DNA from: Anagrus nilaparvatae
Lineage: Eukaryota > Arthropoda > Insecta > Hymenoptera > Mymaridae
DNA: 64,000 nt
Direction of reading: 5' to 3'
NCBI GenBank assembly: GCA_022575985.1
Contig: JAKSXM010000272.1
Coordinates: 3,658,001 to 3,722,000 of the forward strand
The notes under the pieces were generated by a model, which was not told the DNA's origin, made no database searches, and saw nothing but the letters and a program-made list of their open reading frames with translations. The position numbers and the translations under genes are program-made. Below, piece after piece: positions 1-64,000 of this stretch; within the stretch, counting starts at the first letter, position 1; each line of letters begins with the position of its first letter.

Positions 1-300
1 AAAGCTGAGTCACAAAATTATAGCCTATGTTATCCGAATACTTTTATTCTTTATGATGACACTGGTTTCATTTCAAGTGGATCGGCGGTTCTTGAGTCAT
101 TAGGGTACAGACAGACAGACAGACAGACAGAGTACTAGCAAAAGTTGGAGGGGGGACTCCGCCCCCCCCCTGTATTGCATTTACTTTTGTTTCTGTAGCT
201 TAAGAAAATCATGTTACACTACACACTTATAATTATGCAAACACATTAAGAGTTTTCAGAAGAGCCTAGTTCTGTCCCCAGTAAAGTTAAAATTATAAAT
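1..300 (+). repeat. Dispersed repeat, 'GGGTACAGACAGACA' type (copy 1)
   Basis: This copy contains the string TTGAGTCATTAGGGTACAG followed by a CAGA run, then a G-rich/C-rich block (GGAGGGGGGACTCCGCCCCC) and an A/T-rich tail. The same order recurs at 9060-9340 (inverted), 9360-9590, 16660-17100 and 44200-44390. No coding potential is seen. The superfamily is not recognised. Confidence 0.75.
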
Positions 301-369
301 TATTAATTAAGGAAAAATATTTGAAAATGTATTGGAGAGACTATTTCTAATCCCAAAGATAATTTATTT

Positions 370-715
370 CTTATAGAATCCAACAGAATCTAGCATTTTA
401 GTATTAGTATCTCGTGTACTATTTTGGTATTCTATAGACTTAGAGACTTCAAGACCTATTATGAATCATGTTTGCCGGCTAGTGATTTCATAATTTAAAC
501 TTCGTGTGATTAACTGGATATGCAATTTTTTCGTTATTTTTTGATCTAGAGAATTTAAGGCCTCATAATAAAAATTTATCAAATAATTTTCAGAGGGGCC
601 TCTTTATAGTCTTAATAATTTGTAGCGTAAACAATATAAATTACAAATAATACAGTCATTTTTAAATAATAAATCGTACATTTGACTCCTGGATATGTAA
701 AATCTAGTTTTTCAG
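370..715 (+). repeat. Dispersed repeat with inverted copy at 49352-49672
   Basis: The stretch with GAGACTTCAAGACC, AATTTAAGGCCTCATAATAA, TTTTCAGAGGGGCC and TTGTAGCGTAAACAATATAA reappears almost unchanged, in reverse complement, at 49352-49672. The two copies differ by scattered substitutions and small indels. No coding potential is visible and the family is not known to me. Confidence 0.75.
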
Positions 716-839
716 AGGGCCCAATTATTCGTTAATGATAATCTCGATAAACTAAATGTAAAAAAATTAATTTATGATACAACAATCATATTTTTTTTTT
801 TCTGAATAGTAAAGAATCTATAAAATTTCTTGAATTTTT

Positions 840-1010
840 CTCTATTTTCTTTATTTTACTGCAAAGTATCGAAAATTTTTTTTGAAAAATCCAAAAAATG
901 TTCAGACACTAAAAAAATTTAACATATTTTTAAAGAAGCGTATAGAATAGTGCCGAATCGAGTATTAACAATTTCGACAGTAAAATTTTATCATATTTAG
1001 AAATTATTTC
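840..1010 (+). repeat. Dispersed repeat A, left part, interrupted by the BEL/Pao element
   Basis: The words GTGCCGAATCGAGTA and CGACAGTAAAATTTTATCAT match the family seen at 45060-45130. The repeat resumes at 6834 with AATTTTCAAAAAATTTTATTTTTTCC, which follows directly in the other copies. The BEL/Pao element therefore sits inside this repeat. Confidence 0.65.
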
Positions 1011-1012
1011 AT

Positions 1013-2362
1013 ATGAAATTCAAGTCGGCCTTTTTATTCTCTGATACCGTCTTAAGGCAAACAAATCTCTATGATAAATTCAAAAAGATTTTTTCCGATT
1101 TTGAAAAAAATTCTAACATAACAATTGGTCTATTTAAGCCAAATTGTTACAATTTGACAATTATTTTTTTTTATTATAAAAAAAATGACATTGAAATCAC
1201 AAATCAAAAAGCTGATGCCAATAAAGATCATCCTTATTTCTCTCTCGATGCTGTCGAAGATTTATATTATAATCTTATGGGCCAGTTTCTTGAGCTCAAA
1301 GATGAAATTTCAAGAAATTCTTCGCTCAATTCATCTCAATCAAATGACAATTCTCATGACTCTAACTATACTTCAAATTCAAGAACGGTCGTTATCTCAA
1401 ATAGAAGATTACCACCTATTCCTATACCAAATTTTAACGGCGATTTCAAGGAGTGCGTTCCATTCAGAGATTTATTTCAAGAAGTAGTAGTTAAATCAAA
1501 TTATTCATCAGCGGAAAAATTAACCTTCTTAAAAAACTCTTTAAAAAATGAACCCTTACTTATGATTAAAAATTTATCAGTTTCAGAAGGACAGTTTGAG
1601 ACAGAAATTTGGCAAAAATTACTCAATCGTTACAACAACGACAAGATCACAATCTACTCTCATGTCAACAATCTGTTAAATTTAAAGCCTATGACCATCG
1701 AATCAGACGCTCAACTTAGGAAACTTATCAACGAAACCATCAGCAACGTGGAATCATTAAGAATGCTCGATGCACCTGTAGCTCATTGGGATTACTTGCT
1801 GATTCCTATGACGGTCAACAGACTAGACAACGTCACAAGAAGAGACTGGGAAGATCTCACTGGCGATGATGCCAAGCCTGCGACCTTCGATCAACTTCAG
1901 AAGTTTTTGAAACGCAGAGTAAGAACTTTGGATTCTGTGCAGCGATCTTCAAACTGTTCACGCAACTCTCAAAATAAAGATAATTCACAAGGTCGTAAGG
2001 ATAATTTTAATACTACTAATCCTAAGTCTAATACAATTAAAGCTCATAATTCCAATAAGGTTGATTCTAGTAAATCTAGCTATTCTAAAAGAAATATTAA
2101 ATGTTATTTATGTAATGACAATCATTTCATATCTTATTGTAATGTCTTCAAAGAAAAATCTCCTTCTGAACGATATGATTTTGTGCTGTCTTCTAAATTA
2201 TGTCATAATTGTTTAGGGAAACATCTAACCAAGGATTGCAGAATCCAGAAAATTTGTACTATCTGCCGATCTCAACATCACACACTCATACACGATTCGT
2301 GCATTAAGTCTACAAACAACCAGGCATCATCTGAGTCAGCAGGCAATTCCAACACTTCTTAA
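1013..2362 (+). CDS. BEL/Pao retrotransposon Gag (N-terminus probably incomplete)
   Basis: The 449-residue frame is the structural Gag polyprotein of a BEL/Pao LTR retrotransposon. Residues about 130-305 have the DUF1759 pattern (P-I-P-x-F-N-G-D start, then L-K-N-S-L and L-x-x-R-Y-N-N). Three zinc-knuckle-like clusters follow from residue 364 (C-Y-L-C..C, C-H-N-C..C, C-T-I-C..C). The N-terminal 100 residues are unlike usual family members, and the frame begins directly where flanking repeat A stops, so the true start and 5' LTR are probably lost. It ends in TAA, and a second in-frame TAG lies two codons later. Pol continues in the same frame, so these are most simply decay from C-to-T changes. 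Confidence 0.8.
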   Translation: MKFKSAFLFSDTVLRQTNLYDKFKKIFSDFEKNSNITIGLFKPNCYNLTIIFFYYKKNDIEITNQKADANKDHPYFSLDAVEDLYYNLMGQFLELKDEISRNSSLNSSQSNDNSHDSNYTSNSRTVVISNRRLPPIPIPNFNGDFKECVPFRDLFQEVVVKSNYSSAEKLTFLKNSLKNEPLLMIKNLSVSEGQFETEIWQKLLNRYNNDKITIYSHVNNLLNLKPMTIESDAQLRKLINETISNVESLRMLDAPVAHWDYLLIPMTVNRLDNVTRRDWEDLTGDDAKPATFDQLQKFLKRRVRTLDSVQRSSNCSRNSQNKDNSQGRKDNFNTTNPKSNTIKAHNSNKVDSSKSSYSKRNIKCYLCNDNHFISYCNVFKEKSPSERYDFVLSSKLCHNCLGKHLTKDCRIQKICTICRSQHHTLIHDSCIKSTNNQASSESAGNSNTS

Positions 2363-2407
2363 TCTTAGCAAATCAATTCCGTTGTTTCTTCTGCGACTGC
2401 TGCTCAC

Positions 2408-5400
2408 GTGTCAACTTTTTCAACTGTATTACTTGGGACTGCAATAGTTGCGGTGTCTTCTGGACAAGGTCAACGTGCTTATGCTCGTGCTCTCATCGAC
2501 CCTTGTTCAGAAGCCTCATTCATTGCTGAAAGCCTTGTTCATCGTTTGAAGCTTAAAAGGGACTCCAACAAGATTCCTGTAACTGGAGTTGGAGATGCAG
2601 TTTCAATGACCAGAGGAGCTGTCAGGATGGTAATTAGTTCGCGTCTTATTGACGACTGCTCAATCGAGGTAGAAGCATTTGTATTGCCTAAGGTAACTTC
2701 TTACAAACCTAAATTTACTAAATATTTGTGTGATTGGTCCATATTTGAAAGTCTTCCCTTAGCAGATCCACATTTCGCTTCTGATGCTGAAATTGAATTA
2801 ATTTTAAGAGGTGATGTATGTCGTCTCATAATTCAAGAAGGTTTAACTAAGGGTTCCGAAAATTCGGTCGCTCAAAATACTCTCTTAGGTTGGATCATTA
2901 CATGCTCTTCAAAAAATAGTAGCCTACTTTCTAAAACCTCGCAACATGTTTCCATGACCGCAGCTCAAAATAAACTTTTAAGTGATAACATTCAAAGGTT
3001 TTGGCAACTAGAATCTATTCCTACCCCAAATTCTATCGTTTATTTTCTCGAGATGATCGTATCTGTCAACGACATTTGCTCGAAACACATTCATGAGACG
3101 AAAATAGTAGATTTATAGTTAGATTTCCTTTCAAAATTGAGAAACCTGCTTTTCCTGATTCATTCAGAATCGCCAAAGCTCAATTTTTAAAAATGATTTC
3201 AAAGGTTTCCAAAGACCAAACTTTCAAGAAAAAATATGAAAACTTAGCTCACATGAGAAAATTAAATATGTCTGCTGAAGAATTTCTAATTAACCATTTT
3301 TTTTTTCATACCTCACCATGGCATCATGCAACATGGTAAAATTAGAGTTGTTTTCAACGGTTCTTTTCGTGCTTTAAATGGCATTTCATTATATGACACT
3401 CTTCATTCAGGTCCTACTCTTCAAACTGACATCATATTCATCTTAATGCGATGGCGCTGTTTAAAATATGCTTTCAAGGCTGACATCCAAAAAATGTACA
3501 GACAGATTCTAATACATCCTGATGATTGCAAATGCATTATTTGGGGTGAAAACAATGAAAATTATTCTGCATAAGAATTATCCACTGTCACGTATGGTTT
3601 AGGACCTTCTGCATATCAAGCAATCGCTTGCCTTCATCAATTGTCTGATTTGGAATCAAAAATTACAAATCTGCGTCAAAATTAATAAAAAGCAATATGT
3701 ACGTTGATGATGCTTATTGTGATGCAGATTCAATATCTGAAGCTGTCGATCTCTCAAAAGAATTCACCTAGTTGCTCATGTCGGGCGGATTTCCATTAAA
3801 AAAATGGGCTGCTAATAATCCAGATCTTCTAAAACACATTGATCCTGATTGGTTAGATAAGCCTGAATATTATGTAGTTTCATGTCTTGGTATGAAATGG
3901 AATGCTGATACCGATGAAATATTTTATGTTAATGTATATAGTGATTTAATGTCTTCGTTAACTAAACGTTCTGTATTGTCTCAAATTGCTAAACTTTATG
4001 ACCCACTTGGTTTACTCTCTCCAGTTACAATAAAAAGCAAAATCTTTATGCAGGTTCTATGGCAAGAAAAATTAGAGTGGGATGAAGTTATCTCTCAAAA
4101 TTTACATGACCAATGGTCAAAAATTCATAATGATCTCGAATCTTCTGATACTCTCAAAATCCCTCGATGGATTGAATTAAGCTCGAATCTTCGTTTTGAA
4201 ATTCATACATTTGCAGACACTTCAATTAAATCTATGGCTGCTTGTGTATATTTTCGTATATTTCAAGAAAATCATTCCTTAATGAATATTGTTATCGCTA
4301 AAACTAAGGTTGCACCTCTTAAAACTTTATCAATTTCTCGTTTAGAATTATGTGCTGCTCTTTTAGCAAGCAAACTAACTTCTAGAGTGGTAGAATGTTT
4401 TTAAATAAAAGATTTAAATAAAATAATATTAATAATATTATACAATAATATTCTAATATTCATATGTGGTCGGATTCAAGAAATGCGTTAGCATGGATCC
4501 TCTCTCCTCCACATCATATGGCTAGATTTTGTATCTCATCGAATAGCAGAAATTCATAGGTTAGTTCCAAATAGTTTTTGGCATCACATTGATGGTCCTA
4601 TAAATCCTGCCGATCTCGCTACTAGAGGTATATCTACTTCTGAATTAACTCAATAAAATCTCTGGTGGTACGGTTCTCATTTTCTCTTAAACAATTCAGA
4701 GCCTTATCATTGTTCTAATGAGCAAATTAGTGACTACGATTGTCCTGAGCGTAGAAAGACTGCTCATCTCATTTCAAAAAGCTTCGAACCTTGGGATCTT
4801 CTCTATAAATATTCTTCCTTGCAAAAACTTTAGAAAATAACTTCGCTTTGTTTTAGATTCATTTATAATCTGAGAGCTCGAAAATTCAACTCGCCATTAT
4901 TTTTACCAAAATACATATTTCCGTTCGAAACAATTAATTCTGAAACTTTTTCGGCTCGTCATTCTCAAATACATTTTTTCTATAAAGAGCACTTTAAAGA
5001 GCACTTTTTTCTCTCAAAAAATGAATCGTTGCCTCAAAGTAGTTCCCTTCGTAATCTCAATATTTATTACGAACATTTTACTAATTGCATTCGCATTAAT
5101 TGTCGACTTAAACATGCTGATTTAAGTTTCGGTCAAAAATATCCTATTATTGTTCATCAAAAAAGTCATTTAGCACAACTTTTAATCGAAGATCGTCACA
5201 GCAGAAGTTTACATGGAAGTGTAAAATCGTATCTATCTTTAATCAAATTGTCATTCTGGATAATTAATGGTACCCGAACTGTCAGCGCTTTCATTAGAAA
5301 TTGCATCAAGTGCATTCGATATAGAGCTACTCCCGTGAATCAAATAATGGCTGATCTTCCTGCCAGCAGAGTTAATCCATCGCCTCCTTTTTCTCATGTC

Positions 5401-6303
5401 GGCGTCGACTACGCTGGTCCCATTTTAATGAGAACAACTCCAGGAAGAGGTCACAAATCATACAAGGGATACATTGTGGTATTCGTTTGTTTTTCAACTA
5501 AAGCTATTCATTTGGAGGCTGTTTCTGGTTACGATACACATCATTTTATGTTAGCTTTTAGTAGATTCACATCAAGAAGGGGTTATTGTAATCACATTTA
5601 TTCTGATTGTGGTACTAATTTCGTTGGAGCTTCTTCTGAACTCAGTCGTTTATTTTCTGAAAAGCCTGCTTTTTCTAAAAATTTGATTCATCAGCTTCTT
5701 TAAAAGTCCAATGGCATTTCAACCCACCTGCTAGCCCTCATTTCGGCGGGTTATGGGAATCTGCAGTTCGTTCAACAAATTATCATCTGAAACGTGTCAT
5801 TGGAGAGACGACGTTGACTTATGAAGAGCTGAATACTTTATTGTATTCTGTCGAAGCCTGTCTCAATTCGCGACCGCTCTGTCCTATAAGCGATGATGCT
5901 AACGACTTAACATATCTAACTCCATCTCATTTTTTACTAGGTAAAAGTCTCGTCACAACGCCTGATGAATATCTATTTGATCAATCAATTTGACTTCTCA
6001 AGCGATGGAAGCTTCTACATCAATTTCAAAATGATTTCTGGACCAGTTGGAAAAGGGATTATATTCAGTCTATACAGCTTTGTTCAAAGTGGTTAAAACC
6101 ATCTCCAAATGTTAAACTTGGGTCCATGGTCTTGATCAGAAGCGAAAATTCATCTCCAGCTCGATGACCTCTAGGACGTGTTACACAAATTCATCCAGGA
6201 TCATATGGGGTTGTCAGAGTCGTAACTGTCAAAACTGCTCAAAGTTCTTACAAGAGACCTATCGTTAAATTAGTTTTACTACCAATTGAATCCAATTGTC
6301 AAT
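2408..6303 (+). pseudogene. BEL/Pao Pol polyprotein (protease, RT, RNase H, integrase), broken
   Basis: Domains appear in BEL/Pao order. The first is an aspartic protease/DUF1758 segment with active-site-like A-L-I-D-P-C in place of D-S-G and the family word L-L-G-W-I-I (2408-3118). Reverse transcriptase follows with R-V-V-F-N-G-S, A-D-I-Q-K-M-Y and Y-V-D-D near 3699. RNase H-like H-T-F-A-D-T-S is near 4200. The integrase zinc region (C-I-K-C near 5310) and the core words V-G-V-D-Y-A-G-P and S-D-C-G-T-N-F-V-G come next. A C-terminal segment with F-G-G-L-W-E-S-A-V and R-P-L-C-P-I sits in another frame after about 5680. At least five stops or frameshifts (near 3118, 3300, 3574, 4404, 4650, 5700) make it non-functional. 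The reading frame ends at the TAA near 6303, just before the polypurine tract. Confidence 0.85.
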
Positions 6304-6322
6304 AAAACCAAGTCGGGCGGAA

Positions 6323-6833
6323 TGTTTTGAAATCAATTATAATTAATAATTTTGTAAATAGTCATTTTAATTTATTTTATTTTTAATGTAAACTTTGTTC
6401 AATAATTATTTAAATTCACTTACTAACTATTTTATGTTTTATAGAGAATCAAGATGTAATAAGTCTGCGCGCGCCTTTTTACATGCTTGCTCGCCTCGAT
6501 CATTTTCAGCCGGCGCTCTCGTCGTCTTTTTTAGCTCTCCTTTGCTTCATTGCTCTTCGAGGGCCAAGAGAGTACGTTTACGTAATAAATTATAATTGTC
6601 AATTTTTTATATTCATCTCAGTTTTTTATTATTGTAAATATTTGTAAATTTAATTAAATTAAGCAATCATTGCCAGATCTTTTTATCTATTTTGTGTATA
6701 TGTGTAAATATAATCGTTTATTATTATTAATATTTTATTAAATCAAAGTGCACTTCAAAAAAAATGACTAGTTTATTTATCAAACTCAAATGCTTCATGA
6801 TTAAGATCAATAAAACTCTAAAATTCCAACACA
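6323..6833 (+). repeat. 3' LTR of the BEL/Pao element
   Basis: A purine-rich tract AGTCGGGCGGAA lies just upstream (6311-6322). The segment then starts TGTTTTGAAATC and ends AATTCCAACACA, the usual TG...CA limits, about 511 bp. Flanking repeat A resumes immediately after it. No second LTR copy is present before the gag in this window. The boundary is placed by the TG/CA rule and by the repeat junction. Confidence 0.65.
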
Positions 6834-7010
6834 CTTTTTAAGCAAATTTTCAAAAAATTTTATTTTTTCCAAAAATAGTAAAAATTGAATATCTCCAAAA
6901 GTACGGTAACTGAGTTTCAAAACTATGGCCTATGTCACCCGCTGATTTTTTTCTATATTTTGTTACTACATTTTGACATTGATTTGACCCTGATGATGAA
7001 ATAAATACTG
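6834..7010 (+). repeat. Dispersed repeat A, right part
   Basis: This is the continuation of 840-1010 after the BEL/Pao insertion. It carries the family words TTGAATATCTCCAAAAGTA and GGCCTATGTCACCCGC and ends with the degraded TTGACCCTGATGATG. Confidence 0.6.
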
Positions 7011-7598
7011 ATACGGTATGCACCCGGGGTTGGATACACAGGGTACTTTACCCATTATAACAATGAAAGGATTTATTAGGTGGGGTTATTTCTTGAATAA
7101 AAAGAACACAGTAAATTTAATTTGAATGAAAAAAATAGAAAAAAATAGATTTTTATTTTAATTAACTTTTAATTATTTACAAAAAATACGTTGTGTTACG
7201 TAGCAAAATAAAATGTTTATTTTATTTTTATAATATCACTAAATGAACTCACTATTTTTTATTACACTACACTTTTAACAATATAATTTCAGTAATTCGG
7301 TGACTCGATACATTAACAAAAAAAAATTAATATTTTAACGGGGCTCACTTATATACAGATTTTTGTACAACCGGTGACTCTATATAAATCAAAAATATAA
7401 TAATTAAAAATTAATACTTTCGCTTGGCAAATTTAGTAAGCTCTTATACCGTATACTGACAAAAAAAAATTAAAATAACAAAAAAAAAATAATGGCGTGC
7501 TCTACATTATATAATCCAGCTTGAAGCAACTTCAAGTGGCAAAAAATAAGATTATGCGAACACGGGAGTGGCAACCAGATCCAGTAACTGATATCAAA

Positions 7599-7754
7599 GC
7601 CTTGTCGCATAAAAGGGAGCAACTCACCTCGACAAGGAATAAGAGAGGCAGCCAGCTCTTATTAACCTACTGTAACGCCTTGTCGCATAAAAGGGAGCAA
7701 CTCACCTCGACAAGGAATAAGAGAGGCAACCAACTCTTATTGACCTGCTTGAAG
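7599..7754. repeat. 78-bp tandem duplication
   Basis: Two consecutive copies begin GCCTTGTCGCATAAAAGGGA at 7599 and 7677. They differ at a few positions (CAGCCAGC versus CAACCAAC). The 86-residue open frame across them simply repeats itself and is not considered a gene. Confidence 0.9.
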
Positions 7755-7861
7755 AATCTCCAAGCAAAGAAGGTAATATAGAGCAACTCAATATATTACC
7801 TTAGACAAGTTGTCGTGTGCAACACAGCCGACGAAATGATAATTTCTCGAGCAGCCGGCCC

Positions 7862-7869
7862 GCTTTTAT
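7862..7869 (-). promoter_or_regulatory. Candidate TATA box, minus strand
   Basis: Read on the minus strand this is TATAAAAG followed by CGGGCCGGCTGCTCGAG, a GC-rich patch in a strongly AT-rich region. It resembles the core promoter of an insect LTR. No coding region could be tied to it. Confidence 0.3.
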
Positions 7870-8244
7870 AATCTAGCTCGCCCGTTTACTTGCGTGAGAA
7901 AATAAGAGAGCGTAAAATAATGTTAACGTAAGAGAGGGATAGTTGTACCTATGTCAGTATACGTTATTTTCTTTAGAGCTTTGATTCGCGTTATTACGGT
8001 ATTTATTTACTAAAATTTTACTTGTAAAATCATTTACAATAATTAATTTAAATAATTATTTAGTAGTATAAACTTAATCCCCTTTTTATTAATTAAAATA
8101 ATAAGAAAAAAAAAGTAAATAAGGTCGATATAATAGAATTCGTACTAAAGTTATCAAAGGGGCGGCGCGCATATTTAAAATATATGAGTATCAGTAAAGC
8201 AGACGACGCTCCTTTGAGAACATATGGCAAAGTCATGAGAGGGT

Positions 8245-8840
8245 CTAGTTAATTAAATTACTTTTATTTCATAAAGATATGCAAAGCCCATACGGGTAGG
8301 CCAGACCGTCTCAATACACACACAGACCCACAAATAGATGATTATAAATACCACAAAAAGTAAAAAAATTTTTAAAAATTTTCCGACCAGCTTCAAAAAT
8401 ATTTTATAGAATTTTAAAGATACCTCCGTTTTGAATAAAAATTTAGGAGAATACACAAGAAATGGTGCCAAATCGAAAACTACAAAGTGTGACATTAAAT
8501 TTTTTCGATTGATTTAGGAGAATACACAAGAAATGGTGCCAAATCGAATACAACAAAGTGTGACAGTAAATTTTTTCGATTGTCTCAAAATAATTTATTT
8601 TTTGTTAAAAATTTTAAAAAATTTTATTAAGTTCAAAAACACTAAACATTGAATATCTCCAAAAGTAATACAGCTGAATCGCAAAACTATGGCATATGTC
8701 ACTCGCGGACATTTCTTCTTTAATTTGACACCGGTTTTATATAATTTCGTTCACTGGTTTGGCCCTGATGATAATACACACACACACACACACAGACACA
8801 AAAATAAATTTTCAAATATATATAGTAGTAAGAAAGATAA
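8245..8840 (+). repeat. Dispersed repeat A, full-length-like copy
   Basis: Family words occur in order: ACCAGCTTCAAAAATATTTT, AAAGATACCTCCGTTTTGAA, AGGAGAATACACAAGAAATG, TTGAATATCTCCAAAAGTA, GACACCGGTTTTAT, CCCTGATGATAA, an (AC)n run, and the end AAATAAATTTTCAAATATA. A 71-bp piece starting AGGAGAATACACAAGAAATG is tandemly doubled at 8445 and 8516. Open frames over it (80 and 87 residues) are accidental. Confidence 0.75.
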
Positions 8841-9059
8841 GATAAGATCATTTATAGTAGTATATAGTATTAAGACATGTATATATAGATGGTTCTATTA
8901 TAATTATTCTATTAATAAAAGGGAACTGAAAATCCTCTGGAAGTGTTTTTGATGTATATAAATATACTTTAAATAAAGAGAGACTCTATTCTCTTCAACG
9001 TAAAATTAAAACCGTATTCAAAATTTGACAATGTAAATTACAGGAAACTGGAAAACCAA

Positions 9060-9340
9060 AATTTTTTTTTGTTTTCTTTTTTAATCAAATTTACGAAAAC
9101 AGCCGAACCACTTGATATGAAACCAGTGTCATAATAAAGAATAAAAGTATTCGGATAACATAGGCTGTAGTTTTCTATAACTTTTCATTAATGTTTCACC
9201 TACGCTGCTCTGAATAGTTAGAATGTGTTTGCATAATTATAAATTTGCAATGAAAAATGATTTTTTGAAGCAACACAAACAGAAGGAAATGTGACACAGG
9301 GGGGGGGCGGAGCCCCCCCTCCCCTCCAACTTTTGCTAGT
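9060..9340 (-). repeat. Dispersed repeat, 'GGGTACAGACAGACA' type, inverted copy
   Basis: Read on the minus strand it matches 16670-16900, including CAAAAGTTGGAGGGG, the GC hairpin GGGGCGGAGCCCC, GTGTCACATTTCCTTCTGTT and GGTGAAACATTAATG. It abuts a plus-oriented piece of the same family at 9360, giving an inverted pair around 9340-9360. Confidence 0.75.
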
Positions 9341-9359
9341 CCTATATATATATATACTA

Positions 9360-9590
9360 GTCCTATATCAAGTGGTTCGGCTGTTCTTGAGTCATTAGGG
9401 TACAGACAGACAAATAAATTTTCAAATATATATAGTATAGCATAGGTGAGAGAGGGGGCTCGGCCCCCCCTTATCTATTCCCGGTGTTGTTGTTATTAAT
9501 TTTTTATTATTATCATGTTGTTATTGTCCAAAATATATATCAATGCCAAAAAAAATTAACGCTTTAAAATAAGCTAAAATTTTGGTTCCT
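9360..9590 (+). repeat. Dispersed repeat, right part, plus orientation
   Basis: It shares TTGAGTCATTAGGGTACAG, AATAAATTTTCAAATATATA, GGTGAGAGAGGGGGCTCGGC and CCCGGTGTTGTTGTTATTAA with 16895-17095, at near identity. Confidence 0.75.
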
Positions 9591-9701
9591 CAAAGAGGAA
9601 CCATTGTGTTAGGTCAAAATTTGATTTTCTATTTTTTGGCATATAAGCACGTTTTGGGACCCCAGGAAGCTAAAAAACCTGTTTTCAAAAAAAGTCTGTA
9701 T

Positions 9702-9709
9702 TTGTGTGT

Positions 9710-9757
<48 letters not shown>
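9702..9757. repeat. (TG)n microsatellite
   Basis: About 56 bp of TG repeats with one GTGAGTG interruption. It borders the satellite array that follows, as a (CA)n run borders the inverted array near 38.2 kb. Confidence 0.95.
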
Positions 9758-9759
<2 letters not shown>

Positions 9760-9775
9760 ACGTATGTATGTAATC

Positions 9776-11535
9776 GGTGATATTTCACAAATATTATGGA
9801 ATTAAGACCTAATTTTTTTTTCAAAAATTTTTTCACCAAAAAAGCTGGAGGTACTTTTTTTTTTTTTTAATTTGGATGTAATACCTCATTTATTTCCATG
9901 AAAGTACTTATATTTGAAAGTATGGTTTTTACATGATATCTCGAATCGTATACTTAATTTTCTGAAAATTTTTTTTTTTTAATTTTTTTCACAAAAAAAT
10001 AGAAAAAATACAAATTTTTTTTTTCTTTTTGGACGTAGTACCTAATTTATTTCCATGGAAGTACTAGTTTTAAGAACCTTGTTTATTGTTATTTTTTGGA
10101 AATGATACTTAATTTTTTCAAAATTTTTTTTCTCAAAATTAAAATAATAGAAAAATTAAAAAAAATGCAATATTTTTTTTTTTTTTGGGTGTAATACCTC
10201 ATTTAATTCTATGAAAGTACTAATATCTGAAAATATTATAACTAGTGATATTTCAAAACCATTATCGAATTAAGACCTAATTTTTTTTTCAAACATTTTT
10301 TTATCAAAAAATCTCAAACCCCTTCTTTTTTTTTTTTAATTTGGATGTAATACCTCATTTATTTCCATGAAAGTACTTATATTTGAAAGTATTGTTTTTA
10401 CACTATATCTCGAATCTGATACTTAATTTTCTGAAATTTTTTTTTCTAAAATTTTTTTCACAAAAAAATACAAAAAATACCAATTTTTTTTTTCTTTTTG
10501 GACTTAGTACCTAATTTATTTTCATGGAAGTACTACTTTTAAGAACCTTGTTTATTGTAATTTTTTGGATCTGATACTTAATTTTTCAAAATTTTTTTTT
10601 GTCAAAATTAAAAAAAAATAAAAATAAAAAAAACAGCAATATTTTTTTTTTTTTTTTGGTGTAATACCTCATTTAATTCTATGAAAGTACAATTATCTGA
10701 AAATATTGTAACTAGTGATATTTCAAAACCATTATCGAATTAAGACCTAATTTTTTTTCCAAACATTTTTTTATCAAAAAATCTCAAACCCCCCCCCCCT
10801 TTTTTTTTTATTTTGGATGTAATACCTCATTTATTTCCATGAAAGTACTTATACTTGAAAGTATGGTTTTTACTTGATATCTCCAATCTGATACTTAATT
10901 TTTTGAAAATATTTTCCTAAAATTTTTTTCACAAAAAAATACAAAAAATACGAAACTTTTTTTTCTTTTTGGACGCAGTACCTAATTTATTTCCATGGAA
11001 GTACTAGTTTTAAGAACCTCGTTTACAGTAATTTTTTGGAATTGATACTTAATTTTTTCAAAATTATTATTCTCTAAATTAAAAAAAAAGAAAATAAAAA
11101 AAATTGCAATATTTTTTTGGTGTAATACCTCTTTTAATTCTATGAAAGTACTAATATTTTAAAATATTGTAACCAGTGATATTCCAAAACAATTTATTAT
11201 CGAAAGAATACCTAACTTTTTATTCCAAAAATTTTTTTATTAAAAAAATCTCAAAATACTTTTTTTTTTTTAATTTGGATGCAATACCTCATTTATTTCC
11301 ATGAAAGTCCTTATACTTGAAAGTATGGTTTTTACTCGATATCTTGAATCTGATAATTAATTTTTTGAAAATTTTTTTCTCCAAAATCTTCGTTACAAAA
11401 AAATACATAAAACATCAAATTTATTTTTCGTATTTGACATATCTAATTTATTTTAATGAGAGTACAAGTTTTAGAAATTTAGTTTATAGTAATTTTTTGT
11501 ATCCGATCACAATTTTTTTTTTTTTTTTGATATAA
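9776..11535 (+). repeat. Satellite array with three-monomer higher-order unit (about 470 bp)
   Basis: Three related monomers of about 155 bp alternate regularly. Monomer A has ATACCTCATTTATTTCCATG then ATCTCGAAT, B has TACCTAATTTATTTCCATGG then AGAACCTTG, and C has ATACCTCATTTAATTCTATG then GATATTTCAAAACC and AATTAAGACCTAA. Starts near 9870, 10027, 10180, 10340, 10497, 10650, 10813, 10970, 11115 and 11275 give the order A-B-C repeated about 3.5 times after a partial C. Each monomer ends in a T-rich run. The same order occurs inverted at 25441-26186, 30574-30620 and 38002-38206. Confidence 0.85.
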
Positions 11536-11787
11536 ATTATAACACACAAGAAAGAGTGATGGAAATCTTGCCTCTTTTTGACTTCCTTGGATTATTTTGC
11601 TCGTTGCTATGTTTATTTATGTATGCAGCTTAATGAAATTATAAACAATAATAAACAGCCTAAAAATATTAAATGGTTATGTTTGCATTTAAAATTAAGA
11701 TTTAAAAGTTATATTGGCATTTTTTAAAGAATCAAACAATTTAAAAATCTTGAAGCAATTAATGTGGTTATTTTTTTTATTACAAAA

Positions 11788-11820
<33 letters not shown>

Positions 11821-12305
11821 CATTGTTGCGGAAGATTGGTCAAATGCAAGAAGTACACTGAGAAAATAAATTATAAGAAATTATTATAAATTCTGGTAAA
11901 AACTCTTTTATAATAATTGAGCGAATATTTGAAATTTTCGCATCGTTACCAACCATTTCTTTGACAAAACAAAAAAATCATGTTACCCAATATTTTAATT
12001 ATTAAGTGATAATTATATATTCTAATAAAATAAAATTTTATAAAAAAAATAAAATTAGCTTTTTTTATATTTGTCTCTTTTTAATTATGCAAAAATGATT
12101 TAAAATCCATTAACGCCGGCGCGACCAATCCATGGACGCTAGAATTTTCACTTTAATAACAAAATGATCTTAACAATCTACTTTACCAGCTACTAAAAAC
12201 GAAAAATGTATGTATAATTGCATGGTTGTAATCAATAATATTTGTTGTAAATTAAGATTACAGCCCATTGTTTGAGGAACCTCAGTGCCAGCTAGTTGGC
12301 AGGGT
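11536..12305. other. AT-rich stretch without recognised gene
   Basis: I see no coding exon here. The only clear feature is an (ATT)n microsatellite at about 11787-11821. Confidence 0.5.
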
Positions 12306-13008
12306 ATTTTTCTTAATGTAGACCTTTTATCAGTTCAAATGTGACCAATATGATAAAATTTGTAAACAATTCAAAAGAATGGCGTAATTTTGAAAATGGG
12401 CCAAATCAGGCTATTTTTGGACCTTTAAACAGACATGTTTCGGGCCCATGAGGTGCTAGAGGACTAAAACTTTAGCTGAGGGACTTTTTTATCACCCCAA
12501 ACTATACCCTAAAATTTGAGTTGAATATATATAATATATAGTAAAAAATTTTTTAAATATTTTACAAAATTTTAAAGATACCTCCGTTTTGAATAAAAAT
12601 TTCAGAGAATACGTAAAAATTAGTGCTGAATTGAATACTATGAAGTGCGATATCAAAATTTTTCGATAGTATCGAGATATTTCAATTTTTGATAAAATTT
12701 TAAAAAATGTTATCAAGATCAAAAATACTAAAAATTAAATATCTCAAAAACTACGATAGCTAATCAGAAAATATAAGGCCTATGTCACCCGCATTTTTTT
12801 TTCTTCATTTTGACGCCGGTTTCATGCCAATCAGTTCGGTGGTTCTTGAGTCATTAGGGTACAGACAAACAGACAAACAGACAAACAGACAAACAAACAA
12901 ATAAATTTTCAAATATATATAGTATTAAGATATGGGTGTATCCATTACTTTTCATACAAAAGTGGGCGCACGCATGTCACCGATTGGGCTCAAATTTTTA
13001 GATTATGT
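12306..13008 (+). repeat. 0.7 kb dispersed repeat, copy 1 of 2 (contains repeat A end)
   Basis: It is almost identical to 17097-17797. Shared words run from TTTTCTTAATGTAGACCTTT through GGGCCAAATCAGGCTA, TTTAGCTGAGGGACTTTTTT, GTACAGACAAACAGACAAAC and AAGATATGGGTGTATCC to GGGCGCACGCATGTCACCGA. The two copies flank the peptide gene region. The 76-residue minus-strand frame inside is accidental. Confidence 0.85.
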
Positions 13009-13508
13009 TGAAATAACTGAATTTCCAAGAAAAAAATTTTTATCAAATTTTCAAAAAAAACCAAAAAAACGGAAAACCGAGGAAAAATTTTACTATTAAA
13101 AAGAATTTTATTTGATTCGGGCATATTTTTTACGTATCCACCTAATTTTTCAAGCTAATCGGCTTGATCTGTCAAAAGTTACAATCATTTTTCAAAAATT
13201 ATAAAAGTTTAGGAATAATATTATATATATTCGTAATTCTTACCGGTTACTTATTTAGTAGATCAATAGAGTAATTAAAAGAAACTTGTATAGGTATTAT
13301 CAGGGTGAATCCTGGAATTGGTAGTTGAGGGAAGCAACTGTCACTTTCGGATCCTAGGGAAGGGTACTCAAGCTTTGTATCGCTGATCACTAATTATCCG
13401 CCTTAGTTCCAACGTCCGTAATTTTTATGATTTAGTCAATTTTAGATAATAATCCGGGTAAACTCGCGCGGTTGCCGAGGTGAGCGAAGCGAGCCGGAGG
13501 CAGCTAGT
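13009..13508 (+). mobile_element. Possible Helitron-like 3' end
   Basis: An AT-rich stretch ends in an isolated GC-rich block (13454-13506) containing GAGCGAAGCGAGCCGGAGG and finishing CAGCTAGT. A GC-rich terminal block ending CTAG followed by T is the usual Helitron 3' signature. The hairpin is weak and no RepHel gene or 5' TC end was found, so this is only a suggestion. Confidence 0.3.
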
Positions 13509-13619
13509 ATGAAATTATATGATTAAAACATTTTTTTTATATAAAATTCAACTAATAAAAGTTAAAACAACAAAAAAGAGCATATAAAAACTATATAAAT
13601 GTGAATGATGTGAATATAA

Positions 13620-14240
13620 AAAAAAACACAGCACTCCAGGATAGATAAAGCCATCTGGAAGTCATTAGAGAGGTAAATGTAGAAAAAATTCTATGTATAC
13701 TAAACCATAATATACTTTAGGACACATAAAAAATATTCGATGAACATGGTCAAATGGAATCCTTGGTTACGTCAACCTAAAACAAAATTTTTTTTTGCAT
13801 GTGATGGATAAGATTTTTCAACTATACCAGTAAGAAGTTCCAAGTATGCGAGCCTTTGGTAGAAGAGTCAACTCCTTTCCGCTAATCAAATAACAAAAGT
13901 AATATATGAAAATAGAAATAAAAAAGATAAAAACAGTTACCAAGTTACCGTAAAAATTAAAAATCAGGTACAGAAGTGAAGGATAATGTTTCTCAGCTGT
14001 ACCAGGAAGAAGTTCCAAATATGTGTGCACTTGGTAAAAGAATACATACTTGTAATGCAACTTAAAATTTGAAAATAGCAGAATAAAATAAATGTAAAAT
14101 ATAAAAATATATGCAGCAACTTATTTTAAAAGTTAATCCAGGACTATTGAGGTTGAGAAATAAGATGAAACACTGGTTAAAACTATTATGGAGTTCTAAA
14201 ATGGATATTTAGGAAAATAGCACTTTGACGTCAACCTAAA
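13620..14240 (-). other. Duplicated segments downstream of the peptide gene (possible alternative terminal exons)
   Basis: Two local duplications occur. One is the minus-strand sequence TTTTAG then GTTGACGT, ending at acceptors placed at 14236 and 13777. The other is a ~75-bp block with TTGGAACTTCTT, found at about 13815-13880 and 13985-14050. The 80-residue open frame spanning both copies of the block reads them in different frames, so it is not a real protein. The acceptor-like sites could supply the last exon of the peptide gene. Confidence 0.35.
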
Positions 14241-14754
14241 ATAAGAATAAAATGAGTAAAATAAAGTGATATAATAAAAAATGTTATAATAACTTACCAG
14301 TAGAATTAAGTCAATAAAATGAAACATATTTTACAGTCAAAAGAAGAAGAAATCAAAAAAAATCTGTAAAAAAAATAATAACATTGAATAAATAGGAGAA
14401 AAATACAGCATGCATATTTGGAGTATGAATGTAAAGTAAATAAATAAAAAAGTGAATTACCAACATTAGTCCAGCTAAATAATGTGTGTTACTATTAAGT
14501 ACAATAATTCAAGTTAGAAATAATTATATAAATTAATATTAAATAAAAAAAACATAGACCGGGTTATGAAGATGTGTACACAAAAAAAAGCATGGCAGAC
14601 GACATACGTAAAAACCGTGTTGGTAAAGTAACTATATAAAATAACTAGAGAGAGTACCTATGCAAGTAACTATAACTAGACTGGTAAAATATGAAACATT
14701 TTAAATAAAATATAATGAAATCAAATAATTTTTGTAAATTAAAGTAATTTTTTC

Positions 14755-16020
14755 AAGAAAAAATGTTAGTGGTTGCTTGAAAATTCAAACAAATTTTAAA
14801 AATATGAATTAAGGTTTTAAATAGTTTTAAAGTACTTTTAAACATAAATTGGGGGTATATTAAGTAGTTTTCAAGAAAAAATGTTAGTGGTTGCTTAAAA
14901 TTTAAGCAAATTTTAAAAATGTGAATTAAGGTTTTAAATAGTTTTAAATTACTTTTAAACATAAATTGGGGGTATACTAAGTAGTTTTCAAGAAAAAATG
15001 TTAGTGGTTGCTTGAAAATTCAAGAAAATTTTAAAAATATGAATTAAGGTTTTAAATGGTTTTAAAGTACTTTAAACATAAATAGGGGGTATATTAAGTA
15101 CTTTTCAAGAAAAAATGTTAATTGTTGCCTAAAAATTCAAGTTTTGGTAGTAAATTAGATTAAAGTTGCTTAACGTATTTAAAATACTTTAAACTCAATT
15201 TAAAAACGTTTTAATATTTTTTTCAAGCAAGAATGTTTGTGTTTGCCTAAAAATTCAAGTATTTTTTAGTAAATTAGATTAAAGTTGCTTAACATATTTA
15301 AAGTACTTTAAACATAATTTAAAAACGTTTTGAATGATTTTTTTTTTTTTAACTTCACTTTATTGATTATAAGTTCAAATAATATAAGTCTACTATTAAA
15401 TATTAATATATATATTAATATTATATAAATATTACTATAAACTATTAAATATTAGTTTAAATAAAAAAAATGTTTGTAGGTTAGATTTAAATATTTTTAA
15501 AAAAAGTAAAATAGCTTTAAAAAAGTAATCTAAAGAAATTTTTGGTCAGATTTTTATAAAAATTAAGTGGTTGCTTAAAATTTCAAGCATTTTTTTTGAA
15601 AATTGAAATTAAATATTTTTAGAATTGAGTTAAAGTTTTTTTTAACCAAAAATTAGGTTTTTGCCTAAAATTTCAAGTATTTTTTTTAAGGAAGTATAAT
15701 TAAATATTTTTATAAATTAGTAAACTTTAGAATTGATTTATAGGGTTTTTAACCAAATGTTTACCAAAAAGTTAAGTGTTTGCCTAAAATTTCAAGCATT
15801 TTTTTTGAAAATTGAAATTAAATATATAATCAACGAAAATTACTTTAAAATTGAGTTAAAGTTTTTTTTTTTACCATAAATTAGGTGTTTGCCTAAAATT
15901 TCAAGCATTTTTTTATATAAAATAGTAATTAAATATTTTAAACCAATAAAAGATATTAAAATTGAGTTAAAATTTTGAAGGTTGTGCTTGAAAAATTAAG
16001 CAAATTTTTTAATTTAATAT
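14755..16020. repeat. Decayed tandem repeat, ~118-bp unit, about ten copies
   Basis: Units share GTTAGTGGTTGCTTGAAAA or the derived GTTTGCCTAAAATTTCAAG, starting near 14765, 14884, 15000, 15118, 15234, 15563, 15655, 15773, 15884 and 15979. The first three are very similar and later ones increasingly diverged. The array lies within the presumed second intron of the secreted peptide gene. Confidence 0.8.
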
Positions 16021-16248
16021 TCTTAACTTTAAATAAGGCAAATTTTTCTTGTGTAAAAAAAATAAATGCTTGAAACTTTTAAAGGAAATTAAAAAAAAAA
16101 AAAAAAAACAAGGTGAGGAATTGTAATCAGAATTTTAGATGAGATAGGTAATAATTTTATTAAATGAAGTTTTTGTATTTTTTTTTATATTACAATAGCT
16201 AAGCAGAATATATATTTGGATTAGCCAAATTTACAAAAGTAAGCTTAC

Positions 16249-16424
16249 CTTTAATACACCGTCCAGAAAAAAAAATCTGTTCTGGAGGACAAAATCCATA
16301 AACAGCAACTAAAATAAAAAATAAAAATAAAAATTAAATAAACCTTAATAAAAAAAAAAGTAAATAAAATCGTGTACTTACCAAAAACCGTAAAAAATAG
16401 AGAAATTTTACTCCAAAAAGCCAT
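16249..16424 (-). CDS. Small secreted two-cysteine peptide gene, exons 1 and 2
   Basis: Exon 1 (16424 down to 16382) starts with ATG and encodes a short charged N-terminus then a hydrophobic run (residues about 7-19), a classic signal peptide. It ends at a GTAAGT donor. A 73-nt intron (16381-16309) with a long pyrimidine tract ends in TTTTAG. Exon 2 (16308-16249) keeps the frame and encodes the motif C-P-P-x6-G-R-C, then ends at a GTAAGC donor in phase 1. Joining to the acceptor at 14236 would add one residue and then stop (14235-14231), giving a precursor of about 36 residues. The single C-P-P...R-C loop resembles hymenopteran secapin-type venom or immune peptides, but only at motif level. 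The third exon is unproven. This is the strongest host-like gene in the window. Confidence 0.6.
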
Positions 16425-16537
16425 AATTAATTATATCAAAATTATAGAACACGCGTATGCGACGACGAGATAAAAGAAAGTAGTTAATGTTATTGTAAGG
16501 GAACAAAAACAAAAGTTGAGCGGAAGCGCGTTGCAAG

Positions 16538-16543
16538 TATATA
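16538..16543 (-). promoter_or_regulatory. Candidate TATA box of the secreted peptide gene
   Basis: On the minus strand CCTATATACTTG lies 114 nt upstream of the ATG, with a C/T-rich initiator-like TCAACTTTTG about 30 nt further on. The position fits a short 5' leader. It is supported by position and sequence only. Confidence 0.35.
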
Positions 16544-16659
16544 GGATAATATAATGCAGGCGGGTAAAATATAATAATTTATAAATAAATAGATTGAGTT
16601 AAATTAATTGAAATAAAAAAAGAAAAAATTATTTAAAAAAAATGTATAAAATTATACAA

Positions 16660-17100
16660 AATAGCAAAAGTTGGAGGGGAAGGGGCTCCGCCCCCCCTGT
16701 GTCACATTTCCTTCTGTTTGTGTTGTTTCAAAAAATCATTTTTCATTGCAAATTTATAATTATGCAAACACATTCAAACTATTCAGAGCGGCGTAGGTGA
16801 AACATTAATGAAAAATTATAGAAAACTATAGCCTATGTTATCCGAATACTTTTATTCTTTATTATGACACTGGTTTCATATCAAGTGGTTCGGCTGTTCT
16901 TGAGTCATTAGGGTACAGACAGACAAATAAATTTTCAAATATATATTGTATAGCATAGGTGAGAGAGGGGGCTCGGCCCCCCTTATCTATTCCCGGTGTT
17001 GTTGTTATTAATTTTTTATTATTATCATGTTGTTATTGTCCAAAATAAATATATAAAAATGCCAAAAAAAATTAACGCTTTGAAATAAGCTAAAATTTTT
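16660..17100 (+). repeat. Dispersed repeat, 'GGGTACAGACAGACA' type, complete copy
   Basis: It runs from CAAAAGTTGGAGGGG and the GC hairpin GGGGCTCCGCCCC through TTATCCGAATACTTTTATTC and TTGAGTCATTAGGGTACAG to the second GC block GGGGGCTCGGCCCCCC and TTGTTGTTATTAATTTTTTA. It is the best template for the family in this window. Confidence 0.8.
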
Positions 17101-17797
17101 TTCTTAATGTAGACCTTTTACCAGTTCAAATGTGACCAATAAGATAAAATTTGTAGTAAATTCAAAGGAATGGCGTAATTTTGAAAATGGGCCAAATCAG
17201 GCTAATTTTGGACCTTTAAACAGACATATTTCGAGCCCATGAAGTGCTAGAGGACTAAAACTTTAGCTGAGGGACTTTTTTATCACCCCAAACTATACCC
17301 TAAAATTTGAGTTGAATATATATATAATATTTAGTAAAAAATTTTTTAAATATTTTATAAATTGTCGTTCGTTTTGAATATAAATTTCAGAGAATACGTA
17401 AAAGTTAGTGCTGAATTGAATACTATGAAGTGCGATATAAAAATTTTTCAATAGTATCGAGATATTTCAATTTTTGATAAAATTTAAAAAAATGTTATGA
17501 AGATCAAAAATACTAAAAATTAAATATCTCAAAAACTACGATAGCTAATCAGAAAATATAGGGCCTATGTCAACCGCATTTTTTTTTCCTTCATTTTGAC
17601 GCCGGTTTCATGCCAATCGGTTCGGTGGTTTTTGAGTCATTAGGGTACAGACAAACAGACAAACAGACAAACAGACAAACAAACAAATAAATTTTCAAAT
17701 ATATATAGTATTAAGATATGGGTGTATCCATTACTTTTCATACAAAAGTGGGCGCACGCATGTCACCGATTGGGCTCAAATTTTTAGATTATGTTTG
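17097..17797 (+). repeat. 0.7 kb dispersed repeat, copy 2 of 2
   Basis: It is a near-identical partner of 12306-13008, in the same orientation, with a short deletion where copy 1 has AAAGATACCTCC. It is followed by unrelated sequence at GTTTGGGGTTATAAAAAAC. Confidence 0.85.
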
Positions 17798-18002
17798 GGG
17801 TTATAAAAAACTCACCTAGCCAAATTTTTAGCCCTCTAGAACAATATGGGGCCAAGTTATGACCTCCAAAAGGTCCAAAAAATGACCTATTTTAGCCTAT
17901 TTTCAAAATTTCGATATTCCCTTATTTTTCAGTCAAATTACTTTCGGTTGGTTGCATTTTTTTGGTTTAAGCTTCAGAATTTATCAAAAAAATTTATAGA
18001 CA

Positions 18003-19467
18003 CTTTTATCACGTAGATTTTATTTGGCGATAAAAAATGTTAGATGACTGAAACGAAAAAAAAACAGGAATTTCAAATTGGTGCCAAATCTGGAAATCTT
18101 TATATAACTACTTCCGGTTAGTCGCAAAAATTTGTACTACTCAAGACCTTTCGAATGCGATCTACATAATTAAAAACGGCTTATTTTATCCGGATTTATG
18201 CGTATTTTAGTTTGGTCGTTTTTCGGAAATTTTGATTTTTTTGCGTTTTCAAATTACTATAACTTTTTTCGATCATAACCAAAACGGCCAAAAATTTCAG
18301 AGAATATTCTTCAAACATTAATAAATAATCTCTGGTGGATGATATTGGCCTCTATCCGTTTTTATACATTCCCAAAAAAGCTTTATTCTTCACGTAAAAA
18401 AAAGTACTTCATTTAAATTACATGAAGCCATGGAGTACTTTTTTTTACGTGAAGAATAAAGCTTTTTTGGGAATGTATAAAAACGGATAGAGGCCAATAT
18501 CATATTTTAGTTTGGTCGTTTTTCGGAAATTTTGATTTTTTTGCGTTTTCAAATTACTATAACTTTTTTCTATCATAACCAAAACGGCCAAAAATTTCAG
18601 AGAATATTCTTCAAACATTAATAAATAATCTCTGGTGGATGATATTGGCCTCTATCCGTTTTTATACATTCCCAAAAAAGCTTTATTCTTCACGTAAAAA
18701 CAGTACTTCATTTAAATTACATGAAGCCATGGAGTACATTTTTTTCGTTTATTAGCGATAAAACCGTTTTAAAAATATTTTTTTTGGCTACTTGAGGTTG
18801 GGTATCATTTTTTATATATTTAAGTAGTACTTTCCATCGATTAGTAGCTTTTCAAAACATTCTGCAAGCTTTGTAAAAAATTAGAAAGTTGAAAAGTCAA
18901 AATTCCTATGTTATTTAAATGGGAAAATTGAGGTGCTTACAAGCACGTGTTTTTGCAACGCAAAAGCAAAATCCTTGGAACTGGGAACTTTTTATGACCA
19001 AAACTTCACAAAAAAACCCGGGGAGCAAAGTTTTTCCACAAAGTCCAAAAATAGGTCCACTTTAATACACAAAATACGTGAAGAATAAGGCTTTTTTGGG
19101 AATGTATAAAAACGGATAGAAGCCAATATCATCCACCAAATATTTAGAGATTATTTATTAATGTTTGAAGAAAATTCTCTGAAATTTTTGGCCATTTTGG
19201 TTATGATAGAAAAAAGTTATAGTAATTTGAAAACGCAAAAAAATCAAAATTTCCGTAAAACGACCAAACTAAAATACGCATAACTCCGGATAAAATAAGT
19301 TGTTTTTAATTCTGTAGGTCGCATTCGAAAAGTCTTGAGTAGTACAAAATTTTGCAACTAACCGGAAGTAGTTATATAAAGATTTCCAGATTTAGCGCCA
19401 ATTTGAAATTCCTGTTTTTTTTCGTTTCAGTCATATAACATTTTTTATCGCCAAATAAAATCTATGC
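18003..19467. mobile_element. Large palindromic (foldback) element with internal duplication
   Basis: The left arm (18003-18395) and the right arm (19070-19467, inverted) share CGCCAAATAAAATCTA-type ends, AAACAGGAATTTCAAATT, TTTATATAACTACTTCCGGT and GAGAATATTCTTCAAACATT. The inner part of the left arm is duplicated directly at 18503-18735, and a short inverted copy lies at 18410-18500, forming a further hairpin around 18405. There is no coding capacity. It is a non-autonomous DNA transposon or a rearranged one, with unclear ends. Confidence 0.75.
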
Positions 19468-20198
19468 TCCCTCTTTGAATACTCTTTATTGATCATTTTA
19501 AAGAGAGTAGACATACTGATTGCTTATGATATTGAAAATACACTAGTAGTTGCATGTACCTATCTTTCTGTGTAAACAAAGATCCATTATCAACCACGTG
19601 AAATCAAAAATAAGTTTATTTTTATTTCATAACATCATGTATTTTAGTAGGAAATAAATATATACTTTGTATAATTATATATTTATTATAAGTATTATTA
19701 ACATATATTATAAAAATGCCATGATCAAAAAGAACATGATCTAATAAAAATGGTACCAGAAGTAATATAGTTTAATTATAAAAAAAAACTATAAAAAAAT
19801 TTACGGGAAATCGTTTTACCAATAAAAATAGTCTCGAGTATTTCAGTAAATCGTCTAAAAAGTTAAAAATAATGGCCAATTTGACGTCAGTGTAAATCCA
19901 TTACCCTATTATTGTATAATTTCATTTTCATCTGTTTTTAGTGAATTATCTAATATGATGAAGTGCAAGATCTTTGATAGTGACATTAGTTTAAAAAAAA
20001 AAATGGTAAGAATGGTACTTCGAAATTCTTCAAAATGGGAAGAGAAAGCGGAAACAGAAATAATGGAATCTATAATCTATAATCTATAATCTACAATCTA
20101 TAATCTTTTTCTCGCGATGGGACATGGGAAAACGTCGATTGTCGCCTTTAATTGGATTGGTAACTTTGATTGGCAAATATATGGGGAAAGTCTTAGAC
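19468..20198. other. AT-rich stretch with short decamer repeat
   Basis: No gene is recognised. At 20066-20106 the motif ATCTATAATC is repeated about four times in tandem. Confidence 0.5.
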
Positions 20199-21083
20199 CC
20201 CAGGCAACCAACGACGTTTCGGATACGTCTCCAATCCGTTTCTGAAGAAACGAATTAAACCAATTTGTACCGTTTAAGAAACGTTTCTGGAACCGTTTCA
20301 GAAACGTAAAAATGCGCCCTAGAATTTTAAAATCCTAATTTTAGAATTAATTCCATAGCGAATATTCTTATGTTTATTCATACTAGAAGTTATTTGCTAA
20401 TGTTTTTAATTTTACATATAAATTTTTTAGTTTACTTACAATTATAAGTATAATTTAATTAAAAATTTATAAATAATTTTTAATTATTTTGATTTTCAAT
20501 GAAAATCATAGCAAAAATACAAAACCGAACAAGTCGATTTTGTAACATAATAAATATTTAACCAGGTCTTATATACAGTTGGAAGATCATTTTATATATG
20601 ACTTGAGAAAAGCAGTAATCGCCACCTATTAATCATCTTAATTAGTTCATTTCTTCTAAAATAGATGGCTTTTTTGAAAGTCATAAATAAAATGACTTTT
20701 CAACTGCATATAGGACCTCGTTAAATATTTATTATGTTACAAAATCGACTTGTTCGTTTTTGTATTTTTGCTATGATTTTCATTGAAAATCAAAATAATT
20801 AAAAATTATTTATAAATTTTTAATTAAATTATACTTATAATTGTAAGTAAACTAAAAAATTTATATGTAAAATTAAAAACATTAGCAAATAACTTCTAGT
20901 ATGAATAAACATAAGAATATTCGCTAAGGAATTAATTCTAAAATTAGGATTTTAAAATTCTAAGGCGCATTTTTACGTTTCTGAAACGGTTTCAGAAACG
21001 TTTCTTAAACGGTGCAAATTGGTTTAATTCGTTTCTTCAGAAACGGGTTGGAGACGTTTCCGAAACGTCGTTGGTTGCCTGGG
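20199..21083. mobile_element. Palindromic foldback MITE, 885 bp
   Basis: The ends are CCCAGGCAACCAACGACG and the inverse CGTCGTTGGTTGCCTGGG. The arms (about 20199-20570 and 20705-21083) are near-perfect inverted copies including GAAACGTAAAAATGCGCC and ATTTTGATTTTCAATGAAAA. A 130-bp loop separates them. A target duplication could not be fixed. The superfamily is unknown and no transposase is present. Confidence 0.85.
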
Positions 21084-21130
21084 ACATGATTATAAAATCA
21101 AGTTTTTGCTTGACATGTATAAGAAAAAAC

Positions 21131-21689
21131 TTATAACCGGTTTGTGTAAACACAACCTAAATGCATGGAACATGTTTACTTCCAAATGAGGACTAGATAT
21201 AATACAAATGTTACTCAACATTACAATACAATTTTCTATTGTTGTAATTTGTAATTATTACCTTACTAGTTGTTAAGATTTTAAACCCAAACTATTTTGA
21301 TTCCCTAAACCTGAATTATTATAAGTCCCTGAACCTGAATTATTCCAAGTCCCTAGATCGATATTATTCTAAGTCCATAAACCTGTATTATCCTAAGTCC
21401 TTAAGCCCAGATTTTTCAAAGTCTTTTAATAGTATTTTATTTATTTATATATACTTACCTAATTATTCTAAGTCTTATTTGACCCCCCCCCTTAAATAGG
21501 ACAAATTTGACCCCCCCCCCCTTAAAAAGGACAAATTTTACCCCCCCTTAAATAGGACAAATTTTACCCCCCCCCCCCTTAAATAGGACAAATTTGACCC
21601 CCCCCCCCCTTAAAAAGGACAAATTTGACCCCCCCCCTTAATTTTCAAGTTCTGAAGTACCCCCTCCCTATAAACATGTTCCATGTTAA
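21131..21689 (+). mobile_element. Minisatellite-bearing element bounded by CATGGAACATGTT (copy 1)
   Basis: It starts TTATAACCGGTTTGTGTAA, with ATGCATGGAACATGTTTAC 30 bp in, and ends AAACATGTTCCATGTTAA, so the inner ends are inverted. Between them lie ~27-bp units around CCTGAATTATTCCAAGTCCC (21290-21425) and ~31-bp C-rich units GACCCCCCCCCCTTAAATAG (21480-21640). A second copy with different internal units lies at 42027-42752. Confidence 0.7.
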
Positions 21690-22030
21690 AAAAAATTCGC
21701 TCACACCTAAAGAATTTGAAATTTGGTACGATGCTAAGCATAGCGAAGAATGTATGCAGAACCACAATGGAAGTGCGGGAAATATGGAGGTTGACGGAGA
21801 CATTGAAATGTTCCATAGATCCAAAAAATTACACGATGCAAAGTATATAAATTACATTGGCGATGGTGACTCGAAAACATTTACTAATTTACTCAAAAAA
21901 ATATATATGATGATGGTAGCGTTATCAATAAACTTGAATGCGTACTTCACGTGGGAAAAGGTATGTTCAAAAGACTCAAAGATGTAAAAAAGTGTTTGCC
22001 CCATGAAGAAAAATTAATTTTAATTCAAGA
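21690..22030 (+). pseudogene. Mutator-like transposase, central part, frameshifted
   Basis: This encodes part of an arthropod-type Mutator-like transposase: F-E-I-W then E-C-M-Q-N-H-N-G-S-A-G-N-M-E and Y-I-G-D-G-D-S-K. After a frameshift near 21905 it continues K-L-E-C-V-x-H-V-G-K and F-K-R-L-K. The pattern (NH-x-GSAG-x-ME, GDGDSK, EC-x2-HV-x-K) is the family core. The sequence stops abruptly at the R1 insertion. The C-terminal continuation is found 16 kb away at 38285-40126. The N-terminal part is missing, its place taken by the CATGGAACATGTT element. Residues read downstream in the same open frame belong to antisense R1 3' sequence. Confidence 0.65.
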
Positions 22031-22301
22031 AGGGGCCTTTTTCGTAGGACGAGGAGAATGCATTTACGCATACCATACACGCGTACTGTATCGTTATGTG
22101 GGACTCAACCTCAAATTTGTATCTGGGGATGCCCAGATATACACAATTGAGGAATTACAATACCCACTAAACTCCCCACCCTCCTGCATTTATGACAATA
22201 TCATAGAATCCGGACCGGGACTCCCTGTTTAGGTATTACTTCTAAACAATGCAGTCCAGGCATTTCTTCGCCATACCCTGTCAATAAAGGAGGAGATTTT
22301 C

Positions 22302-23825
22302 CTACGAGAGGAAACCTTCCTCCTTTTTTCCAATCAGTGTCGCCCGTACGTACTCTGCCACACTGTACCAGTTAGCGGCAATGCGCAGCATTTCCGGGAC
22401 GACTACTTCCGGCCTCCATTCATCGAAGGGCGGTCGCCCTTCAGCGAAGCGAGGACACCCAAAAAAGGTGTGCTCAGCGGTATCCAGCTCACCCGGGCAA
22501 TGCAAGCATTCCGGAGATGTCACCTTGCTCCACTTGAAAAGCATATCGCGGAAATAACCATGACCAGTTAGGAACTGTGTGAGGTAGAAGTCTACCTCTC
22601 CATGATCACGGTTCATCCAGCTTTCCAAATCGATGATAAGGCGGTGCGTCCAACGTCCCCTCGGTTCACCATTCCACCTATACTGCCAACATTCCATTGT
22701 GCGGGAGCGAGCGCGAACGGAAGCTACGTCGCGCTCTTCTTCCCCACGGTTATAGATCGCCTGCCTTTCCAAGGCAAGCAGGTCGATGGGAATCACCCGA
22801 GCCACCACCTGGATCGCTGGCTCTGATACTGTCTTGTACGAGCAAGCGATTCGAAGTGCCCCCTGCCTCTGTACTGCCTTTAGTTTCTTGCAATACTTTT
22901 TTATGCGGACATTATCCACCCACACCTCTGCACCGTAGAGCAAGATGGAGTTAACTGTCGTCATCAACAGCCTCCTCTTCTCAGATCTGGGACCGCCGAT
23001 GTTCGTCATTAGCCACGAGAGGGACTTTGTCACCCGGCCAGCCTTTTCACAGGCCTGCTGGAATTGTCTATTGTAGGTCAACTTGTTATCCAAGAAGACC
23101 CCCAAATATTTGACCGACGGTTTGGTCTGGATCATAAGGGGATTACCACCGTCATCAAAGCTGATGCCGAATATGGTATCAACCCTTCTCCGGGTCAGAA
23201 GGACAATCTCCGTTTTCGGGACTGCCAGTCTCAGTCCGTGATCCGAAATCCAGCTATTGATAAGGCGCATGGCCTCATCCAAGGTATTCTGCTGGTCCTC
23301 TGGCTCTCGAGCTGTTATGGTTAGAGCAACGTCATCCGCGTATCCGATCATGGAGCATCCATCCGGGAGCTCAATCTTTAGCAAGCCGTCGTAAAAGGCA
23401 TTCCACAGATCAGGACCCAGAACTGAACCCTGCGCTATGCCTGCGCTTAATACTTTACCTCTTGTGCCATCGAGCGTGTCCCAGCGCAGGTATCGGTCCC
23501 GGAGGTAATCTCTGAGTATATTTCTCAGATAATCCGGAACTCTGAATACCTGCTCGAGGGAGTGCAACATATCGTCCCACTTAGCCGAGTTGAATGCGTT
23601 TTTCACATCCAACGTGACAAGCAGGACGTCCGGTTTAATATCCGGCCGCACTTGTCTGGCCCTCATAACCACCTTCACGACCTGCTCGATGGCACCGATC
23701 GTGGAACGCCCCTCACGAAAGCCGTGTTGGTCGTCGCTAAGGTCACCCGCTTCCCTAATTGCTTGCCGCAATCTTCCTCTGACCATGCTCTCCATCACCT
23801 TGCCAATGGTATTTAACATACACAA
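22302..23825 (-). pseudogene. R1-type ORF2, reverse transcriptase and C-terminus
   Basis: The 507-residue open part holds reverse transcriptase blocks (H-G-F-R-E-G-R-S-T, L-D-V-K-N-A-F-N-S, A-G-I-A-Q-G-S-V-L-G-P, catalytic Y-A-D-D-V-A-L, K-T-E-I-V-L-L, V-K-Y-L-G-V). A C-terminal zinc motif C-L-H-C-x7-E-H-T-F-F-G-C follows. It is intact in itself but separated from the upstream ORF2 by the frameshift. It is clearly homologous to 51571-53883, but the protein differences show it is not the same recent subfamily. Confidence 0.9.
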
Positions 23826-23853
23826 TGGTCTGTAAGATGATGGAGATCCTGGT

Positions 23854-24222
23854 TCACCCTTTTCCCTTGCTTATCAGAGCCAGACGGGCCACTTTCCAGT
23901 CCCTTGGAAAGGCGCCTGCCACGAGGCACGCGTTAAACATGCCAAGCAGGAGACCAGGGATTACCTTTGCAGCCGCCTTAAGGGCTTCCGCGGGTATTCC
24001 GTCTGGTCCTGGCGCTTTCCCATTTTTCATTGACCTAATTGCCTGAAGCATCTCCGCCTCGATAAATAGCGGAAATTGCTCCCTTGGGACATCCAAAGCA
24101 GGGTGTTGTTGGTTTGGATGATCCGGGAAGAGAGCGTCCACTATTCTTTTGGTCGTTGCTTCATCCATCGTGTTGTCACATCCGGACTTAAGTTTGCCCA
24201 TGACAACCTTATATCCCAGGCC
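23854..24222 (-). pseudogene. R1-type ORF2, linker before RT
   Basis: This continues ORF2 after the nonsense codon, with the family words N-G-K-A-P-G-P-D-G-I-P-A-E and F-P-R-D-W-K-V-A-R-L. It ends at a one-base frameshift in the A/G run near 23855-23862, where S-K-G-K-G should lead on to S-Y-R-P-L. Confidence 0.85.
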
Positions 24223-25347
24223 CTACGGGTCGCTGTTGACATCATCTCTTAGGGACCGAAGACAGCGCGCTTTTCTGAGGCGGATAGCTTTCGCCAGCCT
24301 ATGCTTGGCTCCCTTGTACTCTTCAGAGCGCATAGCCAGCTCTGGGCGGCCATGCGCTCTTTGCCGTCTTCTGCGTGCGCCGTGACAGACCCGTCTTAGC
24401 TCCGCAATTTCTTCATTCCACCAGTACACGCTTCTTTTACCCTTCCAGGGCCGTTTACGCGGCATAGAGGCATCGCAGGCTTCCCTCAGAAGAGCAGTTA
24501 CCCTCTTGACAAGGGTCTCTGCCTCTCGCGGGGTGGTCGGTCCTCCATGCCAGGCTGGGATAGACGAGAACTCTTCGCGAAGATAATCCACAAATCTGTC
24601 CTCGTCCATCTTTGACACATTCCAGCCTAGTGGGCGCTTTTTGTACGGGGGCCGATTAGCAACCCTATCACGCACTTTGAAAGTGATGTAATTATGATCG
24701 CTGCCATTGGCTCCATCCATCACCCTCCAGCCACCCACTCTTCCTGCCAGCCCGGCCGAGGCAAAAGTGACATCAGGGATCGATTCGCCAAAGCCTGGCC
24801 TTACGTAGGTTGGATTGTTCCCAGAGTTCATGACCACCAGATCAGTTCTAGCAGCCATCTCTAGGATCAACGTTCCCCTACGGTTCGTGGTTGGCATTCC
24901 CCATTCCACGGCCCTGGCATTTAAGTCCCCAGCAAATATGATATTGCTAGAGACTTCCCTTATCGTTTCCTCCAATGAGGTCAGCTTTGCGGTGAACACC
25001 CCAATAGTGTCATTCGGTGACAAATAACAACTAATGAAAGTTGTATCACCGCACTTTGCCCAGACGTGGCAATTGCCTTTTCCATGTCGTGACATAGACG
25101 TCTGAGCACGACCTCGTAGCCATATAGCGCACCGGCCTGTGTCATCGGTTAACCAGAATTGCTGGTTCCTATTGCGAAGCGGCTCGGATAGCAAGACGAC
25201 GCTAGAGTCTGTCTCGCCTGCGAGCTGATCGAGCAAAAGGTCAGCAAGAATGGTTTTGTTCATATTCCCTTGCAGGGGGGGCTGCTCTGCTCCTAACATT
25301 ACCGATGACACTTTATCTTCCTTGCAGTAAGTGCCTCCCGATAACAC
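24223..25347 (-). pseudogene. R1-type ORF2, endonuclease part
   Basis: ORF2 probably starts at the ATG inside TAATG (25299). An earlier in-frame ATG at 25347 only overlaps ORF1. The AP-like endonuclease shows F-A-G-D-L-N-A-R, W-G-M-P-T-T-N-R-R-G, I-P-D-V-T-F-A and the terminal S-D-H-N-Y-I. Endonuclease of this kind nicks the target for reverse transcription. A TAG at 24225-24223 replaces the tryptophan codon seen at the same point in copy 2 (D-P-W-G-L-G-Y), so ORF2 is cut before the RT domain. Confidence 0.85.
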
Positions 25348-25440
25348 TTACATGCTCCGCATCCTGGAAGGTGGTCGGTCTTGGCCTTTTCAGCTCTTTC
25401 CCTGCAGAGGAAGCATTCTGCTTTTTCCACAGGACAATTT
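25299..25440 (-). CDS. R1-type ORF1 (Gag-like) C-terminal fragment
   Basis: The last ~46 residues carry a cysteine-histidine pattern (E-C-F-L-C, then H-L-P-G-C-G-A-C-K-C and K-C-H-R) of the zinc-knuckle kind that ends R1-clade ORF1. The frame ends at TAA in the overlapping TAATG at 25301-25297. Everything upstream is lost by 5' truncation. Confidence 0.6.
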
Positions 25441-26186
25441 TCTGACTCTCTTAATTCCATAATAGTTGTGAAATATCACCGGTTACAATATTTTCAGATA
25501 TTAGTACTTTCATGGAATTAAATGAGGTATTACACTAAAAAAAAAAAAAAATATATATTGCATTTTCTTAAGTTTAAAAAATATATATTATGTCCTAAAA
25601 TAAAAAAAATTTTGGCGTTTTTTGTATTTTTTGGTGCCAAAAATTTTGAGAAAAAAATTTGAAAAAATTAAGTATCAGGTCCATAAAATTACTATAAATG
25701 ATATTTCTAAAACTAGTACTTCCACAGAAATAAATTAAGTACTGCGTCCAAAAAGAAAAAAAAAATTAGTATTTTTTGTAAAAATTTTGTGAAAAAAATT
25801 TTAGGAAAATAATTTTCAGAACCTTAAGTATCCAATTTGAGATATCATGTGAAAACCATACTTTCAAATACAAGTACTTTCATGTCATTATCAATAAATG
25901 AGGTATTACATCCAAATTAAAAAAAAAAAAAAGTAGTTTCAGATTTTTTGATAAAAAAATGTTTGGAAAAAAAATTAGGTCTTGATTCGATAATGGTTTT
26001 GAAATATCACTAGTTACAATATTTTCAGATATTAGTACTTTCATAGAATTAAATGAGGTATTACACCAAAAAAAAAAAAATATTGCAGTTTTTTTTATTT
26101 TTCTTTTTTTTTAATTTTGACAAAAAAAATTTTGAAAAAATTAAGTATCAGATTCAAAAAATTACAATAAACAAGGTTCTTAAAAC
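25441..26186 (-). repeat. Satellite array, inverted, first segment
   Basis: Reverse-complement monomers occur in the order C, B, A, C, B (boundaries near 25600, 25755, 25930 and 26085), the same higher-order arrangement as at 9.8-11.5 kb. It is cut at AAAACTA (26187) by the palindromic element and resumes at 30574. Confidence 0.8.
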
Positions 26187-26199
26187 TACACTGTTAAAA

Positions 26200-26440
26200 A
26201 TACCCGATTTTAAATTTACGAAATAATCGTAAAATTACGATTTTGTCGTAAATTTACTAAAAAAATCGAAAATTTACCATTTAAATCGTAATTTTACGAT
26301 CGATCGTAAATTTACGATTTTTTTGTAATTTTACGATTTGGAAATCGTAAATTTACGACAAATTCGTAAAATTACCACCAAATCGTAAATTTACGATTTT
26401 TATGGTAAATTTACGATTTTGTATTTGTAAATTTACGACT
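26200..26440. repeat. Terminal CGTAAATTTACG short-repeat block (left); inverted at 30315-30560
   Basis: The palindromic motif CGTAAATTTACGAT and variants recur about every 15-20 bp through the first 250 bp of each arm, next to the terminal CACTG. Such subterminal arrays are typical transposase-binding regions. That role is inferred. Confidence 0.75.
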
Positions 26441-29400
26441 GCTAGATTTGAGTATTTATAAGCCTAAAAACAACATTTCCGAAACTAAGGGGTAAGTACA
26501 AGTTTACCTTATTTTTTCGTTCCTAAACTCATATACGAGTAAAAACTAATTTTGGCATAAAATTTTTGTATTAACACTAAAATATCTAAATGGCATTAGA
26601 GAAGGTATTCTCATCTCAAAAGTTATTTTAAAGCCGTAAAAACTTTGTTTAGGAATTTCAAATTTTGTATACAAGCCACAATTGAAATAAACTAAAAAAA
26701 AATTTTAATATTAAATAAATTTTTTAATATCTAACATTTTTTACGTACATAAATATTAACAATTGTTTAACAAAAAAATTAGAACTCTTTTGTTTGATTT
26801 CTAAGTTAAAAAAATCTAAGGCAAAAGAGGAAAAAGTTAATTAAATTCAAATAAAAATTTTCGGAGCTTAAAAAAGGAGAGAAAATAAAAATCACTAAAA
26901 ATATGCTTTATTTTTGAAAAAGATTTTACAAGGGGAGTTCAATACATTCGGAAAACCAAATTACACCAAATGTTTATGGATAAGTTTATTTTGTTCAAAA
27001 AACATGCTGACTACCCTCCGTTCATTCCAATGTTCCTTCTGGGCCTAGAAACGCAGGGCTCAATGTTATAAAATAGGGTTTTTTGGTTATTTTCAACAAA
27101 ACGCCAAAATCTCACAAGTTAACCAAATTAATATCACTAATTCTTTCATCACTATAGCCAATTAACCAAACGGTCATTTTTGGCTAAAAATGACCAATTT
27201 TAAATTGCTGCCAAATTTGTAATTATTGACAAAAATGAGTTTTTCAGGTCTCGAAAAATTTGTACAAGCTTCAAATTTCCAAAACTTCTTTATTTTACCC
27301 TATTCAATTATTTTTTAACTAGACATGATAATTTGAAGTCACAGTCCCAATTTTACGATTTTTTAAAAAAGCTCATTTTTAATTAGTATAGGCCTGGAGC
27401 ATGGTTTTATTTTCGATTTTTTTTAAAAGTATGGCCATGGAATTTTTCGACGGTATATATAGTTTGTGGGGTCGCTGATGTTAGGTCATTTTTAACGTTT
27501 TTTTGCCATTTTTTGTTAAAATTTTTAATATATTACCATTTTTCTCACACTACACTAATGTTTTTTGGGTTTCTATACCTAATTATCATATAATATAGTA
27601 TATCTACTCATACAAAAAATAATGGTAGCCCATAATAGGGATTCTTAGGCTATTTTTCACGCTTTTTGGGCTAATTTTAGCTATTTTTATGAAATAATAC
27701 CAATTTTTATCTACAGCTTCTGTTTTTTGAGTATTTTAAGGTAGTTAAATACAAATATTATTTTTAATTTATCTAAAAACGCCGAGGTAGCCCATAAATA
27801 GGCACTTATAGGCTGTTTTTAACGTTTTTGGGGTAATTTAAGCTATTTTTATGAAATAATACCAAATTTTTTCTACAGCTTGTGGCTTTCGGGTCACTAA
27901 ACGCAAATAACACTTTTTTTTTAACAAATAATGGCCAGTGGTCCGTAATAGGCGATTCACGGGTATTCTCATCCTTTTAATGGTATTTTATAATACGTTA
28001 CTTTTTTTAAACGAGAAGTGTTATAAATTAATAATTTTCTAATTACAAAAAACGGACTACTAGCCCACAATAGGCAGTTTTGGATTAATTTTTCAGAATT
28101 TAAAAAAAAATAGTTTGAATACTTGCAAATGTTTTGTCCGTTTTTTGTAATTATAAAATTATAATTATAAAATTATAAATTCATAACACTACTCGTTTAA
28201 AAAAAGGAATGTGTTATAATATACCATTAAAAGAATGAGAATACCCGTGAATCGCCTATTATGGTCCACTGGACATTATTCGTTAAAAAAAGATGTGTTA
28301 TTTGCGTTTAGTGACCCGTAAGCCACAAGCTGTAGAAAAAAGTTGGTATTATTTCATAAAAATAGCTTAAATTACCCCAAAAACGTTATAAACAGCCTAT
28401 AAGTGCCTATTATGGGCTACTGCGGCGTTTTTAGATAAATTAAAAATAATATTTGTATTTAGCTACCTTAAAATACTCAAAAAACAGAAGCTGTAGATAA
28501 AAATTGGTATTATTTCAAAAAATAGCTAAAATTAGCCCAAAAAGCGTGAAAAATAGCCTAAGAATCCCTATTATGGGCTACCATTTTTTTGTATGAGTAG
28601 ATATACTATATTATATGATAATTAGGTATAGAAACCCAAAAAACATTAGTGTAGAGTGAGAAAAATGGTAATATATTAAAAATTTTAACAAAAAATGGCA
28701 AAAAAACGTTAAAAATGACCTAACATTGGCAATTACGCAAAATTGGACCAGGTTAGGTCAAAATGGACTTCGGATTTGGAAACAGCGACCCCACAAACTA
28801 TATATACTGTCGAAAAATTCCATGGACATACTTTTAAAAAAAATCGCAAATAAAACCATGCTCCAGACCTATACTAATTAAAAATGAGCTTTTTTAAAAA
28901 ATCGTAAAATTGGGACTGTGACTTCAAATTATCATATCTAGTTAACAAATAATTGAATAGGGTAAAATAAAGAAGTTTTGGAAATTTGAAGCTTGTACAA
29001 ATTTTTCGAGACCTGAAAAACTCATTTTTGTCAATAATTACAAATTTGGCAGCAATTTAAAATTGGTCATTTTTAGCCAAAAATGACCGTTTGGTTAATT
29101 GGCTATAGTGATGAAAGAATTAGTGATATTAATTTGGTTAACTTGTGAGATTTTGGCGTTTTGTTGAAAATAACCAAAAAACCCTATTTTATAACATTGA
29201 GCCCTGCGTTTCTAGGCCCAGAAGGCCCATTGGAATGAACGGAGGGTAGTCAGCAAGTTTTTTGAACATAATAAACTTATCCATAAACATTTGGTGTAAT
29301 TTGGTTTTCCGAATGTATTGAACTCCCCTTGTAAAATCTTTTTCAAAAATAAAGCATATTTTTAGTGATTTTTATTTTCTCTCCTTTTTTAAGCTCCGAA

Positions 29401-29728
29401 AATTTTTATTTGAATTTAATTAACTTTTTCCTCTTTTGCCTTAGATTTTTTAACTTAGAAATCAAACAAAAGAATTCTAATTTTTTTATTAAACAATTGT
29501 TAATATTTATGTACGCAAAAAAATGTTAGATATTAAAAAATTTATTTAATATTAAAATTCTTTTTTAGTTTATTTAAATTGTGGCTTGTATACAAAATTA
29601 GAAATTCCTAAACAAAGTTTTTACGGCTTTAAAATAACTTTTGAGATGAGAATACCTTCTCTAATGCCATTTAGATATTTTAGTATTAATACAAAAATTT
29701 TATGCCAAAATTAGTTTTTACTCGTATA

Positions 29729-30226
29729 CACTGAGAAAAAATGTAGAGGAAAATGTACATTTGCAGCTGGAAGATTTTACTATTAATTTTAGTAAAGTTA
29801 TCCGAAGAATTGAAAATAGTACATTTTACTATAATTAAGGGTAATTTTTCTTGAGTAAGATTTTCTACAAAATATTATTATACTCTCACTCTCTCACATG
29901 TGTATAACTTTAATTTTTTTTTTTTTTTTTTTTTTTAATTTTTTTTAATTATTTTTTTTTTTTTTTTTTTTAATTTTTTTTTATAATTTATATTTTATAA
30001 TTTATACAATTTTCATTCCTTATATAGTATCTGAAATCAAATTTTGTCACTTGCGAGAAAAAATATGTAAAATAAATTCTACTAAAATTAAGGGTAATTT
30101 TTTTTTCCTTTACGGGTAGTTTATAAAATACATGTTGGTAAAAAATAACATAAAACGCCATTTTGACAACTTCAAATTATTTTACTAATCAAAAGGGTAA
30201 TTTTTACCAATACAATTTTGTGAGTG
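29729..30226. mobile_element. Nested MITE (498 bp) in the right arm of the palindrome
   Basis: It starts CACTGAGAAAAAATG and ends with the inverse of CACTCACAAAATTG. TA flanks both sides (29727-29728 and 30227-30228). The left arm of the host palindrome shows the empty site (CTCGTATATGAG on that strand), so the insertion is proven by sequence. It carries poly-T tracts (29913-29982) and no gene. Confidence 0.85.
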
Positions 30227-30573
30227 TATGAGTTTAGGAACGAAAAAATAAGGTAAACTTGTACTTACCCCTTAGTTTCGGAAATGTTGTTTTTAGGCTT
30301 ATAAATACTCAAATCTAGCAGTCGTAAATTTACAAATGCAAAATCGTAAATTTACCATAAAAATCGTAAATTTACGATTTGGTGGTAATATTACGAATTT
30401 GTCGTAAATTTACGATTTCAAAATCGTAAAATTACAAAAAAATCGTAAATTTACGATCGATCGTAAAATTACGATTTAAATGGTAAATTTACGATTTTTT
30501 TAGTAAATTTACGACAAAATCGTAATTTTACGATTATTTCGTAAATTTACCATCGGGTATTTTTAACAGTGTA

Positions 30574-30620
30574 GTACTTCCATGGAAATAAATTAGGTAC
30601 TACGTTCAAAAACAAAAAAA
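30574..30620 (-). repeat. Satellite monomer B fragment between two insertions
   Basis: GTACTTCCATGGAAATAAAT is the continuation of the monomer cut at 26187. It ends in an A run where the LTR element is inserted. Confidence 0.75.
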
Positions 30621-30897
30621 TGTTGGAGTGTGGCGCTCTCTACCACATCATGTATATACTAAAGTAAAAGAAGGAAGGGACGCCGACTCTTCAGTGCTTG
30701 TATAGCAACCGTCGTATCGACATCGTTCTCTCTATATTGTATCGGCGTGTTCGACATTTTATAATAACTAATTATTAACTATATTTTAGTGTAATTAAGA
30801 CGTGATTATTAAGTTTAAGATTTAGACGTGAATAAACATTGAGTGTTATATAAAATATAAATAAGTGTTTTTATTTAAATAACCCACAAACCTAATA
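30621..30897 (+). repeat. 5' LTR, 277 bp
   Basis: It starts TGTTGGAGTGTGGCGC and ends ACCCACAAACCTAATA. I found no difference from the 3' copy when comparing base by base. Confidence 0.95.
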
Positions 30898-33800
30898 GGT
30901 CATGGGCCGCAGAATAACACGCTTTCCCCGCGGACGCGCGAGTGAAATAAAAAATAGCTCTCTTTTCTTTTACGTAAAAGAAAATTTTGGTGTGTGGTGT
31001 TATTTTTTTAAAAAAATAAATAAAAGATTATTTATTTAAAATATTTGGTGTTTTAGTGTGAATAAAATTTTAGTGTGAATTTTTTTTTCACATAACCAAG
31101 GAGAGAGGTTAAAAATGGCTGAAGGTAGAGAGGGTAAGATCTTTATTTTACGAAGCGGAAGTGGAAAAATAAAATGTGTGCATGATCGATCAAATTTTTT
31201 GTAGCCGGCAAAAATAGAAAAGAAAGAAAAGTTTTATTTTTTTTATATTTTCGGATATAAATATTAATTTAAATTTTAAAACAAAAATTTTGAATTTTTT
31301 TTATTACGCGTGTAGACGAGTTTCGACGCAAAATTATTTTGTTAAATGTGTACAAAATGGCCGTCGTTGACGACCCGAAGGCATGTTAGTGCAAATGAAA
31401 TTTTTTTTATCATAAAATTTTTTTGAAAATGGCGGAAAATTTTTTAAAAATTAATTTTCATTAAAATCAAAATTAATTTTAGAAATGTGTATGTGTGGGT
31501 GTGTTTAATGGCCAAAAATAATATTTTTATGTATTAATAAATGCATATGTGTGTGTGTGTGTGAGTTAATCACGTAACATATACATAAAATGTTAGCCGC
31601 GCATTTTAGACGCTACCTTTTTGGCGGTTAAAATTTATGAAAGTTATCAATACTCGAATATACATGTGTCCTGTATGTGAGAGTATATGAATAATTTTTT
31701 TTAAATTTTGGAGTTCGGAGTGTTTTAATTTTATGTACTATTTATTACATACATGTAAAAGACCAGGAAAATTGAAAATAGGATGAGTGGATATTTTATT
31801 ATGCGGAAACATTGTTTTGTATGTGTGTGTGTGCTTTTTTATATATGTGTTCTATATTTGAGGGCCATGCACAAAATGAACTATTTAAATTTTCGATGTT
31901 TGGATTTTTTTTAAAATTATTAAATAAGGCGTGATTGTTTGTCTTTTATATACTTTAAGTATAAAAAGTTAAATACATGCATATAAAATAAACATGCCCC
32001 CATAATTGATGTGAATAAACTTTTTTTTCACGAGGTGCGAATTTGTTTGTATGAGTGCTTGAGTGGTTTGAAGCGGATGCATGTACATGTAATCCATACT
32101 CATATTTGCATACAATTTTTATAGGGGTTCATATATGCGCTCGCTCACGTATGTGCACTGCGTGTGAGAGCGCGTGTATGCCTAACCTTAAATTTGATGC
32201 AAAAATTTTTTAGAATATTTTGTTCTATGTAACCTGACTGATGATAAAATTTAAAAATAATGCATTTATGAATAAAATTATTTAAATTATGGAAAAATTG
32301 ATGAGAATATGAAGCTATACCATTATATAATATTAAATATAATAGATGAGGCAGTATTTATACATGTATAAGAGAAGGAAATAAAGAGGTTTTTAAACAC
32401 AAAATAAATTAAATTTAACCTAAAAATTAAAATTATTAAAGTCTTAGATCTAAGCAAACATTAAATTTTTATAGTGACGTATTTAAAAATTTAATATAGG
32501 TACCTACTCACGATCATTAAATATTATGAAATTAGGATATTAAGATATTGTATTTGATCGAGATGGAATGTTTGAATTTTTCTTAACAAGATGTGTTAAA
32601 ATAAATTATAATCAAATAAATATTTATAAATATTTAAATATTTCTTAAATTCAACACTGCTGGTTTGTAGATACTGTAAAATTTTAATGTGTTCTTAATT
32701 TTTTATGTGTCTGCAAGGGTGATCTTTGATACTATCTTGTGTTCGGATGTAAAAGAGGTCATTCGCTTCTAAATTTATCATGCTTGTGTTCAGCTGATTG
32801 ATACAGAAGTCGGAAGGTTTAAATATTACAAGGTAAATAAAACTTAATATTTGAAATAAAAGAGGTCATAAATGAACTTCAGAATCATGCTTGTGTTCAG
32901 CTGATTTACTTAGAAGTTTATTTTCTTATTTTATATACCTATATGTGATTAAATGAAGATCAGAATTAATTTAGATAAAAGTTTTTGAATAGAAATAAAA
33001 AAAAAAAAAAAAAAAAAAAAACAGCCTTTACCTTTAAAATCCAGCGAATATTATTGGAGGGGGAAAATGAGATTACAAATGGAAATCAAAGATGAGATTA
33101 GAGATTGAAAATAGAAGAGAAATATCATTAAATTTTAGAAAAGTTTTAGAGACGTATTAAGAAAAGAATATATTAAGATAAGATGAGATGCTAATTTATT
33201 ATGTGTTAATGATGAGTTGACGAGAGATGTGTTCAAATAAACCCCACCAATTAAAATAAAATAGTTTACTAACTATATAAAAGTGTTGAACATTTATGAT
33301 ATTAAACTGCAGTTAAGTCATAAAAATAATAAAATAATAATTAACAGGATCCTGAATAAATAAATCTGATAATATTAGATATTGTAAAAGGCTGGAAATT
33401 ATTAAAGATGTTGAATGATTGAAAATTAAAATATATGACCAAGATACCAAAGAAGAGCATAAAATTCTTGATGTGGCAATTACACGAATTAAATTCGTAA
33501 AAATGATTATTGATGTGACTATTTTCAAATAAATTCTATTAAAAAGGCTTTAGATGCGACCATTTAGAAATAAATTATGATATTATAACATGTTTATCAA
33601 GTTTAATATATAATATTATACCTCCAGTAAGTGAAGTAGATTTTTACAGAATGTGAAAATATTTTTAAATAATTTTCAAAATGAGATATTGACAAATTAG
33701 AAAATTTGAAGATAAGGCGATAAGTTTAAATAATTGTATTAAGTATTTAATAATATTAATACATTGGGTTTATTACTTAATAATGTAAATAATACATAAG

Positions 33801-36800
33801 TCACAATACATAAATCACAACAACAATTAAGGATGATGAGCTTAAGATATTATAGATTGAAATAAATGCTGATCTGAGTAAATACAATTCAATAGATGTG
33901 GTATCAATATTTCTGAAGAGTAATATTAGTTTATTATCTGGTATACTTCTCATAAAGAAGTCAGATTACTTACTGAATTTTGCAAAAGGTGGAATGTCTG
34001 GGGCTTGCTCCGATTCTACCAAGGGTTAATTATCTATTACTTAAGAATTGAATGGCTTTATAGAATTCACTATCTTGTCAAAATCTATAAGCCAATATAA
34101 ATTTTTGTTCACAAATTAAATTTTCTTATATATGAGTTTTGTAGAACCTATATATTATAAACATTTGTTTTAATATATGTATATGTCTGAAAACTAAACA
34201 ATAAAATTTAAAAATTAGATTCATATTTTGATGTGATAGTTTAAAATGTGATCAAACCCTTATTCCTAAGATAAATGTTAATAAAATAGAAATTTAAAAC
34301 TTTATCTTGAGGTAAAATTATATGAAGGATAGTAATTTTGAATCAACAGATAAAAGATTTGGAAAATTTGAAGAATAAGATTTAGAATATTTCAATTTAT
34401 AGAATATATGAAAATTATTGAAATTAAATTTTCTTTTTAGAATTTAATTCGACTATATTTTAAAGATGAGAGTTCTTGTTTGGAAAACAAATTAACTGTA
34501 TTTGAAATATATATCTATTTATGTAATATAAATAATATATTTGATGTATTTGTTCTTCGAATAATGTAGAAATTATAATTATTGTAAAAATACACTAAAA
34601 TGGTTGTTGAAGATCGATGAAAAGATAAATATTAATATATTTGTTGCCAATAGCAAAAATGTTTTAAAATCTACGTTATAGTAAAATTTTTTTTACAACT
34701 GAAGTGAAAAGGAATGTGATACTTTACTAACAACTAATAAATTTATAAGAAGTGACTTATATCTGTCTAATGAAAAATCAAAGGATTTAATTTACTACGT
34801 TTATTTAACTTGTTTTTACTACATTGTTAGTAAAATAAAGTTGAAAACAATTTTATGACATATTGAATAAAAATGACAACTGAGTACTTAAGATCGGAGG
34901 GAGTATTTATACTAAATTATGAATGATTTAGATGTTTCTTTAGCAATTAAGAATTGAATATTTTAAATTCATATCCAAATTCATACCTCAGTATGATATT
35001 CTTTATATTTATTTTGTGGATATATATTAAAATATACAAATGAATTAAATATGGTGACCTTTATAAAGATAAAATAGATAAGAGTATACAATAAATTTTA
35101 AGAGCAAATTCTAATCATAAAATCGTCTACTTATATTTTTGAAGCGAGAAATAAAGATGAGTTCAAAATAAAATTTTACAATAAATTGAGATAGATTTTA
35201 ATTTTGAAGTTATCCTAACTTGTATATAATTAATATTTGTGATGAGCTATTCTTAATGACGAAGAAAGGTTACAAGACTGAACTTGAATTAAAATTCTTC
35301 AGGAAATAAAATTAATTTATTTGTATAACTATGAAGAGATGAGTTTTATTAAAAGAAATGAACGTTTTAAGATGTGTCAAAAATTTTAAATTATCTTCTA
35401 AGCTAAAGACTAGATGAGTACAAAATTAAATAGGCAATTATGAATTAAATATATGAGTTAATACGTTATCAACTCGAAATCGACGATATTCTATGTTTAT
35501 TTATTAGAAAAATTATTAATCTCAACACCTAACTAATTTTTATATTGTGATAGTTTCTTCAAAAGTATAGACGAAATAAGGATGTGTTTGTGAAGTCCAT
35601 ATAGATATCACTAAAATATGGTATAAGACCAGATATTGACGTGTATTACCTGAAGTCAAATCAAGATATTTAATTTACTGAATATTTAAATAAATAGCAG
35701 AATAAGATGTGAAAATCTAATACCTTGTAGTCCTAGAACTATTATATATTGACGATTAGATTTTTCATAAATGATCATTAATGATATATGATTCGTATTT
35801 TAATATGAGAAAAATCTTTACCGGAGTTACATTTTAGATTTGAACTTCCTTGAGAATTTAAAACATGCTGACTGCATTGAAATAAACTCTAAACTTTAGA
35901 CATGTATTTATAAGTATTATTATATTAATGAAGTACTTTAGTGAATTAATTTCCCTTTGATCTGAATCAAGATAAGTTTATGAATATGTGATACTATTCA
36001 AACGTAGAAAAGATGATTCTCGAGAAGGTTTTGATTTAAATAAGGAAATTTGACTCATAAAATTTTGATGAGATATTTAAAGAGAATTATTTGAAATATC
36101 AAGAACGGAGGGAGAGTGTAAAAGAAAACAAAGTTAACAAAATTTTAATTAAAATCGAAAATTTTGTTATCTATTGATAAATAAAATTGATCAAAAATCT
36201 GATCATTATAATAAATTAATGCAATTTTTTAAAATAGATGGGGGGAGTAGATATTGTAGCAAGCTATGTCTTATAAAATTGCATATAATTTGTCTTTTAC
36301 AAAATGAATAGAAATCGTATATCATGTAAACTTGTAGAAAACTATTAATGAAATTAATCGATTTTAGGTAGCATAATTAATTTTTCAGATTCGAGAAAAA
36401 TAGGAAAGATGAAAATACTATATTTCAGAGGATTTTGATAATTAGAAAACTTAAGATTAGAAATCAAAATATTTTACAAAAATAAAATATTTAATGATAA
36501 ATAGATGAAATTTAAATTACAAGATGAATGGACGTGAAAAGCCTTTACTAACGACGTAGATAAATAAATTTAAATCTAAACTCTTGCAGTTCTTAACCAT
36601 GATAGAATTAGATGAGTCTCAAGAAATAGAATAAGTATCTTTCATTAAAGAAGATTAAGAATGATTTTATTTACATACTCTAAAAGTGGGACTAATTTAC
36701 CCATTAATTGATGACAATTTTAAAATTACTTATTAAAATTAGACGCAGCAATAATTTTGAGTAATAGTATGGTTCAGTTAAAATTAAACTAAAGAAAAGA

Positions 36801-37724
36801 ATTTTAAATTATTTATGATACACAATGTTCAAATATATAAAAATGATTTAAGAAGAGTCTTTAAAATGGCGTGAAAAAGTATAAAATTTAAGTCAACTCA
36901 GAAATGAATAGAATGGAAAGAAAGATATGTTTCCATAAGAATTTCAGAGAAATAAGATATTTTAATCATTTGAGTCTGTGAAAAGTATGAACAAATTTCT
37001 TAATGACTTAAGGAAAATGAAAGTTATATTAGACGAGACACATTAAAATTATATTATGACATTGGCATTAAATTGAAAACGTTTACAAAAATCATATGGA
37101 ATGAAATGATCCTTATTAAAGAAAATGGCTAATTATTATATTGCAAAAGGATTTTAGATGAGTACTGAAAATTTTAATGAAACTAAAATTAACTTTTTAG
37201 GAGACAACTAAGCTATTATCAAATATTTCATTTATTACTTTAAAGAAGTAAATCTGTAGCTTTGAGTTATATGTGTTTGAGTGTACATTCAAAACTAATT
37301 GGTTGCGAATATTATGAATTATAAAATAATTAATTGATAAGCAGGCTTGTATTAAGATTATTTTAGAACTATAATTAATCTGATAAATTTGTCAAGCGCA
37401 ATATTTTATGATGTGTTATATTAGAAAAGAAAAGTTACAAATACAGTTTCTTTAAACTGACGTCAAAACTAATAATAACGACTGTTTTCCTTGGTTCGAT
37501 GATGATATTACTTAATCTCGTAATTTTGTGATGTCTGTGTTAAAGATGTGTCTTAGCAATAAATTTAGGCGCGAAATTGATGTGAAAAGGATTGTATTCT
37601 AGAGTGTGTTGTAAAAGAGTGTTTTTGATTTTGATGAGCGAATAATATTTATTTGATATGCTTTTTGATTATTTTGTTTCAGATAAATAGTTAGCTGTTG
37701 GATGTGCTCGAGATCGGGAGGGAG

Positions 37725-38001
37725 TGTTGGAGTGTGGCGCTCTCTACCACATCATGTATATACTAAAGTAAAAGAAGGAAGGGACGCCGACTCTTCAGTG
37801 CTTGTATAGCAACCGTCGTATCGACATCGTTCTCTCTATATTGTATCGGCGTGTTCGACATTTTATAATAACTAATTATTAACTATATTTTAGTGTAATT
37901 AAGACGTGATTATTAAGTTTAAGATTTAGACGTGAATAAACATTGAGTGTTATATAAAATATAAATAAGTGTTTTTATTTAAATAACCCACAAACCTAAT
38001 A
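37725..38001 (+). repeat. 3' LTR, 277 bp
   Basis: Matches 30621-30897. The polypurine tract lies immediately upstream (37711-37724) and satellite sequence follows directly. Confidence 0.95.
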
Positions 38002-38206
38002 AAAAAAAATTGGTATATTTTGTATTTTTTTGTGAAAACAATTTTAGAAAAAAATATAAGTACTTTCATGGAAATAAATGAGGTATTACATCCAAATTAA
38101 AAAAAAAAAAAGTACCTCGAGCTTTTTTGGTGAAAAAATTTTTGAAAAAAAAATTAGGTCTTAATTCCATAATGTTTGTGAAATATCAGCGATTACATAC
38201 GTACTT
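38002..38206 (-). repeat. Satellite array, inverted, last segment
   Basis: Reverse-complement monomers A and C follow the LTR element and complete the order C-B-A-C-B-A-C across all insertions. The segment ends in TTACATACGTACTTACACAC. Confidence 0.75.
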
Positions 38207-38229
38207 ACACACACACACACACACACACT
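38207..38229. repeat. (AC)n microsatellite
   Basis: The short AC run is followed by TATGAGGAACCAAAA, mirroring the (TG)n and GAGGAACC arrangement beside the first satellite array at 9.6-9.76 kb. Confidence 0.9.
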
Positions 38230-38284
38230 CTATGAGGAACCAAAAATAATAAAAACAGGGAGGAAAAAAAATTCTTTCAAAAAA

Positions 38285-38389
38285 ACTTAAAGCGCCTAAA
38301 AGACTAACTGAAAAGCTTATCGAAACGACAAAGTTGACAGGTAAAGTTATGTGTGAAATGTCAACATACTTCAGTTTGGCAATTTAACG
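38285..38389 (+). pseudogene. Mutator-like transposase, piece before the hAT-like insertion
   Basis: The frame L-T-E-K-L-I-E...Y-F-S-L-A-I matches the family region between the E-C-x2-H-V block and the N-P-x-S-V-x-K-M block. It leads directly on to 39546 once the palindrome is removed, where Q-R-N-P-D-S-V-E-K-M follows. Confidence 0.55.
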
Positions 38390-38390
38390 C

Positions 38391-39544
38391 ACAGTGGGGA
38401 AAAATAAAAAAAAAGGGGACAAAAAAAAGATCAGTCTGTGGTTACATCTAAAATAAATTCTGTTTTAGTAGAAATTTGTCAAAATATGTAATCTTCAAAT
38501 AAAGTGGTAGCAGAAGTATTTAAAAAAAATTTCTTAAAAAAGTTCACCGGCCTGGTACGGTGGCTCCGAGTTCAAAAAAATTAAAAATCATTAAAATTAA
38601 AAAATATATATATATATAAATAAGTTTATATGATTAAAAAAACATTATTTAAAGTATTTTTTATGTTTGCTAAGGTTTCTGAAAATCTACATACACATAT
38701 ATACTAGCAGTACATATGAGCAATTTGCAAATTTCTGTCACTAAATATGAATTATATAGATTTTTATACAACAATTATTTTATTTTATGTTAACTAAGTG
38801 ATGAAAATCAAATTTCAGTATATTTTTACACATATGCATGCGTGTGAGTGTGTGTGTGTGTGTGTTTAGTTTTGAAATATCTTTCAGTTGCATTGATTTA
38901 TTTAATCATAAATAAGATTTATTGTACATATATCGACGGTTCCTAGGAATAAGATCGTTATTCGCCGAGAGTAACAAAGACTCCCACATCTCGTATTCTT
39001 TATACATTGAAATGTCGGCGTCTTTGCTACTCTCGGCGAATAACGATCTTATTCCTAGGGACCGTCGATATACACTCACACACACTCACACGCATGCATA
39101 TGTGTAAAAATATACTGAAATTTGATTTTCATCACTTAAAAAACATAAAATAAAACAATTGTAGTATAAAAATCTATATAATTCATATTTAGTGACAGAA
39201 ATTTGCAAATTGCTCATATGCATGTACTGCTAGTATATATGTGTGCGTAGATTTTCAAAAACCTTAGAAAACATAAAAAATTCTTTAAATAACGTTTTTT
39301 TAATCATATAAACTTATTTATACATATATTTTTTTTTATGGTAATGATTTTTAATTTTTTTGATCTCGGAGCCACCGTACCAGGCCGGTCAACTTTTTTA
39401 AGAAATTTTTTTTAATACTTCTGCTACCACTTTATTTGAAGATTACATATTTTGACAAATTTCTACTAAAACAGATTTTATTTTAGATGTAACCACAGAC
39501 TGATCTTTTTTTTGTCCCCTTTTTTTTTATTTTTCCCCACTGTG
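38391..39544. mobile_element. hAT-like palindromic MITE inserted in the Mutator-like pseudogene
   Basis: The ends are CACAGTGGGGAAAAAT and its inverse. The arms (38391-38860 and 39073-39544) are inverted copies including AGATCAGTCTGTGGTTACAT and GGCCTGGTACGGTGGCTCC. Flanks TTAACGCA (left) and CAACGCA (right) look like an imperfect 8-bp duplication of the gene sequence, and the CAGTGG end with 8 bp fits hAT. The middle carries a second small foldback (38930-39072). There is no transposase. Confidence 0.75.
38930..39072. repeat. Inner 143-bp hairpin
   Basis: TATATCGACGGT, CCTAGGAATAAGATCGTTAT and TCGCCGAGAGTA pair with an inverted copy (39028-39072) across a ~50-bp loop. It is more G+C rich than its surroundings. 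It could be an independent MITE or a hairpin RNA source. The sequence alone does not decide. Confidence 0.7.
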
Positions 39545-39545
39545 C

Positions 39546-40126
39546 AACGCAATCCTGATTCTGTTGAGAAAATGAAAATGTTGAGTTATTTTCATAAAAT
39601 ACCAACAGAAAAAAACCCACAGCACCAATTTTGTGATATAAGTTGGTGTAAGTTTCTAAAATGCCAAGCTAATAATCAAACTCATACACATAGGCCACCA
39701 CTTGATCCATTGGCCCAAAAACATGTAAAACCAATCTTTGACAGCTTCACGGAGGAAAAATTGCTAACTCACTGCCTGGGTAAAAATACACAGAATAATA
39801 ACGAAAGCTTTAATAAGACGATTTGGCAGTTGTCGCCAAAACATTCTTACAATAGTAAATTAATAGTTGACATATGTGGTATGATTTCCACATGAATATA
39901 TAATGAAGGTTTTATTACTGTTCTTAAAATTATGGAAACCCTTGGTGTTAAAGTTGGTCCATTTGCGTTGACATACTTAAATGAAAGAGATATGATTCGA
40001 GTCATAAAAGTTAACCACGTAAGCTCCGATCTCGCTAAAAAAGTTAAACTGGACAAAAAACAAGAAAATTCGGCACAGGTAGAGCTTTATAAAGAAATAA
40101 AGGGTTACTATATGGACCTGGTATGA
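39546..40126 (+). pseudogene. Mutator-like transposase, C-terminal part
   Basis: The frame reads N-P-D-S-V-E-K-M, then P-Q-H-Q-F-C, S-W-C-K and the hallmark C-L-G-K-N-T-Q-N-N-N-E-S-F-N with I-W following. An in-frame stop is at 39893. Beyond it the conserved pattern continues (Y-N-E-G-F, L-G-V-K-V-G-P, L-N-E-R-D) to the TGA at 40126, with K-rich residues as usual for the family end. The first ~11 residues of the raw open frame belong to the hAT-like insertion. Confidence 0.65.
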
Positions 40127-40207
40127 ACCAAGATGCAGAATTATAAAATATTCAAAGGTAATTGCAACTTTTCCTTACACAAAACTTTAAAGGCGTTTAT
40201 CTCGAAA

Positions 40208-40540
40208 CTTACTTTTTTAAATTTGTCCGCACGATTACAATAAAATTAATCGCTTAATTTGAATTTTCTTTTTTTTATTTTGTTTAATATTTATCTAAGA
40301 TGGCATTTACCTACGAAGAAGTTAATCGGACTATTAATAAAAATTTTTTAGTGGGATAATGCCAAAAAATGAGGTCTGTTTTCGACAATTTTCGTTTTTT
40401 ACATGTAACTTTTTTATTATTCAAGATTTTTCTTTCTCCATAGGTAAATGCCAAGTTCAAAGCGTCCAGAATAACATGCTTTTTTTTTGTTTCAGATAAA
40501 CTTGGCCAGAGGAATCGTGCGGACAACTTTTTTTTTTACT
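40208..40540. mobile_element. Imperfect foldback MITE, ~330 bp
   Basis: TTTGTCCGCACGATT (left) pairs with AATCGTGCGGACAA (right), and GGCATTTACCTA pairs with TAGGTAAATGCC inside. Intervening arms are more diverged. No gene is seen. Confidence 0.6.
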
Positions 40541-41610
40541 TCATCACTTTGGGGCCAATTTTGAAGTACTTATTCAAATCCAAAAAAATAATCATCAAAA
40601 TTCAATGTTAAATAATCTACCAAAATAAAAAAAAAAAATTATTTCTTATCCAGTAGATTTTGTTTTAAAAATCCACAAAGTTTCCTTGAAATTTACGCAT
40701 TTCAAAACGAATCCTCCCTTAAAAGTGGCAATAGAATGAAAGCTACATTTATAACTAAACAGGGGTTAGTATACAAGAGATTTTTTAGGGTTTTATTATA
40801 TATTTTATCCATAAAAAAATAAATAGAAAATAAAACCCCGATTTTATAAACCATATAAAGTTAATTTTTTAAACAATTGTTTATTATCTATACTATAACT
40901 GGATATTAGACAAATTTATTATTTTTTTTAAAAGTATTTAGGATTCTAAAGGCACCAGCAAAATGCCTCATTATAACTGAAAATAATAAATTTCCTAAGG
41001 TTCCTTAAAGTACGAGTTTTGTCATGGGCTTCAGATATGATGCTGTTGCCTAAATACAATGGGAAATTTATAAATTTATTTTTTTAAGTTGTAATTACGC
41101 ATTTTGCTTGTGCATAAAATAATTCAGTCTAATATAGATAATAAACATTAGAAAAAGCTGAAAAATCTCTGATATGCCATATCAAAGCTATTATTCTAGA
41201 ATAAAGATAAAATTTAAAAAATCTTTTCTTTCTTCTCTCTTGTTTCAAATAAAAATTTTTTAGTTAATGTGCCTACAATAATTATTACTAATACTATTAC
41301 ATGATATTGTATTGCCATGTAATGATCCATGTGCCCTCTGAGAGGCAAAGAGAGAAATAATTTATTCTGGTTCTTAATTTTCTTTAAAAAAAAAAAATTC
41401 AATGACACATACTTTCCTAATAGAATTTTTGGTAAAACTATTATCCACGTATGTATTTGTATCACAAGTATGAAGGGTGCTCTATCTATTACAGGGGTTT
41501 TTCGTGCAGAATATTTGTAACTGAAATATTTAGCTATATAATTATTTATTATACTATTTTAATGGAAGAATCAGTACTTTGAAAAATATAAACAATAAAA
41601 TTTATAATAT
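40541..41610. other. AT-rich stretch without recognised gene
   Basis: I see no conserved motif. Two short overlapping open frames around 41214-41520 on opposite strands have no recognisable features. Confidence 0.45.
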
Positions 41611-41943
41611 TTATTTTTTTAAACAAATGCTACCTTTTTAATTTTTGTAATTTTTGGGCCTTAAAAGCCTGAGATCCCAGATGTGAGCAACTTGGATCAA
41701 AATTCTGGTTGGCTCATATTGAAAATCATTTACTTCTAGAGTGAGGTATAGTGGGAAATTTTTCGCTGACCTAAACCTTTTCAGTAATGAGTTACAGCTT
41801 GTTTAAAAAAAAAAATTAAAAATGCTCGGAAATTAATAGCCAAGCAGAATTTTGATCCAAGTTGCCCAGATTTGGAATCTCAAGCTTTTATAACCAAAAA
41901 ATTACAAAAATTTAACAGGTCGTATTTGTTTAAACAAATAAGC
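41611..41943. mobile_element. Foldback MITE, ~333 bp
   Basis: The left arm (TTTAAACAAATGC..., CAACTTGGATCAAAATTCTG) and the right arm (CAGAATTTTGATCCAAGTTG, ...TTTGTTTAAACAAATA) are inverted copies of about 110 bp around a ~110-bp centre. No gene is seen. Confidence 0.7.
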
Positions 41944-42026
41944 ATTATCAATTTTTTTGTTTATATTCTGGTACCAAATACAGAAAGCATTGATTTTTTC
42001 ATTAAAAAATAATTATAAATAAAAAT

Positions 42027-42752
42027 TTATAACCGGTTTGTGTAACTACACAACCAACGAGCATGGAACATGTTCACTTATAACACGGATAATAAAGTAT
42101 CTATTGTGTTCATAATATAAATATTTATATGCAAATATTTATATTTTGATTTTTATTATAGAAATCATGCTGCTTAAACATCAAAGTGAATAAAGTTAAT
42201 TAAATTTTCAAATTATTATAGATTTTTAAATAATACGAATTTATTTTTTATTAATTTTTACAATAAATTCTTTAAAAATTCTGCACCAATGGTCCCTAGG
42301 TACTTCTGCATCAATGCTCCCTAGGTACTTATGCACCAAAGGTCTTTAGGGACTTCTGCACTAAAGGTTCCTAGGTACTTCAGCACCAAAGGTCTTTAGA
42401 ATACTTCTGCACCAAAGGTCTTTAGGTACTTCTGCACCATAGGTCTCTAGGTACTTCTGCACCAATGCTCTCTAGGTACTTCTACACCAAAAGTCCCTGA
42501 ATCGAAAATATTCTAAGTCCATTTGACCCCCTCCCTAAAAACGTCAATTTTTGACCCCCCCCCTAAAAGCGTCAATTTTTGACCCCCCCTAAAAACGTCA
42601 ATTTTTTACCCCCCCCTAAAAACGTCAATTTTTGACCCCCCCCTAAAAGCGTCAATTTTTGACCCCCCCATAAAAACGTCAATTTTTGACCCCCCCCCCT
42701 GCCAAGCCAGACTTTTTCAAATACCCCATCCAATGAACATGTTCCATGTTAA
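42027..42752 (+). mobile_element. Minisatellite-bearing element bounded by CATGGAACATGTT (copy 2)
   Basis: It has the same ends as copy 1: TTATAACCGGTTTGTGTAA, then GCATGGAACATGTT, and the right end GAACATGTTCCATGTTAA. Internal arrays differ: about nine ~24-bp units CTAGGTACTTCTGCACCAA (42285-42495) and about six ~29-bp units GACCCCCCCCTAAAAACGTC (42525-42710). The junction CTAAGTC...TTTGACCCCC is conserved between copies. Confidence 0.7.
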
Positions 42753-43837
42753 TATATATCTAAAATATTTTAGTTAAAAATATGCCGCGAAAAAAACACT
42801 CAGTGGCGGATAGAACGACCTTAAATACTATGCATAAAATAGTATATTAAATATTATTGTATACTTATATTTTCGTTCAAAAATAATAACATTTTTTATG
42901 ACAGTCATTTTTTTGCGGATTTAATACCTAATTTTGTACCTCATTTTTTTCTTTTACAAGTAATAGTTTAGAAATATCCTTATTACTCGATTTCTCGAAT
43001 TTAATGCGTAATTTTTTGAAAATTTTTATGTAACCACCATTTATAATTTAAAAGTTTTTAAAAAAGTGTGATATGTATAATAATAATTATTATATTAATA
43101 CTAATAAATTATATTGTATTTCATTCTACATCATGTTAATACTATAAGGACATCAAGGGTCATGTGTACTAGAGAGAGAAATAATTAATTCCGGTTTTTA
43201 ATATAAAATTTATTCTCTTAAAAAAAATATTTATGACTTATATTAATACAGTTTTTGGTATAAAAATATTCTCCGTTTTTTTATATTGCATAAGTATTAA
43301 TGGAAAATGAAATAGATTCAAGAAGTATAAAAGACCCCTCCTAAGAAGTTATTATTTCTTGTTGGTGCTTTTGATGATTTAAACATGTTTTTTGCTCGAA
43401 ATATGTCGAATTAGTAATCATTTTTAAGGAGAAGAAAGAAAAGACAGCAATAATTCCTTATGAAAAAGCGCTTGTTGTGCGAGAAAGAGAAAAAAGACAT
43501 TTATACTCCTGCAGCCAGACAGGAGCAAAGGTCTGTAATGGCTGACAAAACTTAAAGCCAGCATTACCATAAGTCGTCGACCAATGGTTATCTTGCGTCG
43601 ATAAAAGAAGAAACACATAAAAACTAAATACCATAAGTCGATTTACAATAGTTATTCAAAACATAACTGGTATACAAGTGTGAAGGCATCAAACCACCAA
43701 AACTCGAGGCCAACTACAAAAAAGAATAAGACGGATCCTGTTTGTAGATCCTTGTTGCTCCTCTAATAACCAGCTCGTCATGAATTCGTGAGTAAATTAA
43801 GGGTCTAAAGAGAGTAGATATTTGTAGACTCCCGCTT
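42753..43837. other. AT-rich stretch, little recognised
   Basis: 43430-43837 probably belongs to the decayed 3' part of the non-LTR element at 43838-44190, read on the minus strand. The rest shows nothing I can support. Confidence 0.35.
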
Positions 43838-44190
43838 TAAAGCTATTAAGTGAGTGTAAAAACCTGATTTCAGAGGGAAATGAATTCCAGAAAATGGAAG
43901 GATTGAGCTCCGCAGCCTTTCAATTTAGGCAAGAAAAGTTTCTTAGTTTTTAGTACACCTCGCGCATTGTTCTTAGGTGTAAATTTTATAAATAATTCTG
44001 TAAGATAATCGGGTTGGTTAAATCGAAGAATTTTGTACATCAAAATGTCTTCAAAGTAAAGCCTTCGGATGTCAGAGCATAACCAACCAAGCTTTTTCCT
44101 GTAAAGGGTTATGTAAGTATCTTTGCGTACTCCGAAGATGTATCTCAGTCCAGATTTACTAAGGCGCTGCAGTCGTGCTTATCGCATTTA
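43838..44190 (-). pseudogene. Non-LTR retrotransposon ORF2 C-terminus remnant
   Basis: Read on the minus strand, the frame L-Q-R-L-S-K-S-G-L-R-Y-I-F-G-V-R, Y-R-K-K-L-G-W-L, R-R-L-Y-F, R-F-N-Q-P-D-Y-L and R-G-V-L-K-T-K matches the conserved tail after the reverse transcriptase in Jockey/CR1-like elements. A stop follows the segment F-H-F-L-E-F-I-S-L. No RT domain is present, so this is a 5'-truncated or decayed copy. Confidence 0.6.
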
Positions 44191-44199
44191 CTTCAATAT

Positions 44200-44390
44200 T
44201 TTTCTGTTGCTTAAAAAAATTTTGTTTCACTACAAATTTTTAATTATGCAAACACATTCAAACTATTCAGAGCAGCGTAGGTGAAACATTAATGAAAAAT
44301 TATAGGTTTTGGTTCGGCGGTACTTGAGTCATTAGGGTACAGACCGACAGACAGACAAATAAATCTTTAAATATATGTATGTACTTTATG
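44200..44390 (+). repeat. Dispersed repeat, 'GGGTACAGACAGACA' type, partial
   Basis: It contains TTAATTATGCAAACACATTC, GAGCAGCGTAGGTGAAACAT and CTTGAGTCATTAGGGTACAG and then ends in AATAAATCTTTAAATATA. The GC hairpin part is missing. Confidence 0.7.
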
Positions 44391-44925
44391 TTTAACCTCT
44401 TGAACCTTACGTTATGTCGGAGGTCACCAACAATTAACACAAGCAGCTACCGAACCGCATATTTTGCTTTTATTTCCTCGGAAGTCGATATATACATAGA
44501 GATATATACCGCTTTTTCCTTTATTGGAAAATAACTCTAGGTTCTGGAAGCATGTGGATGAATTGTCAGTGAAACTGCAGGATTAGAAGGTGAATTAAAG
44601 GATTGATGAAGGGATTGAGGGATTTTTAGGGTTTGGGAGGCCAATTGCGGTCTAAAGGTCCGACTTTTTGTAGGAGCCATGCTGACAATTCCGTCTTTAA
44701 AACACAGAGTTGCATTTCTACAACTCTATGCTTTAAAAGAGGCGCGAAAAACCTTAGAAAAACGCCCTCTATGCATGACATACGGAGGCAAGTAAATGGC
44801 ACTTTCCATTTCATCTTGCCCCCTGCGACTCGGCAGCTAGCTCTACTCTCCCTTCTTAAAATAAATATTTAATTTTATTAAATATTCATTTCCAGAAAAA
44901 AAAGTTGTCACTGCTCTGTATGCGA
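44391..44925. other. Unassigned stretch
   Basis: Two overlapping open frames of 62 and 79 codons lie at 44626-44872 on opposite strands. Neither has recognisable motifs. A short inverted pair CACAGAGTTG/CAACTCTATG occurs near 44710. Confidence 0.4.
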
Positions 44926-44927
44926 AC

Positions 44928-44993
44928 CCACTTCATAATATTTTGCAATATTACAAAGCGAGCGCGTTACCTCTGTGCTACCGAGCCGGTATC
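44928..44993 (-). tRNA. tRNA-like remnant
   Basis: Minus-strand GGTAGCACAGAGGTAAC fits the A box and GTGGGTTCGCATAC the B box. GGCTC near the start can pair with GAGC downstream. The anticodon region is too long and unpaired (an AT-rich run TATTGCAAAATATTA). It is a decayed tRNA or tRNA-derived SINE head rather than a working gene. Confidence 0.35.
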
Positions 44994-45039
44994 TTTAAAT
45001 ATATATATAGTATATAATATATAGTATTAAGATATGTAT

Positions 45040-45705
45040 ATATAGATGGTTTTAAAATTGACTGAATCAAGTAATACCAATTGCGACATTAAAATTTTAT
45101 CATATTTTTCAGATATTTCACTTTTTAACAAAATTTTCAAAAAATTTAATTTTTTCCAAAAATAGTAAACATTTTTTTATTTTAACTTTATTTTAACACT
45201 GGTTTTATGTAATTTCTTTCATTTTTTCGAACCTCATGATGAAATCCATAGACACACAGGCACACAAATAAATTATTGAAAATACCATAAAAAATAAAAA
45301 AATGAAAAAAAATGTTTTTAACCAGCTTCAAGAATATTTTATAAAATTTTAAAGATACCTCCGTTTTGAATAAAAATTTAGGAGAATACGTAAAAATTGG
45401 TGCCGAATCAAATAGTACAAAGTTGTGACAGTAAAATTTGTCGATGGTCTCGAGATATTTTACTTTTTTTCAAAATTTTACAAAATTTTATCAATTTCAA
45501 AAACACTAAAAATTAAATATCTTAAAAACTACGATAGCTGAGCAGAAAATCTATAGCCTATGTCACCCGCGGACTTTTTATCTTTATTTTGACACCGGTT
45601 TTATGTAATTTTGTTGAGTGGTTTGACCCTGATGATGGAACACACACACACACAGACACAAAAATAAATTTTCAAATATATATAGTAGTAAGATAATATA
45701 AGATA
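45040..45705 (+). repeat. Dispersed repeat A, two joined copies
   Basis: The first part (45040-45290) has CGACATTAAAATTTTATCAT. The second (45295-45705) runs from ACCAGCTTCAAGAATATTTT through AAAGATACCTCCGTTTTGAA and GGAGAATACGTAAAAATTGG to an (AC)n run and AAATAAATTTTCAAATATA. Confidence 0.75.
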
Positions 45706-45734
45706 AGATATATATTTCTTGTGTAAAGTTAAAC

Positions 45735-46245
45735 GAAAATTTTTAAAATATTAGTATCAATAATTAAACGATCTTTACGAACAAATAATAATCTTATATT
45801 TCAAAGATACATAAGGCATTTTCATGCCATTAATTTTATTTAAAATTTTTTACAATTTTAAATAAATTATTAAAAATTTTTTATTGATGTTAAATAATTT
45901 TTTAAGTTAAATTAATTAATAATTTAACTTAAAAAAAGGTTTTTGAATAAAAATAAAATTTCCATCAACTTGCCTCGAGCGGGATGCGACCCCGAGACCT
46001 TCGGTTTGCCGGACTTTTTATTTTATTTTTCATTCAAAAACCTTTTTTTAAGTTAAATTATTAATTAATTTAACTTAAAAAATTATTTAACATCAATAAA
46101 AAATTTTTAATAATTTATTTAAAATTGTAAAAAATTTTAAATTAAATTAATGGCATGAAAATGCCTTATATGTATCTTTGAAATATAAGATTATTATTTG
46201 TTCGTAAGGATCGTTTAATTATTGATACTAATATTTGAAAAAATA
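45735..46245. mobile_element. Foldback element with tRNA-like fragment in the loop
   Basis: Arms of about 225 bp (45735-45960 and 46020-46245) are inverted copies, with TTTACGAACAAATAATA and GGCATTTTCATGCC. The loop holds GATGCGACCCCGAGACCTTC, which on the minus strand gives the T-arm-like GGGGTCGCATCCC. The arm words ACGAACAAAT and ATGTTAAATAATTTTT recur in the array at 55.1-58.5 kb, so the two may be related. Confidence 0.65.
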
Positions 46246-46357
46246 TGACGAACGTTAAACTTATTAATTAATATAAAATTTTTAAAAATTTATTTTTGAA
46301 TTTGAAAACCGTATATACTCATGTTCAGCGTCCATAAAAACTCCCCGGAACAAAGAT

Positions 46358-46676
46358 TTTTCTTGTTAGTGTGCAGAAAGTGTGTGTTTTCTGGCCGCTG
46401 CGCTATTCGAAAAAACGCATTTTCTCGACACTGAACAAGAAAAATTATGTTTTGTCCTTGGCCACAAAAAAAGGATGCCCCAAATCGCAGTTTACCATCC
46501 TCGGCTTCGCCTCGGACGCTAATTTGCGTGCGATTTGGGCCATTCTTAACTTTTGTGGCCATGGGTAAAAATAGTAAGGACAAAACATAATATTTCTTGC
46601 TCAGTGTCGAGAAAATGCGTTTTTTCGAATAGGGCAGCGGCCAGAAAACACGCACTTTCTGGACACTAACAAGAAA
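46358..46676. mobile_element. Foldback MITE, ~319 bp
   Basis: The ends TTTCTTGTTAGTGTGCAGAA and the inverse, with arms including TTCTGGCCGCTGC and ATTATGTTTTGTCC, surround a GC-rich centre CCTCGGCTTCGCCTCGG. The 137- and 65-codon frames read through the inverted arms and are not genes. Confidence 0.8.
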
Positions 46677-46815
46677 TATACTATTTATCTGTCGTACTAC
46701 CATAGAGAAGTGGAATTACTTACAATAAGCTTAGTTCATTTTTTAATCACAAATTTATTTGGATATAGCCTGATATACTGTGTAAATTTTGTAACAATTT
46801 TTATTTTAAATTTAG

Positions 46816-46974
46816 ATTCGTTTGTCTGTGGAACCTAGTAAGGGTAAGCAATGCTATAGATCATATATGTTACCTAAAATAGTCTCTTCTTCTGTAACGA
46901 CCATAAGTTTAGTTATATCTCGCACCTACGAGGAATTAAACGGACCGATATTATATTTTGAAGGAGAAAAAAAA
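46816..46974 (+). CDS. Candidate internal exon of unknown gene
   Basis: A 159-bp open segment (53 codons) lies between a good acceptor (TTTTAAATTTAG) and a good donor (AAAAAGTAAGT). It begins and ends in phase 0. It encodes a soluble-looking stretch with S-V-E-P-S-K-G-K and E-E-L-N-G-P-I-L-Y-F-E-G-E. I do not recognise the family, and no partner exon could be fixed nearby. It could instead be a decayed transposon gene. Confidence 0.3.
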
Positions 46975-47569
46975 GTAAGTAATCAGTTTGATTTAAATTT
47001 TTTTATTAATTACTTATAATATATATTACTAATACAATGTTAGTTACTATAATACAACAGAACTTTTTAACTTAAAATAGTTACACAATATTTTAACTGT
47101 TAAAATTTTTTCTTATTCTATTTTTTGTTACTCTTGGAATAACGCAATCGTTAATGTCGATATTTTGAGGTAACTGTTAATAAATTACTTGTAATAGTAT
47201 AATATTCTATTGATAATTTATATTTATATTAGTGCCATTGTAATTATCAATTCTACAACTTTCTATATGAATACTATTCCATAACTTATAAAATGGTACT
47301 TTTAAACATACAAATATGGTATTTATTATTCCTAGCTTATGTAAAGTATATAATATGACACTAGTTTTACAAATATATCCAAAATAATTTAAAATGCTAG
47401 TACCAGTATGATACCAATCTGTTTTTCTTTTTTCTATGCAAATCGTCTCTAATAGTTAAAAGGCTATTTTCTGTTATTTCAAATGATGTCTTAGTTCTGT
47501 CAGTGTTATAACTTATTTGGAAAATTAAATTGTTTGCTGGCGCTAAAGACCATTGAATATTAGGCCTTC
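46975..47569. other. AT-rich stretch without recognised gene
   Basis: No motif or repeat could be assigned. Confidence 0.4.
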
Positions 47570-48327
47570 TAGGCCTTGAAACGAAGGGCTCAATGTTATA
47601 AAATAGGAATTTTTGGTAATTTTCAATGAAACGCCAAAACCTTGCAAATTAACCAAAGCTCTTCTGGTTAATTTCATTTTTTTGGTTTAAGTTTCACCTT
47701 TTATACGCTGTAAACCGTAATTTATTATAACTAATTGTCTCATCACAATAGCCAATTAACCAAATGGATACTTTTGGATAAAAATGACCATTTTTCAAAA
47801 TGCTGCCTAATTTGTATTTTCTGACGAAATTGGATTTTATAGGTCTGAAAAAATTTGTACAAGCTTCAAGTTTCTAAAACTTCTTGACTTTAACTTTTTC
47901 AATTATTCGTTAACCAAAACTGATAATTTGAAGTCATAGTCCCAATTTTACGATTTTTAAAAAAGCTCATTTTTAATTTTAACTTTGAAGAGCCATTTAT
48001 TAAAAATAAATCAAGGAAATGAGACGAGTAACAAATTTTTAGAAACTTAAAGCTTTAAAAATTTTTTTAGACCTATGAAACCCATTTCCGTCAGAAATTA
48101 CAAATTTGGTATCATTTTAAAAATTTGTCATTTTTAGCCAAAAATGACCGTTTGGTTAATTGAATATAGTGGTGAGAGAATTAGTTTTAATGAATTGCGG
48201 TTTACGGCATATGAAAGGTGATACTTAAACCAAAAAAGTGAGATCAATCATAAAAGTTTTGGTTATTTTGCAAGGTTTTGGCGTTTCATTAAAAATTCCC
48301 AAAAAATCCTTTTTTTTAAAATTGAGA
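47570..48327. mobile_element. Second, shortened copy of the giant-palindrome family
   Basis: The left part GGGCTCAATGTTATAAAATA, AACGCCAAAACCTTGCAAA, GTACAAGCTTCAA and GAAGTCATAGTCCCAATTTT matches 27050-27370 of the giant palindrome. The right part (48000-48327) is its inverse. It lacks the CACTG ends and the terminal CGTAAATTTACG block, so only the central part of each arm is present. Confidence 0.75.
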
Positions 48328-48334
48328 TATATAT

Positions 48335-49125
48335 TCATAAACCATCTCTAACATTTTTTTCAGTATGATAGACTGTAGTATTTTCTTTTAAAAGTTTTAA
48401 TCTTATGCTTAGCTCTTTCGTGCTTATATATTGTATTCGTTCTTTGAAATTCTCAATTTTAATTGGAGGAGTTGTTTTGAATGTATTGGATTTAGTTACT
48501 TGGTTTGTATTAGTGATATTAATTAATGGGATTCTTATTTTTTCTTCAGTTATTCGAAAAATACCATGGGATGGTCTAATATAATTGTTTTTCATTTTTT
48601 TTAAATAATCAAACGTGATGAGATTTACGCTGTTTGGTGGAATAAGTACGCTATCACTTTTAATTCTATAATGTACAGAATCTAATTTTAAAATTTCATT
48701 TTCTAATTGGAATGAATAATTTCGCATCAGTGGTAATCCTATGATTCTATCTACTGGGATTTGAAACTATGTAAATTATAATTTGTCTATTTTAAATGCT
48801 TACATTTGTAAAATCTTTTGATTTGTTTTTATAGCAATATAAAGTACCTTTGATTGGGCATATTTTAAAGAGGGTTGAAGATTTTAAACAACTACTTTTT
48901 ATAAATTTAAAAAAAAAAAAAAACAAAAAAAAAAAAAATTTTTATAAATTTAAGCGAGGAATCACTATCTACTAATAATATGGACTCTTCCATTTCTTTT
49001 GTTTTAAATCTTGCTGATAATAATATTCCTGAGACGGTGCAAAATCGGTCTCTATTGTTTTCACTGTTTCTTGCTCCCATGCTATTTTGTCTTTTACTTC
49101 TGTTTCTTCTAAAATATTTGTGCAA
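48335..49125 (-). pseudogene. Ty3/gypsy Pol protease remnant
   Basis: Read on the minus strand, L-L-V-D-S-D-S-S-L-K-F-I-K (48985-48945) is the retropepsin active-site region, with D-S-D where D-S-G is expected. After an A-run insertion (48907-48939) comes C-P-I-K-G-T, then the C-terminal protease words I-I-G-L-P-L-M and I-P-P-N-S, then R-P-S and a 130-codon open tail ending at 48335. The catalytic glycine change, frameshifts and poly-A make it inactive. Confidence 0.5.
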
Positions 49126-49351
49126 TTTGGTGGTTGTTAAATGGAGCTTAGCAAAAATTCAAGTTTCTGGGATTTGCGTTAATTTGTTAAAATCTACTTG
49201 TATTTCTATAATTATTGTTGTTCCTATAATCGAATTCTTTACTATTCGTAGTACTACTGTTATTGTTATGGTCAAGATTATTATTATTATTATAATTTTA
49301 GATTTTATGTGATGATATATAATTTTTTACCATTGTCTTATACATTTTGGT

Positions 49352-49672
49352 AAAATAAACTTTCGCCCTCTAAAATACTAGATTTTACATATCCTAGGGA
49401 CAAACGTACAATTATTTATTTAAAAACGACTGTATTATTATTAATTTATATTGTTTACGCTACAAACTATTAGGCCTCTCTGAAAATTATTTGATAATTT
49501 TTTATTATGAGGCCTTAAATTCTCTGAATTATAAAATACCAAAAAAATTGCTTACCCAGTTAATAAAACGAAGTTTTAATAAATAATGGGTCTTGAAGTC
49601 TCTAAATCTTCAGTAATAAAATAGTGAAAGTAATACACATTCTAAAATGCTAGATTTTGATCGTTCAGGAGA
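49352..49672 (-). repeat. Inverted copy of the 370-715 repeat
   Basis: Reverse complement matches 370-715 over TTTAGAGACTTCAAGACC, AGAGAATTTAAGGCCTCATA and TTGTAGCGTAAACAATATAA. It is slightly shorter. Confidence 0.75.
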
Positions 49673-50157
49673 CACACGTTGACTCCATAAGAAATAAACT
49701 AGATGATTGCTAAAAATGATAGACCGTGCGAAGCATAATAACTCACTGTACCAATCTTCAAATCTACCAATCTGCAAAAGAAACGAATGAAAATAAATGT
49801 GTATGAAAATAAATATTCATGTATGAACAGTCGTCGCAGTTTCTTTCTGATTTAAAAAAATATACACTCTCCTGGCAAAACGAGAAAATATCACTAACTA
49901 AACGAGATTTCTTTGAGTTTCTCATTTATAAATCAGAAATCATAAGATTTCAAATCATAAGATTTGCAGACAATTCACTTACTAATATTTAAACTAAAAA
50001 AGTACAAATATATTATTTTTAATTATATAAATAATTAATTTTATATGCTATTAAAATTTTTAATGTAATTTTCAAATATATAAACAAAATTACATTAAAA
50101 ATGTTAATAACATATAAGCAATAGGATTCATCGTTTCTTTTGTTATTATGGTATTTG

Positions 50158-50350
50158 TTAATAAAGAAGGTGGTTTAAATAAAAAGGGTGATTATTAACT
50201 GGTAGAATTATATTATTATATATAATTATATTATATTTATTATGAGATCGACCGAAGGTCAGTGTCTACAGCGGGAGCTCTAGCGACACACTAAAGCCCG
50301 CATTCTTTGAGGTGCGTTCTCATTCCATTACACGCTTACACACACATACC
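50158..50350 (+). repeat. Dispersed repeat D, copy 1
   Basis: It runs TGTTAATAAAGAAGGTGG, then GACCGAAGGTCAGTGTCTAC and AGCGGGAGCTCTAGCGACAC to CGCTTACACACACA. The partner at 58929-59092 is nearly identical apart from a short deletion in the AT-rich part. Confidence 0.85.
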
Positions 50351-51222
50351 AATCTTTACATATATACATTTACACAACATTTCCACCCACCACATTTTAA
50401 AGAATTTAAAATGTATCCACAAACTAATATTTTAATATTAAAAAAAGAGATTATAAGTCCAAATATGTGGTGAGAAGAAATGATGCATTACAATATTTTA
50501 TATTACAAAACAAAATCATAATCTATATAAAGCCATTAGACAATCTAAATTACAGTTACATATTTTTAAAAAAGATAATAAATTATTTATAATAGATAAT
50601 TACATATAAAAAATCTTTTTATGAAAACCAATAAATTTTTACAATTTTTAAAATAAAAGTTATCATGTAATTCATTACAATATAATTTATAATATTTTAA
50701 ATAATAAACAACAATTATAAATATTTTAAAAATTTTACAAACAATAGTTTACAAACAGAATTTCTAATTATTTACAAAGATTTTATTTAAAAAAACATCT
50801 AATCTAATTGACTTGATGACCTGGTCCTGAATCCAACCACAACATACCAGACCACCAAGACCTCCATAAACCCCAATGTCTATAACTAATCCACCATAAG
50901 TATCACATGATACCATTAGAGCTTTTAACAAGTAAAGATAAATTAACAAATCAACATTTTATGATGAAATTGTGATATCCACTCATCCCTCCCTAACCAA
51001 AAAAGAAAAATATTTTTTAATATTTTACTAATACTAATACTTTACTCCACTGAGCTAAAAGTCCAAAAAATTCAATATTTTATCCAAAGCAATCTGCAAA
51101 GGAATTAATTTTATTTAAGCCAAGTGTACAAAAAACCAAAAATTAGAATATAGAATGAATGACTAAAACAGTTTATTTTTAGCCAAATATTTATAAGAAC
51201 CAAAATTCTATATCTAATGAAT
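50351..51222. other. AT-rich stretch, one weak candidate exon
   Basis: On the minus strand 50850-50925 is an open glycine-rich segment before a GTATGT donor-like site. The acceptor side is weak. Nothing else is recognised. Confidence 0.3.
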
Positions 51223-51241
51223 AACTATAAAACAATAAAAC

Positions 51242-51570
51242 AATGGTGGAGACTTCAACGCCAGGGCTCTGGAATGGGGGATGCCAACGACTAATCCCAG
51301 GGGACGAATGGTACTTGAAATGGCCACTAGGTGCAAACTAGTGGTCCAGAATAGAGGCAACAGGCCTACCTACGAGAGGCCGGGTTGGGGTGTCTCTATC
51401 CCGGACATAACCTTCGCTACAGAAGCTGCGTCCGGGAGAATAGGCGACTGGAGGGTGATGGATGATCAATACAATGGTAGTGATCATCATTACATCGCCT
51501 TCCGGGTATTGAAGGGAACTCACAACGACCTCCGTACAGGAGGCGCCCCCTGGGTTGGAACGTTCCAAAA
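51242..51570 (+). pseudogene. R1-type ORF2, endonuclease C-terminal part
   Basis: The frame G-G-D-F-N-A-R, W-G-M-P-T-T-N-P-R-G, I-P-D-I-T-F-A and S-D-H-H-Y-I-A-F is the second half of the AP-like endonuclease. A one-base frameshift near 51512-51520 moves the following R-P-P-Y-R-R-R-P-L-G-W-N segment to the frame of the long downstream ORF. The N-terminal catalytic half is missing by truncation. Confidence 0.85.
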
Positions 51571-53883
51571 ATGGACGAAGATAGATTCGAGGAGTATCTT
51601 CGAATCGAGTCACCGTCCATCCCTGCTTGGCATGGAGGGGCCACAAGTCCCCATGAGGCTGAAATCTTAGTTAAGAAAGTAACGTCCCTATTATGCGGGG
51701 CTTGTGATGCCTCGATGCCTCGCCGCAGGCCCTGGAAAGGGAGAAAGCCAGTGTACTGGTGGACTCCCGAAATAGCTGAGCTCCGGAAGGAATGCCACAG
51801 GACACGACGAAAGGCGCAAAGAGCGCGGGACAGACCTGAGGCTGCCGTGCTTTCTCAGGAACACAAGGACGCCAAACACCGGCTGGCCAAGGCCATCCGT
51901 AAAAGCAAGGCCCGATGTCTGTGTTCATTACGCGATGATGTAAACAAGGACCCCTGGGGCCTAGGTTACAAAGTCGTAATGGGCAAGTTAAACCGGGGGT
52001 CCGACAACATGATGGACGCGGCGTTGACTGAACGGATCGTCGGTGCTCTCTTCCCTGAAAGGCCCATCCGGGAAAACCCGGTTGAGGTGATACCCAGGGA
52101 GGAAGTGCCGCTGTTCAGCGAAGGCGAGATGGTCAAGGCCATAAAGGCCATGAAAAATGGTAAGGCGCCGGGGCCGGACGGGATACCAGCGGAAGTGCTC
52201 AAAAGAGCGGTTAAAGTAATCCCTGGTATCCTGTTAAACATGTTCAATGCGTGTTTGGTGGCTGGAGTGTTCCCAAAGCAGTGGAAGGTGGCACGTCTCG
52301 TGCTCTTGAACAAGGGCAAGGGGGGAGCCCCGGACTCTCCATCATCTTACAGACCTTTGTGTATGTTAAATACCATTGGTAAGGTGATGGAGAGTATGCT
52401 CCGGGCAAGGCTCAGAAGGGCAATCGAGGAGGGCGGTGGTCTCTCCGAGGAGCAGCATGGCTTTCGTGAAGGGCATTCCACGATAGACGCCATCCGGCGT
52501 GTCGTGGATACCGTAAAGGCTGAGAGGGAAAAGCGGCCTGCAATTCGCAAGGACGTCCTCCTGGTAACGCTGGACGTCAAAAACGCTTTCAACTCGGCCA
52601 GGTGGGATGACATGATCCGGTCTCTCGAGTACGATTTCCAGATACCCAGCTATCTGGGTAACGTACTAAAGGATTACCTGCGGGACCGGAGACTGCTCTA
52701 CGACACGCTCGATGGAAGGCGTGAAAGGGTTCTGAGTGCAGGCATCGCGCAGGGCTCGGTTCTTGGACCGGACCTGTGGAATGCCTTTTACGATGGCTTG
52801 TTGCGCGTCCACCTCCCGGAAGGAGTTTCCCTGATCGGGTACGCCGACGACGTGGCCCTGACCATAACTGGCAGGGACATGGAAGTGACCCAGGAGAGGT
52901 TGAATCTAGTCATGAGACGGATCAACCTCTGGATGGGCGACCACGGGCTCCAGCTTGCGATCCCAAAAACGGAGATTGTACTGCTGACCCGTCGAAGGGT
53001 TCCCACCGACTTCGATGTAATTATCGACGACGGCGGAAACCCTCACACGATCCGAACCAGAACATCGGTGAAATACCTGGGAGTTCAGCTTGATAACAAG
53101 CTGACCTTCTGGGAGCAATTTCAGAGGTCGTGTGAAAAGGCAGCGTCGGTCGCATCCTCCCTGTCAAGGCTCATGGCCAACATTGGGGGACCCAAACCAG
53201 GGAAGCGAAGGCTCCTGATGTCAGTCGTCAACTCTGTCCTGCTCTACGGATCAGAAGTCTGGGCGAAGACCACAGAAACTGCCAAGTACAGGCGAAAAAT
53301 ATCGTCTGTGCAGCGGCAAGCGGCCCTGAGGATCGCCTGCGCGTACCATACGGTATCGCTCGAGGCAATCCAGGTTGTTGCTTCGGTGATACCCATCGAC
53401 CTGCTAGCGTTGGAGCGGAAATTCATCTACGAGAGCGTAGATGAGCGCGAAGCGGCTTCCACTCGCGCCCGCTTCAACTCTATGAAAGCATGGAATAAAC
53501 GATGGAAAAAGAACCAAGAGAAGAATGCCCTATGGACGCGCAGACTGATCTCAGACCTGCAGGCATGGATGGGACGACAGCATGGGGAGGTGGATTTCCA
53601 CCTTACCCAGTTCTTAACCGGACACGGGTATTTCCGTGTCATGTTGAAGCATTGGCATAAGGTGGCAACAGAGGAGTGCTTGCACTGCCCAGGCGAGAAG
53701 GATACAGTAGAGCACACATTCTTCGAATGTGTTCGCTACTCGGAGGGGCGCCCGCCCTTCCCGATTTGGAGGCCGGAGACGGTGGTCCCGGAAATGCTAC
53801 GGAGTTCCGAAAACTGGAACAAAGTAGCAGAGTACGTAAGGGCCACCTTGTTGAAGAAAAAGGAGGAGGGCTTTCTATCGTAG
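51571..53883 (+). CDS. R1-type ORF2, reverse transcriptase (770 codons open)
   Basis: After a linker containing M-D-E-D-R-F-E-E-Y and N-G-K-A-P-G-P-D-G-I-P-A-E, the reverse transcriptase blocks are all present: S-Y-R-P-L-C-M-L-N-T, H-G-F-R-E-G-H-S-T, L-D-V-K-N-A-F-N-S, A-G-I-A-Q-G-S-V-L-G-P and catalytic Y-A-D-D-V-A-L. The C-terminal C-L-H-C-x7-E-H-T-F-F-E-C zinc motif follows, ending E-E-G-F-L-S like copy 1. No stop interrupts it. The first methionine is not the natural start, because ORF2 begins upstream in the missing 5' part. The RT domain looks catalytically complete, but the element cannot move alone without endonuclease. Confidence 0.9.
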   Translation: MDEDRFEEYLRIESPSIPAWHGGATSPHEAEILVKKVTSLLCGACDASMPRRRPWKGRKPVYWWTPEIAELRKECHRTRRKAQRARDRPEAAVLSQEHKDAKHRLAKAIRKSKARCLCSLRDDVNKDPWGLGYKVVMGKLNRGSDNMMDAALTERIVGALFPERPIRENPVEVIPREEVPLFSEGEMVKAIKAMKNGKAPGPDGIPAEVLKRAVKVIPGILLNMFNACLVAGVFPKQWKVARLVLLNKGKGGAPDSPSSYRPLCMLNTIGKVMESMLRARLRRAIEEGGGLSEEQHGFREGHSTIDAIRRVVDTVKAEREKRPAIRKDVLLVTLDVKNAFNSARWDDMIRSLEYDFQIPSYLGNVLKDYLRDRRLLYDTLDGRRERVLSAGIAQGSVLGPDLWNAFYDGLLRVHLPEGVSLIGYADDVALTITGRDMEVTQERLNLVMRRINLWMGDHGLQLAIPKTEIVLLTRRRVPTDFDVIIDDGGNPHTIRTRTSVKYLGVQLDNKLTFWEQFQRSCEKAASVASSLSRLMANIGGPKPGKRRLLMSVVNSVLLYGSEVWAKTTETAKYRRKISSVQRQAALRIACAYHTVSLEAIQVVASVIPIDLLALERKFIYESVDEREAASTRARFNSMKAWNKRWKKNQEKNALWTRRLISDLQAWMGRQHGEVDFHLTQFLTGHGYFRVMLKHWHKVATEECLHCPGEKDTVEHTFFECVRYSEGRPPFPIWRPETVVPEMLRSSENWNKVAEYVRATLLKKKEEGFLS

Positions 53884-54201
53884 ATTGCTCTCCTGTCACT
53901 AGGCAGGGGGAAGGCAGCGGCCAGTTGCCTAGGCTGCGCGTCCCAAACTGAAGTTATACCTGAAAAGGGAGTTCCGGTTTGGGAGAAACAAGCGCAGGGG
54001 GTTTAAAGTGTGTTTATCCAGTAAGAATCTGGGGCGTAGCCGGCGACCGCGTTCGTCGGTGGTCTCCCAGTTGTGCACTTTGTGCAACTGGGCGGTAATG
54101 GAAATTTGCGGGTCTTTAAGGCCCGCAAACACTCCATGGCTGATGTAAGATTCACATATTTCCCATAAAAAAAAAAAAAAAAAAAAAACTATAAAACAAT
54201 A

Positions 54202-55107
54202 TTACTTTAAAAAAAGACCAAAAATAAAATATATAATGAATGACTAGAAAATACTATAATTTTAATAAATAATTTTAGAATAATATTATTTTAGCTTTAA
54301 AATATTTCTCAATAAATTTTTAATAAGATACCTAAGGAAGGATAACACACATCCCCAAAATCATCATATATGTGATCAATTAATACTACCAAAAAATACA
54401 GATGTTAACATTTTTGTTTTCTATCAAGGTCAGGGCATAATATGATTTACTACAACTGAAAGCTATTCAAAAATTTACTAACTTAATATATTACCACCCA
54501 CCTTGATAGATCCAAATATATTTTTCTAAAAGATTTATAATTCCATTTTATTTTGTTTAATTTAAGTTAAAACCACCATAATCTACAAAATTCTAAAAAT
54601 GTAGATAACAATACTAAATTTTAATAATAATAATTATAATATAAAAATAATTTTTTTTAAATCAAAATGTCTAAAAAATATCAATAATATTTATCAAAAT
54701 TTCAATACTTAAAATTATCAAAAAAAGAAAAAAAAGATCCAATGATACATGAACACCTTCTGGTCTGCACTAATATAAGCATCCATATCGCTCCAAATAA
54801 GTTCCATTAGGGTTTACAAAGCCTGATGCAGTCCAGCCGTGTAGTTCTATCCAAAAACCAAGACAGCAACCAACTTTGATCCAAAATTCTCTATATTTAA
54901 AAAAATAAATAATTAGTAAATCGAATAAAATAAACAAAACTAAACTAAACATATTTTATTTTAATAATTCGACTTTAATTTTCAAAAATAGAGAAACCAA
55001 TTTAATTCAAATTTTCAAGAGATAAATTATAAAAAAAGATAATAATCAATTTAAATTTTAATACAATACTAAACATACATCTTTTGAAAAATAAATATAA
55101 ACATAAA
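54202..55107. other. AT-rich stretch with one candidate exon
   Basis: Apart from the candidate terminal exon at 54770-54890 (minus strand) I see no gene. Removing the R1 insertion joins this to 50351-51222. Confidence 0.4.
54770..54890 (-). CDS. Candidate terminal exon of unknown gene
   Basis: On the minus strand an acceptor (TTTTTTTAAATATAG) is followed by an open segment of about 40 codons ending in TAG. It encodes a tryptophan-, glycine- and cysteine-rich C-terminus (V-G-C-C-L-G-F-W, H-G-W-T-A-S-G-F, R-Y-G-C-L-Y). The composition differs from random AT-rich sequence. The family is not recognised and no upstream exon was fixed. Confidence 0.3.
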
Positions 55108-55460
55108 TATAAACAAACAAAAGAGAGAAAAGAGGGCAACTCTTCGACCTAGTGCCAATTTTAATTATAAATTTTAATTTTTTTATCGTTCGTTATATTT
55201 TAATAATTAATTAAATGAAATTATTGGTCTTTACGAACAAATGATGTTAAATAATTTTTAATTTTTACTACTAAACGTGGTATACATTTAAATACTCAAC
55301 GTAGTAAATATCAAATATTTTTGTAGAAAATTATTGAAAATTTTTTTATCAATTTTCAATAATTTTTTTGGGTCTAAATATTGTGTAATGATATTATAAA
55401 CACAAATAAATTGAAAAAAAGTGGTATTAATAAATATTTCTCAAATCGAAAAAAATGCCA

Positions 55461-55536
55461 GAGACGGTGGGACTCGAACCCACGATTCTTTCATATCTAG
55501 TGAAATCGCTTTTAGCCAACTAAGCTACGGCGTCCG
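55461..55536 (-). tRNA. tRNA-like unit 1
   Basis: A box TAGCTTAGTTGG and B box GGTTCGAGTCC are intact. The D stem GCTT/AAGC, anticodon stem TTTCA/TGAAA with loop CTAGATA (anticodon position AGA) and T stem GTGGG/CCCAC can form. The acceptor stem pairs poorly. An AGA anticodon means serine, but the long variable arm of tRNA-Ser is absent, so this is tRNA-like, not a proven tRNA. A T run follows. Confidence 0.45.
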
Positions 55537-55907
55537 GGCCAACACACCGACTTTATTTTGACATTTTCTTCGATTCGAGAGGGCAGCTCTTCGACCTAGT
55601 GCCAATTTTAATTATAAATTTTAATTTTTTTATCATTCGTTATATTTTAATAATTAATTAAATGAAATTATTGGTCTTTACGAACAAATGATGTTAAATA
55701 ATTTTTAATTTTTACTACTAAACGTGGTATACATTTAAATACTCAACGTAGTAAATATAAAATATTTTTGTAGAAAATTATTGAAAATTTTTTTATCAAT
55801 TTTCAATAATTTTTTTGGGTCAAAATATTGTGTAATGATATTATAAACACAAATAAATTGAAAAAAAGTGGTATTAATAAATATTTCTCAAATCGAAAAA
55901 AATGCCA

Positions 55908-55983
55908 GAGCCGGTGGGACTCGAACCCACGATTCTTTCATATCTAGTCAAATCGCTTTTAGCCAACTAAGCTACGGCGTCCG
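55908..55983 (-). tRNA. tRNA-like unit 2
   Basis: As unit 1, but the anticodon stem is weakened (TTTGA instead of TTTCA) and the acceptor side reads CGGCTC, pairing with GCCG. Confidence 0.4.
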
Positions 55984-56333
55984 GGCCAACACACCGACTT
56001 TATTTTGACATTTTCTTCGATTCGAGAGGGCAACTCTTCGACCTAGTGCCAAATTTAATTATAAATTTTAATTTTTTTATCGTTCGTTATATTTTAATAA
56101 TTAATTAAATGAAATTATTGGTCTTTACGAACAAATGATGTTAAATAATTTTTAATTTTTACTACTAAACGTGGTATACATTTAAATACTCAACGTAGTA
56201 AATATCAAATATTTTTGTAGAAAATTATTGAAAATTTTTTTATTAATTTTCAATAATTTTTTGCCCTCTGTTGCCCTCTCAGTTGCCCTCTCGAATCGAA
56301 GAAAATGTCAAAATCAAGTCGGTGTGTTGGCCC

Positions 56334-56398
56334 GGACGCCGTAGCTTAGTTGGCTAAAAGCGATTTCACTAGATATGAAAGAATCGTGGGTTCGAGTC
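56334..56398 (+). pseudogene. tRNA-like unit 3, 3'-truncated
   Basis: It is identical to its neighbours up to GGTTCGAGTC and then jumps straight to TTTTTTCGATTTGAG. The T-stem 3' half and acceptor 3' strand are deleted. Confidence 0.6.
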
Positions 56399-56763
56399 TT
56401 TTTTCGATTTGAGAAATATTTATTAATACCACTTTTTTTCAATTTATTTGTTTTTATAATATCATTACACAATATTTAGACCCAAAAAAATTATTGAAAT
56501 TGAAAAAAAAATTTTCAATAATTTTCTACAAAAATATTTGATATTTACTACGTTGAGTATTTAAATGTATACCACGTTTAGTAGTAAAAATTAAAAATTA
56601 TTTAACATCATTTGTTCGTAAAGACCAATAATTTCATTTAATTAATTATTAAAATATAACGAACGATAAAAAAATTAAAATTTATAATTAAAATTGGCAC
56701 TAGGTCGAAGAGTTGCCCTCTCGAATCGAAGAAAATGTCAAAATAAAGTCGGTGTGTTGGCCC

Positions 56764-56840
56764 GGACGCCGTAGCTTAGTTGGCTAAAAGCGATTTCACC
56801 AGATATGAAAGAATCGTGGGTTCGAGTCCCACCGGCTCTG
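56764..56840 (+). tRNA. tRNA-like unit 4
   Basis: A and B boxes are intact, with loop CCAGATA (position 33 changed from T to C), acceptor GCCG/CGGC core and terminator GCATTTTTTTCG. Confidence 0.45.
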
Positions 56841-57209
56841 GCATTTTTTTCGATTTGAGAAATATTTATTAATACCACTTTTTTTCAATTTATTTGTTTT
56901 TATAATATCATTACACAATATTTAGACCCAAAAAAATTATTGAAATTGAAAAAAAAATTTTCAATAATTTTCTACAAAAATATTTGATATTTACTACGTT
57001 GAGTATTTAAATGTATACCACGTTTAGTAGTAAAAATTAAAAATTATTTAACATCATTTGTTCGTAAAGACCAATAATTTCATTTAATTAATTATAAAAA
57101 TATAACGAACGATAAAAAAATTAAAATTTATAATTAAAATTGGCACTAGGTCGAAGAGTTGCCCTCTCGAATCGAAGAAAATGTCAAAATAAAGTCGGTG
57201 TGTTGGCCC

Positions 57210-57287
57210 GGACGCCGTAGCTTAGTTGGCTAAAAGCGATTTCACCAGATATGAAAGAATCGTGGGTTCGAGTCCCACCGGCTCTGG
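57210..57287 (+). tRNA. tRNA-like unit 5
   Basis: Identical to unit 4 over the tRNA-like part. Confidence 0.45.
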
Positions 57288-57655
57288 CATTTTTTTCGAT
57301 TTGAGAAATATTTATTAATACCACTTTTTTTCAATTTATTTGTTTTTATAATATCATTACACAATATTTAGACCCAAAAAAATTATTGAAATTGAAAAAA
57401 AAATTTTCAATAATTTTCTACAAAAATATTTGATATTTACTACGTTGAGTATTTAAATGTATACCACGTTTAGTAGTAAAAATTAAAAATTATTTAACAT
57501 CATTTGTTCGTAAAGACCAATAATTTCATTTAATTAATTATTAAAATATAACGAACGATAAAAAAATTAAAATTTATAATTAAAATTGGCACTAGGTCGA
57601 AGAGTTGCCCTCTCGAATCGAAGAAAATGTCAAAATAAAGTCGGTGTGTTGGCCC

Positions 57656-57733
57656 GGACGCCGTAGCTTAGTTGGCTAAAAGCGATTTCACCAGATATGA
57701 AAGAATCGTGGGTTCGAGTCCCACCGGCTCTGG
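57656..57733 (+). tRNA. tRNA-like unit 6
   Basis: Identical to unit 4 over the tRNA-like part. Confidence 0.45.
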
Positions 57734-58101
57734 CATTTTTTTCGATTTGAGAAATATTTATTAATACCACTTTTTTTCAATTTATTTGTGTTTATAATAT
57801 CATTACACAATATTTAGACCCAAAAAAATTATTGAAATTGAAAAAAAAATTTTCAATAATTTTATACAAAAATATTTGATATTTACTACGTTGAGAATTT
57901 AAATGTATACCACGTTTAGTAGTAAAAATTAAAAATTATTCAACATCATTTGTTCGTAAAGACCAAAAATTTCATTTAATTAATTATTAAAATATAACGA
58001 ACGATAAAAAAATTAAAATTTATAATTAAAATTGGCACTAGGTCGAAGAGTTGCCCTCTCGAATCGAAGAAAATGTCAAAATAAAGTCGGTGTGTTGGCC
58101 C

Positions 58102-58179
58102 GGACGCCGTAGCTTAGTTGGCTAAATGCGATTTCACCAGATATGAAAGAATCGTGGGTTCGAGTCCCACCGGCTCTGG
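58102..58179 (+). tRNA. tRNA-like unit 7
   Basis: As unit 4 with one change in the D-arm side (GGCTAAATGC instead of GGCTAAAAGC), which weakens the D stem. Confidence 0.4.
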
Positions 58180-58520
58180 CATTTTTTTCGATTTGAGAAA
58201 TATTTATTAATACCACTTTTTTCAATTTATTTGTGTTTATAATATCATTACACAATATTTAGACCCAAAAAAATTATTGAAAATTGATAAAAAAATTTTC
58301 AATAATTTTCTACAAAAATATTTGATCTTTACTACGTTGAGTATTTAAATGTATACCACGTTTAGTAGTAAAAATTAAAAATTATTTAACATCATTTATT
58401 CGTAAAGACCAATAATTTCATTTAATTAATTATTAAAATATAACGAACGATAAAAAAATTAAAATTTATAATTAAAATTGGCACTAGGTCGAAGAGTTGC
58501 CCTCTTTTCTCTCTTTTGTT

Positions 58521-58928
58521 TGTTTTTACAAAAAAGGAGTTTACTAAATTGCTATAATTTTAGATAAAAATCACCAAACTTCACCAAACAATAATAATTT
58601 TTTATCTTCTATCTTGTGTCCTGCCGACTTTTCCTTTTTTTGCATCTTCATCACATTTATTTTTGAAAAAAAAAAAAAAAAAAAAAATTTCTTTCTTTAC
58701 CACTTTTTATTTTATCAGACTTAATTTAAAGAAAATGTTTTTATTTTATGATGTTCACTAATGAAAAAAGAAAAATGCACGACTTATAAACTTTATATCT
58801 ATAGTCACGTGTTTGAAGCCGGCACAGTTTATGTATATATTACTTTTTAAATTTCTATTTATTTTCACTAAAATTTATTATTTATGTATATTTTCATTTT
58901 ATCACTTTTACAAGGGATGCCAGAAATG
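58521..58928. other. AT-rich stretch without recognised gene
   Basis: Only an A run at 58668-58687 stands out. Confidence 0.45.
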
Positions 58929-59092
58929 TTAATAAAGAAGGTGGTTTAAATAAAAAGCGTGATTATATTATATTTATTATGAGATTGACCGAAGGTCAGT
59001 GTCTACAGCGGGAGCTCTAGCGACACACTAAAGCCCGCATTCTTTGAGGTGCGCACTCATTCCATTACACGCTTACACACACAATTGAGTAA
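58929..59092 (+). repeat. Dispersed repeat D, copy 2
   Basis: Direct partner of 50158-50350, sharing both ends and the GC-rich middle CAGCGGGAGCTCTAGCGACA. Confidence 0.85.
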
Positions 59093-60589
59093 GAAGCAAA
59101 TAAACTTAAAAAATTATTAATATTATATTGATTTATTCTTTGGAATAATTAAATGAACTCTTCCTAAACTGAAAATTATTAGTATTTCATTCACAGTCTT
59201 CACTCTTCCTGTAGTATTTGATAAGTCGAACTAGGATATCGGTATGAACTTATTATACGGATTGTATGAAAAATGCTACTTAGAATGATTTCTAATTTTG
59301 CAAGATGCTGTAATAAAAGTATTCCAAAGAATAAATCCTTTTGATATTCAAAATTATTTCAGTAGATATCCTTTTAGTATTTTATTATTTGTTTTTTCAA
59401 GCAAAAGTGATTTGTTCAAAACCTAAATAACTGAGTAGGAAGCAAATACACTTTAAAAATTCTTTTCAAAAAACGCCATTAAAATGTTACATTAATTGAT
59501 GGTTTTTGACGTAATTTAAATTCTGGTACATACTCAAACAAGGGTAATTAATCAAAAATTGTCCATGCATTAAAAATGTTCGGTATTGCGGAAGATTTAA
59601 GTATAGCTCCATAAGCAGATATAAATATAATTGTACAAAATTTTGGTGTTCAAATAAAACGAATTCTGCGTATTCAGTCAAAGTCAATTTTTTGGAGGTT
59701 TTACAGGAATATGATAATGACGACGAATTCAAGATCTATAACTCTAAAGGAGAAACGTGATCAGAACTTGTTCCTCGATTTATTCGTTTTTTGATTGGTA
59801 ACGTTGTTTTTGTCATGCGCAATAGAATATTTGTTTTGCACGTAGCAGGTGATGATGAATCCCGCGTTATTTAATTTTTTTATTATTTATCTTTTAAAAT
59901 ACTTAATTATTAATAAAATTTTTGGTATTTATAATGAAACATATTAAAATATGCTAATTATAGAAACATAATAATTATCTTATTTTATTATACAAAAATT
60001 TCGTCTTCAATTTTATCTTATTAATCGATTCATTTTTGCTCTGTTGTCTCAGCTGCGCACTGTATAAAAATTAAAAAAAAATTTTAAATATTAATTTTTA
60101 AATTCAAGATTATCAACTGTAAAAATAAGTATAAATTTTAATAAAAAATGTTTATACTATAATACAATATTACATATATAGATTCGACATATAATATGTG
60201 AAAATTAATTCGAGTATTTCGTCATTCTATTAAAAACTTTCGCTTTCCAAGATAAAAGAAAAATTTACTTCGAGGGATGAAAAGGGTTCTGGCTCAAGGT
60301 GCGTAGCACCTAGGGACAGTAATTAATATTTGCATTCAGTTACGATACATATTTTTTACTTAAAATAAATTTTGAAAATAAAATAATATTAGTTTTTATT
60401 TATGGTAATATATGAAAACTCAATGGAGTATTTTGTCATCCAATTGTGAAATTTCGCCGACCAGGATAAAAAAAAATTTATTTCAAAGCATATTGTACCG
60501 TTAGGTACAAATTGATTAAATATAAAATACCAAGAATTACGTCTAGACAGATTTATTAGAAATAAAATATTATGATATTATAATTAAAA
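59093..60589. other. AT-rich stretch with decayed repeats
   Basis: Two partial duplications are visible: AAGAAGCAAATA-type words near 59095 and 59440, and a block with GAGTATTTCGTCAT/GAGTATTTTGTCAT and AGGATAAAA near 60209 and 60424. The 81-codon minus-strand frame at 59487-59732 has no recognisable motif. Confidence 0.4.
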
Positions 60590-61106
60590 ATGTTTCATCA
60601 GCACCATCATTCCGAAAAACCGCACGTGCAAGAAAGTGCATAATAAGACCTCACACGAAGTACTCAAGGTGGGAATAAAGCCACCCCACCCAGACGCATG
60701 ACAAGCTAATAACCTATGATTGGAGGCATTGTTACTAAGGACACTAAATTTTTGCGTTAAGCCAATTACGCGCGGCTCTTTTCTCCTCTATTCCCTCAAG
60801 TGTAAGCTGTTAAAAGCTCTCGCAGAAGCTCCTGGCCGGCAGAGAACTTATACAGAATACCATGTAGTCCCATATACAGAACGAACTGGAATACAGAACT
60901 GACTGAAATAACTCTGGTTGTCTCTCTACCGCTAATTAAGAGATCTAAGCACGGCCAGCCATTTTATAAGTCAATAAATCAGCATTTTAATAACAAAAAG
61001 GACTTAGTTATTTGAATTACTGTCAACAGTAAATGAGTTTAACCAACAGGCTAAACCCGAATAAGTATATTTTCATTTATCTGTGTTTATCCACAACCAA
61101 ACACAA
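60590..61106 (+). repeat. Probable 5' LTR of a Ty3/gypsy element
   Basis: The segment starts near TGTTTCATCAGCACC, is richer in G+C than its surroundings and ends CAACCAAACACAACA. A leader-like GACGCTCCGGTGGAATAGGT follows, as a primer-binding site would, though the tRNA is not identified. A gypsy-type gag lies 1.8 kb downstream in the same orientation. The second LTR is outside the window, so limits are provisional. Confidence 0.35.
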
Positions 61107-61442
61107 CAAAATTCGACGCTCCGGTGGAATAGGTGTCAGGAATAGAGAATCAACAAAAAAAAAATTTTTTTCTGCAAGCTGCAAAGAGAACTTAATAAAT
61201 CAATAATTTTTCAAAAAAGAACATCCAGATAAATACCAAAAAATTAACATAGAAGGAAAGAACATCGTATACATTCAGGCGCCCAAAACTAAAGGATTTC
61301 TCCACTCTACGGGAAATTATTCTACAAGAACTAAAAAGGATCAAGACGCAGAACCAATGTCATTGGAGTTCAGTCAACAGGACAAGCGGTATTCAGAGAT
61401 CGAGAGAGTTAAGCAGTACCGAGGTCATCCAAACGACAGAAA

Positions 61443-61477
61443 ATGTTAGGAAAGTGGATTTTCATCGTTGCAGTACT
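61443..61477 (+). CDS. Possible short signal-peptide exon in the gypsy leader
   Basis: An ATG opens 11 codons of hydrophobic character (W-I-F-I-V-A-V) and runs into a GTGAGTAC donor-like site. Errantivirus-like elements make a spliced env RNA from a donor near the 5' end, so this could be its first exon, or it could be chance. No acceptor or env lies within the window. Confidence 0.25.
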
Positions 61478-61975
61478 GTGAGTACATTTTAGTTAAATTT
61501 TTTTTTTAAACATTCGAGACAATAAACATTTCGATGTGACTTTACAAATCAGAATATTTTACTATCAATACACTTGTGTACTTAATTACGAAAAATACTT
61601 CTAATATATACATCTACAAAAAACTTCTGATATACACATAATACATTTGCCTTTGAAATTACACAAAATATTTTAGTAATACCTTTTCTGAATTGATTCA
61701 ACCTAGCAGTATACGATCTTTTGATAATTCATAATAATTCTATTTTAACAAGGTTTAATTCCCAAAAAAAATATTAAATAATAAGAATTAAAAAAAACAT
61801 TAACACCTAAAACTAGGCAAACATTCATATATTCCATAACCCCTTGGATATAGATAGCACGTAAGCAGCGTAGATTTTGTGCAACGAGAACTTGAATTTT
61901 GTAAAATCTTACCAAACCAACTACGCACCCGCAAAAAGCGTTTAGCATTAAACGAAGTTACATTTAACAAAATAT

Positions 61976-62606
61976 AAATTGAAAGATATTAATATTGGTC
62001 AATATGGAACATAAAAATAACAATAGAATTATTGCTTTATATAAAATTGATGGAAAATTATTTGTCAGTCTTATTACTGACCTAAAAGAATTTAAATGGT
62101 TTATTTCGGTTTTTAATTTTTTGGCATTGGGTCTAAAATATGCCAAGAATTACAGTTTTGTTCGTCTATTATATATATACTACTTTGTGTATAGTAAAAT
62201 AGTCATACTTTTTCAGTAATTAAACTGTTGTTCGACTAACTATACATAAATATAAGTATATATATTGTGTTGTACTACCTAAACACCGATGAACATATAC
62301 TGTAATTTCTCTCGAAAGAGAAATGATATACTAATGGTATATAAATGAGAATCATGAAAAGTTTAACATCTTGGTTTATCTAAAGAAGTATAGTAGTATA
62401 CTTTAATGAGGATGGCTCGTACTACTATACAGAGCCGAAATAAACCATTTAAATTCTTTTAGGTCAGTAATAAGACTGACAAATAATTTTCCATCAATTT
62501 TATATAAAGCAATAATTCTATTGTTATTTTTATGTTCCATATTGACCAATATTAATATCTTTCAATTTAAATTAATGAAAGGAACGAATTAATAAAATAT
62601 TATATT
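61976..62606. mobile_element. Foldback insertion in the gypsy 5' region
   Basis: Arms 61976-62115 and 62434-62580 are near-identical inverted copies (GAAAGATATTAATATTGGTC, TGATGGAAAATTATTTGTC, ATTTAAATGGTTTATTTCGG) around a ~320-bp loop. TTTAACAAAATATA flanks both sides (about 61962-61975 and 62607-62620) and looks like a 13-14-bp target duplication. The 74- and 60-codon frames are readings of the arms. Confidence 0.65.
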
Positions 62607-62899
62607 TTAACAAAATATATAGAGCATTCTATAAAATTGAACTTTCACGTTTTTCTTTTTGGTAATATAAAAAAATATAAATGTTAATTAACAACAATAA
62701 TTATTTAATTTTTAATAAATAAAAATATAATAATATAAATAATACTAAGATAATTTCGGAATAGTTAGATTAATAACTTTGATAATTTTTTTTTAATTTT
62801 TAATTAAAAATCTTTTTTGCTTGCTTGCATTAAGGGGGGAAGGCTATGAAATGCTATATTTTTTTAAATAGGATTTTTATTATGAAGGAGTTGAAATAA

Positions 62900-64000
62900 A
62901 TGAATAAAATTTTAGGAGAATATTGTTTATATTGTTTATTTATGAGACAAGGGGAAAAAGAGTACCAAAAAACAAGAACAAAACAAGAATCGTTAGAGTG
63001 TTTCCTATACGGATTAAGGGATCCGCCGGAATATAGAGTATTGACAAAAAACCGACTACGTTACGAGAAGCTGCAAATACAGCAGTAAATTTGGAAGGCA
63101 GGAGTAAGGTACTCCAAAGACACGAAAATTGCGCCCCAAAACCTGATAAAAATATTGCGACCTTATACAGTGTGGACCCACAAACTAGAAACAAGAGTTG
63201 TAAAAATTTCGATTCGGATCTAAATAACTTTCAAAACACCGATTTAGGAAACCTTTGGGCTCTTTTAGCCTCAGCTACAGCAAATGTTAAGACCGCAACC
63301 GCAGCAAAAATAGAATGCGTTATCTGCCAAGGAAGTCATCAAGTTCAAAGTTATCAAAAATTATTTAAAGCGATCGAATCAGGAGATATTCCAACGGAAG
63401 AAAAAATGCAAGAAATGAAAAATCAAACAAATCAAAATTATCAAACTTATCCGTACCCGTTTTGGTCAAATTATTAAAACAATTCGAACCAAGGATTTAT
63501 CGCGCCGCGAAATAATTATAATCCGCAAAATCGTTTTTCGGGTTTTAATTGTCATAGAAATTTTATAACCAAACAAATTTTAACAGTAGATTCAGAAATT
63601 TTGGCGGTCAAAGAAATAACAATTTTCGTGGACTTTCGAAACAATAGTTTTGTAAATAATCGAAACCCTGACTTCAACAGACAAAATTTTAATCGTTTTA
63701 ATAATCAGAATCAAAACTTAAGTTCGAACCAAAACGGTTTCCGTGAAAGAAACACAAACAATTTTAATCGAAATAACAATAATAATTTCCCAAGCAATGA
63801 AAATAGAATAAATTATAATAACAACGATAATTTGAACAGAAATAGCATGCCACCTAATAACAATAATGGTAACTTTACAAATGCAAATAATTTTCCGAGA
63901 GAAAATCAGCCAAGATATAACAATACTAACCAAGAAAGAAACATAAGCAACGGAGATTGGAATAGCAATAACTACATGAGAAATGAAATTTATAATGATC
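62900..64000 (+). pseudogene. Ty3/gypsy Gag, frameshifted, continues past the window
   Basis: The first part (62900-63088) encodes a capsid-like stretch with Q-E-S-L-E-C-F-L-Y-G-L-R-D-P. A frameshift near 63089 moves reading to 63091-63477, with a partial zinc-knuckle-like C-V-I-C-Q-G-S-H. After a TAA at 63475 the sequence continues as a long asparagine-rich region to the window end (repeated N-F-N-R, N-N-N-N), typical of insect gypsy Gag tails. The usual N-terminal capsid half is missing or displaced by the foldback upstream. Confidence 0.6.

What the first reader, a model, noticed from the sequence alone, without database searches (positions are those of the whole stretch)
26189..30571. A 4.4 kb near-perfect palindromic transposon with TA target duplication
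Seen: CACTG ends, TA on both sides, restored satellite sequence when it is removed, arms of about 1.87 kb and a loop of only about 80 bp, no coding capacity. Foldback MITEs are usually below 1 kb, and arms this long and similar are rare and unstable. Transcription through it would give long double-stranded RNA, so it could seed siRNA or piRNA. Mobilisation by a Tc1/mariner transposase is inferred from the CACTG end and TA duplication.
Basis: partly seen in the sequence, partly recalled or inferred. Interest (0 to 1): 0.75.

Follow-up and report, generated by a model that had tools for sequence, protein, structure and literature searches.

The report
Large hairpin-shaped CACTA-like transposon family
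The window holds one copy of a gene-less, almost perfectly palindromic jumping DNA element that has many sisters in the same genome; its insertion marks point to a CACTA-type mover rather than the mariner type first proposed, and its own transposase gene was not found.

Summary
A 4,383-bp element (26189-30571) has perfect CACTGTTAAAAATACCCG ends, TA on both sides, arms 97.2% alike over 1,867 aligned bases, a loop of about 79 bp and no coding sequence. Removing it restores the surrounding satellite. It is not an assembly artefact: the 18-bp end occurs exactly 140 times in the 489-Mb genome (control 0), and 20 of 21 copies examined have inverted outer arms.

The Tc1/mariner reading is not supported. 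The duplication is 2 bp but not always TA: of 29 end pairs read (sample enriched for non-TA), 28 have an exact 2-bp duplication (17 TA, 6 CA, 3 TG, 1 CG, 1 TT). With CAC..GTG ends and arrays of subterminal palindromes this fits the CACTA/Mirage/Chapaev (CMC) group. The autonomous partner was not found; one Transposase_21 gene between two family ends belongs to a nested 13.4-kb transposon.

New details: a 498-bp insertion in the right arm whose exact empty site survives in the left arm; a 56-bp loss in the left arm; an old palindromic relative at 47.6-48.3 kb; 110- and 149-bp derivatives. Double-stranded RNA production is possible but untested. Long-armed foldback transposons are known (Tetris, Galileo).

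The parts
26189..30571 (.). Palindromic non-autonomous transposon, 4,383 bp (3,883 bp without the nested insertion and one TA)
   Evidence: Inverted repeats, arm alignment, family copies
26187..26188 (.). Left copy of the 2-bp target duplication (TA)
   Evidence: empty site in 3 of 3 satellite units aligned
30572..30573 (.). Right copy of the 2-bp target duplication (TA)
26189..26206 (+). Left terminal inverted repeat CACTGTTAAAAATACCCG (identity to the other end continues into the arm)
   Evidence: 140 exact copies in the genome, control 0
30554..30571 (-). Right terminal inverted repeat
26211..26437 (.). Left subterminal array of 19-20-bp palindromic units (core CGTAAATTTACG), 8 hits with at most 1 mismatch; candidate binding sites of a transposase or accessory protein
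   Evidence: 18 hits in the whole window, all in the two arrays; shuffles mean 0.28
30323..30551 (.). Right subterminal array, 10 hits
26189..28060 (+). Left arm; lacks 56 bp after about 27477 that two sister copies carry in both arms
   Evidence: copies L022 and L031
28061..28139 (.). Loop, about 79 bp, poorly alignable centre
28140..30571 (-). Right arm, interrupted by the nested element
28727..28782 (.). 56-bp stretch kept in the right arm and deleted from the left arm
   Evidence: a stretch of the same size and place is present in both arms of L022 and L031
29729..30226 (.). Nested 498-bp element with CACT..AGTG ends and TA duplication (29727-29728, 30227-30228), inserted later into the right arm
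   Evidence: The left arm (from 26514) keeps the exact empty site; imperfect TIR
25449..26188 (.). Satellite DNA left of the insertion (about 469-bp unit), which continues at 30574-30620
47565..48326 (.). Old, truncated palindromic relative: its pieces match arm part 27035-27384 at 80-87% and it is itself palindromic (77% over 747 columns)

Best explanation
The element is a non-autonomous, foldback-type DNA transposon moved by cut-and-paste by a transposase supplied in trans, most likely of the CACTA/Mirage/Chapaev (CMC) group. SHOWN: ends, 2-bp target duplication with pyrimidine-purine preference (TA most often), precise empty sites for this copy and its nested insertion, a family of sister copies, subterminal arrays, no coding sequence. 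INFERRED: the transposase binds the terminal CACTGTTAAAAATACCCG and, directly or through a partner protein as TNPA does in plant CACTA elements, the palindromic CGTAAATTTACG arrays. Because both ends are the same 2-kb sequence inverted, the element is nearly all terminal repeat. It probably arose from a longer element by loss of the coding middle and recruitment of inner sequence into the arms, and its arms are kept alike by recent spread and some arm-to-arm conversion. This copy entered a satellite array and later took a 498-bp secondary insertion and a 56-bp deletion.
For: Exact 18-mer end 70 forward + 70 reverse in the genome, 0 for the reversed-pattern control; with TA in front 52+52. Of the 100 (of 104) TA-flanked ends listed, 86 form 43 convergent pairs, 29 of 43 spaced 3.6-5.0 kb. 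Of 21 copies examined (20 fetched, chosen from the best matches to the window's first 412 bp, plus the window's) 20 have inverted outer arms of 341-1,927 bp at 92-100%. TSD: 28 of 29 end pairs exact 2 bp, 27 of those 28 pyrimidine-purine; one pair, L032 (TA/TA), was dropped because its two ends may belong to different copies. CAC..GTG plus 2-bp TSD is assigned to CMC in PMC6004678 (passages); CMCT elements mostly share CA..TG termini with 2-5-bp TSDs, TA in one lineage (PMC12730594, passages). Subterminal repeats bound by TNPA-like proteins are characteristic of CACTA (PMC2613891, passages). Derivatives of 110 and 149 bp keep only the ends and a few subterminal repeats and still have exact 2-bp duplications. 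Arms within a copy are closer than arms of different copies: mean 0.0144 against 0.0211 over 700 bp (0.0110 against 0.0154 over 345 bp), 20 copies, 0 of 2,000 permutations.
Against: No autonomous element with these ends was found. The genome has 56 Transposase_21 matches (that this family stands for CACTA-type transposases is my recall); none of the 30 loci returned with them (about 3.4 kb each) holds a family end within 4 mismatches. The only hit that I saw between two listed family ends (lists cut at 100 places) belongs to a nested 13.4-kb element with CCCGCGCC ends, and another Transposase_21 element here has CCCGGGGG ends and TT on both sides, so two local elements of that kind do not carry this family's ends. 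One TSD is TT and one pair is mismatched (AT/CA, L030). The subterminal binding role is untested. The within/between arm difference is modest, and a copy's own partner arm was nearest in only 7.5 of 40 cases over 700 bp (8.7 over 345 bp), so conversion is weakly supported.
Confidence: 0.8

Rival explanations
1. Non-autonomous Tc1/mariner (IS630) element moved by a TA-specific transposase.
For: TA duplication at this copy and at 17 of the 29 end pairs read (the sample was enriched for non-TA pairs), and TA before 104 of 140 exact ends. Tc1/mariner elements with TIRs of about 460 bp exist in aphids (PMC5490172, passages).
Against: 11 of 29 pairs carry exact non-TA 2-bp duplications (6 CA, 3 TG, 1 CG, 1 TT). 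None of the aphid mariner TIRs visible in the passages of PMC5490172 begins with CACT (not every row of its table was visible). A search for DDE_3 (PF13358) did not complete, so mariner transposases in this genome were not surveyed.
Confidence: 0.08
2. Assembly or sequencing artefact: a strand read back on itself, giving a false palindrome.
For: Near-perfect palindromes with a tiny loop are a known artefact form (general knowledge).
Against: The arms differ by 53 substitutions and 8 indel runs, the right arm alone has a 498-bp insertion with its own TA duplication, the outer flanks differ and rejoin a satellite unit, and 19 of 20 fetched copies at other sites, with their own flanks, also have inverted outer arms.
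Confidence: 0.01
3. The element is the outer shell of an autonomous long-TIR transposon of which C317:11368439-11386300 (17,862 bp, Transposase_21, 871-aa open frame) is an intact copy.
For: Both exact ends, TA duplication and subterminal arrays flank the gene.
Against: The inner 13.4 kb has its own ends (CCCGCGCC..GGCGCGGG) flanked by T runs that look like a 2-3-bp duplication, and its ends recur as convergent pairs at C161:5496020-5509465 and C95:356298-369783, each spanning the matching Transposase_21 hit. No exact family end is listed near those two places, although ends on C95 and C161 are listed (first 100 of 140 places shown).
Confidence: 0.03
4. A foldback element of the Mutator or P superfamily, like Tetris or Galileo.
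For: Same architecture: arms of 1-2 kb with tandem repeats and no coding middle (PMC4079207, PMC3688188, passages).
Against: Tetris has 8-10-bp and Galileo (in D. willistoni) 7-8-bp target duplications (PMC4079207, PMC4168063, passages); here it is exactly 2 bp in 28 of 29 pairs.
Confidence: 0.02

Closest known systems
CMC (CACTA/EnSpm, Mirage, Chapaev) non-autonomous elements, e.g. CMC-NA_1/CMC-NA_2 of wasps and their polydnaviruses (PMC6004678, passages seen)
   Same: CAC..GTG ends, 2-bp target duplication, no autonomous partner found
   Different: Those are ordinary MITEs; here nearly the whole element is one inverted repeat with arms of about 1.9 kb and an array of palindromic subterminal repeats
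Tetris foldback transposon of Drosophila virilis (PMC4079207, passages seen)
   Same: TIRs up to 1,735 bp containing tandem repeats, no coding capacity, autonomous partner unknown
   Different: 8-10-bp duplications (its authors suggest Mutator), about 220-bp repeat units
Galileo of Drosophila (PMC3688188, PMC4168063, passages seen)
   Same: Long repeat-bearing TIRs (1.2 kb in Galileo-G); transposase DNA-binding domain shown to bind sites in them; TIR growth by tandem repeats and recruitment of inner sequence; copies reduced to the TIRs
   Different: P superfamily, 7-8-bp duplications, transposase-derived copies known
CNEST and ESTA transposons (PMC12810828 section 8 read; PMC12730594 passages)
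   Same: CMC-type with 2-bp TA duplications
   Different: They encode a transposase and are fungal; CNEST has 33-bp TIRs beginning CACGG; no foldback form described in what I read

Membership tests
Tc1/mariner (IS630) | TA-only target duplication | tested here: not met
   11 of 29 end pairs have exact non-TA 2-bp duplications
Tc1/mariner (IS630) | DDE/D transposase of the family in an element with the same ends | not tested
   Search for PF13358 requested; did not complete
CMC (CACTA/Mirage/Chapaev) | CAC..GTG termini | tested here: met
CMC (CACTA/Mirage/Chapaev) | Short target duplication, 2-5 bp by lineage | tested here: met
   Exactly 2 bp in 28 of 29 pairs
CMC (CACTA/Mirage/Chapaev) | Subterminal repeats within a few hundred bp of both ends (CACTA) | tested here: met
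   18 hits, all within 26228-26437 and 30323-30551; shuffles mean 0.28. Binding by a transposon protein not tested
CMC (CACTA/Mirage/Chapaev) | Transposase with CMC DDE core encoded between the ends of a family member | tested here: inconclusive
   None found; the single candidate is a nested, separately bounded element.
Foldback elements (a structural class) | Very long TIRs with internal repeats, little or no middle, non-coding | tested here: met
MITE | Short (usually under 1 kb), non-coding, TIR, many copies | tested here: not met
   29 of 43 paired spacings are 3.6-5.0 kb; 4 of 43 are under 2 kb (110, 1,418, 1,436, 1,675 bp), and a 149-bp element was read besides

The most novel reading that the evidence does not exclude
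This is a CMC-type transposon lineage in which the palindrome itself is a selected feature: each end carries the same about 2-kb inverted sequence, arms are re-homogenised within each copy, a palindrome-binding partner protein recognises the subterminal CGTAAATTTACG arrays, insertion goes to pyrimidine-purine dinucleotides, and transcripts fold into kilobase hairpins that feed host small-RNA silencing of the family.
Probability: 0.15. Interest if true: 0.65.

Novelty: new variant of a known kind. Interest (0 to 1): 0.4.

Why it matters
It shows the foldback architecture, described in the papers I saw for Mutator- and P-type elements, in an element with CACTA-type insertion marks, with enough similar copies in one genome to study how long palindromes are made and kept alike. 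The 2-bp pyrimidine-purine target rule is a ready test for the missing transposase. If the copies are transcribed, they are natural sources of kilobase double-stranded RNA. The case also warns that a TA duplication at one copy does not prove a mariner mover, and that a transposase gene between two ends may be a nested stranger.

Tried and rejected
Exact 18-mer in other collections: 2 stretches in viral contigs and 6 in genome contigs. Two of these 8 (L001, L003) are also preceded by TA, but BLAST of the whole element against all 8 gave only a 20-bp match in L002 and L001 is phage-like without the other end, so I take all 8 as chance. A double subterminal motif in viral contigs: 0. A Transposase_21 gene as the autonomous partner: rejected as nested. 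Interiors of longer end pairs: L072 (8.0-kb pair, 4.1 kb of the middle read) holds 569 bp of family sequence and no stop-free stretch over 114 aa; L073 (7.7-kb pair, 3.8 kb read) holds a 363-aa stretch with a reverse-transcriptase match just under its cut-off (29.4 against 29.6 bits); L074 (12.9-kb pair, 1.8 kb read) holds satellite and part of an open frame that is widespread in the genome and has no Pfam match; L075 (13.4 kb, 1.8 kb read) holds 146 bp of family sequence and satellite; L076 (10.7 kb, 1.8 kb read) matched nothing that I compared. No domain over its cut-off in three ORFs of the nested 13.4-kb element. The first hairpin script reported 0 cross-arm pairs through an index error; one search corrects it. 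The control stretch that labels 57000-61382 was really window 58000-62382. first counted arm distances with L032 included (within 0.027, between 0.031); one search repeats it without.
Full report
WHAT IS THERE. The element at 26189-30571 was confirmed by inverted-repeat search and arm alignment. Its first and last 20 bases are perfect inverted copies and are flanked by TA on both sides. Leaving out the nested insertion, the arms agree at 1,814 of 1,867 aligned positions, and the loop is about 79 bp. Divergence is uneven: 29 mismatches in the outer 1,688 aligned bases and 24 in the inner 179 (Fisher p 6e-12). The longest stop-free stretch is 69 aa, and no Pfam family reached its cut-off in 6 of 6 frames read through stops.

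THE INSERTION IS PRECISE. The left flank plus the right flank with one TA reads straight through into the same sequence as 3 of 3 satellite units aligned from 9.99-11.1 kb, at 82-90% identity across the junction. So the element inserted into a satellite unit and duplicated TA.

A NESTED ELEMENT AND ITS EMPTY SITE. Bases 29729-30226 of the right arm are a 498-bp element that begins CACTGAG, ends GAGTG and is flanked by TA; its terminal repeats are imperfect. Cutting it out with one TA leaves a stretch found letter for letter in the left arm at 26514. The left arm is therefore a natural control for the right. The left arm in turn lacks 56 bp (28727-28782 in the right arm); sister copies L022 and L031 show a stretch of that size at this place in both arms, so it was most likely lost here.

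THE FAMILY. The window lies at C317:3658001-3722000 of a 488.7-Mb assembly in 393 contigs. The first 412 bp gave 1,047 candidates, of which 40 were scored; 40 of 40 match over their full length at 98-100%. The exact 18-bp end occurs 70 times forward and 70 reverse; the reversed-pattern control occurs 0 times. With TA in front the numbers are 52 and 52. From the 100 of 104 TA-flanked places that were listed, 43 convergent pairs could be made, with 14 ends left single; 29 of 43 pairs span 3.6-5.0 kb, 6 are shorter and 8 longer. I fetched 20 regions, chosen from the best matches, so they are biased to copies like this one. With the window copy, 20 of 21 show inverted outer arms of 341-1,927 bp at 92-100%; L032 does not, and its right end may belong to another copy. 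Many copies are less regular inside: the inner parts of their arms match at 83-97% or only in part.

THE TARGET RULE. Leaving L032 (TA/TA) out, 20 copies gave 16 TA/TA, one CA/CA, one TT/TT, one TG/TG and one mismatch AT/CA. I then read both flanks of 8 further pairs picked because they were not in the TA list, plus one 110-bp element with TA: 5 CA, 2 TG, 1 CG, 1 TA, all exact. In all, 28 of 29 pairs have an exact 2-bp duplication and 27 of those 28 are pyrimidine-purine; with an assumed 72% A+T the chance of equal dinucleotides is about 0.09 per pair. The 29 are enriched for non-TA pairs; among all 140 exact ends 104 are preceded by TA. A TA-specific Tc1/mariner transposase (established knowledge) does not explain CA, TG and CG duplications.

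WHAT IT RESEMBLES. CAC..GTG ends with a 2-bp duplication were used to assign wasp and polydnavirus MITEs to CACTA/CMC (PMC6004678, passages). A study of the wider group gives CA..TG termini in most cases and 2-5-bp duplications, with TA in one lineage (PMC12730594, passages). CNEST, a mobile fungal CMC element, duplicates TA (PMC12810828, section 8). Subterminal repeats bound by TNPA-like proteins are characteristic of CACTA elements (PMC2613891, passages). Here the motif CGTAAATTTACG with at most one mismatch occurs 18 times in 64 kb, all within about 250 bp of the two ends, against 0.28 in shuffles. Elements of 110 and 149 bp keep only the ends and a few such repeats and still carry exact duplications, which suggests, but does not prove, that these suffice for movement.

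THE MISSING TRANSPOSASE. Transposase_21 (PF02992; CACTA-type by my recall) has 56 matches in the genome, 48 of them over the cut-off, and none in 14 control genomes. One lies between two exact family ends 17,862 bp apart. That looked like the autonomous element, but the inner 13.4 kb has its own ends, CCCGCGCC..GGCGCGGG, its own 3.5-kb inverted arms (99%) and T runs on both sides that may be a 2-3-bp duplication. The same ends recur as convergent pairs about 13.4 kb apart at two other places, each spanning its own Transposase_21 hit. So it is a nested insertion. None of the 30 loci returned with Transposase_21 holds a family end within 4 mismatches in its 3.4 kb. Tc1/mariner transposases were not surveyed: that search did not complete.

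ORIGIN AND UPKEEP. The old relative at 47565-48326 is also palindromic, so the architecture is older than this copy. Arms within a copy differ less (mean 0.0144 over 700 bp) than arms of different copies (0.0211), below all of 2,000 permutations, but an arm's nearest relative was its own partner in only 7.5 of 40 cases; that is compatible with subfamilies plus limited conversion. Galileo TIRs are reported to grow by tandem-repeat expansion and by recruitment of inner sequence (PMC4168063, passages), and the same is the simplest model here. It is inference.

RNA. The single strand folds at -2,898 kcal/mol with 1,827 arm-to-arm pairs and a longest perfect helix of 279 bp; one control stretch of equal length (58000-62382) gives -862. 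No expression data were available, so the small-RNA idea is untested.

NOVELTY. Searches for foldback or palindromic elements with MITE, CACTA or EnSpm features and for CACTA/EnSpm with Hemiptera and MITE terms showed no such family in their listings, but one search listed 15 of 40 papers and 12 of 25, only titles, starts of abstracts and some passages were seen, and the library is open-access only. Repbase was not available. Long-armed foldbacks and CACTA-type MITEs are both known; the combination is what I rate as a new variant.

Noticed in passing
30621-38001: LTR element with two identical 277-bp LTRs (30621-30897, 37725-38001), inserted 47 bp beyond the palindrome's right TA in the same satellite; no stop-free stretch over 78 aa and no Pfam match in 3 forward frames read through. 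Looks like a young, gene-less (LARD-like) retrotransposon with strong G over C skew.
   Followed up: partly
L070/L071 (G000:C317:11370425-11383872), also C161:5496020-5509465 and C95:356298-369783: 13.4-kb transposon with CCCGCGCC ends, 3.5-kb inverted arms 99% alike that both carry the same 342-aa and (one residue apart) 114-aa open frames without a Pfam match over cut-off, and an 871-aa open frame with Transposase_21 in the middle. An autonomous-looking long-TIR element with duplicated open frames in its arms; further, more diverged end pairs 2.6-5.8 kb apart may be its derivatives.
   Followed up: partly
L068 2691-8870: Another Transposase_21 element, 6,180 bp, with CCCGGGGG ends and TT on both sides: two local elements with this transposase use CCC..GGG ends.
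   Followed up: partly
55131-58505: Two arrays of 446-447-bp tandem repeats, with 2 tRNA matches on the minus strand in one and 3 on the plus strand in the other.
   Followed up: no
22302-25347 (-) and 51239-53883 (+): GC-rich non-LTR retrotransposons (RVT_1 found in the tested one, 51.5-53.9 kb); one named relative among 120 listed hits, Nesidiocoris tenuis, 48%.
   Followed up: partly
1001-5703: Broken retrotransposon pieces with DUF1759 and Integrase_H2C2 domains, BEL/Pao-like by my recall.
   Followed up: no
21598-21984: Fragment of a Mutator-like transposase (PF20700).
   Followed up: no
L032 (G000:C317:12035141-12042000): The bases outside the left family end recur as their reverse complement outside a second end 5.9 kb away, with satellite between: an inverted duplication that seems to include flanking DNA.
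   Followed up: no
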